NCBI RefSeq assembly: GCF_004833285.1 | Contig: NZ_STFG01000022.1 | Span: 1 to 53,380 of the forward strand | Direction of reading: 5' to 3' | From: Lampropedia puyangensis | Lineage (GTDB): Bacteria; Pseudomonadota; Gammaproteobacteria; Burkholderiales; Burkholderiaceae_C | DNA: 53,380 nucleotides | Translations under genes and position numbers: made by a program | The notes under the pieces: model-generated | Told to the model about the DNA's origin: nothing | The model's database searches: none | The model's input: only the letters and a program-made list of their open reading frames with translations | Part shown: positions 1 to 53,380 of the stretch, in pieces | Position numbering within the stretch: position 1 is the stretch's first letter | How the letters are laid out: every line of letters begins with the position of its first letter

Positions 1-1
1 C

Positions 2-52
2 CTCGTGGCTGATTTGTTTGCTGCTGTGCCTGAGTTGATTGAAAAGCTGTAA
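2..52 (+). CDS. etfA: Electron transfer flavoprotein alpha subunit, 3' end only
   Basis: Only the last 16 codons are in the window; they read LVADLFAAVPELIEKL and then TAA. The pattern DLF-x-AVPEL matches the C-terminal tail of EtfA, the FAD/AMP-binding alpha subunit that passes electrons from acyl-CoA dehydrogenases to the quinone pool. The downstream acyl-CoA dehydrogenase and the intervening terminator fit this, since etfBA next to such a gene is common in Burkholderiales. The piece is too short for certainty. Confidence 0.5.
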   Translation, partial: LVADLFAAVPELIEKL

Positions 53-81
53 GCGCAGCGCGTATGTGTGTTTGATTGAAG

Positions 82-110
82 AAATGGCATCCTCAGTGGT
101 GCCATTTTTT
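82..110 (+). terminator. Rho-independent terminator after the etfA end
   Basis: A perfect 8-bp stem (aaatggca at 82-89, tgccattt at 100-107) with a 10-nt loop runs into a T tract. It separates the upstream gene from the acyl-CoA dehydrogenase. Confidence 0.75.
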
Positions 111-141
111 CATTTTTGAATGAAAAGAGAATGAGGCAACT

Positions 142-1932
142 ATGAGCTACAAAGCCCCCGTCAAAGATTTGCTGTTCAACATGAAGCACCTGGCCAATAT
201 CGAGGCCGTTGCACAACTGCCTGGCTTCGAGGATGCCGGTCTTGACACTGCACAAGCAGTGCTGGAAGAGTGCGCCAAATTCAATGAGGATGTGATTGCG
301 CCGCTGAATGTGGCAGGGGATTTGCAGCCATCGAGCTGGAAAGATGGCGTGGTCACCACCACGCCTGGCTTTAAAGAGGCGTTCAAACAATACGCAGAAG
401 GTGGCTGGCAAGGTTTGCAGCATGCCCCCGAGTTTGGTGGGCAAGGTTTGCCAAAGACCATTGGTGCTGCCTGCCAAGAGATTCTCAACAGCGCCAACTT
501 GAGTTTTGCACTGTGTCCTTTGCTCACCGATGGTGCGATTGAAGCGTTGGTCACGGCTGGCAGCGATGAGCTCAAAGCCACATACCTGGACAAGCTCATC
601 TCTGGCCAATGGACAGGTACGATGAATTTGACCGAGCCACAAGCCGGGTCAGACCTGGCATTGGTGCGCAGCCGCGCCGAACCACAGCCAGATGGCTGCT
701 ACAAAGTGTTTGGCACGAAAATTTTCATCACCTATGGTGAGCACGATATGGCTGAGAACATCATCCATCTGGTGCTTGCCCGTGTGCAAGGTGCACCTGA
801 AGGCGTCAAAGGCATCAGCTTGTTTGTGGTGCCTAAATTCTTGGTCAATGCCGATGGTTCATTGGGCGCTCGCAACGATGCCCATTGCGTCAGCATCGAG
901 CATAAATTGGGCATCAAAGCATCTCCTACTGCGGTGCTGCAGTTTGGTGATAACGGTGGTGCCACTGGTTATTTGGTGGGCGAAGAAAACCGCGGTTTGG
1001 AATACATGTTCATCATGATGAACGCCGCCCGTTACGCAGTGGGCTTGCAAGGCATTTCGGTGTCCGAGCGTTCTTATCAACAGGCCGTGGCCTACGCCCG
1101 TGAGCGTGTGCAAAGCCGTCCTGTGGATGGTTCGGTCAAAGGCAGTGCCACGATCATTCACCACCCAGATGTGCGCCGCATGCTGATGACCATGCGCGCC
1201 CTGATTGAAGGCACCCGCGCCACGGCCATCACGGCAGCTGCCGCCTACGATGCAGCCCACAAACACCCTGATGCGCAAGTGCGCCAGGACAACCAGACTT
1301 TCTATGAGTTTATGGTGCCATTGGTCAAAGGCTATAGCACCGAGATCAGTCAGGAAGTGACGGCCTTGGGCGTGCAAGTGCATGGCGGTATGGGGTTTAT
1401 TGAGGAAACCGGTTCTGCTCAGCATTACCGCGATTGCAAAATCTTGACCATCTATGAAGGCACAACCGCGATTCAAGCCAATGATCTGGTGGGCCGCAAG
1501 ACCGGCCGTGATGGCGGTGCCGTTGCCAAGGCCATTGCTGCGCAAATCGAGCAGACTGAAGCCCAGTTGAGCGCTTTGGGTGGCGAGCCTGCACAAGCGG
1601 TTGCCCGTGAGCTAGCCCTTGCCCGCCAAGCGTTTTTGGACGTTGTGGATTACATGGTCGCCAATGGCCGCGAGAACCCCAACGCCGCATATGCAGGCAG
1701 CGTTCCTTATTTGATGCTGGCGGGTAATTTGGTCGCAGGCTGGAACTTGGGCCGTGCCCTGTTGGTTGCCAGTGCACAATTGAGCCAAGGGGAAGACAAA
1801 GCCTTCTATGAGGCCAAGATCACCACGGCGCATTTCTACGCAGAGCACATCTTGCCGCGCACGGCCGCGTTGCGCAGTGCCATCGTTAACGGTGGCCACA
1901 GCGTGATGGAGTTGCCAATGGATGCGTTCTAA
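142..1932 (+). CDS. Acyl-CoA dehydrogenase, long (DmdC/FadE-like) type
   Basis: This is a 596-residue FAD-dependent acyl-CoA dehydrogenase that would form the alpha,beta double bond of an acyl-CoA and pass electrons to ETF. The acyl-CoA dehydrogenase signature LTEPQAGSDLA lies near residues 163-173. The flavin/tetramer segment VHGGMGFIEETG is near 413-424, followed by YEGTTAIQANDL near 438-449. About 130 residues beyond this core form the extra C-terminal domain typical of the ~600-residue class that includes the methylmercaptopropionyl-CoA dehydrogenase DmdC. Substrate cannot be read from sequence. The ATG follows a GAATGAGG-like ribosome site. It is flanked by terminators and appears monocistronic, next to a probable etfA that could supply its electron acceptor. 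Confidence 0.9.
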   Translation: MSYKAPVKDLLFNMKHLANIEAVAQLPGFEDAGLDTAQAVLEECAKFNEDVIAPLNVAGDLQPSSWKDGVVTTTPGFKEAFKQYAEGGWQGLQHAPEFGGQGLPKTIGAACQEILNSANLSFALCPLLTDGAIEALVTAGSDELKATYLDKLISGQWTGTMNLTEPQAGSDLALVRSRAEPQPDGCYKVFGTKIFITYGEHDMAENIIHLVLARVQGAPEGVKGISLFVVPKFLVNADGSLGARNDAHCVSIEHKLGIKASPTAVLQFGDNGGATGYLVGEENRGLEYMFIMMNAARYAVGLQGISVSERSYQQAVAYARERVQSRPVDGSVKGSATIIHHPDVRRMLMTMRALIEGTRATAITAAAAYDAAHKHPDAQVRQDNQTFYEFMVPLVKGYSTEISQEVTALGVQVHGGMGFIEETGSAQHYRDCKILTIYEGTTAIQANDLVGRKTGRDGGAVAKAIAAQIEQTEAQLSALGGEPAQAVARELALARQAFLDVVDYMVANGRENPNAAYAGSVPYLMLAGNLVAGWNLGRALLVASAQLSQGEDKAFYEAKITTAHFYAEHILPRTAALRSAIVNGGHSVMELPMDAF

Positions 1933-2070
1933 GCCCAACATAACCCTTGATTTGCAGTTACAAAACCTTGTCGTACTACCTGTACTGATTTGGTTTCGTA
2001 CCTAGTCTCAATTGCAAACCTTTGGTTTGTAAGGGGGTGTTAGCAGTTCAAAGCGACCTTCGCTACCGAC
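1933..2070. repeat. Structured intergenic segment, candidate dispersed repeat
   Basis: This non-coding stretch between the acyl-CoA dehydrogenase stop and its terminator is rich in short inverted motifs. CAAACC (2015-2020) and GGTTTG (2024-2029) form a 6-bp palindrome with a TTT spacer, and GTAC recurs in its first half. It does not fold as a proper tRNA. It could be a copy of a dispersed intergenic element, but only one copy is visible here. Confidence 0.25.
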
Positions 2071-2104
2071 ACCCCTTTGCGGCGCAATCGCAAAGGGGTT
2101 TTTC
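2071..2104 (+). terminator. Rho-independent terminator after the acyl-CoA dehydrogenase
   Basis: An 11-bp perfect stem (acccctttgcg 2071-2081, cgcaaaggggt 2089-2099) with a 7-nt loop is followed by a T run. Confidence 0.85.
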
Positions 2105-2140
2105 AACGTGACAGGGCATTGGCACCTGAGGAGGCTGGAC

Positions 2141-2743
2141 ATGGGCAACCGGTTGAGTGCGATTACCACGCGCACAGGGGATGATGGAACGACAGGGCTT
2201 GGCGATAACACGCGCTTGTCCAAGGCCTCAACACGCATTGATGCGATTGGTGAGGTGGATGAACTCAACTCCCACATTGGTTTACTGCTATGCGAGCCGT
2301 TGCCTGCAGATGTAAGCCAACTGCTTCAAGGCGTGCAGCACCAGCTTTTTAATTTAGGCGGTGAGCTGTCCATGCCGGGCTACCAGTTGCTGCAAGACGA
2401 TGCGTTGCACACATTGGATGCAGCACTGGTGCAGTACAACGCCCATCTGCCCAGATTGAAAGAATTTATTTTGCCTGCAGGCAGTCGCTCTGCTGCGCAG
2501 GCGCATGTCTGTCGCACCGTAGCACGCCGCGCTGAGCGCGCAGTCGTGGCCATAGGCCAAACCGAATCTATGCTGCCCGGGCCGCAGCGCTACCTCAACC
2601 GCTTATCTGATCTGTTGTTTGTGTTGTCGCGGCACTTAAACTTGAACCATGGTGAGGGGGAGGTGTATTGGCAAAGCGAGCGCCTTAAAGCCCAAGGCGA
2701 AGGTGCAGACGGCGGCGACCGCGCTGAAAAGGCTGCTGATTAA
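2141..2743 (+). CDS. Cob(I)yrinic acid a,c-diamide adenosyltransferase, PduO type
   Basis: This 200-residue protein transfers the adenosyl group of ATP to cob(I)alamin to make coenzyme B12. The PduO-type ATP-binding signature TRTGDDGTTGLGDNTRLSK lies at residues 10-28, and IDAIGEVDELNSHIG follows near 33-47. The C-terminal active-site segment RYLNRLSDLLFVLSRHLN is also intact. The start is set at the ATG at 2141 because GAGGAGG (2128-2134) sits just upstream and homologues begin with this sequence; an in-frame GTG at 2108 would add unmatched residues inside the terminator region. No B12 biosynthesis gene is adjacent, so it may serve cofactor salvage. Confidence 0.93.
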   Translation: MGNRLSAITTRTGDDGTTGLGDNTRLSKASTRIDAIGEVDELNSHIGLLLCEPLPADVSQLLQGVQHQLFNLGGELSMPGYQLLQDDALHTLDAALVQYNAHLPRLKEFILPAGSRSAAQAHVCRTVARRAERAVVAIGQTESMLPGPQRYLNRLSDLLFVLSRHLNLNHGEGEVYWQSERLKAQGEGADGGDRAEKAAD

Positions 2744-2753
2744 TCAATCAGCA
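2734..2753. terminator. Hairpin between convergent genes
   Basis: The 8-bp arms TGCTGATT and AATCAGCA with a 4-nt loop overlap the stop codon of the adenosyltransferase gene. On the minus strand the stem is followed by GCCTTTTC, so it could terminate the thioesterase gene; on the plus strand there is no T run. Confidence 0.45.
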
Positions 2754-2782
2754 AGCCGGCCTGAACACCTTATCAACTTCTT

Positions 2783-3208
2783 TTATTGTCCGTTGCCCAA
2801 AATCGCCATGGTGATGCGCGAGACGCACACCAGTTTTTGCGCTTCATCGTGGATATCAATTTGCCACACATGCGTGGTGCGGCCAACGTGCACTGGGCGA
2901 GCCGTGCCTGTCACCCAGCCAGAAGTCACGGCACGCAAGTGATTGGCGTTGATGTCAAGCCCCACTGCATGGTGTCCTTCTGGCGCCGAGTAATAGGCGC
3001 CCATGGAGCCTAGGGTTTCAGCCAGCACCACGCTACAGCCGCCATGCAATAAGCCAAATGGCTGTTTGGTACGTGCATCCACCGGCATACGGGCGCGCAG
3101 AAAATCTTCGCCAATTTCTACCACCTCAATGCCCAGATGGGAGACCGCGGTGTTGGCCTGACTGCGCTCCATGATGTCTTTGCTGATGTCTTTTTTCCAG
3201 ATCGCCAT
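2783..3208 (-). CDS. Hotdog-fold acyl-CoA thioesterase (YdiI/PaaI-like)
   Basis: A 141-residue hotdog thioesterase that would hydrolyse an acyl- or aroyl-CoA. The diagnostic segment TKQPFGLLHGGCSVVLAET lies at residues 47-65; His55 and Glu64 match the catalytic pair of E. coli YdiI (MenI). The sequence resembles YdiI along its whole length, including LDINANH near 84-90 and VWQIDI near 114-119. YdiI acts on dihydroxynaphthoyl-CoA in menaquinone synthesis, but no men gene is seen here, so a general or phenylacetate-type acyl-CoA role is equally likely. I start at the ATG at 3208 because homologues begin there; the open frame continues upstream without matching sequence. It is convergent with the adenosyltransferase gene. 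Confidence 0.85.
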   Translation of the reverse strand: MAIWKKDISKDIMERSQANTAVSHLGIEVVEIGEDFLRARMPVDARTKQPFGLLHGGCSVVLAETLGSMGAYYSAPEGHHAVGLDINANHLRAVTSGWVTGTARPVHVGRTTHVWQIDIHDEAQKLVCVSRITMAILGNGQ

Positions 3209-3490
3209 GGCGCTACGCCCTTTATTCCAATAGAGGTCATGAGACAACATGCAAGCGCGCTGGGCTCTGATTCGGCGCATGCCGGTTTACTGCCGCACAT
3301 GGGGCCGTGTTAGGCGGAAATTTGTCAGGCACAGCGGGCGCTCATGCTGTATGTTTGAGGCCCATCAAGCCGATAGGCTTGGGCATTGTACGGCGCTCAG
3401 CTTGTGCCAGGCTGTCGCCTATGTTGGGGCAGAAGATGGAGCAAGCGCATTGCCTAAACAGCGCTGCGCTTGTGCATGTTCTGATGTCCT

Positions 3491-3997
3491 TCAGATCAAG
3501 GGCGGCGCAATGGTGGGGGGCTCTTGGTTGGTAGACGCTGTTTTTTCGGCATCGTTGTTGCGCACCACTAAAACCGGCACCTGTACAGAACCCAGAACAC
3601 GGTCTGTGGTGCTGCCAAGAAGAAATTTCTCTAAACCAGAGCGGCCATGCGAGGCCATGATGATCAGAGAAATACCACGCTCCTGCACCGCCTGTGAGAT
3701 GGTGTTTTGCACAATGGAGCCTTCAAGCGACAAGGTCTCAACCTGCAAGTTGTCTGCCTCTAAAAGACTGCGGGCTTTTTGCAGGGCCTGTTCAGCTTGC
3801 TCGCTGGATTCAGCCACGTACTGGGCTTGTCCGTAAGCCAAGTCGGTACCAATGCCGGTGAACGGGTAAGGGTCAACGACATACAGCACCAGCACTGAAC
3901 TGCCGAATGCCTTGCCAATGGCACGTGCATGGTCGATCGCGCAAAAAGAAGTGTCGGTCCCGTCAATGGGCACCATGATATGGGAGTAGTTGGGCAT
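3491..3997 (-). CDS. Universal stress protein, UspA family
   Basis: A 168-residue single Usp domain. The N-terminal strand HIMVPIDGTDTS contains the conserved Asp of the nucleotide site. Near the C-terminus, ASHG followed by nine residues and then GST matches the ATP-binding loop of the MJ0577-type subgroup, with Ala in place of the first Gly, a frequent variant. ATP-binding Usps help cells survive starvation and stress, but the specific role is unknown. AGGAGG at 4004-4009 fixes the ATG at 3997. It lies 125 bp downstream of the XdhC-TusA gene on the same strand and probably has its own promoter in that gap. The last ~20 residues are Pro/Thr-rich and variable. Confidence 0.92.
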   Translation of the reverse strand: MPNYSHIMVPIDGTDTSFCAIDHARAIGKAFGSSVLVLYVVDPYPFTGIGTDLAYGQAQYVAESSEQAEQALQKARSLLEADNLQVETLSLEGSIVQNTISQAVQERGISLIIMASHGRSGLEKFLLGSTTDRVLGSVQVPVLVVRNNDAEKTASTNQEPPTIAPPLI

Positions 3998-4122
3998 CGC
4001 TGAACCTCCTGTCAGTGGGTTGAGATGAATGCTGTCCAAGCACCACGGCTCAATAGTAGCGCGATTTTGCTGCTGTGTGGACGACGATATCCATCAAGAC
4101 CAGTTGCACGTCTCAATATCGT

Positions 4123-5481
4123 TTATGCCGCAGGTTCAGTCTGGTTGCTGTGTGGTGGTGCGCAGGCAGGGCGTTGTGTGCGTTTGCGCAGTACAAAGTA
4201 GTAGCGGCCTGCTTGCAAACCGTGCTCTACCAAGGTATGTCCACTTTGCTGTGCATAACGGGGAAAATCTACGGCAGAGGCGGGGTCTGACGTTTCAACG
4301 CGCAGCAATTGCCCTGCGCTCAAGGTTTGCAGGGCTTGCCTGGCTTTCAAGATGGGAATGGGGCACTCGTCTGAGAAGGCATCCACAACCGCTGCCACTG
4401 CGGTCACTGTTGGTGCGCTGATAGGTGGTTGTACTGCTTTACTGCGCTGGGAGGCAACAATGGCGTGCTGCGGCATGGGAGCCTTGCGCACAACGTCGCA
4501 ATGCCCAGCGGTCTGGGCCGTGTTGGTGTGATGACGCACAGCTAGCACCTGGGCCATGATGCTGACGGCTATTTCAGGCGGGGTTTTGCTGCCAATAGCG
4601 AGGCCGGCAGGGCCATGCAGGCGGGCGATGGCATTTGGCGAGAGACCACCAAATGCCGCCAGGCGGGCACGCCGCTTGGCGGCGTTGGTGCTGGAGCCGA
4701 TAGCGCCTACATAAAACGCTTGGCTTTGCAGGGCTTCGATCAATGCCACGTCATCGAGTTTGGGGTCGTGCGAGAGGGTGATCACGCAACTGCGTGCGTC
4801 GGGCGCGAAAGCGTGCACGGCATCGTCGGGCATGGCACCCGTGGTGTGTATGTCCTGCGCGGATAAACGGGCCTGCATGCCGCTGCGCGGATCGCAGACA
4901 GTGACCTGGAAACCATTGAATTGCGCCATGGCGGCCAAATAGGTGGCAATATCGCCAGCCCCAATCAGCAGCATGCGCCAGGCGGGGCCCAACGTGCACT
5001 GCATGCTGTGGGCATCGCAGTGCAGTGCAATGGCTGTGCTGGCGGTGGCGCAGTGCACAGCGCCGGTATGCAGATCCACTCGCTTGTGCATCAATCCCCC
5101 GGCGGCGATGGCTTCTACCAACGTGCGCAGTACGTGCGCATCAGGGTTGAATTCCAGCAGCAATTCGAGTGTGCCGCCGCAAGGCAAGCCCAGTTGATGC
5201 GCTTCCTCGGAGGTGATGCCGTAGTGCCGCCGCTCTGGTGCTGCGTTGCTCCATGCGGGAGCGCCGGGGGTGGGCAGCAAGCGGGTGCGTAATGCGTCTT
5301 CAATACACCCCCCGGAAACGGAGCCGACGGTGTCTCCGTGGGCATTCAATGCCATGAGTGAACCCACGGCCCTTGGCGCGGAACCCCAAGTGCGCAAGAC
5401 AGTCACCAATACGGCAGGAATGTGCTGTTCGCGCCATTGCATTGCACTGCGCAGAACGTGCAGCTCGGCATCATCAGGCAT
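4123..5481 (-). CDS. xdhC: XdhC-type Mo-cofactor maturation protein fused to a TusA/SirA-like domain
   Basis: 452 residues with two units. Residues ~15-320 are XdhC/CoxI/PucA-like: the N-terminal part holds GSVSGGCIED (Cys59) and GLPCGG (Cys101), and the C-terminal Rossmann part holds LLIGAGDIA (172-179), YVGAIGSS (257-264) and KTPPEIAVSI (299-308). XdhC proteins bind molybdenum cofactor and promote its sulfuration and insertion into xanthine-dehydrogenase-type enzymes. After a Pro/Ala-rich linker, residues ~370-435 form a TusA-like domain with DECPIPILKARQAL, whose Cys373 is in the CPxP motif that carries persulfide in TusA. Fusion of an XdhC to a sulfur carrier suggests direct sulfur delivery to Moco, which is inference. 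The start overlaps the upstream gene by 8 bp. A TTG at 5487 is an alternative, placed nearer the AAAGGA ribosome site. It is the last gene of the operon. Confidence 0.88.
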   Translation of the reverse strand: MPDDAELHVLRSAMQWREQHIPAVLVTVLRTWGSAPRAVGSLMALNAHGDTVGSVSGGCIEDALRTRLLPTPGAPAWSNAAPERRHYGITSEEAHQLGLPCGGTLELLLEFNPDAHVLRTLVEAIAAGGLMHKRVDLHTGAVHCATASTAIALHCDAHSMQCTLGPAWRMLLIGAGDIATYLAAMAQFNGFQVTVCDPRSGMQARLSAQDIHTTGAMPDDAVHAFAPDARSCVITLSHDPKLDDVALIEALQSQAFYVGAIGSSTNAAKRRARLAAFGGLSPNAIARLHGPAGLAIGSKTPPEIAVSIMAQVLAVRHHTNTAQTAGHCDVVRKAPMPQHAIVASQRSKAVQPPISAPTVTAVAAVVDAFSDECPIPILKARQALQTLSAGQLLRVETSDPASAVDFPRYAQQSGHTLVEHGLQAGRYYFVLRKRTQRPACAPPHSNQTEPAA

Positions 5482-6058
5482 GATCAAACGGTCCTTTCAA
5501 GTGGTGTTGGTGCAGGGCTTTTGCCAGCAGGTATGGGGTGTCCACGTCGATCACGATGCCACTGTCAGGCACCGGCAGCTCATACACAGCCCCAATTTCA
5601 CGGGTTTGCTGCACGATGGCCTTGGCGCCGCAATCGCCGCGCAGGTTCAGCAACGCTTGCTTGTGCTTGGCGGCAAAACCAACGGGATGGCCGCGCTGCC
5701 CTTGGTAGCACGGTACAACCACACTGGCAGGTTGCGTTTGCAATGTATGGGCCACTGCGCGCAAGGTTGCAGCTTGTACCAAAGGCATGTCGGCGGGCAG
5801 GATGAGCCAGCCCGCCGCGTTGGCTGTGCTGGCTACGCCTAGCGCGATCGAGTCGCCCATGCCGGGTGTGCCACCAGCGGGGCGCACAAGGTGCCATGCC
5901 AAACCGCTGCTGCGCACCTGGGCCAAGGTGCTCTGCAGCACGCTGGTGCCTGCAAAATCGGCATCAAGCTTGTGGCCATGCCCACCTGCAGCGCGAAAGC
6001 GCGTGCTTTGCCCGGCTGCAAGCACGAGGACGATGATCGGCTGCGGTACTGCAGGCAT
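5474..6058 (-). CDS. MocA/PucB-like molybdenum cofactor nucleotidyltransferase
   Basis: 194 residues of the MobA-like NTP-transferase fold. The nucleotide-binding signature LVLAAGQSTRF is at residues 11-21, and LPADMP, which supplies the metal-binding Asp, follows near 93-98. GHPVGF further on is typical of MocA and PucB. MocA converts Mo-molybdopterin to the cytosine dinucleotide form used by many molybdenum hydroxylases; PucB is the Bacillus purine-catabolism counterpart. CTP versus GTP preference cannot be decided here. The ATG lies 4 bp after the stop of the 2Fe-2S subunit and the 3' end overlaps the XdhC gene, so the three are probably co-translated. It would produce the cofactor for the adjacent hydroxylase. 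Confidence 0.85.
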   Translation of the reverse strand: MPAVPQPIIVLVLAAGQSTRFRAAGGHGHKLDADFAGTSVLQSTLAQVRSSGLAWHLVRPAGGTPGMGDSIALGVASTANAAGWLILPADMPLVQAATLRAVAHTLQTQPASVVVPCYQGQRGHPVGFAAKHKQALLNLRGDCGAKAIVQQTREIGAVYELPVPDSGIVIDVDTPYLLAKALHQHHLKGPFDHA

Positions 6059-6062
6059 GGCG

Positions 6063-6626
6063 CTACACGGCTGGTGGCGGCAGGGTTTCGGCAGGGAACA
6101 GTTGGGCAATGGCGCGCCGGATGCCGCCATACCCAGTGCAGCGACAGAGGTTGCCACACATCATGCTTTCTGCTTCCTGCCTGTTGGGGAGTGGCAATTG
6201 CTGATGCAGCCAGCTCAAATGCACGACCATGCCTGCGCTGCAGTAGCCGCATTGCACGCCGCCGCAGGCGTCTAGCGCTTGCATGACAGGCTGGGCCACC
6301 GGATCTTCGCGCAGCGATTCGATTGTGCGTACACGCTGGCCTTGCAGTTGGTAGGCCATCAGCAGGCAGGCATTGGCTGGCGCATCGTTGAACCAGACCA
6401 TGCAGGCGCCACAACGCCCCACCTCGCAGCCAGGTTTGGCCCCAACCAAATGCCAATGCTCGCGCAGCAAGGTTAGCAAGCGGGTGTCGGGTGTGCAGCG
6501 AGCGCTGACAGATTGGCTGTTGAGTTCCAGGCAGAGATCGATCCATTCAACAGCATCTGGCTGTGTGGGATACGGCTGCGCATGCGTTGTTTTGCAGGGC
6601 AATAAGGGCATTGAACAGTCAGACAT
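6063..6626 (-). CDS. Molybdenum hydroxylase, 2Fe-2S subunit
   Basis: 187 residues. The plant-type ferredoxin cluster is bound by Cys67, Cys72, Cys75 and Cys87 (CEVGRCGAC, then NAC). The second cluster is bound by Cys126, Cys129, Cys161 and Cys163 (CGYC and CRC). This is the small electron-transfer subunit of xanthine dehydrogenase-family enzymes (CoxS, XdhC-subunit, PucE). The N-terminal ~30 residues before the ferredoxin fold are longer than in most relatives. The ATG at 6626 overlaps the stop of the large subunit by 8 bp and has GGAG 7 nt upstream, indicating translational coupling. An in-frame ATG at 6647 lies inside the large-subunit gene and is less likely. Confidence 0.93.
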   Translation of the reverse strand: MSDCSMPLLPCKTTHAQPYPTQPDAVEWIDLCLELNSQSVSARCTPDTRLLTLLREHWHLVGAKPGCEVGRCGACMVWFNDAPANACLLMAYQLQGQRVRTIESLREDPVAQPVMQALDACGGVQCGYCSAGMVVHLSWLHQQLPLPNRQEAESMMCGNLCRCTGYGGIRRAIAQLFPAETLPPPAV

Positions 6627-8904
6627 CGGTGCGCTCCAGCATGGCAATCACATCGTTGGGCAATACGGGCAAGTGTGTGACCGGGTGGCGCAGTGCGCGG
6701 GCTAAAGCATTGGCCACAACGGGGGTCGCAAAGTTCACGCTGATCTCGCCTGCACCTCGTGGGCCAATGGGGTCGGCTTCTGGCAGGTTTTGGATGGCCA
6801 GTACGTCCATCTCCGGGGCATCGGCAAAGGTCGGTATGAAGTAAGCATCAAGATTGCGGGCGGTGTAGCGGCCTTGCACACAGGGCAGGTCTTCCTGTGT
6901 GCACATGGCCATACCCATCACCGCTCCGCCTTCCATCTGGCCGAGCATCCCTTGTGGGGACACTACAGGCCCCAGCGCTGAACACATGACCATTTTTTCT
7001 ACCTGCACCATGCCGTTCCAGCAATCTACGCGTACCTGCGCCAGCGCAGCACAAGCGCCAAACACAAAGTGGGTGTCATGGGCATTGCACTGTGGGTCTT
7101 CAGCGTGTAATTCCACAGTAATGGATGGCAGTGCATGGACAGGCAAGGCGTGGGCTAATTGGGCATAGCTGATAGCGCATGTGTGTTCACGGTACAGTCC
7201 GCCAGCGCCGAGTTTGAGTTGGGCGGGCTCGCATGCCAGTACACGAGCTGCTGCTGCGCACAATTGTTGGTGCCAGCTGGCACTGGCCTGGGCTGCCGCA
7301 CGCCATGCCAGTGTGGTGGCGCGCGAGGCTGCGACTGGCCCTGAATCTGGAGTGCAGCGCGTATCGCCCAACACGGGGCGGACGTCGGTAGCGGCGCAAT
7401 GCAAATGGCGCACACACACATTGCGCATGCTGCCAATCAGGTTTTGACCCAATTCGGTAAAGCCGCAACGCAGTTCAATCATGCCGTCGGCGGCCAAGGC
7501 CAAGACCATGCGACTGTGGCTCGGACCCCCTTTGCCAAAACCGTCGCTGCGGTGTACCAAGGCAAGGCCCACGCCATGCAGATAGCGGCCACTGCCGCTG
7601 TGCCAACGCTTTGGCCCTTGCCACAGCGGGTGCTGGCGTGCCACGTCTAACGCCCGTTGGGGGCCATCAAAGGGCACAACGGTTTGCCCTAGCGGGCCGG
7701 GATCTGTGGGGGCGGTTAGGTTCAGAGCGCGAAAGGCTGCGGCATCGATGCCGACTTTTTCCGCCAGCAAGTCCATTTGTTGTTCCAGCGCGAACTGCAC
7801 CTGCACGGCGCCAAAACCACGAAAGGCCCCAGCAACGCCGTTGTTGGTGTAGGCCAGGCGGGCATGCAGATCCACTGCGCAGTAGCGGTATGGGCCAGGT
7901 GCGTGTTCCAGGGCCGCATCCAGCACTTCGGGGCCATGGGTGGCGTAGGCGCCGGTGTCAGCCAAGATGTCGGTGTACTGAAAGCACAAACGTCCTTGCG
8001 CGTCGCAGCCAGTGCGCATGCGGATACGCATGGGGTGGCGTTTGACACCGAAATCCACCGATTGGGTGCGACTCAAGTGCATACGGACAGGGAGCTGGGT
8101 TTTCCAGGCCAGCAAGGCGGCAATGGGCTGGATGGTGAGTTCATCTTTGCCGCCATAAGAGCCGCCAACCGGCGTACCTACCGAGTGCACTTGCGTGCGT
8201 GCTAATCCGAGCATGTCGGCAATGACTTGGCATTCACGGGCAGGGTTGTGGCCCGCGAAATACAGGCGCAAGCCGCCGTGCCCATCCGGTTCGGCAACTC
8301 CCCCTTCGGTTTCCAGAAAGGCGTGCAGTTGGCGCGGTGTGGTGTAGATGTGTTCTACAACATGCGAGGCTTGTGCCTCGGCGGCACGCAGGTTGCCATG
8401 CTGGTAGTGCGTTTGGTGCAGTAAATTGCCGCCTTGGTGTACCCAGGCTTCGGGCGGCAAGTCCGTCTGCAAAGCCGCCTCAGGGTCGTCCACCAGTGGC
8501 AGCGCTTCGTAGTGCACTTCAATCGCTGCCAGCGCAGCATAGGCGGTGGCCAAATCGTCTGCTGCAACGGCAGCTACGGCATCCCCCACATACCGCACTT
8601 TGTCGCTGCACAGCACAGGGCGGTCTACTTTGCGCAAACCATACAAGGCTTCGCCAGGGATATCTGCATGGGTGAGCACGGCATGTACACCGGCGATGGC
8701 GCGTGCTTTGGTGGTATCGATGTGCACTATGCGTGCATGGGGCAAGGGACTGCCGAGGAATAAGCCACGCAGCTGGCCTGTGGCAATGCGGTCGCTCAGG
8801 TAGCCCGGCGTACCACCGAGTTTTGCACGGCTGTCAGGGCGACGATCAAGCGGTGCATCGTTGAGTCGCAGGATGTCGTGTGGCGTTGACCATGTGTGCG
8901 TCAT
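6619..8904 (-). CDS. Molybdenum hydroxylase, large Mo-pterin subunit (XdhD/PucD-like)
   Basis: 761 residues, close to the size of Bacillus PucD, and the catalytic subunit of a xanthine dehydrogenase-family enzyme. The N-terminal a/b hammerhead domain carries KVRYVGDAVAAVAA near residue 102. The Mo-binding core includes GGSYGGKDE (near 250), AGAFRGFGAVQ (near 355) and GPRGAGEIS, in which Glu720 is the catalytic base. FGKGGPSHSR is a further glycine-rich cofactor loop. Such enzymes hydroxylate a C-H next to nitrogen in a heteroaromatic ring using water. Neighbouring FAD and 2Fe-2S genes make a complete three-subunit enzyme. Xanthine or hypoxanthine is a plausible substrate given the deaminase and the Puc-like gene set, but the pocket residues do not prove it. 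GAGGG precedes the ATG. Confidence 0.92.
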   Translation of the reverse strand: MTHTWSTPHDILRLNDAPLDRRPDSRAKLGGTPGYLSDRIATGQLRGLFLGSPLPHARIVHIDTTKARAIAGVHAVLTHADIPGEALYGLRKVDRPVLCSDKVRYVGDAVAAVAADDLATAYAALAAIEVHYEALPLVDDPEAALQTDLPPEAWVHQGGNLLHQTHYQHGNLRAAEAQASHVVEHIYTTPRQLHAFLETEGGVAEPDGHGGLRLYFAGHNPARECQVIADMLGLARTQVHSVGTPVGGSYGGKDELTIQPIAALLAWKTQLPVRMHLSRTQSVDFGVKRHPMRIRMRTGCDAQGRLCFQYTDILADTGAYATHGPEVLDAALEHAPGPYRYCAVDLHARLAYTNNGVAGAFRGFGAVQVQFALEQQMDLLAEKVGIDAAAFRALNLTAPTDPGPLGQTVVPFDGPQRALDVARQHPLWQGPKRWHSGSGRYLHGVGLALVHRSDGFGKGGPSHSRMVLALAADGMIELRCGFTELGQNLIGSMRNVCVRHLHCAATDVRPVLGDTRCTPDSGPVAASRATTLAWRAAAQASASWHQQLCAAAARVLACEPAQLKLGAGGLYREHTCAISYAQLAHALPVHALPSITVELHAEDPQCNAHDTHFVFGACAALAQVRVDCWNGMVQVEKMVMCSALGPVVSPQGMLGQMEGGAVMGMAMCTQEDLPCVQGRYTARNLDAYFIPTFADAPEMDVLAIQNLPEADPIGPRGAGEISVNFATPVVANALARALRHPVTHLPVLPNDVIAMLERTDV

Positions 8905-8915
8905 GGGGTAACCCT

Positions 8916-9713
8916 CTATGGCAGACAGCCGCTGTGGCCTGCAATCAAACGGCTGGCGATGGCAGCCAGATCGACAGGCAGACTTTCAAGGCAGGCCGCG
9001 CGAATGCGGTGCAAATTGAGGGGGGCGTGTTGGCTGTCATGGCCATTCGCACACAGTGTTTCTACCGTAAACAGGCGGTGCGCTATGGTGCCAGGCGCTG
9101 CGGCAGCAACGCGCTCAAGTACGGGGCAAGCGCTGGTGCTCCAACGCATGGCGATACGGATGCGTGCGGGCGAGAATGCCGCGCGGTGGCCCACTTTTTC
9201 AAAGGCGGTGCGAGGCACAGCTAGGTCGTCATGGCGGGGCAACCAGAACGCTGTCATCAACGGGCGCACGGGCTGGGCCAGTAGGGTGTGCAGCGCCTCG
9301 CAGCTGCCGTTGGCCAGTTCGGCTTGGGCATCTAAGGCCAAAAGTACTGGGCAGGTGTCGCCTACCCCCCAGCCGAGGTTGCCGCCCAGCGTACCCACGC
9401 GGCGAATCCCCGGTGCGCCCAATTGCGCCAATGCCTCGCACAGCATGGGGGCGTGCTGGCGCACGATGGGGTGGGTGCGTACCGTTTCCAGTCTTGCCCC
9501 TGCACCGATGCGAAGCCCCGCGTTGGTCAACGCGATGCTTTGGGTTTGGGGCCAGCCCATGAGGTCAATGAAGTGCACGTCCAGCGGCGCCAGGCGTGGG
9601 TCAGCCCATTCTTGCTGTACGACAGTGCCGCCTGAGATAAAGCGGGCAGCAGGCCCCAAGTCATTGGCCCACTGCTGGGCTTGGACTGGCGTGTGGGGAG
9701 TGAGTAAACGCAC
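8916..9713 (-). CDS. Molybdenum hydroxylase, FAD-binding subunit (CoxM/PucC-like)
   Basis: 265 residues. FAD-binding motifs are ARFISGGTVVQQEW near residue 24, where the usual family text is AGGTDL, and IRRVGTLGGNLGWGVGDTC near 104-122, matching the glycine-rich TIGGN motif. The subunit would take electrons from the 2Fe-2S clusters and pass them to NAD or another acceptor. The start is a GTG at 9713 with GAGG five bases upstream; no in-frame ATG exists between it and the end of the deaminase gene 25 bp upstream. It is 11 bp from the large-subunit gene. The departures in the first FAD loop make it a somewhat divergent member. Confidence 0.85.
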   Translation of the reverse strand: MRLLTPHTPVQAQQWANDLGPAARFISGGTVVQQEWADPRLAPLDVHFIDLMGWPQTQSIALTNAGLRIGAGARLETVRTHPIVRQHAPMLCEALAQLGAPGIRRVGTLGGNLGWGVGDTCPVLLALDAQAELANGSCEALHTLLAQPVRPLMTAFWLPRHDDLAVPRTAFEKVGHRAAFSPARIRIAMRWSTSACPVLERVAAAAPGTIAHRLFTVETLCANGHDSQHAPLNLHRIRAACLESLPVDLAAIASRLIAGHSGCLP

Positions 9714-9738
9714 CGTGGCCTCGCTGCTGTGTTGCTGA

Positions 9739-10269
9739 TTAATGCTGCGCCCAAAAGCGTTGGTGCAAGGCCAGAATGTCGTCGTGAACAGCCGCCACTG
9801 GGCCGATCAACTCCACCGGTTTTTGCCCGTGTGCGAACACATAGCGCGAGTCCACACTCATGGTCGGGTTCTCGCCGTGGTTGCCGGTGCATTGCAACAG
9901 GTCGTGTTCGGTCATGCCAAACACCACTCGACCAATGTTGGCCCAGTAGGCCGTGCCTGCACACATGCAGCAAGGCTCAACGGTGGTGTAGAGGGTGCAG
10001 GCCCATAAATACTCGGCACTGTAGTTGTGTGCCGCTACCCGTGCCAGAGTGGATTCGGCATGGTTAACAGTGTCGATGTTGCATTGCTCCATCAAAACGG
10101 TTTCATGGTCCGGCGCAACCAGAATGGCACCGAACGGGTGTTTTCCCAAAGTCACAGCACGTTGCGCTACGGTGCCTGCATGACGTAAATGGCGCAGCAG
10201 TTGTTCTTCACTTGGTGGGCTGCGTTTTACCGCAGGTGCTGTGGTGGGGTGGGGTGTCTCGGCTGTCAT
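9739..10269 (-). CDS. Zinc-dependent deaminase of the cytidine/guanine deaminase fold
   Basis: 176 residues of the CDA superfamily. His70 and Glu72 (NHAES) plus Cys100 and Cys103 (EPCCMC) form the zinc site and proton shuttle. GKHPFGAILV near 42-51 and YWANIGRVVFG near 108-118 are as in GuaD/TadA-like proteins. The first ~28 residues are a variable extension. It would hydrolytically remove an amino group from a nucleobase or related heterocycle. Guanine deaminase is a fair guess because the next three genes encode a xanthine dehydrogenase-type enzyme. The zinc motif reads PCCMC rather than PCPMC, so it belongs to a side branch and another substrate is possible. The ATG is 58 bp after the permease gene. 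Confidence 0.8.
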   Translation of the reverse strand: MTAETPHPTTAPAVKRSPPSEEQLLRHLRHAGTVAQRAVTLGKHPFGAILVAPDHETVLMEQCNIDTVNHAESTLARVAAHNYSAEYLWACTLYTTVEPCCMCAGTAYWANIGRVVFGMTEHDLLQCTGNHGENPTMSVDSRYVFAHGQKPVELIGPVAAVHDDILALHQRFWAQH

Positions 10270-10327
10270 GGAATTGAGGCTAGTCGATGGGGCTCAAGCA
10301 AGGCTGGTCAAGCGTGTGGATGAGGGG

Positions 10328-11194
10328 TCAATGGCCCGCGTTTTGGCTCCAGGGAAACAAACGCGCTTGCAGCCAGCGCACCAGGCCATACAAGACCAGA
10401 CTGCTCAACACCAACAAAGCCAATGCGGCAAAGGCCACGGGTACACGAAAGGATGAGGTGGAAAACAAGATCAGATAGCCCAGCCCTTTTTCTGCGGCAA
10501 CAAACTCCGCAACCACAGCGCCCACAATGGCCAGCGTGATGGACACCTTGAGCGCGGAGAAAAGGTACGGAACGGCATAGGGCATGCGAATTTGCCAGTA
10601 CTGGCGTGACGTGCTGGCACGCAGCGAGCGCGAGAGCTCCACCAATTCAGCAGGTACAGAGGCTAAACCCAATGCCGTGGAGACTACCAGCGGGAAAAAG
10701 GCGATCAGGGTGGTAATGACCACGCGTGGCAACCAGCCTGCACCCAAGGTCACCACGATGATGGGGGCGATGGCCACAATAGGTGTGGATTGGATCACCA
10801 CCAGCCACGGCATGATGATGCGTGAGAGCAATGGAGAACGTGTGATGGAAATGGCCAACGGCAGCGCCAGGGCAATCGCAACCAGGTAGCCAGCCAGTGC
10901 CACTTGCAACGTGGCGGCGGCATGTTCAAACCAGCGCGCCGGGCCAAGCCCGATGGCAGCCGAAACAATGGCACTGGGTGCAGGCAAGATGTATTCGGGC
11001 ACTTGTGCGAATTGGCAAATCAATTGCCATGCGATCAGCACAACGATAAAAACCAAGGCCGAAGCGTAACGGCTGGCTAAAGCACGCAAACGCGAGGGCA
11101 GTGTTTGTGCGGCATTGTCTGCAGGTTCAGAGGCATGCGTGCGCACATGGGGGCTTGGCGCGGCGGTATGGGGGCTGCTGGTTGAGGTGGTCAT
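10328..11194 (-). CDS. ABC transporter permease (SsuC/TauC/ThiX family)
   Basis: 288 residues with about six membrane segments in the second two-thirds, after a ~50-residue Ser/Thr/Ala-rich cytoplasmic head. The permease loop that contacts the ATPase is visible as AVPYLFSALKVSITLAIVGA. Homologues carry sulfonates, taurine, nitrate, thiamine precursors or aromatic acids. I take the ATG at 11194, 8 bp after the ATPase stop; an in-frame TTG at 11206 would overlap that stop by 4 bp. It belongs to the importer encoded by the two upstream genes. Confidence 0.9.
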   Translation of the reverse strand: MTTSTSSPHTAAPSPHVRTHASEPADNAAQTLPSRLRALASRYASALVFIVVLIAWQLICQFAQVPEYILPAPSAIVSAAIGLGPARWFEHAAATLQVALAGYLVAIALALPLAISITRSPLLSRIIMPWLVVIQSTPIVAIAPIIVVTLGAGWLPRVVITTLIAFFPLVVSTALGLASVPAELVELSRSLRASTSRQYWQIRMPYAVPYLFSALKVSITLAIVGAVVAEFVAAEKGLGYLILFSTSSFRVPVAFAALALLVLSSLVLYGLVRWLQARLFPWSQNAGH

Positions 11195-11202
11195 AAGCGG
11201 GC

Positions 11203-11988
11203 TCAAGCAGGGGTGCGGCTGAAAACTTGTACGCGAATGTCATTGGCCATTTGCGTGAAGATGGGGTCGGTCAGGGTTGCCATGTTGCGCGGGCGGGGCA
11301 GCGGCACATCGATGATGTCGTCGACTTTGCCCGGGCGTGCGCTCATAACGACAATGCGGTCTGACAGCAACAGTGCTTCTTGAATCGAGTGGGTCACGAA
11401 AACGACGGTTTTGGGCCGTTCGTTCCAAATGCGCAGCAGCTCGAAACTCATTTCATCGCGTGTCAACGCGTCAAGGGCAGAGAAGGGCTCATCCATCAGC
11501 AAAATGTCAGGATCGTGCAGCAGCGAGCGCGCAATCGAGACGCGTTGCTGCATGCCGCCTGAGAGTTCGCCTGGACGCTTGTGGCCGAAGTCGGCCAGGC
11601 CAATCATTTCCAGCAGTTCGCGGGCGCGGGCATGCTCGGCATCGGTCACGCGGCCGTATTTGTGCTTCATCGGAAAGGTGATGTTGTCAAGCACCGACAG
11701 CCAGGGAAGCAAGGTTGGTTTTTGGAACACCATGCCGATTTCGTCGCGTGGCTCTGTCACGGGCATGCCGAAAATACGCACTTGGCCAGAGGTGGGTTGC
11801 AGCAAGCCCGAAATCAAACGCAAGATGGTGGATTTGCCGCAGCCAGAGGGGCCGATGAGGGAGACAAACTCATTCTTGCGCAAATGCAGGTCAACCCCTT
11901 GAAGGGCCACAATGCGGCCTCCGTCGCTGGCACCAAACACTTGGCCAACGGCATCAAGATCAATCACATGTTCCATGGCGAAGCCCAT
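11203..11988 (-). CDS. ABC transporter ATP-binding protein (SsuB/TauB family)
   Basis: 261 residues from the ATG at 11988. Walker A GPSGCGKST is at residues 46-54, signature LSGGMQQR at 142-149 and Walker B ILLMDEP at 162-168, with a switch His in VTHSIQEA. All motifs are intact, so it should energise the neighbouring permease. The start is uncertain. The open frame runs back to a TTG overlapping the stop of the binding-protein gene, and an ATG four codons further in (11976) is also possible. The chosen ATG has AAAGG about 8 nt upstream and gives a family-typical N-terminus. Confidence 0.92.
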   Translation of the reverse strand: MGFAMEHVIDLDAVGQVFGASDGGRIVALQGVDLHLRKNEFVSLIGPSGCGKSTILRLISGLLQPTSGQVRIFGMPVTEPRDEIGMVFQKPTLLPWLSVLDNITFPMKHKYGRVTDAEHARARELLEMIGLADFGHKRPGELSGGMQQRVSIARSLLHDPDILLMDEPFSALDALTRDEMSFELLRIWNERPKTVVFVTHSIQEALLLSDRIVVMSARPGKVDDIIDVPLPRPRNMATLTDPIFTQMANDIRVQVFSRTPA

Positions 11989-12062
11989 TCTCAGGCCTTT
12001 GTAAAAGGGGTGGTCAAACAGTGTGGTTGGTGGATTTTGTTTCTCCACCAACGCCGTTTCAA

Positions 12063-13055
12063 TCAAGGCTTGAGAAAGCTGCGGTCAACCAGTTGTTCAG
12101 GTTGCACTTTGTCTGCAGCGTAGTCCATCGATTGCGATACCCAGCCCCATGTGGCTTGCAGCAAGGCGGGGTCAAATGTGCCGAAACCGAACTTCTCGCT
12201 GACTTCGTTTTTCAACAAAGGAATGGAGGATTCAAATTCCGCTTGAACCACAGCAGCATTGGCTTCGGGGACATTGGCCTGCAAGTCCTTGGCCGCTTGC
12301 GCTGGGTTGGCGATCGCAAAGTTCACCGACTTCACCAGTGCGCGCATATAGCGTTGCAGCACTTCTGGCCTGTCTTTGATGAGCTTGTCGCTGGCCATGG
12401 CAGACCAGCCGTAGCCATCAAGGCCAAATTGGGTCCACGGCAGAATGGCCAGTTCTTGTTTGGCTTGGCCCAGCACATCCACAAAGGCGGGCCCCACCGT
12501 GACCCAGTTGATGGTGGCGTCTACACGCCCTTGTGCCAGCATGGGGGCCATGGTGGAGGGGTCTGTCTTGATGACGCGGATTTTGCTGACATCCACCCCA
12601 TTTTTCTTCAGCACCACAGGCCACAGCGCGTTGGACGATGAAAACGTGGGCATCGCGACGGTTTTGCCTTCCATGTCTTTGAGCGATTGGATGCTGCTGC
12701 TGGCGCGGGTGAACAAGGCATCGGGTTGTTTGGAGTACAACGACATCACTGCCTTGACAGGCACATCGGCTTCGGCCGCCGCCATCATCAAGGCGGAGAG
12801 GCCAGCAAAGCCGACATCTGCAGTGCCTGTAGCAATTTTGGTGACCGCATCAGAGGAGCCGCGACCGGTCAAGACCGTCACTTCCAAGCCCTCTTCTTTG
12901 AAAAAGCCTTGTTCTATGCCCGCGTATACGAAGGCTTTGTCGCCACCGGGCAACCAGTCCAGCTGGACGGTGAGTTTGTCTGCAGCATGGGCTGCTGTAC
13001 CGAGCAAGCTGGCAGTGGCCAGAGTCAAGGCGGTCAACAAAGGGCGCAATGTCAT
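12063..13055 (-). CDS. ABC transporter substrate-binding protein (NMT1/SsuA-like)
   Basis: 330 residues. A signal peptide of about 24 residues ends at AAHAA. The mature protein starts KLTVQLDWLPGGDKAFVYAG, typical of NMT1/THI5-like binding proteins, with TGTADVGFAG near 75-84. This family binds sulfonates, taurine, nitrate, pyrimidine (HMP) precursors and aromatic compounds. The operon context suggests a nitrogen heterocycle, by inference only. The ATG at 13055 follows GGAG by 7 nt and begins the signal peptide; the frame extends further upstream across the intergenic region and into the hydrolase gene without homologous sequence. Confidence 0.9.
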   Translation of the reverse strand: MTLRPLLTALTLATASLLGTAAHAADKLTVQLDWLPGGDKAFVYAGIEQGFFKEEGLEVTVLTGRGSSDAVTKIATGTADVGFAGLSALMMAAAEADVPVKAVMSLYSKQPDALFTRASSSIQSLKDMEGKTVAMPTFSSSNALWPVVLKKNGVDVSKIRVIKTDPSTMAPMLAQGRVDATINWVTVGPAFVDVLGQAKQELAILPWTQFGLDGYGWSAMASDKLIKDRPEVLQRYMRALVKSVNFAIANPAQAAKDLQANVPEANAAVVQAEFESSIPLLKNEVSEKFGFGTFDPALLQATWGWVSQSMDYAADKVQPEQLVDRSFLKP

Positions 13056-13096
13056 GGGAATCTCCGAGGGGTAAAACAAGCCAGAAGTGCTGGCCA

Positions 13097-13972
13097 TCAT
13101 GGTTGGTAAGCCGTCTCTTGCGCTGCGCAAGCTTGTGCTGATGAGAGGGATACAGCAAAGTCCGCGCCAGTTTGTGTTGGAGCGATGAAATGGCGCTGCT
13201 CCAAGTGCAGCAGCAGTTGTTGTGTCAACAGCGCAGGGCATGCCAGTTGTGGCACATGGCCGCAATCGAGGCTCAAGCGACTGGCGCCTGGCGAGAGCGT
13301 TTGCATATGGCGCTGCAAGGCCAGCAAAATGGAGCGATCGCGCAGGCACTCCACATAAATGCGTGGCACTGTGCCAAAGCACTCGGGCGTCAAATGGTTG
13401 CGCATGGCACGGCCCGATTCGGGTTGCCATACGAAATGGCGAGCCACTTGCCTGGCGTGTTCAGGCTCGCAATCGTGTAAGAAAAAATGCTGCGCCACGG
13501 CCTCGGGTACGCTGCTGGCGTGGCCACTTCTGTCCCATTGCAAATGCGGGCCAATGCCTTCGTAAGCCCATTGTGGGTGGGCCTGTTGGCATGCGTCGAT
13601 GGCATCGCCAAGGCTCCAGCCATGTGGCAACATCATTCCTGCCAAATACACCAGTGCAGCAACAGCATGCGGGCGTTCTTGGGCGACTTGTGATGCGGTC
13701 ATACCGCCGCCACTGTGGCCCACCACAACGGCTGGGCCATCCAGACTGTCGAGCACGCGCAGCACATGTGCGGTGTAGTCTTGCAAGTGCGGCTGCACTT
13801 GGGTTGGCCAACTCAACGTGGCGGGTACGCCATTGCCAGGCAGATCCACCGCATGCACATTCCAGCCTGCGGCTTGCAAATGCGGCACCCAGGCCTGAAA
13901 GGCCCAGCTGCCCTGCCAAGCACCGTGGATGAGGACGATGTGGCTGACCTTGTTGAACGTGTTGTTGGGCAT
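13097..13972 (-). CDS. Alpha/beta hydrolase, MES/EstC-like
   Basis: 291 residues. The oxyanion segment VLIHGAWQGSWAFQAW is at residues 13-28 and the nucleophile elbow GHSGGG contains Ser87. Asp212 (LRDRS) and His239 (DCGHVPQLACP) complete the catalytic triad. The spacing is that of small esterases related to plant methylesterases and bacterial EstC. It could hydrolyse an ester, an amide or a ring-opened product in the pathway encoded by the operon. The ATG lies 10 bp after the oxygenase stop, with AGAGG directly upstream. An upstream in-frame start inside the oxygenase gene would add unmatched residues. The last ~25 residues are Ala/Gln-rich and probably disordered. Confidence 0.85.
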   Translation of the reverse strand: MPNNTFNKVSHIVLIHGAWQGSWAFQAWVPHLQAAGWNVHAVDLPGNGVPATLSWPTQVQPHLQDYTAHVLRVLDSLDGPAVVVGHSGGGMTASQVAQERPHAVAALVYLAGMMLPHGWSLGDAIDACQQAHPQWAYEGIGPHLQWDRSGHASSVPEAVAQHFFLHDCEPEHARQVARHFVWQPESGRAMRNHLTPECFGTVPRIYVECLRDRSILLALQRHMQTLSPGASRLSLDCGHVPQLACPALLTQQLLLHLEQRHFIAPTQTGADFAVSLSSAQACAAQETAYQP

Positions 13973-13982
13973 ACCTCTGGCC

Positions 13983-14933
13983 TTATCCGTAGGTGCGTTG
14001 GTAGCAGGCGATTTGGTGCTGCTCAACCGTGACGGTGGGGTACTTGGGCTGTTGGCCTTTTGTCAGGCAGCTTGGAATGCAGCGGATTTCATGCAAAGGG
14101 TTGCCTGTGAAGAAAAACGGCACCGAATAGCGCTGCCCGCCTGAACGGTTGATGACGCGGTGCAGGGTGGAGACATAGTGGTCATTCGTCCAGCGGGCCA
14201 TCAAGTCGCCGATGTTGACCACATAGGCGCCATCCACGGGAGGCGCATCCATCCAGTTGTTGTGCAAGGTATCCCATACCTGCAAGCCACCGGCTTGGTC
14301 TTGCAGCAACAAAGTCAAACCACCAAAGTCGGTATGCGCGCCACAGCCCTGTTCACGTTCGGCAGGCTGTACTGGCTGAGGTGGGTAGTGCAGCAGGCGC
14401 AAAGTGGCAGCGGCTTCGTGCAGATACGCATCAAAGTAATCGTCTTCGACCCCTAAGGAAAGGCCAAAAGCGCGTATTAGGCGTGCGCCTAACGCATAAG
14501 CTTGCGTGTAATACGCCTGCATGACGGTGCGAAACTGCGTTGGCTGTTCTGGCCATTGGTTAGGGCCCGTATTGAACCGTTTGGCCAATACGCGGGGATC
14601 GTCTGCCGGTACTTCCGCTCCGATGTAGAAGCTCTCTTTCAGATCAGGGGCAGCCCCAGCTTCCAGCGTTTGTGCGCGCAGTGGTTCGTAGCCTCGATTG
14701 CACATTGAATGGCGTTTGTCGAGTGCGTTTTTGGCGGCATCCTCTTGGGAAAAGAAAGCGCGGCTGCAAGCAAAAACCGATTCAATCAAGGCCGAATCCA
14801 CCCCATGGTTGACCACATAGAAGAAGCCGCGTTCCTGACAGGCTTGCCCCAGTTGCTGGGCAACGCCTCTTTGCGCTGCGACGTCCCCGGTGCGCAAAGG
14901 GCCAATGTCGATGATGGGGAGTGCGGCAGACAT
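13983..14933 (-). CDS. 2-oxoglutarate/Fe(II) oxygenase, isopenicillin N synthase family
   Basis: 316 residues. The N-terminal DIOX_N domain opens with LPIIDIGPL and has RGFFYVVNHGV near 35-45. The catalytic barrel holds the iron ligands His200, Asp202 (GAHTDFGG) and His258 (STLHRV), and the 2OG-binding RxS pair Arg268/Ser270 (QRYSVPFFF). All catalytic residues are present. Bacterial members oxidise small molecules, but most are uncharacterised. It is the first gene after the LysR regulator and the head of the molybdenum hydroxylase operon, so it probably performs a hydroxylation, demethylation or ring-oxidation step on the imported substrate. Confidence 0.9.
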   Translation of the reverse strand: MSAALPIIDIGPLRTGDVAAQRGVAQQLGQACQERGFFYVVNHGVDSALIESVFACSRAFFSQEDAAKNALDKRHSMCNRGYEPLRAQTLEAGAAPDLKESFYIGAEVPADDPRVLAKRFNTGPNQWPEQPTQFRTVMQAYYTQAYALGARLIRAFGLSLGVEDDYFDAYLHEAAATLRLLHYPPQPVQPAEREQGCGAHTDFGGLTLLLQDQAGGLQVWDTLHNNWMDAPPVDGAYVVNIGDLMARWTNDHYVSTLHRVINRSGGQRYSVPFFFTGNPLHEIRCIPSCLTKGQQPKYPTVTVEQHQIACYQRTYG

Positions 14934-15141
14934 AACGGAAAACCTTGTATGAGTGGGCTAAGGGGAGGTGATGGGGTGTGAGAGCGGGGCGTCAATGACC
15001 GTGGTGAAGGCAGTGTAGAAAGGCGTTGGTGCATTGAATAGCATCGTTTTTCGAACTGGGTGATGCCAAAAATCGCTCACCAAAATGGATGAACCGTATC
15101 GGTGCATAGGCACTGGCATGCCTCTTTTTGGTGCGTTTTTT
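14934..15141. promoter_or_regulatory. Probable operon control region between LysR gene and oxygenase
   Basis: This 208-bp gap precedes the first gene of the catabolic operon. GCATC (15041-15045) and GATGC (15062-15066) form a spaced inverted repeat that could be a regulator site, but the arms are short. No clear -35/-10 pair was identified. Placement of the operon promoter here is inferred from gene layout. Confidence 0.35.
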
Positions 15142-16068
15142 TTAAAGGGTGGAGGAGCCCGCCACAGGAGGGTAGGTTTCGATGGCGCGCAAGGTGATTT
15201 GCAGGAATGCATCGACCGCAGGTGGCAGCGAGCGGCCTGCACGCACATACACCCCCAGCTCCGAAAAGGTCGCTTGTGGTGCATCCAGTGGAATATGGGC
15301 CAAAGCGCCTTCCGCGATTTCTGTTTCGATTCCAATACGGCTTTGGAAGAAAATCCCTACGCCTTGTGAGGCCAAACGCTTGCCCAACTCCACAGAGGAG
15401 ACCTCCATGCACACATGCATGCGGCCTTTGTAGTGTTGAATAGCTGGTTGCAGCAGGGCCCAGATGGACAGTGCCTGCGTAGGCAAAATCAGTGGATACT
15501 GGGCGCAGTCTGCAAAGCTCACGCGTTGCGATGGTGCCAGCGGATGCCCGCCGGGGACAACGGCCCCCAATCCAAAATGCCGAACCGCGCATTGGCGGAT
15601 ATGGTCGTGGCGTTGAATGGCAAAGCCAATGCCCACATCGGCATCCCCTGCGATCAAGGCGCGCACGACTTCGTCAGATCCGCAGGTGAGCACGCGCAAT
15701 GTAATACCTGGGTAGCGCTGGCGCATTTGGGCAAGTACGGCGGGCAAAATGTCTGCATTCAGCCCTTCAACCGCAGCGATGGCGATGGCGCCACGGTGCA
15801 CGCCCCGTAGCAACTCCAGCTCAGATAGCAAGCGATTCTGGTCTTGCAGCACGGTCAGCACATGGCGTGAGAAAGCTTCTCCTGCCACGGTCAATTGCAA
15901 GCCTGTGGGCAGACGGTCGAACAAGGCGGCGTTGAGCTCGCCTTCAAGCTGCAAAAGCTGCCGGTTCACTGCCGAAGACGATACATGCAAGCGTCGCGCA
16001 GCCTCGCGAATGGAGCCGCAGCGGCGAATCATGTCGAAGTAAACAATAGAGCGGGAATGGATGTGCAT
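15142..16068 (-). CDS. LysR-family transcriptional regulator
   Basis: 308 residues. The winged helix-turn-helix at ~15-40 reads GSIREAARRLHVSSSAVNRQ, followed by the wing LEGELNAALFDRL. The effector-binding domain starts near residue 90 with GAIAIAAVEG and contains the usual DVGIGF and GVGIFF segments. It is on the same strand and directly upstream of the operon rather than divergent from it, which is less usual for LysR genes. It is the most likely substrate-responsive activator of the operon. The ATG opens with the short MHIHSRSIVYF typical of this subgroup. Confidence 0.92.
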   Translation of the reverse strand: MHIHSRSIVYFDMIRRCGSIREAARRLHVSSSAVNRQLLQLEGELNAALFDRLPTGLQLTVAGEAFSRHVLTVLQDQNRLLSELELLRGVHRGAIAIAAVEGLNADILPAVLAQMRQRYPGITLRVLTCGSDEVVRALIAGDADVGIGFAIQRHDHIRQCAVRHFGLGAVVPGGHPLAPSQRVSFADCAQYPLILPTQALSIWALLQPAIQHYKGRMHVCMEVSSVELGKRLASQGVGIFFQSRIGIETEIAEGALAHIPLDAPQATFSELGVYVRAGRSLPPAVDAFLQITLRAIETYPPVAGSSTL

Positions 16069-16324
16069 GCCCTTTGTAGAGCATTGACTGTGCCAAGTGC
16101 ATTCGCACGCTGATGCATTGCGGTGGCGCAGCCATCCTGCTGCAGGAACTTGTGTCCAGGAGGTGAGGTCGTGACAACGTTTTACGCGTTTGTATCTTAG
16201 AGCGGCGCATTAGAAACTGGCTTGTGCCCACTCAAAGGTGAATGGGTATGAAGCTTATTGGTTGCTTTCCAGTGCGTTGAAATAGCCTCAGGTTGAGTCG
16301 CGAGGCGCAACATATTCACATTAA

Positions 16325-16341
16325 AATAACATTTTGTTATT
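16325..16341. promoter_or_regulatory. Inverted repeat upstream of the surface-protein gene
   Basis: AATAAC and GTTATT with a 5-bp ATTTT spacer form a perfect palindrome 11 bp before the ATG. The surroundings (16300-16340) are AT-rich, as in a promoter or operator. The rest of the 283-bp gap to the LysR gene shows nothing else clear. Confidence 0.3.
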
Positions 16342-16351
16342 GGGGTTACCA

Positions 16352-19018
16352 ATGCGCGCATTGACCGTCTCGCGGCTTACTCAAACTATGGCTTGCATGC
16401 GAAGCATGCGTTGGGCATCCATGGCCGCATTGGCGATGGCTGTAGCGATACAGGCTGTTGCCAATCCACTCCCCATACACATTAGCAGCTCCTCTGCCTC
16501 TGCCGATACCGGCGTCTCCAATTCTGGCTTTAATGCTGCGCCGCAGACCATTTACCCAACGCTTTGGGAGGACCTGAGCAAAGACGCACCGGTGGTCACC
16601 CTCACCGCGACCAACCCGACCTTTACCGAGAACGGCGCTGCGGTAACCCTGTTCAGCAACGTAGCCGCAAATACCAACGACAGCGGGCAGGCCTTCACGG
16701 GCGCGCAATTTACCGTCAGCAACGTGGCAGGAAGCAGCGAATATCTGACCATTCACGGCGTGAACATTGCGCTGATCAACGGCAACAGCGTCTCGCTGGG
16801 CAGCGGCTATGGCACGGCAAGCGTCAGCCTGAGTGGCGGGATGGCGAGCATCACCCTCAGCGGGGCGACGCTGAGCAATGCCGAAATGAGCAGCCTGCTC
16901 TCTGGTATGACCTATGGCAACAGCAGCGATGATCCGGGCAGCGCCACGCGCACCGTCACCCTGACCCAACTGACCGACTCCGGCAGCAGCGATAACACGG
17001 TATCCACCAGCATCAGCAGCGCGGTGACGGTGGTCCCGGTCAACGACGCACCGGTCATTGAACAGACATCAGTAAACAGATACCTTAGTGAGGATACGGC
17101 GCTGCGCTTTTCCGCCTCGGATTTTGGTTTCAAGGATGTGGATAGTGGGGATACGCTGCAATCCATCACCATCGTCGAGGCGCCCAATGCAGGACGTCTG
17201 TTTATCGATGCCAATGGCAATGGCGTATACGACTCAGGCGACACCTTGCTGGGCAATGGTGCGGTTGTCAGTGTCGCCAATATTGTCAAGCTCACCTTTA
17301 GGCCACTCGAAAATGCCAGTGGGTCGCCTTACGCCTTCTTTACCTGGAGTGTCAGTGATGGCACAGCCTCGTCCGCAAATGTGGGTACCATGACTTTCCA
17401 CGTCATTGCGGTCGACCGTGCACCAACCATCAGCGCCGAGGCCTCGCTGCCGGTCAAGGAAGACACACCGGCGCCAATCAACCAGATCAGCTTCCACGAT
17501 GTCGACTCCACCCAGGGCACGGTTATCTTCTCGGTCGGCAGTGGCAACCTCAGCGCCATGAGTTTCAATGGTGTGACCGTGGGCGGTACGTCGAAGGCGC
17601 TGACCCTGACCGGCATCCTGACCGACATCAACGCCTTCATCGCCAACGACCACCTGCTCTACAACCCGGCGGCCAACGCCAGCGGCGATGTGACGCTGAC
17701 CATCAACGTCAATACCGGCAGCGTGTCCGACGCCACCACCACCATGACCCTACAGGTACAGGCGGTGAACGATGCGCCGGTGGTCAGCGTGCCGGGTGCC
17801 CAGACCACCAAGCAGAACGAGGTCCTGGCGTTCAACACCCTGAAAGGCAACGCCATTTCGGTCAGCGATCCGGATGCCGGCAGCAGCAACGTGATCGTGA
17901 TCCTGAACTCGGTGAACGGCACCATGTCGCTGACCGCTGCCGGCGGCGTGAGCTTCCTGACCGGCGATGGCGTCGACGACACCTCCATCCGCATGCAGGG
18001 TACCCTGGCTGATCTCAATACCACGCTGCAGAGCCTGACGTTCAAGCCGACCACCGGCTTCCTCGGAAATGCTCAGATGAGCATCCAGACCAACGACAAC
18101 GGCAACTCCGGCAGCGGTGGTGCCAAGACCGATTTCGACCTGATCCTCATTACTGTGGTTCCGGCGAATCCGGTGGTCACCAGTGTTTCTGCCCAGGGGC
18201 TGGACCGTACCGTGAAGATCGGCGACGAGGTGCTGATCAGCATGACCTGGGACCAAGTGGTCAACGTCGATACCGCTGGCGGCACTCCGAGTCTGCTGCT
18301 GGAGACCGGGCTGGTCGATCGCGAGGCGGTCTATGTCGACGGCAGCGGCAGTAACACCCTGGTGTTCAAGTACACCGTGCAAGCCGGAGATATCAGCGCC
18401 GACCTGGACTTTCAGAGCACTGCGGCACTGCAAATGAACGGCGCGGTGATCAGCAACAACGCCAGCGACCTCGCGGTCTTGACCCTGCCGACCGTGGGCG
18501 GCGCCGATTCCCTCGGCGGGCGCAGCAATATCGTGGTGGATGGCGTGGCGCCGGTGGTCACTAGCGTGAGCGTGCCGGTCGATGGCACTTATAAGGCCGG
18601 GGAAAGCCTCGACTTCACCGTCCACTTCAGCGAAAACATAGTGGTCGATACCACGGGCGGCATACCGCGTATTGCGGTGACGCTGGACACTGGTGGCACG
18701 GTTTATGCCGAGTACATCAATGGCTCAAGTTCTAGCGCGTTGGTCTTTCGCATGACGGTGGTCAATGGCCAGCGCGATACCGACGGCATCACGCTGGGCA
18801 CCAGCTTAGTGGCCAATGGCGCAACCCTGCAGGATGAAGCGGGCAATAGTGCCTTGCTGCTGCTCAACAGCGTTGCGGCGACCGACCAGATTTTGATTGC
18901 GGCTGCCAATGTTGAGATTGCGCCAGTACCCTTGGGGTCTGCCCCTGCGCAGGCATTGCTGGTTTTGTCGCTTTCCCTGCTCGCCTTGCGCAGAATACGT
19001 CGCGCCCAGCAAGGCTAA
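16352..19018 (+). CDS. Exported cadherin/Ig-like repeat protein with CTERM-like tail
   Basis: 888 residues. A signal peptide of ~35-38 residues ends near AVANP. The body is a chain of beta-sandwich repeats. Three cadherin-like units end in VPVNDAPV (~228), VAVDRAPTIS (~355) and VQAVNDAPVV (~469). Two Ig-like units begin VTSVSAQGLD (~607) and VTSVSVPVDG (~735) and contain the VVNVDTAGG/IVVDTTGG motif. The last ~30 residues are a hydrophobic helix between APVPLGSAP and RRIRR, the shape of PEP-CTERM/IPTL-CTERM sorting signals but without a known motif. An adhesin or matrix role is likely. Bases ~17500-18600 are visibly GC-richer with C-ending codons, unlike both ends of the gene, suggesting a mosaic or acquired origin. 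The ATG at 16352 is preferred over an upstream TTG. Confidence 0.8.
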   Translation: MRALTVSRLTQTMACMRSMRWASMAALAMAVAIQAVANPLPIHISSSSASADTGVSNSGFNAAPQTIYPTLWEDLSKDAPVVTLTATNPTFTENGAAVTLFSNVAANTNDSGQAFTGAQFTVSNVAGSSEYLTIHGVNIALINGNSVSLGSGYGTASVSLSGGMASITLSGATLSNAEMSSLLSGMTYGNSSDDPGSATRTVTLTQLTDSGSSDNTVSTSISSAVTVVPVNDAPVIEQTSVNRYLSEDTALRFSASDFGFKDVDSGDTLQSITIVEAPNAGRLFIDANGNGVYDSGDTLLGNGAVVSVANIVKLTFRPLENASGSPYAFFTWSVSDGTASSANVGTMTFHVIAVDRAPTISAEASLPVKEDTPAPINQISFHDVDSTQGTVIFSVGSGNLSAMSFNGVTVGGTSKALTLTGILTDINAFIANDHLLYNPAANASGDVTLTINVNTGSVSDATTTMTLQVQAVNDAPVVSVPGAQTTKQNEVLAFNTLKGNAISVSDPDAGSSNVIVILNSVNGTMSLTAAGGVSFLTGDGVDDTSIRMQGTLADLNTTLQSLTFKPTTGFLGNAQMSIQTNDNGNSGSGGAKTDFDLILITVVPANPVVTSVSAQGLDRTVKIGDEVLISMTWDQVVNVDTAGGTPSLLLETGLVDREAVYVDGSGSNTLVFKYTVQAGDISADLDFQSTAALQMNGAVISNNASDLAVLTLPTVGGADSLGGRSNIVVDGVAPVVTSVSVPVDGTYKAGESLDFTVHFSENIVVDTTGGIPRIAVTLDTGGTVYAEYINGSSSSALVFRMTVVNGQRDTDGITLGTSLVANGATLQDEAGNSALLLLNSVAATDQILIAAANVEIAPVPLGSAPAQALLVLSLSLLALRRIRRAQQG

Positions 19019-19418
19019 ACCCGCAACGGTGTTGCGCAGTGGCGGGCAGCGAAAGGCTTTGAGGGCGCATTATTGTCCGTTCAGCCACTGTGCGTTAATG
19101 GCGATGTTCACGGCATAGGCCATATTGCAGCAAGCCTTCGTGAGTGCTGCACTTTAGGGTATACCCAAAAGTATGTCTTGCTGATGTGCCTGATCAGCCT
19201 TGCTGAGTAGCGCTACCGAGCCGTGTGGACGCAAGGATTTCAGCCCATATGCGCACAATATCCCGCAGCTTGCCCAAAGGCTGCGGGCCTTTACACACTA
19301 TTTACCACCCAGCGCACAAGCCAGTAGCGAGTGGCTTGGCACAATGCCGTTCAGAAAAGAACTTTTAGACGTTCTTGACGCTCTTACTTACTTTTTGTTA
19401 TCGATCAAAGAGAGACCC
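19019..19418. promoter_or_regulatory. 400-bp gap before macA with a weak promoter candidate
   Basis: No gene is visible. TTGACG (19375-19380) and TTATCG (19398-19403) are spaced by 17 bp just before macA and could be a weak sigma-70 promoter, though the leader would be very short. No terminator was found after the surface-protein gene. Confidence 0.3.
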
Positions 19419-20633
19419 ATGCGGCAAAAAACAAAACGATGGTGGCTGACAGTGCTGGTTCTGTTGGCTTTGGGAGGAGGGGCTTACTATGCCAAACAAC
19501 AGTGGTTCACCCCTAATACGGCGCCAACTTACGCTACGGCGGCGGTGGTGCGTGGCAATGTGGAGAAAAGCGTTCTGGCTTCGGGCAAGTTAGAAGCATT
19601 TCAGCAGGTGAGTGTGGGAGCACAGGTTTCAGGCCAGGTCAAGCATTTGGCGGTGGAGTTGGGGCAAAACGTCAAGGCCGGGGATTTGATTGCAGAGATC
19701 GACTCACTGACGCAACAAAATGCACTGCGCAACGCCGAAGCTGCGCTGACAACGGCTAAGGCAGAGCTGGCTTCGCAGCAAGCGACACTGGCTCAGGTCA
19801 AAGCCAATTACGAGCGGCAAAAGCAGCTGCGTGCAGCCGATGCTTCTTCCCGCGCAGAGTTTGAGGCAGCAGAACAGTCTTACAAAGTGGCCCAGGCCAG
19901 CATCCAGTCCCAGAAGGCGCGTATTGCCCAAGCGGAGATTGCCCAAGATACCGCCCAGCTCAATCTGGGCTATACCCGCATCGTGGCACCCATGGATGGG
20001 CAGGTGGTGGCGATTGTGACCAAGGAAGGCCAAACCGTGAATGCCAACCAGTCGGCGCCGACCATCATCATTTTGGCGCAGCTCGATACGATGACCATTA
20101 AGGCTGAGATTTCGGAGGCCGATGTCACCCGCGTCAAACCCGGCCAGCCTGTGTATTTCACCATTCTGGGGGAGCCGGACAAGCGCTATGACGCGACGTT
20201 GCGCAGTATTGAGCCAGCACCTGAATCCATCAGCAGTACCAGTACGGCCAGCAGCACCAATGCCAACAGCACTTCCACGGCGATTTACTACAACGGGTTG
20301 TTCGACGTTCCCAACCCGGACCATAGTTTGCGTATTTCCATGACGGCACAGGTTTACATCGTGCAAGGCGCAGCCAAAGATGTACTGACTGTTCCTGCCA
20401 GTGCTTTGGGGCGTAAAGGGCCTGATGGCAACTACATGGTGCGAGTGGTGGGGCCAGATGGCAAAGTCACGCCAACACGGGTTGAGGTGGGCATTAACAA
20501 CAACATCACGGCGCAAGTCATGAGTGGTTTGAGTGAAGGCGACCGTGTGGTGATTTCGGACTCCAGTGGTGCCTCTGCTGCGCGCACGCCAGGCGCACGG
20601 CCAGGCCCGGGTGGCCCAGGCATGCGCATGTAA
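19419..20633 (+). CDS. macA: MacA-type periplasmic adaptor of a tripartite efflux pump
   Basis: 404 residues of the HlyD/RND adaptor family. A single N-terminal membrane segment (WWLTVLVLLALGGGAYYA) anchors it in the inner membrane. The split lipoyl domain is represented by VSVGAQVSGQVKHLAVELGQ near residue 62 and by NLGYTRIVAPMDGQV near 180. Between them is a long alpha-helical hairpin rich in Ala, Gln and Glu. MacA links the MacB ABC transporter to an outer-membrane channel; both follow directly. An STSTASSTNANSTST low-complexity insert lies near 270-285, and a Gly/Pro/Arg-rich tail ends the protein. The ATG at 19419 follows AAAGAGAG; the open frame upstream has no adaptor-like sequence. 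Confidence 0.93.
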   Translation: MRQKTKRWWLTVLVLLALGGGAYYAKQQWFTPNTAPTYATAAVVRGNVEKSVLASGKLEAFQQVSVGAQVSGQVKHLAVELGQNVKAGDLIAEIDSLTQQNALRNAEAALTTAKAELASQQATLAQVKANYERQKQLRAADASSRAEFEAAEQSYKVAQASIQSQKARIAQAEIAQDTAQLNLGYTRIVAPMDGQVVAIVTKEGQTVNANQSAPTIIILAQLDTMTIKAEISEADVTRVKPGQPVYFTILGEPDKRYDATLRSIEPAPESISSTSTASSTNANSTSTAIYYNGLFDVPNPDHSLRISMTAQVYIVQGAAKDVLTVPASALGRKGPDGNYMVRVVGPDGKVTPTRVEVGINNNITAQVMSGLSEGDRVVISDSSGASAARTPGARPGPGGPGMRM

Positions 20634-20644
20634 GGAGGCCGGTT

Positions 20645-22693
20645 GTGACTGAAACCATCAAGGCAGGGCAAGCGCTGCTGTCACTGCGCAATCTGCGCCG
20701 GGAGTTCCCCGCTGGGGAGGGCACGATTGCGGTGCTCAAGGACATCAACCTGGATATACAAGCTGGGGAGATGGTGGCCATTGTAGGCCAGTCGGGCTCG
20801 GGCAAGTCCACCTTGATGAATATTCTGGGGTGCCTAGACCAGCCTACCAGTGGCAGTTACCAAGTACATGGCCGCGAGACAGGGCAACTTGAGCCCGATG
20901 AGTTGGCGCAATTGCGGCGTGAATATTTTGGTTTCATTTTTCAGCGTTACCACTTGCTGTCAGACCTGACGGCGCAGGGCAACGTGCAAGTGCCTGCCAT
21001 TTATGCGGGCACGCCAACGGCCGAGCGCGATAGCCGCTCTTTGGCACTGCTGGGCCGCTTGGGCTTGGGCGAGCGTACTGGGCACACGCCCGGAAAACTC
21101 TCGGGCGGGCAACAGCAACGGGTGTCGATTGCTCGTGCATTGATGAATGGTGGGCAGGTCATTTTGGCTGATGAGCCCACCGGGGCGTTGGATTCTGCCT
21201 CCGGTGTTGAGGTCATGAAAATTCTGGCCGAATTGCATGCCGAGGGGCACACCATCATTCTGGTCACGCACGACATGCACATTGCCGAGCATGCCCAGCG
21301 CATCATTGAAATTCGTGATGGAGAGATCATCAGCGACAGGGCCAATGCAGCGCCTGTTGATATCGCAGCTTCAGCGGATCAGCGCCTCTCTGCCACAGCG
21401 CTTGCAACGGCGCCAGAGCAGGGCATTGCCGCTGCGCAATTGCATGGAAGAACACGCGCTCAACCACCATCGCGCAATGGTTTTGCTGCCGCATTCGATC
21501 GTTTCCTGGAAGCGTTCAACATGGCTTTACTGGCCATGAATGCACACCGGCTGCGGACCTTTTTGACCATGTTGGGCATCATCATTGGGATTGCTTCGGT
21601 TGTCTCGGTGGTGGCGCTGGGGGAAGGGTCACGGCGCGCCGTTCTGGAGAACATTTCATCCATTGGCACCAACACCATCGACATTCGACCTGGAACTGGT
21701 TTTGGTGACCGCACGGCTGGTCGCATCCGTTCGCTGGTCGCCTCGGATGCGGATGTGCTGGCGCAGCAAAGCTATGTGGACAGTGTCACGCCCAGCGTGA
21801 GCAGCTCGGCCACGATTCGTTTTGGCAATGTGGAGTCGTCAGGCCAAATCCAGGGCGTGGGGGAGCAGTTCTTCCAGGTGCGTGGCATGAAGCTCGATGA
21901 AGGCAGCCTGTTTGAACAAGATGCCGTGCATGAGCGCAGGCAAGTGGCCGTGATTGATGACAACGCCCGCAAAACTTTTTTCCCAGACAATACCGACCCG
22001 ATTGGCCAAGTGCTGTTTTTGGGCAAAGTTCCTGTGCAAGTGATTGGCGTGCTGCAGGCCCAAGCGGCCTCGTTTGGGCTCAACAGCGGTAGCGTGACTG
22101 TGTATGTGCCCTACACCATGGTGATGAGCCGCATTTCAGGGCAGAACTACCTCAGCACCATCACAGTGCGGGTGAGCGACAGTGCTTCCTCGCAAGCAGC
22201 AGAAGCAGGCATTACGCAACTGCTGACGCAGCGCCATGGGCGTGAGGATTTCTTTTTGATGAACTCTGACACCATTCGTCAGACCATTGAAAACACCACA
22301 CGCACCATGACGCTGCTGATTGCATCGATTGCGGTGATTTCGCTGGTCGTGGGCGGTATTGGTGTGATGAACATCATGCTGGTGTCTGTCACTGAGCGCA
22401 CCAGTGAGATTGGCGTGCGCATGGCCGTGGGCGCGCGCCAAGGCGATATTCAGCAGCAATTCTTGATTGAGGCTGTGCTCGTGTGTGTATTGGGCGGCTT
22501 GATTGGTATTGGCTGTGCCTTGGCGTTTGGCGAGGTGTTTGCGCATTTCAGTAAAGACTTCCGATTGGTCTTTTCTGCGCAGTCGATGGTGACCGCTTTT
22601 GTCTGCTCTTCCCTGATCGGCATCGTTTTTGGCTACCTGCCTGCACGCAGTGCCGCGCGGCTGAACCCGATTGATGCGCTTTCACGCGATTGA
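20645..22693 (+). CDS. macB: MacB-type ABC transporter, fused ATPase and permease
   Basis: 682 residues. The N-terminal ATPase has Walker A GQSGSGKST (48-56), signature LSGGQQQR (152-159) and Walker B with Asp176-Glu177. A variable linker follows. The first membrane helix of the FtsX/MacB permease is near 300 (FLTMLGIIIGIASVVSVVAL), then a large periplasmic domain, and three C-terminal helices beginning at LLIASIAVISLVVGGIGVM. MacB powers export of macrolides, siderophores or peptides through MacA and a TolC-like channel. The start is a GTG at 20645 with a near-perfect AAGGAGG (20632-20638) overlapping the macA stop. It is ~30 residues longer than E. coli MacB, the excess lying in the linker. 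Confidence 0.94.
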   Translation: MTETIKAGQALLSLRNLRREFPAGEGTIAVLKDINLDIQAGEMVAIVGQSGSGKSTLMNILGCLDQPTSGSYQVHGRETGQLEPDELAQLRREYFGFIFQRYHLLSDLTAQGNVQVPAIYAGTPTAERDSRSLALLGRLGLGERTGHTPGKLSGGQQQRVSIARALMNGGQVILADEPTGALDSASGVEVMKILAELHAEGHTIILVTHDMHIAEHAQRIIEIRDGEIISDRANAAPVDIAASADQRLSATALATAPEQGIAAAQLHGRTRAQPPSRNGFAAAFDRFLEAFNMALLAMNAHRLRTFLTMLGIIIGIASVVSVVALGEGSRRAVLENISSIGTNTIDIRPGTGFGDRTAGRIRSLVASDADVLAQQSYVDSVTPSVSSSATIRFGNVESSGQIQGVGEQFFQVRGMKLDEGSLFEQDAVHERRQVAVIDDNARKTFFPDNTDPIGQVLFLGKVPVQVIGVLQAQAASFGLNSGSVTVYVPYTMVMSRISGQNYLSTITVRVSDSASSQAAEAGITQLLTQRHGREDFFLMNSDTIRQTIENTTRTMTLLIASIAVISLVVGGIGVMNIMLVSVTERTSEIGVRMAVGARQGDIQQQFLIEAVLVCVLGGLIGIGCALAFGEVFAHFSKDFRLVFSAQSMVTAFVCSSLIGIVFGYLPARSAARLNPIDALSRD

Positions 22694-22711
22694 TTTTTTG
22701 AGTTGTTTCAC

Positions 22712-24247
22712 ATGTCCACCTTTTCCTCTTCTTCCTCAGTTGCGACTTCGATCGCGCGTGGGCCTTCACACCGTGCCCGAACCGTGTGTGCGTTGCTGTG
22801 TCTGGCATTGCTGGCTGGCTGCAGCAATTTGAAAACGCCGTATCAGCCTGGCCATAGCGTGGCCGTTCCCAACCAATGGAGTGCGAGCGTTGCAGGCCAG
22901 GCAGGGGAAGGGGAGCGCGTTTTGCCGCCCCAGTCTGCCGTTGTGCTGCAAGAGGCCTGGTGGCACCAGTTTGGCGATGACATCCTCAATCAACTGATTG
23001 AGCAGGCGTTGGCCCGCAACAGTGATTTGGTCGCCGCGGCGTGGAATTTGCGGCAAGCCCAATTGGCTTTGGGGCTTTCGCAAGACCGGCAAACCCCCTC
23101 GGTAGGCGCCAGCGCCTCTACCAATGCCAGCCGCAATCTTGATGGTGGCGGCAGTACCAACCGGAGTTATTCGGTGGGCCTGAATGTCAGTTATGAACTG
23201 GATTTATGGGGCCGCTTGTCCAGTCAAAGCGATGCCGCGGCATGGCGCGTGGCTGCCAGTGAGCAAGATGTACAAAGCACTGCAGTGGCTTTGGTTGCCA
23301 GTGTGGCCACGTTGTACTGGCAACTGGCTTACCAGAATGAGCAGATTGCCAATGCGCAGCAAAGTCTGGCGTATGTTCGCGAAACGCAGAAATTGGTGCA
23401 GGCGCAGTACGACGCAGGCAGTGTTTCTGGGCTGGAATTGCAAGAGGCACGCCGCAGCATTGCCAGTCAAGAAGCGGCATTGGCGCAGTTGCGCCAGTCG
23501 CATGCCAGCACACGCAACGCATTGGCGGTGTTGTTGAAGCTGCCCCCGACGGATGCAACATGGCCACAAATGCTGGCGCAAGAACCCCAAGCCTTGCCCG
23601 TTGCCGACGTACCGGACATTCCAGCGGGCGTGCCGGCTGTTGTGCTGGCACGCAGGCCTGATGTGCAGGCTGCTGAAGCCCGCTTGCGCGCTACGCTGGC
23701 AGACGGCGATGCGACCCGCGCGAGTTACTACCCCACCTTCAGCTTGACCGCAGGGCTTGGCAGTTCTAGCAATTCTTTGGGGCAGTGGCTGTCTAACCCG
23801 GTGGGCAGTTTGGGGGCCAGTTTGGCGCTGCCGTTCTTGCGCCAAACAGAAATGCGTTTGAACAATGCCGCTTCCAAAGCGACTTATGAGGCCGCCTTGA
23901 ATGGCTTTGAGAAAACCTTGCTTACAGCGTTGCAAGAAGTAGAAGATGCGCTTGGAACCCGCCAGCAACTGGCCCAGCAACGGCAGTGGTTACAGCAGCA
24001 ACTCGATGCGGCAGATAAAGTGCAGGCACTCAATGAAGTGCGCTACCGTACAGGTGCCACTGCCCTGAAAGCGTGGCTGGATGCGCAGGAAGCGCGCCGT
24101 AGCGCGCAATTAGCCCTGTCCGCCAACCGTTTTAACCAGCTGTCTAACCAACTGACGCTTTACAAGGCTTTGGGGGGCGATGCCGTATTGCCAGCACCAG
24201 ATGTGCCGGCGGTAGAGGCGTTAACGATCGCATCGCACCCAGCATGA
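22712..24247 (+). CDS. Outer-membrane efflux lipoprotein (NodT/TolC family)
   Basis: 511 residues. A lipoprotein signal with LAGC puts the acylated Cys at residue 37. Two outer-membrane efflux repeats follow, with the family phrase SYELDLWGRLSSQ near 165 and ARRPDVQAAEARLRA near 315. Such proteins form the outer-membrane channel of tripartite pumps. It is 18 bp after macB and completes the pump, so the three genes form an operon ending at the terminator that follows. I use the ATG at 22712 rather than a TTG three codons upstream; the ribosome site is weak in either case. Confidence 0.93.
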   Translation: MSTFSSSSSVATSIARGPSHRARTVCALLCLALLAGCSNLKTPYQPGHSVAVPNQWSASVAGQAGEGERVLPPQSAVVLQEAWWHQFGDDILNQLIEQALARNSDLVAAAWNLRQAQLALGLSQDRQTPSVGASASTNASRNLDGGGSTNRSYSVGLNVSYELDLWGRLSSQSDAAAWRVAASEQDVQSTAVALVASVATLYWQLAYQNEQIANAQQSLAYVRETQKLVQAQYDAGSVSGLELQEARRSIASQEAALAQLRQSHASTRNALAVLLKLPPTDATWPQMLAQEPQALPVADVPDIPAGVPAVVLARRPDVQAAEARLRATLADGDATRASYYPTFSLTAGLGSSSNSLGQWLSNPVGSLGASLALPFLRQTEMRLNNAASKATYEAALNGFEKTLLTALQEVEDALGTRQQLAQQRQWLQQQLDAADKVQALNEVRYRTGATALKAWLDAQEARRSAQLALSANRFNQLSNQLTLYKALGGDAVLPAPDVPAVEALTIASHPA

Positions 24248-24273
24248 TGTACTCAGGCAGGCGCTGCTGCGCG

Positions 24274-24296
24274 GTGTGGCACCCCACACTTTTTTT
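24274..24296 (+). terminator. Rho-independent terminator of the macAB efflux operon
   Basis: GTGTGG (24274-24279) and CCACAC (24284-24289) with a 4-nt loop are followed by seven T. The T run overlaps the stop codon of the convergent EamA gene. Confidence 0.8.
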
Positions 24297-25215
24297 ATTT
24301 GCGACTCGATAGCAGCAGCCCGCCCACAATGCACAGCATGCCCACGGCATGGTAGAGATGCAGTTGTTCACCCAGAACGGCCACGGATAGCAGGGTGCCG
24401 AAAACCGGCATGAGGTGTATGAACAAGCCTGCCCGCGCTGCGCCTGCACGGGCTACGCCCCAGTTGTAGAACAGGTAGGCCAGCACGGAGGGGAAAATAC
24501 CGATGTACAGCAACGCGCTCGCTGATTGCCACGTCCAGACCGGTTTTGCGCCAGAACTGGCTTCCCACAAGTACAGTGGCAGTAAGGCCACAATGGCCAA
24601 GGCCATCTGTACCACCAGCAGCCCCAGGCGGTTGATGTCTGCCGGGATGGCACGAAGCCACAAGGTATAGACGGCCCAGCACACCATGGCAGAGAAGATG
24701 ATCAGGTCTCCTTGACCAAATGCAAAACTGGCCACGCGCGCCCATTCTCCATGGGTGATGATGGTGAGCACCCCTGCAAAAGATAAGGCCAGCCCTATGG
24801 CTTGTATCACCGCTAAACGCTGGCGGTACAACAAGGCGCCGAGCAGCACGATCAATATCGGAATAAAGGAATTGAGCAAGATTCCATTGGTGGCGGTAGT
24901 GCTTTGCAAGCCCGTGTACACCAAGGTGTTGAATGCCGCGACGCCGACGATGGAAACGCCCACAATACGCCAGCGATTACGCCAGTACAGAGCTTTTTCG
25001 CGCAGCACGGTGCGCCAGGCAAAGGGCAGCAGGCACAGCAAAGCGATGACCCAGCGCAAAAACGACAGGGCAATCGGGGGCATGGTGCCACTCATTGCCC
25101 GCCCTACGATGAAGTTGCCTGCCCAGAACAAGGGCGGCAGTGCCAAGACCAAAAGCAGGCCCGGTGACATGGGGGATGCAGCAGGGGATGCGGCGTTTGA
25201 TGAGGGAGAGGTCAT
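24295..25215 (-). CDS. EamA/DMT-family membrane transporter
   Basis: 306 residues with about ten hydrophobic segments in two EamA repeats. The first repeat starts at PPLFWAGNFIVGRAMSG, a signature phrase of the RhaT/YdcZ-like subgroup; the second starts near residue 160 at GDLIIFSAMVCWAVYTLWLR. Family members export amino acids, metabolites or small drugs across the inner membrane; the substrate here is unknown. The Ser/Ala/Pro-rich first ~15 residues may not be translated, since an in-frame ATG (MSPGLLLV) lies just before the first helix. It is convergent with the macAB operon and downstream of pmbA on the same strand. Confidence 0.88.
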   Translation of the reverse strand: MTSPSSNAASPAASPMSPGLLLVLALPPLFWAGNFIVGRAMSGTMPPIALSFLRWVIALLCLLPFAWRTVLREKALYWRNRWRIVGVSIVGVAAFNTLVYTGLQSTTATNGILLNSFIPILIVLLGALLYRQRLAVIQAIGLALSFAGVLTIITHGEWARVASFAFGQGDLIIFSAMVCWAVYTLWLRAIPADINRLGLLVVQMALAIVALLPLYLWEASSGAKPVWTWQSASALLYIGIFPSVLAYLFYNWGVARAGAARAGLFIHLMPVFGTLLSVAVLGEQLHLYHAVGMLCIVGGLLLSSRK

Positions 25216-25365
25216 GGCAAAAAGGCGGTCAAAACTTAAAGCGCGCCAAGACTAGGTTCTGGCGTGGTCTGCGGCGGCATTGGCCTGTTTGGTGTCTGTG
25301 TAGGCGCGATGCACATGACACCGCATGCGCATGCGCATCGCGCAGTGGCAGGCAGGGGCAGCGGG

Positions 25366-26790
25366 TTAGCCGCCCGCGATGGTCATGCGGTTGATCAGGA
25401 TCGAACCGGTTGTTTTGGCGCCATAGTTGTAGGTGTCTGCTCCCACTGCTTCAATGCCCATGAACATGTCTTTCAAGTTACCAGCAATGGTGATTTCTTC
25501 TACTGGGAAGGCGATGCGGCCATTTTCAACCCAGAACCCGCTGGCGCCGCGTGAGTAATCGCCCGTGACACCATTGACGCCCTGGCCCATCAGTTCGGTG
25601 ACGAACAGGCCGGTGCCCAATTTCTGCAGCATCACATCCAGGTTGTCGCCCGATTGGGTGCGCTTGGAGCTGAGCGTCAAGTTGTGCGAGCCTCCTGCAT
25701 TGCCTGTGGTGCGCATGCCCAGCTTGCGTGCGGTGTAGCTGGAAAGCAAATAACCTTGTACACGGCCATCGCGTACCAGTTTGCGTGGTGCCACGCGTAC
25801 GCCTTCAGAGTCAAATGGAGAGCTGCCTTTGCCGCCCAGAATGAAGGGGTTTTCCTCGATTTCGATGTGTTCGGGAAAGACTTGCTGGCCCAGCGAGTCC
25901 ATCAGGAAACTGCTCTGGCGGTATAGCGCGCCGCCATTGATGGCGTGTGTGAAAGAGCCCATCAGCCCTGCAGCCAGGGGCGATTCAAACAGCACCGGGC
26001 ATTGGCGGGTTGCGATACGGCGGCCATTGAGACGCGAGAGGGCGCGCTCGGCTGCGTAACGGCCTACGATTTCGGGCGCTGCCAGACGCTGCGCATCGCG
26101 CATGGAGGTGTACCAGTAGTCGCGCTGCATATTCGCACCTTTGCCTGCAATCGGGGCGACTGACAGGCTGTGGCGTGAGCTGGCGTAGCCACCCTCAAAC
26201 CCATTGGTATAGGCCGCGTAGAAGTGGCTGTGCTGGGCTGAAACGCTGGCGCCTTCGCTGTTGCTGATGCGGCGGCTGGTGGCCATGGCGGCTGCTTCTG
26301 CACGTAAGGCCAGCGCTGCAGCGTCTTCGCTGTTGATGGCCCACGGGTGGTACAGGTCCAAATCCAGGTGGGTACCGGGCGTGGCAATGTCTTGTGCATC
26401 GGCTAAGCCGGCGTGGGGGTCTTCTGCGGTATAGCGGGCAATGTCGTAGGCTGCTTGCACGGTCTTGGCAATGGCCTCATCGGAAAAATCCGACGTGCTG
26501 GCGTTACCTCGGCGTTGGCCGACGAACACGGTCACGCCCAAAGACTTGTCGCGGTTGCGCTCTACGGTTTCCAGCTCACCTTTGCGCACACTGACGGACA
26601 AGCCGCTGCCTTCAGAGACTTCAGAGGCGGCATCTGAGGCCCCCAATTTTTTTGCATGTGCCAGTGCCTGGTGGGCCAACGCCTGGAATTGCTCTTTGGT
26701 AAAAGAAAACGCATTGAAAGGCGCTGCAGCGGGCGCTTTTGCGGTATTTTTTGCGCGCTTGCGCGGGGAATTTTGAACGTCTGGTTTCAT
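25366..26790 (-). CDS. pmbA: Metallopeptidase-family protein PmbA/TldE
   Basis: 474 residues of the TldD/PmbA (U62) family. The N-terminal domain has SEGSGLSVSVRKGELETVERN near 65-85 and VFVGQRRGNASTSDFS near 95-110. The C-terminal domain has HAINGGALYRQSSFLMDSLG and FWVENGRIAFPVEEITIAG close to the end. In E. coli, TldD and TldE together process microcin B17 and degrade CcdA; the catalytic zinc is in TldD, and no HExxxH motif is visible here. The start is the ATG at 26790, divergent from darP with an 81-bp gap. The frame continues far upstream only as antisense of darP. The divergent pmbA/darP pair is widely conserved. Confidence 0.95.
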   Translation of the reverse strand: MKPDVQNSPRKRAKNTAKAPAAAPFNAFSFTKEQFQALAHQALAHAKKLGASDAASEVSEGSGLSVSVRKGELETVERNRDKSLGVTVFVGQRRGNASTSDFSDEAIAKTVQAAYDIARYTAEDPHAGLADAQDIATPGTHLDLDLYHPWAINSEDAAALALRAEAAAMATSRRISNSEGASVSAQHSHFYAAYTNGFEGGYASSRHSLSVAPIAGKGANMQRDYWYTSMRDAQRLAAPEIVGRYAAERALSRLNGRRIATRQCPVLFESPLAAGLMGSFTHAINGGALYRQSSFLMDSLGQQVFPEHIEIEENPFILGGKGSSPFDSEGVRVAPRKLVRDGRVQGYLLSSYTARKLGMRTTGNAGGSHNLTLSSKRTQSGDNLDVMLQKLGTGLFVTELMGQGVNGVTGDYSRGASGFWVENGRIAFPVEEITIAGNLKDMFMGIEAVGADTYNYGAKTTGSILINRMTIAGG

Positions 26791-26871
26791 GATGGCCGGT
26801 ATGATACTTGGATGGCGTGCACACCCACCGGCGCAATGCCAGCTAACCCTGCCGCCATCCACACGATCACT

Positions 26872-27540
26872 ATGTCTAGAAAATCCACTAAAGGGTACTT
26901 TGTTCGCGGCCGTTTTGTCACGGCAGGCAGCGAAGAAGACCAGCAACTGAAAATTGAGCTCAAAGGCCGCGATGTCAGCCGGGCTGATAAAAAACGTGAA
27001 AGCGACGAGCTGCAAGACTTGGGTGAAGCCCTGCTTGGCTTGCGCTCGGACCTGTTTGCCAAACTGGAGCTGCCAGCGAATTTGGTCGAAGCCCTGGCCG
27101 AGTGCAAGCGCATCAGCAATTTTGAAGGCCGTCGCCGCCAGATGCAGTACATCGGCAAATTGATGCGTCGTCTGGATGAAGAAGAGATTGAAGCCATTCG
27201 TGCTGCACTGGAAATTCAGCGCAATGGCAGTGCTGAGGAGAAAATGGCGCTGCACCAGGCCGAGCAATGGCGCGATCGCCTCATTGCAGACGACGACGCG
27301 CTGACCGAATGGTTGCAGGCGCATCCTTCGGATGATGTGCAGCAGATGCGCACCCTCATTCGTCAAGCCCGCAAAGATGCACCCGAGGCGACTGCTACTG
27401 AAGTTTCACAAGGTTTGGCGCAGCGCAAAGGCAAGGCCTATCGCGAGTTGTTCCAATGGATTCAGCGGGCGCGTCGTCTTCAGGCAGAACAAGCCGAAGA
27501 TCTGCAGCAACACCGCGACGATTTCGAACGTCTGGATTAA
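26872..27540 (+). CDS. darP: Ribosome assembly factor DarP (YjgA, DUF615)
   Basis: 222 residues of the DUF615 family. The N-terminus SRKSTKGYFVRGRFV and the following highly charged helices (KGRDVSRADKKRESDELQDLGEALLGL) are typical. FEGRRRQMQYIGKLMRRLD near 85-103 is the most conserved stretch. DarP binds late 50S precursors and promotes maturation of the peptidyl transferase centre. The ATG at 26872 matches homologue N-termini; the frame extends upstream into the pmbA promoter region and beyond. Confidence 0.94.
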   Translation: MSRKSTKGYFVRGRFVTAGSEEDQQLKIELKGRDVSRADKKRESDELQDLGEALLGLRSDLFAKLELPANLVEALAECKRISNFEGRRRQMQYIGKLMRRLDEEEIEAIRAALEIQRNGSAEEKMALHQAEQWRDRLIADDDALTEWLQAHPSDDVQQMRTLIRQARKDAPEATATEVSQGLAQRKGKAYRELFQWIQRARRLQAEQAEDLQQHRDDFERLD

Positions 27541-27613
27541 CCAGAAAACGCGCACGCCCTAGGCCAGTAGCGCGTTGACTTTCTCACTTGGCTTGTACTC
27601 AAAGGATCTGCAC

Positions 27614-28666
27614 ATGTTGAAAACGTACGCCTACGCTGCCCAATCTGCTCAGAGCGATCTTGCACCTTTTACGTTTGATGTCCGCGAGTTGGGCGATTAT
27701 GACGTGCGCTTTGAAGTGCTGTTCTGTGGGGTGTGCCATTCCGACCTGCATGCTGCCCGCAACGAATGGGGTGCAAGCAGTTACCCGCTGGTGCCCGGCC
27801 ATGAAGCCGTAGGCCGGGTCGTGGAGGTGGGCGCTAAAGTCAGTCGCTTTGCTGTTGGCGACCATGTTGGCGTGGGGTGTTTGGTCGATTCTTGCCGCAC
27901 GTGTGCCGATTGCGCTGAAGGCGTGCAGCAGTTTTGCAGCGCTGCTGTGTGGACCTATGACAGCAAGCATCCGAAAACGGGCGAAACCACCCGTGGTGGT
28001 TATGCCAGCCAAATGGTGGTGGACGAAGCGTACGCCTTGCGTATACCGGCTGGACTAGACCTTGCGGCTGCTGCGCCCCTGCTCTGTGCGGGCATCACGA
28101 CTTGGTCGCCTTTGCGTGAATGGGGCGTGGGGCCTGGCACGAAAGTGGGGGTCGTGGGCTTGGGCGGTTTGGGACATATGGGGGTGAAGCTGGCTGCTGC
28201 GCTGGGCGCGGAGGTCACGCTGATTACCACCTCCCCCGGAAAAGCTGCAGATGCCGCCCGGTTGGGCGCCTCCAGGGTACTGATCTCTACTGACAAAGTG
28301 CAGATGAGAGCCGCATCTAACCAGTTTGACTTCATTTTGGATACAGTGGCCGCGCAGCATGACCTCAATGCGTTGCTGTCGTTGTTGCGGCGCGATGGCA
28401 CCTTGGTGTTGTTAGGCATTCCTGAAGACAACCAACCCAGCATTCGGGCCACCCAACTGACCACACGCCGCAAGCGTCTGGCAGGTTCGCTGATTGGCGG
28501 TATTGCGCAAACCCAGGAAATGCTGGATTTTTGTGCGGAAAAAGGCATCACCGCCGACATCGAGTTGATTGCCATGCCTGAGATCAACACGGCCTATGCG
28601 CGCATGCTCAAAAGTGATGTGAAATACCGTTTTGTGATTGACATGGCGACTTTGCCGCGTGCGTAA
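27614..28666 (+). CDS. Zinc-dependent alcohol dehydrogenase (YahK/CAD-like)
   Basis: 350 residues of the medium-chain dehydrogenase family, cinnamyl-alcohol/aldehyde-reductase branch. The catalytic zinc site is CGVCHSDLH (Cys41), GHE (His63-Glu64) and a Cys in PLLCAGITTWSPL. The structural zinc is held by Cys94, Cys97, Cys100 and Cys108. The NADP-binding motif is GLGGLGHMGVKLA. It should interconvert aldehydes and alcohols with NADPH, as E. coli YahK does. AAAGGA sits 7 nt before the ATG. It occupies the place after darP where several relatives carry a molybdopterin gene, though the conservation of that arrangement was not tested. Confidence 0.92.
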   Translation: MLKTYAYAAQSAQSDLAPFTFDVRELGDYDVRFEVLFCGVCHSDLHAARNEWGASSYPLVPGHEAVGRVVEVGAKVSRFAVGDHVGVGCLVDSCRTCADCAEGVQQFCSAAVWTYDSKHPKTGETTRGGYASQMVVDEAYALRIPAGLDLAAAAPLLCAGITTWSPLREWGVGPGTKVGVVGLGGLGHMGVKLAAALGAEVTLITTSPGKAADAARLGASRVLISTDKVQMRAASNQFDFILDTVAAQHDLNALLSLLRRDGTLVLLGIPEDNQPSIRATQLTTRRKRLAGSLIGGIAQTQEMLDFCAEKGITADIELIAMPEINTAYARMLKSDVKYRFVIDMATLPRA

Positions 28667-28711
28667 GCGCACGCTGGAGGCTCCCCCTAAGCAGTAGTTG
28701 GCAGGATGGAC

Positions 28712-29173
28712 ATGGCGTTCAATTCCCTCAGTGTGCTTGAGCGGGCCATTGCGCTGGCCGTGCAGGCCCATGCGGGCCAGCTTGATGACGACGGCTCCCC
28801 TTACATCCTGCATCCGTTGAGGGTGATGTCGTTGCTTGCCAAACCGGCCACGCAGGAGCAACGCATGGCGGCAGTGCTGCACGATACGCTGGAGCAAACC
28901 AGTCTGAGTGCGGCCGACTTGCTGGCGCATGGCATTCCCGCAGAGGTGGTGCAAGCCGTGCAAGTCTTGACCCGTCCCGCGCATGAGTCCCGACTGTCGG
29001 CCACCAAACGGGCAGCAGCGCACCCCATTGCGCGTGCCGTTAAAAGGGCTGACATTTTGGACAACATGGACCTCTCGCGTATTCCTTGCCCTTCAGCAGA
29101 CGATGCTTTGCGCATGCAGGAGTACCAAACGGCACTGGCCTATTTGGATGGGCAGTCAGCCCCATGCGTGTGA
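28712..29173 (+). CDS. Small HD-domain protein, (p)ppGpp hydrolase-like
   Basis: 153 residues, a stand-alone HD domain like the N-terminus of RelA/SpoT or Mesh1. AHAGQLDDDGSPYILHPLRV (20-38) carries His34, LHDTLEQT (56-63) carries His57-Asp58, and KRADILDNMD (111-120) carries Asp114, matching the manganese ligands. The catalytic ED pair of the HDxxED motif reads Glu61-Gln62. It may hydrolyse (p)ppGpp, NADPH or another nucleotide, or be a weakened homologue. The ATG at 28712 has AGGA 5 nt upstream; an ATG at 28706 would be too close to that site. It lies between the dehydrogenase and a TetR gene, 20 bp from the latter. Confidence 0.75.
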   Translation: MAFNSLSVLERAIALAVQAHAGQLDDDGSPYILHPLRVMSLLAKPATQEQRMAAVLHDTLEQTSLSAADLLAHGIPAEVVQAVQVLTRPAHESRLSATKRAAAHPIARAVKRADILDNMDLSRIPCPSADDALRMQEYQTALAYLDGQSAPCV

Positions 29174-29193
29174 TTGAAAGGCGGTGAAAAGCC

Positions 29194-29832
29194 ATGTCCA
29201 GTGCCCACAAAACCCGTCGAAAGCCCTCGCAATCGAGAGCGTGGATGACCTCCATTGCCATCCAGGATGCTTTCGTCATCAGCTTGCTCGAGCGTGGCTA
29301 TGAACAGGTGTCCATCCGCGATATTGCCAATATTGCAGGCGTGGGTTTGGGCACCTTGTACCTGTATTTCCCCAATAAAGAGTCGATTGCCGCGGTCACT
29401 ATTCGGCGTTGGCTACGGCATTTGGCGCGTGAGCTAGAGCGCAGCGGCAAAGCCGAAGGCCAGTCGGTGCAGCAACGCTGCCATGCCTTGGTGCAGCATT
29501 ACCTGGACGATGTGTTTGCCAAGCCCAAGGCGTGGCAGGCGTTGGTCACTCTGGAGCGGCGCATCACCGATCCTGAGCTGTACCGACAGATGTACACCCA
29601 TTTTGTAGAGGTGGTGGCTGTGAATTTGCAATCGGCCAGCGACTGGCCAGTAGGGCGCGATCCTTTTCCTGTGGCTTTTCTGGCGTTCTCGCTGTTGTGC
29701 TCTGCCGTGCGCGATGCTTTGCTGGTGTTGCAGACGCTGCCGCAGCGTGCAGGTTGGCAGTTGCAGTTGGAGGGCGCCATTGCAGGTGGCGTGGTGTGCG
29801 CGCTGCAGACGCCTGAACCAGACTGCCCTTGA
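29194..29832 (+). CDS. TetR-family transcriptional regulator
   Basis: 212 residues. The DNA-binding domain near 22-70 contains the helix-turn-helix SIRDIANIAGVGLGTLYLYFPNKES. The C-terminal ligand domain is hydrophobic and not diagnostic. TetR repressors beside acyl-CoA dehydrogenase and ligase genes often sense acyl-CoAs, so it may control the genes at 29.9-35.0 kb. It is 20 bp after the HD gene and convergent with the binding-protein gene. Confidence 0.9.
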   Translation: MSSAHKTRRKPSQSRAWMTSIAIQDAFVISLLERGYEQVSIRDIANIAGVGLGTLYLYFPNKESIAAVTIRRWLRHLARELERSGKAEGQSVQQRCHALVQHYLDDVFAKPKAWQALVTLERRITDPELYRQMYTHFVEVVAVNLQSASDWPVGRDPFPVAFLAFSLLCSAVRDALLVLQTLPQRAGWQLQLEGAIAGGVVCALQTPEPDCP

Positions 29833-29863
29833 TGGGGCGCTATTGGTGGATGAGGCGGCGTAG

Positions 29864-31132
29864 TTACGACGGTCGCTTCATCTGGCATGTGGAGGGCAAG
29901 CTGGCCTGTTCGGGGGCAATCACGGCTTGGGTTTGCCAACCAAAGCCACTGTTGTCTTGGTCAACCACCACGGCCTTGCCGTCTTTTGCACTCCATACAT
30001 CCACATAGATGGGGGTTTGCAGTTGGTGGTCTTGCGCGCGCATGGTGACTGGGCCTGAAATGGTATGCACAGTCAGGCCGGACATGGCGGCGGCCACTGG
30101 TACTGGGTCAGTGCTCTTGGCTGTTTTAATCCCTTCGGAGAGCAGCCGCATGGCGAATTCAGACGCGCCGAAGAAAAAATCCTCTTGCATGCGTGCTTTG
30201 TATTGCAGTGCCAGATCCGTTGCCCCATAGGTGTTGCTGTTGAAGTTGGAAACGCCCGCGAGCAGAACGTTGCCAACGGCCTTTTCCCCAAACGAAGGGG
30301 CCATGCCTGGGCTGTTGCCCGATAACGTGAAAATTTGCGTGCGTGCCATGCCCAAATCATTGGCGGCTTTGACCATCAGAGCCAGATCGTTGCCAAACGA
30401 CACGGTCACCAGTGCATCTGCGCGCGCTTGCATCATTTTGCTGATGTAGGGGGCGAAGTCTTTGACTTGGCCTGTGGCGTGGTAGTCGTCACCAACGATC
30501 TCGATATCGGGCCGCAACTGGGTCAAAAACTGGCGTGCTGCTCGTGCAGACTCTTGTCCGTATGCATAGTTGGGGTTGAACAGGTACACGCGTTTGATGG
30601 CTGTGTTGGAGGCCAGATGCTGCATCATGGCTTTGATTTTCATGTCCACATGTGCATCGGTGCGAAAGTGCCAATAGCTGCATTTCTCATTGGTCATGGC
30701 AGGCGCGGCAGCGGCGTAATTGATGTAGACGATCTCACTGCCGGGGTTGCGGCTGTTGTGGCGGTCAATTGCCTCTTCCAATGCCAATCCGACAGAGCTG
30801 GAGCTGGCTCCTTGCAGAACATAGCGGATGTTGCTCGATTGCACTTGCCGCAGCAGTGAAAGCGCTTCTTGCGGAGACATTTTGGTGTCGAAGGGGACGA
30901 TTTCAAAACGCACATCGCCTGCCCACTGCTCGGCATTGGCTTTTTCACTGAGAAACTGCAAATGCTTGAGTGCTGATAGGCCAAAGCCAGCCAGTCCTCC
31001 TGAGCTCATGTCCAGCGTGGCAATGCGAACGGTTTCTGTGGCGTGCGAGGGAGATGCAAGTGTGAACGAGCACATCAGTGCGGTGCAGGCGGCCAACACA
31101 GCCCGATGAGTAGGGGCGTTGAAGATAGGCAT
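29864..31132 (-). CDS. Periplasmic binding protein, LivK-like, orphan
   Basis: 422 residues with a signal peptide ending near ASPSHA (residue 31). The mature part is a type I periplasmic-binding fold related to branched-chain amino acid binding proteins, with IATLDMSSGGLAGFG at its start, VYINYAAAAPAMTN near 165-178 and YLFNPNYAYGQESA near 205-218. It contains the isolated cysteine in EKCSYWHFRT. No permease or ATPase gene is nearby, so it may work with a transporter encoded elsewhere or as a sensor. Aromatic or fatty acids are plausible ligands given the adjacent acyl-CoA genes. GGAG sits 7 nt before the ATG. Confidence 0.85.
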   Translation of the reverse strand: MPIFNAPTHRAVLAACTALMCSFTLASPSHATETVRIATLDMSSGGLAGFGLSALKHLQFLSEKANAEQWAGDVRFEIVPFDTKMSPQEALSLLRQVQSSNIRYVLQGASSSSVGLALEEAIDRHNSRNPGSEIVYINYAAAAPAMTNEKCSYWHFRTDAHVDMKIKAMMQHLASNTAIKRVYLFNPNYAYGQESARAARQFLTQLRPDIEIVGDDYHATGQVKDFAPYISKMMQARADALVTVSFGNDLALMVKAANDLGMARTQIFTLSGNSPGMAPSFGEKAVGNVLLAGVSNFNSNTYGATDLALQYKARMQEDFFFGASEFAMRLLSEGIKTAKSTDPVPVAAAMSGLTVHTISGPVTMRAQDHQLQTPIYVDVWSAKDGKAVVVDQDNSGFGWQTQAVIAPEQASLPSTCQMKRPS

Positions 31133-31723
31133 GGTTGTCTCCAGTATTTTTGTAGTGATTGCGCTTGTTTTTTTCGGGCGCATCACAGTGTAGGAAAGGC
31201 CCACGGTTGAGGTGTTCATGTTTGCGTTTCTATACGCAATGCGGCTCTTGATGGGCATTGCAAGGCTGTAGGCAAACACTTGTTCATGTTTAGCCATTGG
31301 CCTGCAATCGTGCACACGTTCTCAGAGGCAGCGAAAACCTGAACACAGGTCGCATATGGTCTTTTGTTGTGGCGCATCGCAAGGCAGACAGCATGCAAAG
31401 TGGCCGCACCAAGGCTGGCGTAGGGCTGGAGATGCGATGGTGAAATGGTCTTGCTGTTGCGATTAATTTGAAATATTGATTAAAAATCAATGTCTTGCGT
31501 TAATTCCTCCTCGGTGTGACGGCTTACAGCCGAATTCCCTGGCGTACAGGCGGCGCAGACCTTATGCAAAGCTGAACACCTGGCGATGGCTCTATGTCTA
31601 GAATTTTTTCGTTGTGCAGACTGCAGACGCTGTTTGGTAAAGCCTGTACCAAGCGCTCTCAAATCAACCCATGCGATGTGTTACGCCTGCGTGCGTGCCA
31701 TGCTTATAACCAGCGAGACACCT
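31133..31723. promoter_or_regulatory. 591-bp divergent control region
   Basis: No gene is evident between the divergent binding-protein and AidB-like genes. A perfect inverted repeat, ATTGATT (31475-31481) and AATCAAT (31485-31491) with an AAA spacer, lies in an AT-rich patch and could be an operator, for instance for the TetR protein. CGGCT-TAC-AGCCG near 31520 is a second short inverted repeat. No convincing -35/-10 pair was fixed. Confidence 0.4.
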
Positions 31724-33370
31724 ATGACCGCCTCAATTGCTTCAGACAACCAAGTCCCCGAATTGGTCAACTACAACGTGTACAGCACAGACCCTGTGTT
31801 GCGGCAGGCGGTATTGCGCGCCGGTGCGCAGTGGCACGATGCAGAGTTGCTGCGCCAAGGCGATGAATATGGTGCTGAGGCTAGCCTGCGCATGGCCGAA
31901 GATGCAGAACACTATGCGCCTGAGCTGCACACCCATTCGCCTGCGGGAGAGCGGATTGATGCGGTGAAGTTTCACCCATCCTGGCATGAGGCCATGCGCA
32001 TTGCCAGACACAACGGCATGACCAATTTGCCATTTGCCCTCGCCCAGCAGCCAGGCGTGTGGGCTGCTTATGGTGCGACCTTGTACATGCATGCTCAGAT
32101 TGAATCAGGCTCCACTTGTCCGAGCACCATGACCAAAGCCTCCATCCCAGTGTTGCAACGCAACCGAGCATTGTTTGAGGCACTTTGGCCCAAACTGCGC
32201 GATACCCGGCATGATCCGCGTGATATTCCTGCGCAGCACAAGCACTCCATCACAGTGGGTATGGGCATGACGGAAAAGCAAGGTGGCAGCGATGTGCGCA
32301 CCAATACTACGCGTGCAGAGCCACTTGGAGATGGGCCTTGGGGATCGGAGTTCGCCATCACAGGGCACAAATGGTTTTTCTCTGCGCCTATGTGCGATGC
32401 CCATTTGGTGCTGGCTAAAACAGACGAACGTGGCGCCTCGTGTTTCTATGTGCCGCGCTGGCGTCCTGACGGCAGTAAAAACCCGATTCACATTCAACGC
32501 TTGAAAGACAAAGTAGGCAACCGCTCGAACTCCAGCAGCGAAGTCGAATTCGATGGCGCTTGGGGTGTCTTGCTGGGGGAGGAGGGGCGTGGCATTCCTA
32601 CCATCATTGAGATGGCAACCTACACGCGCTTGGACAATGCTTTGTCGAGCGCAGGTTTTATTCGACGCGCATTGGTGCAGGCGTTGCACTACGCCCGCCA
32701 CCGTGTGGCGTTTGGTAAACCATTGGTAGAGCAGCCGCTGATGGCCGAGCTCTTGGCGGATATGGCGCTGGAATCCCAGGCGGCCACGTTGCTTGCAATG
32801 GATTTGGCAGCACGTTTCGATTCTGATGCTGCGCTGGATCTGGCTTGGCGGCGCATCGTGACGCCGGTGGCGAAATTCTGGAACTGCAAACGCGCTGTAG
32901 CCATCACGGCTGAAGCCATGGAGGTCTTTGGTGGCAATGGCTACGTTGAGTCTGGCCCAATGGGGCGCCTGTTCCGCGAAGCGCCGGTTAACTCCATTTG
33001 GGAAGGTTCAGGCAATGTCATGTGCCTGGATGTGCTACGGGCGGTCTCGCGCAATCCTGAGGACGTTTTTGTGCTGCTCGATCACCTTGATGCGGTAGCG
33101 ACCAGTGCGCCCATGCTGCAGGCACAGGTGCAGGCATTGCGCGATGTGTTTTCCAGTCCACCTGCACAGCTTGAAGCACAGGCCCGCCGGATCACCCAGC
33201 AGTTGGCCTTGTGCGTACAAGCTGCATTGATGCTGCAGTATGCAAGCGCTCAGGCTGCGCAGGCATTTATCGAGAGCCGTTTTGCCACTGGCTGGGGCGT
33301 GGTCGTGGGCGCCACAGCCGGTGGTGCCAATGCTAAGACCTTGATGGAAGAGGTGTGGACAGTCGCTTAA
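31724..33370 (+). CDS. AidB-type acyl-CoA dehydrogenase
   Basis: 548 residues, close to E. coli AidB (541). FAD-site text TEKQGGSDVRTN is at 183-194, GHKWFFSAPMCDAHLVLAK follows near 215-233, and AMEVFGGNGYVESG is near 398-411. SIWEGSGNVMCLDVLR near 426-441 is an AidB hallmark. The family includes DNA-associated AidB of the Ada adaptive response and many catabolic dehydrogenases; the ligase gene downstream favours a metabolic role. The ATG at 31724 gives the standard N-terminus; in-frame ATGs upstream (31700) would add unmatched residues. Confidence 0.9.
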   Translation: MTASIASDNQVPELVNYNVYSTDPVLRQAVLRAGAQWHDAELLRQGDEYGAEASLRMAEDAEHYAPELHTHSPAGERIDAVKFHPSWHEAMRIARHNGMTNLPFALAQQPGVWAAYGATLYMHAQIESGSTCPSTMTKASIPVLQRNRALFEALWPKLRDTRHDPRDIPAQHKHSITVGMGMTEKQGGSDVRTNTTRAEPLGDGPWGSEFAITGHKWFFSAPMCDAHLVLAKTDERGASCFYVPRWRPDGSKNPIHIQRLKDKVGNRSNSSSEVEFDGAWGVLLGEEGRGIPTIIEMATYTRLDNALSSAGFIRRALVQALHYARHRVAFGKPLVEQPLMAELLADMALESQAATLLAMDLAARFDSDAALDLAWRRIVTPVAKFWNCKRAVAITAEAMEVFGGNGYVESGPMGRLFREAPVNSIWEGSGNVMCLDVLRAVSRNPEDVFVLLDHLDAVATSAPMLQAQVQALRDVFSSPPAQLEAQARRITQQLALCVQAALMLQYASAQAAQAFIESRFATGWGVVVGATAGGANAKTLMEEVWTVA

Positions 33371-33435
33371 TGCTCGGTACACAGAGCGTGAAGAGCTGAT
33401 GTGTTGAAGAACAGATTCAACAGCTTGTACAAAGA

Positions 33436-33455
33436 CAAAGCCTGAGCAGGCTTTG
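33436..33455. other. Hairpin between the AidB-like gene and the acyl-CoA ligase gene
   Basis: CAAAGCCT and AGGCTTTG form an 8-bp perfect stem with a 4-nt loop, 30 bp before the ligase ATG. No T run follows, so it may affect mRNA stability or translation rather than terminate transcription. Confidence 0.45.
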
Positions 33456-33485
33456 CATGGCGGTAGTACTGAAAAGGAGACAACA

Positions 33486-34994
33486 ATGACGGATTTCGTA
33501 GCTTTGCTAGAGCAGCATGCGCGCTGCCAACCTGAGAAACTGGCACTGCGTACTGCGCAGCGTGACTGGAGTTACCACGCATTGGCCGATGGCGGCAGGC
33601 GTGCCGCTTCGGTGCTGCAAGCACACGGCATTGGTGCGGGCGATCGGGTGGCCTTGCTGTGCTTTAACACGGCAGGTTTCATGCTGGCACTATTGGGTGC
33701 GTGGCGATTGGGGGCCACCGTGGTGCCAATCAACCACAAGTTGCAAGGGCCAGAGGTACAGTACATTTTGGCGCATGCCCGCGTGAAACTGTGCGTGGTC
33801 GATGGAGCGCTGGCCTCTATTGCTGCGCACAACGCGCAGTCGTGTGGTTGGCTGAGTACCGACACGGCCATAGACGGCATGCCGGATTTCGATGCCGAAT
33901 GTGCCGCTGCCACAGCCATGCAAGGGGATGTGGTGCTGGATGGCCAATCTGTTGCGGAAATTCTCTATACCTCAGGCACTACAGGTAAACCCAAGGGGTG
34001 CCTACTCAGCCACAGTGCGGTGCTTCAGACCGCCATGAGTGCCGCGGCCAGCACTAGCTTGACGCGCACAGACCGTACGCTGATTGCTATGCCAATCTGG
34101 CATTCTTCACCTTTGAATAATTGGTCACTCGGCACGTTGCTCATGGGCGGCAGCTTGGTTTTCCTGCGCGAATACAGCCCACAGGCTTTTGTGCAGACCT
34201 TGTCTGACGAAAGAATCACGTTTACGTTTGGGGCTCCGATTGCTTATTTGGCGCCGTTGGCCGTAGTGGGGGATTTGAGTGTGTATGACTTCAGCGCCAT
34301 TCGGCTGTGGGCTTATGGCGGCGGGCCACTGGGGGCCGAGATGGTACGCAAATTGGCACAAAGTTACCGCAACGACCGATTCATCCAAGTCTATGGTATG
34401 ACTGAGACAGGGCCTTTGGGCTCAGTCTTGTACCCGGAAGAGGCCCAATCCAAAGCTGGTTCTATTGGGCGTATTGGCACGCCGGGCGTGGTGATTGAGG
34501 TACGCAACACCGAAGGCGCACGTTGCGCGGCAGGCGAGGTGGGGGAAATATACCTGCGCTCACCCGGCATCATGTTGGGGTATCTGGATGACCCACAGGC
34601 TACCGCCAAGGCCTTCGATGCGCAGGGGTGGTATGCCAGTGGTGATTTGGCACGCATTGATGAAGAGGGCTATTTGTTCATTGTCGATCGCTTGAAAGAC
34701 ATGATCGTCACTGGCGGTGAGAACGTCTATTCAAAGGAAGTGGAGGACGCCATTGCTGGCCACCCTGCCGTGCAGGATGTGGCAGTGGTCGGGCGCGCGC
34801 ATCCGGAATGGGGAGAGACTGTGGTGGCCATGTTGGTTCTCAAGCCGCAACAAAACCTCAGCGACGAAGAGCTCAAAGCGTATTTGTCGCCTAAGCTCGC
34901 ACGTTACAAAATTCCCCGTGTGTTTGAGTGGCGCGACCAACTGCCCCGTACAGTGACAGGCAAATTACTCAAGCACGTTCTGCGCGCTTCTTGA
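33486..34994 (+). CDS. AMP-forming acyl-CoA ligase (CaiC-like)
   Basis: 502 residues of the ANL superfamily. The AMP-binding P-loop LYTSGTTGKPKG is at 160-171, YGMTET near 310, SGDLARIDEEGY near 390 and VDRLKDMIVTGGENVYS just after it. Lys493 in the C-terminal PRTVTGK is the catalytic lysine. It would activate a carboxylic acid to its CoA thioester, providing substrate for the acyl-CoA dehydrogenase 115 bp upstream. It resembles CaiC and other medium-chain or aromatic ligases; specificity cannot be assigned. The strong AAAAGGAG site 6 nt before the ATG fixes the start. Confidence 0.92.
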   Translation: MTDFVALLEQHARCQPEKLALRTAQRDWSYHALADGGRRAASVLQAHGIGAGDRVALLCFNTAGFMLALLGAWRLGATVVPINHKLQGPEVQYILAHARVKLCVVDGALASIAAHNAQSCGWLSTDTAIDGMPDFDAECAAATAMQGDVVLDGQSVAEILYTSGTTGKPKGCLLSHSAVLQTAMSAAASTSLTRTDRTLIAMPIWHSSPLNNWSLGTLLMGGSLVFLREYSPQAFVQTLSDERITFTFGAPIAYLAPLAVVGDLSVYDFSAIRLWAYGGGPLGAEMVRKLAQSYRNDRFIQVYGMTETGPLGSVLYPEEAQSKAGSIGRIGTPGVVIEVRNTEGARCAAGEVGEIYLRSPGIMLGYLDDPQATAKAFDAQGWYASGDLARIDEEGYLFIVDRLKDMIVTGGENVYSKEVEDAIAGHPAVQDVAVVGRAHPEWGETVVAMLVLKPQQNLSDEELKAYLSPKLARYKIPRVFEWRDQLPRTVTGKLLKHVLRAS

Positions 34995-35130
34995 TGTGGC
35001 GATGGCTTGGGCTGTCTGGCTGGCCGCATGGAGGTGGGGTTTTCGCTGTGTAGCCCTGGCATGAGTGGCCATGAGGGGTTGAGGGCACGCAGCGCTGCGC
35101 AGGCCATGTGGTGCGGAGAAAGGGACAATC

Positions 35131-35159
35131 AATGATTTATTGGTTGCATAAAATATAAT
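35131..35159 (+). promoter_or_regulatory. Candidate promoter of the rplK operon
   Basis: A consensus -10 TATAAT lies at 35154-35159 in an AT-rich stretch 100 bp before rplK. The -35 region at 17-bp spacing is poor. This is the only consensus -10 seen in the gap between the ligase gene and rplK. Confidence 0.5.
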
Positions 35160-35179
35160 CAGCCAGTACAATCCGAGGT

Positions 35180-35196
35180 TCGCCCTTTTTTGGCGA
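35180..35196 (+). other. Short hairpin in the rplK leader
   Basis: TCGCC (35180-35184) and GGCGA (35192-35196) enclose a T-rich loop and are followed by TTTTC. It may be a weak attenuator or the end of an incoming transcript. Confidence 0.35.
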
Positions 35197-35207
35197 TTTT
35201 CATACAT

Positions 35208-35244
35208 CCGGGGAGCTGGTGCACATCACTGGCGTTAGAACCCG
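35208..35244 (+). promoter_or_regulatory. Candidate ribosomal protein L1 autoregulatory site
   Basis: Just upstream of rplK, CGGGGAGCTGGTG is followed by CACTGGCG and then CCCG, able to form an interrupted stem with internal loops like the L1-binding site in rplK leaders. L1 bound here would repress rplKA translation. The assignment rests on position and shape and was not tested. Confidence 0.45.
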
Positions 35245-35258
35245 AATTGGAGTTTTAC

Positions 35259-35690
35259 ATGGCAAAGAAAATTGTCGGCTTTATTAAGCTGCAAGTTCCA
35301 GCAGGCAAGGCTAATCCTTCGCCTCCAATCGGTCCAGCGCTGGGTCAGCGCGGTCTGAACATCATGGAGTTCACCAAGGCGTTTAACGCGCAGACACAAG
35401 GCATTGAGCCAGGTCTGCCGCTGCCAGTGGTGATTACAGCCTACGCCGATAAGAGCTTTACGTTCATTATCAAAACCCCGCCAGCAACAACATTGATCAA
35501 AAAAGCGATCAAGCTGGACAAAGGCTCCTCCAATCCAAACAAGCAAAAGGTCGGCAAGATTACTCGCGCTCAATTGGAAGAGATTGCCAAGACCAAAATG
35601 GAAGATCTCAACGCAGCCGATTTGGACGCTGCTGTTCGTATCATCGCGGGTTCGGCTCGTTCGATGGGCGTGACTGTGGAGGGCGTGTGA
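35259..35690 (+). CDS. rplK: 50S ribosomal protein L11
   Basis: 143 residues, the normal length. It starts [20 protein letters not shown] and carries the proline-rich [17 protein letters not shown]; the C-terminal RNA-binding domain ends with [16 protein letters not shown]11 binds the GTPase-associated centre of 23S rRNA and is needed for RelA activation. GGAG sits 7 nt before the ATG. The gene is first in the rplKAJL-rpoBC series, with rplA starting 1 bp after its stop. Confidence 0.98.
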
Positions 35691-35691
35691 G

Positions 35692-36390
35692 ATGGCAAAG
35701 TTGACTAAAAAACAAAAAGCCCTGCAAGGCAAAATTGATAGCAACAAGCTGTACGCTTGGGGCGATGCCATTGCATTGGTGAAAGACGCTGCAACAGCTA
35801 AATTCGATGAGTCTATCGACGTGGCTGTGCAATTGGGCGTTGACGCTAAGAAGTCTGACCAGGTTGTGCGTGGCGCAGTGGTGCTGCCTAACGGTACTGG
35901 TAAGACTGCTCGCGTGGCTGTGTTTGCCCAAGGCGCTAAGGCTGATGAAGCCAAAGCTGCTGGTGCAGATGTGGTTGGTATGGATGAATTGGCTGCTGAA
36001 TTCAAGACAGGCAATATTCCTTACGATGTGGTGATTGCTGCTCCTGATGCGATGCGTGTTGTGGGCGCTTTGGGTCAAATTTTGGGTCCACGTGGCCTGA
36101 TGCCTAACCCTAAAGTTGGTACCGTGACTCCTGATGTGGCTACTGCGGTGAAAAACGCCAAGGCTGGTCAGGTGCAGTTCCGTGTGGACAAAGCCGGTAT
36201 CATCCACGGCACAATCGGCCGCCGTTCTTTTGATAACGCCAAGCTGCAAGAAAACTTGCAAGCTTTGCTGGATGCTTTGAATAAAGCCAAACCGGCAGGC
36301 GCTAAAGGTGTTTACCTGCGTAAAGTGGCAGTGTCTTCTACGATGGGCGTTGGTGTCCGCGTTGAAGCGCAAAGCATTACTGCTGCTTAA
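35692..36390 (+). CDS. rplA: 50S ribosomal protein L1
   Basis: 232 residues. The signature region [19 protein letters not shown] is near 60-78, and [16 protein letters not shown] near 130-145 is the L1 RNA-binding hallmark. L1 forms the stalk at the ribosomal E site and represses its own operon. Start is immediately after rplK, so translation is probably coupled. Confidence 0.98.
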
Positions 36391-36473
36391 TGCGTTAAAA
36401 AATTCCAAGCGGTGGCCCTGCCATTGCTTGGTTCAGGTGGGCTGTTTGCAAGGTGTAGCTTTGTGGACAGGTC

Positions 36474-36540
36474 ATCCGAGACCGCTGGTGCAGGCTTGCC
36501 TGCTTAAGCTAGTTGATGGGCCAGCGTAGATGGTGCCCAC
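36474..36540 (+). ncRNA. L10 leader (autoregulatory element before rplJ)
   Basis: The segment CCGAGACCGCTGG is followed by a perfect hairpin, GCAGGC-TT-GCCTGC (36490-36503), and then CCAGCGTAGATGGTGCC. CGCTGG (36483-36488) pairs with CCAGCG (36521-36526). Sequence and layout match the L10 leader, where the L10-L12 complex binds and represses rplJL. The rest of the 253-bp rplA-rplJ gap holds no gene. Confidence 0.75.
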
Positions 36541-36643
36541 TGATTGGAAAATATTGATTCGATATTCTCTGGCAGTTGGTCGCTTAACTGGGCGCAACGA
36601 AGAAAGCGAAAGCTCAATTCTGTTGCATTGAAAGGAGAGGACC

Positions 36644-37144
36644 TTGAGTCTGAATCGCAGTGAAAAAGAGGCGGTCGTTGCAGAAGTGACTGACCTCGTC
36701 GCCAAATCCCAGACACTGGTGGTGGCGGAATACCGTGGTATCACGGTCGCTGACTTGACACGACTGCGCGTCAAGGCTCGCGAGCAAAACGTGACATTGA
36801 GCGTTCTGAAGAACACTCTGGCGCGTCGTGCCGTGGCTGGAAGCGCATTTGAAGTGGTGTCTGACCAGCTGACTGGTCCACTGATCTATAGCTTCTCGGA
36901 AGATGCAATTGCTGCTGCCAAAGTGGTGGCTGAATTTGCAAAAACCAACGACAAGCTGGTGATCCGTGGTGGCGCATACGAAGGCAAGGCCTTGGATGCT
37001 GATGCGGTCAAGCAATTGGCAAGCATCCCATCGAAGGAAGTGCTGTTGGCTCAATTGTTGGGTCTGATGCAATCGCCTATTTCGCGTACTGCACGCGTGC
37101 TGGCTGCATTGGCAGAACAAAAAGGCGAAGCGCAAGCTGCTTAA
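36644..37144 (+). CDS. rplJ: 50S ribosomal protein L10
   Basis: 166 residues. It starts [14 protein letters not shown] and contains [17 protein letters not shown] and [11 protein letters not shown], typical of L10, the base of the L7/L12 stalk. The start is a TTG at 36644 preceded by AAAGGAGAGG; there is no ATG or GTG that would give a family-typical N-terminus. A rare start codon may add to translational control downstream of the L10 leader. Confidence 0.96.
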
Positions 37145-37225
37145 TTCGTCGCTCCTGTGGCACAGGGTTGCCGCGCGCAGAGTGACAAACGATAAAACTG
37201 AAATTTTTGCTAGAGGATATTCAAA

Positions 37226-37597
37226 ATGGCATTCGATAAAGACGCATTCCTGACAGCTCTGGATAGCATGACTGTTCTGGAACTGAACGACTTGGTTAAA
37301 GCAATCGAAGAAAAATTTGGCGTGAGCGCTGCTGCTATGGCCGCTCCTGCTGCTGGTGGCGCTGCTGCCGCTGCAGTGGAAGAGAAAACAGATTTTGACG
37401 TGGTCCTGAAAGACGCTGGCGCTAACAAAGTGTCCGTGATTAAGGCTGTTCGCGAAATCACAGGTTTGGGCTTGAAAGAAGCCAAAGAACTGGTTGACGG
37501 CGCTCCAAAAACAGTGAAAGAAGCTCTGCCTAAGGCTGACGCTGAAGCTGCTTTGAAGAAGCTGGAAGAAGCTGGTGCCAAGGCTGAATTGAAGTAA
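37226..37597 (+). CDS. rplL: 50S ribosomal protein L7/L12
   Basis: 123 residues: N-terminal dimerisation domain ([20 protein letters not shown]), an Ala-rich hinge ([15 protein letters not shown]) and the C-terminal factor-binding domain ([40 protein letters not shown]). It forms the multi-copy stalk that recruits elongation factors. GAGGAT lies before the ATG. Confidence 0.98.
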
Positions 37598-37617
37598 ACA
37601 CTTCTTTTTAAGCTGGT

Positions 37618-37649
37618 AAGCCAGGTGCTTGAAAAAGCGCCTGGCTTTT
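37618..37649 (+). terminator. Attenuator hairpin between rplL and rpoB
   Basis: AAGCCAGG (37618-37625) pairs with CCTGGCTT (37640-37647), extended by TGCTT/AAGCG with one T-G pair, and is followed by TT. The position corresponds to the known partial terminator that reduces rpoBC expression relative to the ribosomal genes. Confidence 0.7.
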
Positions 37650-37682
37650 GTGGTTTAGTGGTTTTTATGTTTTAGAGTGCAG

Positions 37683-37723
37683 ACAAAAACAAAATCGCGA
37701 GAGATGTTTTTGTGTGCTTTCTG
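37683..37723 (+). other. Long-loop hairpin in the rplL-rpoB spacer
   Basis: ACAAAAACA (37683-37691) and TGTTTTTGT (37715-37723) form a 9-bp perfect stem with a 23-nt loop in the 313-bp spacer. It could be an RNA processing stem, as RNase III cuts in this interval in E. coli; function here is inferred. Confidence 0.4.
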
Positions 37724-37910
37724 AATTCACGACACGGCAAAGCACCTTGGTCGGGCGGTGTGCAATGCACCGCCGTCAGCCATGGTTGGTAGTGGCCAAC
37801 CGCCAAGACTTGAGACGCCACGTTTTTACACATTGACTGGACATGTTGTAGAACTGCGTCTGTAAGTGAACCGTCGAAGAATCCCCTGAAACCTTCAGAC
37901 CGGAGATCTC

Positions 37911-42029
<4,119 letters not shown>

Positions 42030-42050
42030 TAGGGAAAAGGAGTTAACGCA

Positions 42051-46265
<4,215 letters not shown>

Positions 46266-46286
46266 ATAGGTTTGGGTTTGCACAGG

Positions 46287-46319
46287 CAGCGCGACAAGAA
46301 ATGGTCGCGCTGTCATTTT
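46287..46319 (+). terminator. First terminator after rpoC
   Basis: CAGCGCGAC (46287-46295) and GTCGCGCTG (46304-46312) form a 9-bp stem with an 8-nt loop followed by TCATTTTT. Confidence 0.75.
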
Positions 46320-46326
46320 TCACATG

Positions 46327-46358
46327 AAGCGCTCACCGATGGTGAGCGCTTTTTTTTG
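46327..46358 (+). terminator. Second, strong terminator after rpoC
   Basis: AGCGCTCACC (46328-46337) and GGTGAGCGCT (46341-46350), 10 bp plus an A-T pair, have a GAT loop and are followed by eight T. Two terminators in tandem insulate the rpoBC operon from the convergent cupin gene. Confidence 0.9.
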
Positions 46359-46403
46359 CCCGTGGCTGTCTTGCCCAACAGCATGGCTGAGGTCAGTGCA
46401 CCA

Positions 46404-46790
46404 TCAAATCCACTGGTCGTTTTGCGCTGTACGGGCACCTGTGGTGTCGCCTGTATTGAGTACACCACGTGGCTCAATCAGCATGAGTTTGACTTCTTGC
46501 GCGGCAAATGGCTTGTGCTCGATCCCTTTGGAGACGATGTATAGCTCACCTTCACGCAGCAAAACCTGACCATCGCGAAAGTCAATGCGAAGCTCACCCT
46601 CTAGTACGAGGAAAGCTTCGTCAGTATCGGTATGCGTGTGCCAGATAAAGTCGCCTTGGAGTCGAACGATTTTGAATTGGTACTCGTTCATCTCGGCTAC
46701 AACCTTGGGGCTCCACTGCTCATGAAACAAAGCAAATTTTTGCGTAAGGTTGATGGCGTGGCCGTGCTTAGACTGGGGTGTTTGCGTCAT
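46404..46790 (-). CDS. Small cupin-domain protein
   Basis: 128 residues with one cupin barrel. The metal-binding text is GDFIWHTHTDTDEAFLVLEGE near 46-66 (His51, His53, Glu59), followed by the second motif near residue 90 (KGIEHKPFA) with its His. Possible roles include binding or isomerising a small metabolite, or mannose-6-phosphate isomerase-like activity; none can be chosen. AGGA lies 7 nt before the ATG. It is 90 bp downstream of the AraC gene on the same strand and may be co-transcribed with it. Confidence 0.82.
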   Translation of the reverse strand: MTQTPQSKHGHAINLTQKFALFHEQWSPKVVAEMNEYQFKIVRLQGDFIWHTHTDTDEAFLVLEGELRIDFRDGQVLLREGELYIVSKGIEHKPFAAQEVKLMLIEPRGVLNTGDTTGARTAQNDQWI

Positions 46791-46880
46791 GCTGCAATCC
46801 TGAAGTGGTTGAGATGGCGCATGCTAGAGATTGGCTGCTTTTTCGTCTTGTACGATCGTGCAGTATCTTGGATTTTGTGA

Positions 46881-47693
46881 TCAGGACGCCTGGAGCCGCT
46901 TGAGCCATCGCGCTGGTGTTACGCCATAAGTCGCATTGAAGTGGCGTGCCATATGGCTTTGATCGAAGAAACCTGCCGCCAAGGCTGCTTCAGAAATAGC
47001 CTGGCCTGACTGCAACAGCTGTCTGACGAGATCAAGGCGGCGCATGGTCAAGTAGCGATAGGGGCTGGTTCCGTAGAGACTTCGAAAATCACGGCACAGT
47101 TGCCAGCGGTCAATTGCACAAGCCGCAGATAACGTGTCGAGGGTTATGGTTTGCTGTAGCGCATCATGGATGAAGTCGCGGGCGCGCTCTACTGCAACGA
47201 AGTCTGGTTGCCGTTTGATGTGACGATGCCCTGCTATACCAACCAATGCACATGCCAGTGCGTGCAGTGCATCATCCTCTTGCATGGGATCGATAGGCGC
47301 GTGCATGTCTTGCAGCAATGGTATTAATGCATTCAGAAGCCGAATGTCGCGGGAAAGCCCCCCTTCAATGAATGGAAGGGGCTGACCGCCCAGTATTTGT
47401 TGAATCAGTGAGGGAGAGATGTACGTCATTCGGTAGTGGAACCCCGCATCGGTGCCGGCCTTGCCGTCATGCAGTTCATCGGGGTGCAGCACCATGACGG
47501 TTCCCGGCAGGCTATGGCGTTGGGTTCGACGGTACTGAAAGCTCTGAACCCCAGCAAGAGTGAGTCCTATTGCGTAGGTGTCGTGCCGGTGTGGCGTGTA
47601 GCCGTGCCCGCTGAAGTAAGCTTCGATACGTTCGATTTTTCCTTGCTGGGATCCGTGTTGAACCCAGTCACCGGATGTTGTTGGTTTGGTCAT
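46881..47693 (-). CDS. AraC-family transcriptional regulator
   Basis: 270 residues. The N-terminal cupin-type sensor domain includes GHGYTPHRHDTYAIGLTLAG near 30-49 and PDELHDGKAGTDAGFHYRM. The C-terminal AraC domain from about residue 165 has two helix-turn-helix units, the second being ISEAALAAGFFDQSHMARHF. The start is taken as the ATG at 47693; a GTG seven codons upstream is possible. It is divergent from rsmB with a 257-bp gap that holds no visible gene. Its target may be the cupin gene downstream. Confidence 0.88.
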   Translation of the reverse strand: MTKPTTSGDWVQHGSQQGKIERIEAYFSGHGYTPHRHDTYAIGLTLAGVQSFQYRRTQRHSLPGTVMVLHPDELHDGKAGTDAGFHYRMTYISPSLIQQILGGQPLPFIEGGLSRDIRLLNALIPLLQDMHAPIDPMQEDDALHALACALVGIAGHRHIKRQPDFVAVERARDFIHDALQQTITLDTLSAACAIDRWQLCRDFRSLYGTSPYRYLTMRRLDLVRQLLQSGQAISEAALAAGFFDQSHMARHFNATYGVTPARWLKRLQAS

Positions 47694-47950
47694 AGGACTG
47701 GTAAAGGGAGGCACGATTCGACACGGATGAATACACCAAGTTTAGTTGCTCATGCGCATGGCGCGTCTTCTTATGGCTTTGTGTCAAAGTCAGTTTGCGC
47801 TGCATTTTTTTGGAGACTTGTGTGACGCTTAGATGCGTTTGGGAAGATGGAAGAATGCCCTAGATTGGTATTTTGTGCGTGGCCGTAGTGTTTTCGCTGG
47901 ACAATGGCAGTGCTGTGCCTTCACAGCACGCAGCCTTGCCCTAACTGTTC

Positions 47951-49330
47951 ATGCCGATGACCGCTCAACCTTCTTCTTCGCACACCAAAGCCCCTTCGTT
48001 GAAAGAGCAGATTGAATGGGCCGCATTGGGCCTGCAGCGGGTTGCTCAAGGGCAGTCTGCTCGCGATGTAGTGACCACTTGGCCCACAGCGTCGCCTGTG
48101 CGCCCTGGCGCGCAAGCGTTGCTCTATACCGCTTTGCGCCATTGGGGGCAAACGCGTGCAGTGATTGCACTGCTGGCGAAGAAGAAGCCTCAGCCACCGA
48201 TAGACATGTTTTTGGCGGTTGCACTGACCTTGCTGCTGGAGCCGCAAGGCGTGTCTTACGCTCCTTTCACTGTGGTCAATCAAACGGTGGAAGCGTTGCG
48301 GCGTAGCAAAAAATGGCAAGCCCAAGCAGGATTTGTGAATGCGTGTTTGCGGCGGTTTTTGCGCGAGCGTGACACGCTGCTTTCTGCCATAGATGGTGAT
48401 GTTGCGGCGCGAACGAACCATCCGGCGTGGTGGGTTGAGTGTGTGCGTCAGGACCATCCGCACGACTGGGAGCGCATTCTGGAGGCAAGCAATGCGCGTG
48501 CACCACTGACCTTGAGAGTTAATGTTGCACGCATCGATCGCGATGCCTATTTAGCGTTGCTGACTGGTGCTGGAGTAGAGGCCATTCCCGTGCTTGAGGC
48601 GGGAGTGATGTTGCGCAAGGCTGTGGACGTTAGAGATTTGCCTGGTTATGCGCAAGGTTGGTTTTCTGTGCAGGACGCTGCGGCGCAAAGAGCAGCAGCG
48701 TTGTTGCTCGGTGGGTGCGGGCGTTCGCAGCAAGAAAGTCAACCTTTATTGATATTGGATGCGTGCGCCGCGCCTGGTGGAAAAACAGCACATCTGTTGG
48801 AATGGGCTGCTGCGCACCAGTTGCATATTGAGCTGATTGCGATGGAAGTGGATGCGCAGCGTGCAAGCCGCATTGCCGATAACATGCAGCGTTTGGGTTT
48901 TGATGGTCAATTACAAGTTGAAGTGGCAGATGCGGCAAACACTGGCTCTTGGCAGCAGCCGGTCTTGAAGGGCCGGCTGCTTGATGCGGTGCTGCTGGAT
49001 GCACCATGCTCGGCCTCAGGCATCGTGCGCAGACATCCAGATATCCGTTGGCTGCGCAGGCCCCAGGATCTTGATGCATTGGTCAGTATTCAAGCACTTA
49101 TTCTCAAGAATTTGTGGGCTTTACTGAAGCCAGGAGGTCGTCTTTTATACTGCACCTGCTCGATTTTTCATCGTGAAGGCCAAGACCAGATTCGGCAATT
49201 TCTCGCGCAGCATGCTGATGCGACGCAGGTTGGAGAGCTACTGCAGCTGTTGCCTGGTGGGCTTGAGGCAATGCCCTTGGTGGAAGATCACGATGGTTTC
49301 TTTTATGGCTTGTTGCAGAAAGCCTCTTGA
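47951..49330 (+). CDS. rsmB: 16S rRNA m5C967 methyltransferase RsmB
   Basis: 459 residues. The N-terminal NusB-like domain covers ~15-150 (VNQTVEALRRSKKWQAQAGF). The methyltransferase core has the SAM-binding DACAAPGGKTAHLLEW near 274-289, the DAPCSASGIVRRHPDI motif with Cys353 near 350-365, and LLYCTCSIF with Cys403 near 398-406, the two cysteines of m5C enzymes. It methylates C967 of 16S rRNA. The order rsmB-DUF4390-kinase-regulator is a familiar block in Burkholderiales. ATG at 47951 or 47957 is possible; there is no clear ribosome site. Confidence 0.95.
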   Translation: MPMTAQPSSSHTKAPSLKEQIEWAALGLQRVAQGQSARDVVTTWPTASPVRPGAQALLYTALRHWGQTRAVIALLAKKKPQPPIDMFLAVALTLLLEPQGVSYAPFTVVNQTVEALRRSKKWQAQAGFVNACLRRFLRERDTLLSAIDGDVAARTNHPAWWVECVRQDHPHDWERILEASNARAPLTLRVNVARIDRDAYLALLTGAGVEAIPVLEAGVMLRKAVDVRDLPGYAQGWFSVQDAAAQRAAALLLGGCGRSQQESQPLLILDACAAPGGKTAHLLEWAAAHQLHIELIAMEVDAQRASRIADNMQRLGFDGQLQVEVADAANTGSWQQPVLKGRLLDAVLLDAPCSASGIVRRHPDIRWLRRPQDLDALVSIQALILKNLWALLKPGGRLLYCTCSIFHREGQDQIRQFLAQHADATQVGELLQLLPGGLEAMPLVEDHDGFFYGLLQKAS

Positions 49331-49335
49331 GTTGT

Positions 49336-49971
49336 ATGTTCGGCTTTTCCTTCAAACGCGTTTTGCTCGTACAGCTGTCTCTATGGTTGATGGCTTGGGC
49401 GTTTGCGACCCAGGCGGTTGCGCAGACAAACTTAGATGTCAGCGGTGATTCTGTTTTGCAAGAGGTGCATTGGAGTGTGGAGCCCGACGGGCAGGTTTTG
49501 GTCAGTGCGCAAATGGTGTTGCTGTTGCCCCAGGCTATGGTGGATGCTTTGAAGCAAGGCATTCCTGTGTATTTTGTTGCACATGCGTGGCTTACCCGCC
49601 CGAAGTGGTGGTTATGGGAAACAACAGAAGTCGAGGCGCATCGATTCTGGCGCTTGAGTTACCAGCCTTTAACCCGTGTGTGGCGATTACAGTTTTCGCA
49701 AGAATCTTCCAAACATACCGACTCATCCCAAGGGTTGGCGCAGTATTTCGATAGTCTGGAGCAAGCGCTGGCGGTGATGCAGCGGATATCCAACTGGCCA
49801 GTTGGAGACAGTGCCAAGTTGCAAAAAAATACCGAGTATGAAGCGGAGTTTTCGCTCGGAATCGACAAAGTGCGTTTGCCAAGACCATTGCAGTTTGATG
49901 TGCAAGGGCGCAATGACTGGGATTTGCAGTTGAGATCAGGTTCTTTCCGCCTCTCTGTGGGTGCACACTGA
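49336..49971 (+). CDS. DUF4390 protein, exported
   Basis: 211 residues. A hydrophobic signal (VLLVQLSLWLMAWAFATQAVAQ) ends near residue 30. The remainder matches DUF4390, with GIPVYFVAHAWLTRPKWWLW near 74-93, YQPLTRVWRLQF near 107-118 and a conserved C-terminal WDLQLRSGSFRLSV. Function is unknown; it always sits between rsmB and the NtrY-like kinase in this block. It is probably periplasmic and could act as an accessory to the kinase. A TTG at 49327 overlaps the rsmB stop; I use the ATG at 49336. Confidence 0.85.
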   Translation: MFGFSFKRVLLVQLSLWLMAWAFATQAVAQTNLDVSGDSVLQEVHWSVEPDGQVLVSAQMVLLLPQAMVDALKQGIPVYFVAHAWLTRPKWWLWETTEVEAHRFWRLSYQPLTRVWRLQFSQESSKHTDSSQGLAQYFDSLEQALAVMQRISNWPVGDSAKLQKNTEYEAEFSLGIDKVRLPRPLQFDVQGRNDWDLQLRSGSFRLSVGAH

Positions 49972-49983
49972 CGCAGGCATTCG

Positions 49984-52296
49984 ATGAGTTACGCACCTTC
50001 TTCAGCCTCTCAAGGAAGCAAGCGCCTGAGCTGGATGCTCGGCATCATCGTGGCGATTGCAAGCGCAATTGGCTTGGTGCTGCTGTTTTTGCTGGCGTTG
50101 GCGACCAACAGCCAAGGCCTGTATGAGCAGTACTACCCTTGGTTGCTTTCGATCAACAGTATTGTGGCGGTGACTTTGTTGTTGATCTTGCTCTGGGGCG
50201 CGTGGCGCTTGTTCCATCGCTTGCGGCAGAACAAGTTTGGCAGCAAGTTGTTGGTGAAACTGGCGGCATTGTTTTGTGTGGTCGGCATTCTTCCTGGCGT
50301 GCTGATTTATGTCATTTCCTACCAGTTTGTATCCCGCTCCATAGAAAACTGGTTTGATGCACGGGTTGAAAGTGCATTAACCGCAGGCGTCGGTATGGCA
50401 CGTACTACGTTGGATGCCTGGGTGGTTAATAACACAGCACGGGCGCGGTACTCGGCGAGCCAACTGGAGCAAATTGGCTTGGCTAATTTAGGGATTGCAC
50501 TCGAACAAATTCGTGAGCAATTTGGTGCCAGTGAGGTGGTTCTGTGGCGTTCTAACGGTGAGGTTGAGCTCAGCATGGGGCCAACAGATGCCCAATTGAT
50601 GCCGCAACGCCCTTCAGCAGTGGCATTCAAGACAGCGCGAGAGCGGCGTGAATGGGCGATTCTGGAAGGAATGGAAGAGGCTGAGCGTGATGGCGATGCT
50701 CAGGTCCAGGTGCAATCATTAGTCTTGGTACGCGGCTTGGGTGGTTCGCTGAGCTTGGGCAGCGATGACGTACGCTTTCTTCAGGTGACCGTCCCTGTTC
50801 CGCAAGTATTGATTCGAGACGCCTTTGCGGTTCAGCAAGCCAATCGCGAATACCAGCAACGTGCATTAGGGCGCGAGGGTTTGCGACGCATGTATATAGG
50901 CACCCTAACGTTGAGTTTGTTCTTGGCGGTTTTCGGGGCGATCGTGCTGGCCATTTTGTTGGGCAACCAACTGCTGCGACCGGTTTTGATTTTGGCTGAA
51001 GGGGTTCGAGAAGTCGCCGCGGGCAACCTCAACCCTAAAGTGGCCTTGCCGCGCAATGATGAATTGGGCGGATTGACGCGGGCTTTTGCATTGATGACAC
51101 ACCAGCTTTCTATGGCCCGCGCCTCAGAACAAAAAAGCGTTGCTGCGCTAGACGCTGCGCGTGGGCAGGTGCAGACCATACTCGACAACCTGACTGCAGG
51201 CGTAGTCGTGTTGAGTGATGCTGGCACAATTTTGTCGATCAACCCTGGTGCAACGCGCGTGCTGCGTGCCCCGCTAGCTGCTTATGTGGGACAAGCACTT
51301 GCGGATGTTCCTGATCTACAGGATTTCGCTTTGCTGGTTGCGCAGCGTTTTGATTCCTTCTTGGTGGGTGATGGTTTGCGTCAAGAAGAGCATTGGCAGC
51401 AAAGTGTGGAGCTGTATGCATTGCCTCATGGGGCTGCACCAGATGCGGCACGTGACTTCTCTGTAACGATTGTGGCACGGGGGGCCATGCTTCCAGATGG
51501 AAACCGTTTGTTGGTGATGGATGACATCTCTGACGTCGTCTCTGCTCAACGTGCCCAAGCTTGGGGCGAGGTTGCTCGACGTTTAGCGCACGAAATCAAA
51601 AATCCCCTCACACCAATTCAACTCTCCGCAGAGCGGTTGGAGTTGCGATTGACAGGCAAGCTGCCTGAAAAGGAGGAAGCCATACTGGCGAAATCGGTTA
51701 AGACCATTGTCGACCAGGTTGAAGCGATGAAGCGGCTCGTCAATGAGTTCAGAGATTACGCGAGATTGCCGACCGCAAATCTGGAAGATGTTGATTTGAA
51801 TATGCTTATCCAAGATGTGCTGCAGCTGTATGGCATGGAAAATGCCAGTTTCCAAGTGCAGGCCCATTTGGATTGGAATTGCCCCCTTATTCGCGGCGAT
51901 GCTATGCAATTACGCCAAGTCATCCACAATCTTTTACAGAACGCGCAAGATGCAAGTCTGCAAGCGCAAGAGAATCGGGCAGAATCTCCCGCAGCCGTCA
52001 TGATTTCAACGCACTGGAGTCCTTCGGCAAAGCGCGTGAAGCTGGCGGTGGAAGACAACGGAACAGGATTTCCGGCTAACATGCTTCAGCGTGTTTTCGA
52101 GCCCTATGTGACAACGAAAAGCAAAGGTACCGGACTTGGATTGGCTGTAGTCAAGAAAATTGCCGATGAGCACCATGCTTTGATTGAGTTGACTAATAGA
52201 CAAAATGAAGAGGGTATGGTGATAGGCGCTAAGGTTTCGCTATCATTCAATCCAGCGGCATCCAATGCGCGTAGCGCAGAGCATGCACAAGCTTAA
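49984..52296 (+). CDS. NtrY-like membrane sensor histidine kinase
   Basis: 770 residues. Three membrane segments lie near 15-41, 53-74 and 89-115, then a periplasmic or extracytoplasmic loop to ~300 and a fourth segment at 303-331. A HAMP domain follows (~332-385), then a PAS-like domain (TILDNLTAGVVVLSDAGTIL near 398-417). The phosphoacceptor is His536 in LAHEIKNPLTPIQLSAERL. The ATPase domain has N-box NLLQNAQDAS, G1 EDNGTGFP and G2 GTGLGLAVVKKI. This layout matches NtrY, which in alphaproteobacteria works in nitrogen and redox sensing; the signal here is unknown. The response regulator follows 26 bp downstream. Confidence 0.93.
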   Translation: MSYAPSSASQGSKRLSWMLGIIVAIASAIGLVLLFLLALATNSQGLYEQYYPWLLSINSIVAVTLLLILLWGAWRLFHRLRQNKFGSKLLVKLAALFCVVGILPGVLIYVISYQFVSRSIENWFDARVESALTAGVGMARTTLDAWVVNNTARARYSASQLEQIGLANLGIALEQIREQFGASEVVLWRSNGEVELSMGPTDAQLMPQRPSAVAFKTARERREWAILEGMEEAERDGDAQVQVQSLVLVRGLGGSLSLGSDDVRFLQVTVPVPQVLIRDAFAVQQANREYQQRALGREGLRRMYIGTLTLSLFLAVFGAIVLAILLGNQLLRPVLILAEGVREVAAGNLNPKVALPRNDELGGLTRAFALMTHQLSMARASEQKSVAALDAARGQVQTILDNLTAGVVVLSDAGTILSINPGATRVLRAPLAAYVGQALADVPDLQDFALLVAQRFDSFLVGDGLRQEEHWQQSVELYALPHGAAPDAARDFSVTIVARGAMLPDGNRLLVMDDISDVVSAQRAQAWGEVARRLAHEIKNPLTPIQLSAERLELRLTGKLPEKEEAILAKSVKTIVDQVEAMKRLVNEFRDYARLPTANLEDVDLNMLIQDVLQLYGMENASFQVQAHLDWNCPLIRGDAMQLRQVIHNLLQNAQDASLQAQENRAESPAAVMISTHWSPSAKRVKLAVEDNGTGFPANMLQRVFEPYVTTKSKGTGLGLAVVKKIADEHHALIELTNRQNEEGMVIGAKVSLSFNPAASNARSAEHAQA

Positions 52297-52322
52297 GAAC
52301 CAAAGCAGGACACATTCTAGAA

Positions 52323-53018
52323 ATGGCAAACATATTGGTTGTAGACGATGAGTTGGGAATCCGAGATTTGCTCTCCGAGATTCTTAATGATGAAGGACAC
52401 CATGTTGACCTCGCGGAAAACGCAGGCCAAGCACGCATCGCTTGCCGAGATAACCAGTACGACCTTGTACTGCTGGACATATGGATGCCAGACACCGATG
52501 GCGTGAGCTTATTGAAGGAGTGGTCCCTCAATGCACAATTGACCATGCCAGTCATCATGATGAGTGGGCATGCAACGATTGATACTGCAGTCGAAGCAAC
52601 CCGTATAGGTGCATTTTCATTCTTGGAAAAGCCTATTACGCTGCAAAAGTTGCTCAAGTCCGTAAACCAGGCTTTGGAGAAGACGCAAGCCGCAGATCCA
52701 ACTCCTGTGGCCGGGGCTGCCTTACGTTTGATGGCGACGGAGGTCTCTGAAGAGGTTGCAACGGCAGCGACTTCACATTTGATCCGTGCAATGCCCCGTG
52801 AGGAGTTACTTCCAGATCCTCATCAAGGTTTTGATTTAGATCGTCCTCTACGTGAGGCAAGAGATGATTTTGAGAAAGCCTACTTCGAATTTCATCTGGC
52901 AAGAGAAGGGGGCTCCATGACTCGGGTTGCGGAAAAAACCGGGTTAGAGCGAACGCATCTTTACCGCAAGCTAAGGCAGCTGGGTGTTGAGTTGGGAAAG
53001 CGACGCATGAATCGCTGA
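52323..53018 (+). CDS. NtrX-like response regulator lacking the AAA+ domain
   Basis: 231 residues. The receiver domain (1-120) has the acidic pocket Asp8-Asp9, phosphorylation site Asp52 (LLDIWMPDTDG), Ser81 and Lys103. The C-terminal ~45 residues form a Fis-type helix-turn-helix (MTRVAEKTGLERTHLYRKL), as in NtrX and NtrC. Between them is a ~65-residue linker instead of the ~230-residue sigma-54-activating AAA+ domain, so no Walker motif or GAFTGA loop is present. It cannot activate sigma-54 directly and probably acts as a sigma-70 regulator or repressor. It is the cognate partner of the NtrY-like kinase. Confidence 0.9.
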   Translation: MANILVVDDELGIRDLLSEILNDEGHHVDLAENAGQARIACRDNQYDLVLLDIWMPDTDGVSLLKEWSLNAQLTMPVIMMSGHATIDTAVEATRIGAFSFLEKPITLQKLLKSVNQALEKTQAADPTPVAGAALRLMATEVSEEVATAATSHLIRAMPREELLPDPHQGFDLDRPLREARDDFEKAYFEFHLAREGGSMTRVAEKTGLERTHLYRKLRQLGVELGKRRMNR

Positions 53019-53130
53019 TAAGAGATGGGTCCAGTTTGACTGGTTTGCTGAGTGGGCAAATCAGCCTATTTATAAAAAACAAAGAATTTGAATTAAAAAT
53101 CTCAAAATTTCCCAAAAAGGCTAAAAACGC

Positions 53131-53139
53131 TGATATACT
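53131..53139 (+). promoter_or_regulatory. Extended -10 element of tRNA-Phe
   Basis: TGATATACT, a TGn extended -10 with TATACT at 53134-53139, lies 10 bp before the tRNA. The -35 position is not conserved. Confidence 0.5.
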
Positions 53140-53148
53140 TCATGGCTT

Positions 53149-53224
53149 GGCTCGGTAGCTCAGTTGGTAGAGCAGCGGATTGAAAATCCGCGTGTCGGTG
53201 GTTCGATTCCGCCCCGAGCCACCA
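53149..53224 (+). tRNA. tRNA-Phe (anticodon GAA)
   Basis: 76 nt. Acceptor stem GGCTCGG pairs with CCGAGCC, followed by A and an encoded CCA. D arm GCTCAGTTGGTAGAGC, anticodon arm GCGGATTGAAAATCCGC with GAA, and T arm GGTGGTTCGATTCCGCC are all intact. Confidence 0.98.
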
Positions 53225-53380
53225 AATTTGTTGCTTTAATTTAAAATTTAAATTGTCAAAACTGTTTAAATTTTCTGTTATAGTAGCGGGCTTGGTTGAT
53301 GAGGTGTTTGACTGAGATTTTGGTTGAATGTTTTGTTGGTTGAGAGGGGTTTTGAGTTGGTTAGAGATTATTTTAAATTT
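53225..53380 (+). promoter_or_regulatory. AT-rich end of window with promoter-like elements
   Basis: TTGTCA (53253-53258) and an extended -10 TGT-TATAGT (53279-53284) could start a transcript reading out of the window, but the spacing is 20 bp. No gene is visible before the window ends. Confidence 0.3.

Follow-up and report, generated by a model that had tools for sequence, protein, structure and literature searches.

A conserved LysR-associated gene block of Lampropedia puyangensis as a candidate operon for peripheral purine catabolism

In the analyzed window (53,380 nucleotides of Lampropedia puyangensis contig NZ_STFG01000022.1), we identified a compact gene block that places an importer, a 2OG-Fe(II) oxygenase, an alpha/beta hydrolase, a deaminase and a molybdenum (Mo) hydroxylase behind a LysR gene. 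The substrate is probably of the purine class, because relatives of the deaminase lie in purine loci, orthologues of the oxygenase and of the LysR regulator lie in hpxO islands, and distant homologues are linked to riboswitches. We propose, with about even confidence and from comparison of sequences, that LysR controls the block as an operon for peripheral purine catabolism, which would act through a five-step route.

Organization and conservation of the gene block

The block occupies positions 4123-16068 on the minus strand and consists of the LysR gene and eleven same-strand genes:

15142..16068, minus strand: LysR-type regulator, 308 aa, first gene (Pfam PF03466/PF00126)
13983..14933, minus strand: 2OG-Fe(II) oxygenase, isopenicillin N synthase-like, 316 aa (Pfam PF14226 and PF03171)
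13097..14026, minus strand: alpha/beta hydrolase, 309 aa by the longest frame (Pfam PF12697)
12063..13055, minus strand: NMT1/THI5-like solute-binding protein (SBP), 330 aa from the ATG at 13055 (Pfam PF09084)
11203..12066, minus strand: ABC transporter ATPase (BLAST to syntenic ATPases only)
10328..11206, minus strand: ABC transporter permease (NCBIfam matches below cut-offs; syntenic)
9739..10269, minus strand: CDA-fold deaminase, 176 aa, guanine-deaminase-like by context (Pfam PF00383)
8916..9713, minus strand: Mo hydroxylase FAD subunit, PucC-like, 265 aa (PF00941; TIGR03199)
6619..8904, minus strand: Mo hydroxylase molybdenum subunit, PucD-like, 761 aa (PF02738, PF20256, PF01315; TIGR03196)
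6063..6647, minus strand: Mo hydroxylase [2Fe-2S] subunit, PucE-like (PF01799, PF00111; TIGR03198)
5474..6157, minus strand: MobA-like NTP transferase, MocA/PucB type (PF12804; TIGR03310)
4123..5487, minus strand: XdhC family maturation factor with a C-terminal TusA domain (PF02625, PF13478, PF01206)

The Pfam search covered 10 of the 12 proteins and the NCBIfam search also 10, the ATPase being in neither set. The domains found bear out the functions that an earlier note had read from this DNA, namely an importer, an oxygenase, a hydrolase, a deaminase, a Mo hydroxylase and two maturation proteins. The tight spacing of eleven same-strand genes behind LysR was likewise confirmed: the largest gap among them is 58 bp, and six junctions overlap when the longest starts are taken, some of these overlaps being a product of the longest-start rule. 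For example, the hydrolase ATG at 13972 lies 10 bp past the oxygenase stop and is a likelier start than that of the longest frame. The distance from LysR to the first of the eleven genes is 208 bp. A promoter scan gave 2 matches, against a mean of 4.1 in shuffles, and terminator-like sites numbered 20 against 14.2. Searches with the SBP used 12063-13049 or a longer frame as query.

The same gene order is found in Lampropedia, Corticibacter, Comamonas and further Burkholderiales; Comamonas testosteroni, Lampropedia cohaerens and Corticibacter populi are the named species with the operon. The whole core is present in the window and at 8 further places (9 in all, in several genera), and this recurrence of the core order elsewhere speaks for more than a chance arrangement. 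This recurrence supports the claim of the earlier note that the genes form one operon, as a single conserved block. The LysR regulator is kept at the same position in 10 of 11 related loci with 58-79% identity (split in two at L061, none at L060), and the ATPase is 77-92% identical to syntenic ATPases, the broken L061 copy left out. MobA was matched at 1 of 11 related loci and XdhC at none, a count over the stretches examined, of which that of L057 ends some 590 bases beyond the Fe-S gene; both lie outside the conserved core. One partial locus (L058) is without the deaminase, and another (L059) is without the hydrolase and the Mo enzyme.

Purine context of the regulator, oxygenase, importer and deaminase

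Orthologues of the LysR-oxygenase pair (LysR 43-48% identity, oxygenase 51-52%) adjoin each other on plasmids of Pseudomonas, Acinetobacter and Moraxella, in islands that also carry hpxO or an NCS2 symporter; the hpxO islands are those on Pseudomonas and Acinetobacter plasmids. In the oxygenase tree, the operon enzyme falls in a clade with the plasmid hpx-island oxygenases (support 100/99). In the plasmid hpx stretches examined, hpxO is accompanied by Rieske and several 2OG oxygenases, and none of these stretches has a molybdenum XDH annotated. A distance of 2.6 kb separates the oxygenase orthologue on the P. putida plasmid pKF715A from an NdmC-like gene, which is followed by NdmD-like and GST genes; PMC4408171 gives NdmC, NdmD and GST as the known set for N7-demethylation of 7-methylxanthine. 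This links the operon to NdmABCDE of Pseudomonas putida CBB5, and its proposed role would likewise be to obtain xanthine from methylated purines. However, the operon uses 2OG rather than Rieske chemistry (no Rieske domain was found in the 11 proteins put to Pfam or NCBIfam, the twelfth being the ABC ATPase) and contains a deaminase. Formaldehyde-detoxification genes were considered as proof of demethylation, which is weak, as they were seen in just one of three Acinetobacter islands, in neither of two P. putida stretches and not in the one from Moraxella.

Residues H200, D202, H258, R268 and S270 of the oxygenase, which we take to be the iron and 2OG ligands, are invariant across three orthologues. 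Its PDB matches include 9ovh (219.3 bits) and thymine 7-hydroxylase (5c3p, 138.6 bits); the latter shares the 2OG-Fe fold family and acts on a nucleobase, but is not the nearest solved structure by score. PDB relatives of the hydrolase are a pyrethroid hydrolase, SABP2 and hydroxynitrile lyases. The Ser of its GHSGGG-type motif, an Asp and the His of CGHVPQL, kept in 9 of 9 aligned orthologues, are putatively catalytic. An alpha/beta hydrolase near the Moraxella oxygenase gave no match to the operon hydrolase. For the importer, PDB relatives of the SBP include an N-formyl-aminomethyl-pyrimidine-binding protein and THI5, and the permease matched the SaoP, NtrB, TauC and SsuC permeases, all below cut-offs.

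The deaminase carries the HAE and PCxxC zinc motifs in its CDA domain and scores only 45 bits against solved guanine deaminases, no better than against TadA. Its relatives at 64-70% identity lie in a stretch with hpxO or adjoin NCS2 nucleobase symporters. The nearest plasmid relative examined (70%; second by similarity, the top match, H1, being left out) has hpxO 3.7 kb away, within a stretch that also contains allantoicase, ureidoglycolate lyase and Rieske genes, and four other plasmid relatives are paired with NCS2 nucleobase symporters. At two loci of the same family (L043 and L044), a similar SBP-ATPase-permease-deaminase cassette adjoins urate genes, of which the OHCU decarboxylase was assigned by family search and the others because their starts resemble those of genes that had themselves been put to family models. 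A 45% relative in Sinorhizobium has no purine genes among its neighbours. The earlier reading, import and oxidation of an amino-substituted N-heterocycle, is supported, and the context of the relatives narrows it to purines.

Distant homologues of the oxygenase, SBP and deaminase lie behind the xanthine riboswitch RF03054 (NMT1 motif; 13 matches at 8 of 21 loci searched). Common gene kinds of this regulon are an IPNS-like dioxygenase, an NMT1/THI5-like SBP, an ABC transporter and a deaminase; such dioxygenases are predicted to act on purines, their precise functions not being established (Yu and Breaker 2020, PMC7373994). Within the literature searched, this paper alone contains both "isopenicillin N synthase" and "guanine deaminase". 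In contrast to that regulon, the operon has a LysR gene and adds the alpha/beta hydrolase and the PucCDE-like Mo hydroxylase. A xanthine riboswitch before the operon was searched for and none was found in 3500-16600 at E up to 5; RF03054 was also absent from 7 of 7 syntenic loci, from L157 and from the 150 of 530 candidates scored in the own genome.

Predicted route and purine genes elsewhere in the genome

In the proposed route, the NMT1-type ABC system would import a substituted amino-purine with a guanine skeleton. The substituent, in the simplest case an N-methyl group, would then be oxidized by the 2OG-Fe oxygenase, and its removal would be completed by the alpha/beta hydrolase; that this pair removes a substituent is plausible, at slightly less than even confidence. 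The CDA deaminase would convert the freed guanine to xanthine, and the PucCDE-like Mo hydroxylase, with the MobA-like protein and XdhC-TusA as its maturation factors, would oxidize the purine ring to the urate level. Finally, urate would pass to HpxO, HIU hydrolase, OHCU decarboxylase and PuuE encoded on contig C12. Any particular substrate, such as 7-methylguanine, is unlikely to be the right one. More speculative still, the pair might dealkylate purines by a new route, in which the N-methyl of a methylguanine is oxidized to N-formyl and the hydrolase frees formate. No free formaldehyde would arise, an example substrate would be 7-methylguanine from RNA turnover, and the deaminase and Mo hydroxylase would then finish the conversion to urate within one operon.

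All four downstream enzymes on C12 score above their cut-offs, which for the first three are those of NCBIfam: HpxO (639 bits, cut-off 500), HIU hydrolase (130, cut-off 87), PuuE allantoinase (495, cut-off 425) and OHCU decarboxylase (162, cut-off 96; fused to allantoate amidohydrolase). Uricase and allantoin genes are indeed absent from the operon, as noted earlier, but the non-classical purine route concluded from this is rejected at the genome level by the C12 genes. The genome thus also holds components of the Klebsiella-type Hpx pathway, and a Rieske oxygenase on contig C8 is 60% identical to one adjoining hpxO on pKF715A, the plasmid enzyme being the sequence used for this comparison. 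These Hpx-type genes lie on other contigs, whereas the operon has a 2OG oxygenase and a Mo enzyme. All 12 genomes that carry the whole block or some of it have OHCU decarboxylase, compared with 1 of 5 congeners with TadA-like deaminase matches only (two more such congeners, G004 and G008, being less complete, were left out). This co-occurrence is weak support and was dropped as proof, because 81 of 100 family genomes carry the same gene.

The purine loci examined repeatedly contain IPNS-like dioxygenases, and the operon places one in a compact context. Its company of importer, deaminase and Mo hydroxylase in named species means that the substrate could be found by few assays; if it is a methylated purine, RNA-derived methylpurines would be linked to nitrogen supply.

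The molybdenum hydroxylase and alternative explanations

The best NCBIfam models of the Mo hydroxylase subunits are PucC, PucD and PucE, yet all scores are below the equivalog cut-offs: 96 bits for the FAD subunit (TIGR03199, cut-off 306), 587 for the Mo subunit (TIGR03196, cut-off 784) and 146 for the [2Fe-2S] subunit (TIGR03198, cut-off 254). The MobA-like protein also falls short (TIGR03310, 88.6 bits, cut-off 186). The suggested resemblance to Bacillus PucABCDE is supported by these best models, and both have separate FAD, Mo and Fe-S subunits with MobA-like and XdhC-like proteins nearby, but the operon subunits are below cut-offs, keep different company and occur with an XdhC that carries a TusA domain. 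This C-terminal sulfurtransferase domain (residues 367-435, PF01206, 59 bits) was overlooked earlier, and the protein has a CPxP motif. The surroundings of XdhC at 20 related loci gave no TusA match, 19 of these loci being covered by flanks of no more than 1.5 kb.

In an alignment of operon enzymes with canonical XDHs, D and A stand in all 7 operon Mo subunits at the two positions that are E and R in all 7 canonical XDHs, the Glu/Arg pair that in bovine XDH we take to be the purine-binding residues; the L157 Mo subunit likewise has D and A. E. coli XdhA is also without the pair, so the pocket residues leave the Mo substrate undecided, and naming it from them was dropped.

The Mo enzyme is possibly not an XDH, because 9 of the 12 genomes with all or some of the block carry a canonical XDH. 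This bears on a somewhat unlikely alternative, a plain guanine/hypoxanthine operon in which the Mo enzyme would act as a normal xanthine dehydrogenase and the 2OG oxygenase would be a second purine-ring hydroxylase, e.g. a xanthine or guanine C8 hydroxylase used at molybdenum shortage. Consistent with such an operon, the Mo subunit is the only MoCoBD_1 match and the only xanthine-oxidase-family enzyme of the genome, with PucD as best model; the plasmid hpx stretches examined show no annotated molybdenum XDH; and in Comamonas composti the oxygenase, importer, deaminase and OHCU decarboxylase occur without the Mo enzyme or a called XDH gene (only a 47-position XDH match in a stretch without a called gene). 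However, the oxygenase would be redundant with an enzyme of its own operon, the hydrolase would be left unexplained, and the same 9 of 12 genomes already have a canonical XDH. In addition, the C8 Rieske enzyme weakens the argument by elimination that the Mo enzyme is the sole xanthine oxidase.

It is improbable that the substrate is a non-purine heterocycle, be it a pterin, a cytokinin base or a pyridine/quinoline compound. In favor of such a substrate, the NMT1 SBP is similar to pyrimidine binders, the Mo subunit has nicotinate, quinoline and aldehyde enzymes among its PDB matches, and the XDH-type pocket residues are not kept; but the relatives of the LysR, oxygenase, deaminase and transporter have a purine context, xanthine riboswitches included, and the best subunit models are those of PucC, PucD and PucE. 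Merely adjacent modules (importer/deaminase, 2OG/hydrolase and Mo hydroxylase) in place of one functional unit are likewise improbable, since the genes overlap or nearly touch and the whole core is kept at its 9 places, even though Pararobbsia (L060) has the 2OG oxygenase and hydrolase without the remaining genes, G298 (L158) has this pair with LysR but not the rest, and C. composti lacks the Mo enzyme.

MetE-like genes lie near the Moraxella and Pararobbsia oxygenases and are 40% identical to each other.

Gene content of the operon

The minus strand of the window carries twelve genes at 4123-16068, a LysR gene and eleven others. This bears out the gene content described in the earlier note, whose interpretation was half right overall. 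The eleven products, assigned by domain libraries unless stated, are:

minus strand, 2OG-Fe oxygenase of the isopenicillin N synthase kind
minus strand, alpha/beta hydrolase
minus strand, NMT1 solute-binding protein (SBP)
minus strand, ABC ATPase (BLAST only)
minus strand, ABC permease
minus strand, CDA-type deaminase
minus strand, Mo hydroxylase FAD, Mo and Fe-S subunits
minus strand, MobA-like protein
4123-5487, minus strand, XdhC with a C-terminal TusA domain

Taking the longest starts, gaps within the eleven genes reach at most 58 bp, six junctions overlap, and LysR lies 208 bp from the first gene. In the FAD subunit (8916-9713), Pfam matched only the N-terminal FAD-binding domain and recognised no C-terminal domain. 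Directly upstream of the LysR gene, on the opposite strand, an 894 aa protein with a cadherin-like domain is encoded at 16334-19018.

Conservation of the block

Searching named genomes with an alignment of three oxygenase sequences gave 14 loci, of which 11 carry all or part of the block (oxygenase identity 62-76%); at L063-L065 (35-41%) the match is to the oxygenase alone. In a set of 300 genomes from the order, the oxygenase is matched in 22, at 26 places (E up to 1e-60). Of these places 25 lie outside the window, and 15 of them, in 14 genomes, were fetched. Among the 15, L157 has the block in full, its FAD and Mo subunits apparently joined into one protein of 1134 aa, and L158 holds only LysR, oxygenase and hydrolase.

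We thus compared 14 places (the window, the 11 scan loci, L157 and L158). The whole core, from LysR through the Fe-S subunit, is present at nine: the window, L052-L057, L062 and L157. L058 has the block without the deaminase, L059 has it without the hydrolase and Mo enzyme, and L060 and L158 retain oxygenase and hydrolase. Named among their origins are Lampropedia cohaerens, Corticibacter populi, Comamonas testosteroni (three records), Comamonas composti, Cupriavidus respiraculi, Pararobbsia silviterrae and three MAGs (a Comamonas sp., Candidatus Protistobacter heckmanni and a Burkholderiaceae bacterium). Gene order is kept in L061, from Ca. P. heckmanni, where several genes are fragmented: the LysR, ATPase and permease genes and those of the FAD and Mo subunits match in separate pieces, as in decay, and the canonical XDH of this genome is likewise matched in pieces.

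A purine context

The context of the deaminase, a cassette beside urate genes, LysR-oxygenase orthologues and riboswitch-linked distant homologues together argue for a purine substrate. Six plasmid relatives of the deaminase were fetched among 40 records listed. A 70% relative, on an Acinetobacter plasmid, has hpxO and genes for allantoicase, ureidoglycolate lyase and Rieske proteins in its stretch. Relatives of 45-70% identity are paired with an NCS2 nucleobase symporter on plasmids of Pandoraea, Erwinia, Pantoea and Paracoccus; the fetched stretch of the Sinorhizobium relative (45%) showed no such pairing. A similar SBP-ATPase-permease-deaminase cassette adjoins urate genes in two loci from other genera of the family (L043, L044).

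Paired orthologues of LysR (43-48%) and the oxygenase (51-52%) lie on Pseudomonas, Acinetobacter and Moraxella plasmids, with hpxO in the fetched Pseudomonas and Acinetobacter stretches and an NCS2 symporter in the Moraxella stretch. Plasmid and operon oxygenases group at 100/99 in a tree of 48 sequences.

The xanthine riboswitch RF03054 (NMT1 motif) scored above the gathering threshold 13 times, in 8 of 21 loci searched, and these loci carry more distant operon homologues. Genes behind it include an oxygenase, SBP or deaminase homologue in L042, L044, L050, L166, L167 and L170, a Rieske-like gene, SBP, deaminase and Mo enzyme in L051, and a Rieske-like gene in L043; the oxygenase homologues are 31-43% identical to that of the window. 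Such riboswitches occur elsewhere in 8 of the 12 genomes that carry all or part of the block, including Lampropedia (L050). No RF03054 was found in the operon itself, in seven syntenic loci, in the operon-type L157 and L158 (among the 21), or in the window's own genome, where 150 of 530 candidates were scored. The aptamer is described as binding xanthine and urate and as preceding just such genes, and the same account holds the precise functions of the linked dioxygenases to be not established (Yu and Breaker, PMC7373994). The operon is related to these purine-oxidation genes and has a LysR gene in the riboswitch's place. Small proteins (130-158 aa), of VOC/glyoxalase type judging by eye from their start sequence, directly precede or follow oxygenase homologues in L160, L161, L162, L165, L167, L168 and L170.

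The molybdenum hydroxylase and its XdhC

The best models for the Mo hydroxylase subunits are PucD, PucC and PucE, all below equivalog cut-offs, and the Mo subunit is the only MoCoBD_1 protein in the genome. Two pocket positions hold D and A in 7/7 operon enzymes aligned, and in the L157 enzyme, versus E and R in all seven canonical XDHs aligned; E. coli XdhA also differs from XDH there. Canonical XDH exceeded its cut-off in 9 of the 12 genomes that have the block, whole or in part, versus none of five congeners. Mo enzyme relatives (44-46% identity) lie on five Rhizobium plasmids; that of R. tumorigenes neighbours NdmC-like, GST, Rieske and amidohydrolase genes.

The earlier note made no mention of the TusA domain of XdhC (residues 367-435, with a CPxP motif). 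XdhC matched in 146 of 300 genomes of the order, and among the stop-free matches listed only the window's XdhC reached the TusA part; no TusA match was found near XdhC in 20 fetched loci. The fusion suggests that TusA delivers sulfur to the molybdenum cofactor, for which it may be a built-in donor.

A urate pathway on another contig

Missing uricase and allantoin genes had been read as a non-classical route. This reading does not hold, as the genome encodes the urate pathway on another contig, where a family search located OHCU decarboxylase. In the surrounding stretch (L088), four matches exceed their cut-offs: HpxO (639 bits against 500), HIU hydrolase (130 against 87), PuuE allantoinase (495 against 425) and the decarboxylase domain (162 against 96) of a fused OHCU decarboxylase/allantoate amidohydrolase. 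Contig C1 encodes a ureidoglycolate-lyase family protein, above the Pfam cut-off and below those of the NCBIfam models. OHCU decarboxylase is present in 12/12 genomes carrying all or part of the block versus one of five congeners without the operon's deaminase; this co-occurrence is no proof, because the enzyme occurs in 81 of 100 genomes across the family.

A Rieske oxygenase on contig C8 (L232:5855-6922) is a possible second route for hypoxanthine or xanthine. Its counterpart on the P. putida plasmid pKF715A, encoded about 0.2 kb away from hpxO, is 60% identical to it, and 3 of 17 other genomes searched have close relatives. A gene that looks LysR-like by eye adjoins the C8 gene.

Possible role of the oxygenase and hydrolase

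Provided that the deaminase yields xanthine and the Mo enzyme converts it to urate, ring oxidation would be complete without the oxygenase, and the oxygenase and hydrolase would therefore act on something attached to the purine ring. Dealkylation is plausible, given NdmCDE-like neighbours on pKF715A and formaldehyde genes in one Acinetobacter island. On pKF715A the oxygenase orthologue lies 2.6 kb from an NdmC-like gene, followed by an NdmD-like gene and then a glutathione-S-transferase gene. The NdmC-like protein matches NdmA and NdmB structures, ranked after SxtDIOX and SxtT, and the NdmD-like protein matches the NdmD ferredoxin domain at 1.7e-34. NdmCDE is described as removing the N7 methyl of 7-methylxanthine, and the CBB5 ndm genes as flanked by frmA/frmB (PMC4408171). 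Formaldehyde-detoxification genes adjoin the oxygenase orthologue in the one Acinetobacter island; the stretches fetched from two others contain none.

Alternatively, the oxygenase may itself hydroxylate the purine ring, a reading strengthened by the lack of an annotated XDH in plasmid islands with its orthologue and by Comamonas composti, in which the oxygenase, importer, deaminase and OHCU decarboxylase are present and no XDH-type enzyme was found. The operon's substrate is probably a modified guanine, which the oxygenase and hydrolase may dealkylate. Near purine-type oxygenases, MetE-like proteins that share 40% identity with one another are encoded in Pararobbsia (L060:11815-12936) and Moraxella (L195:2284-3426).
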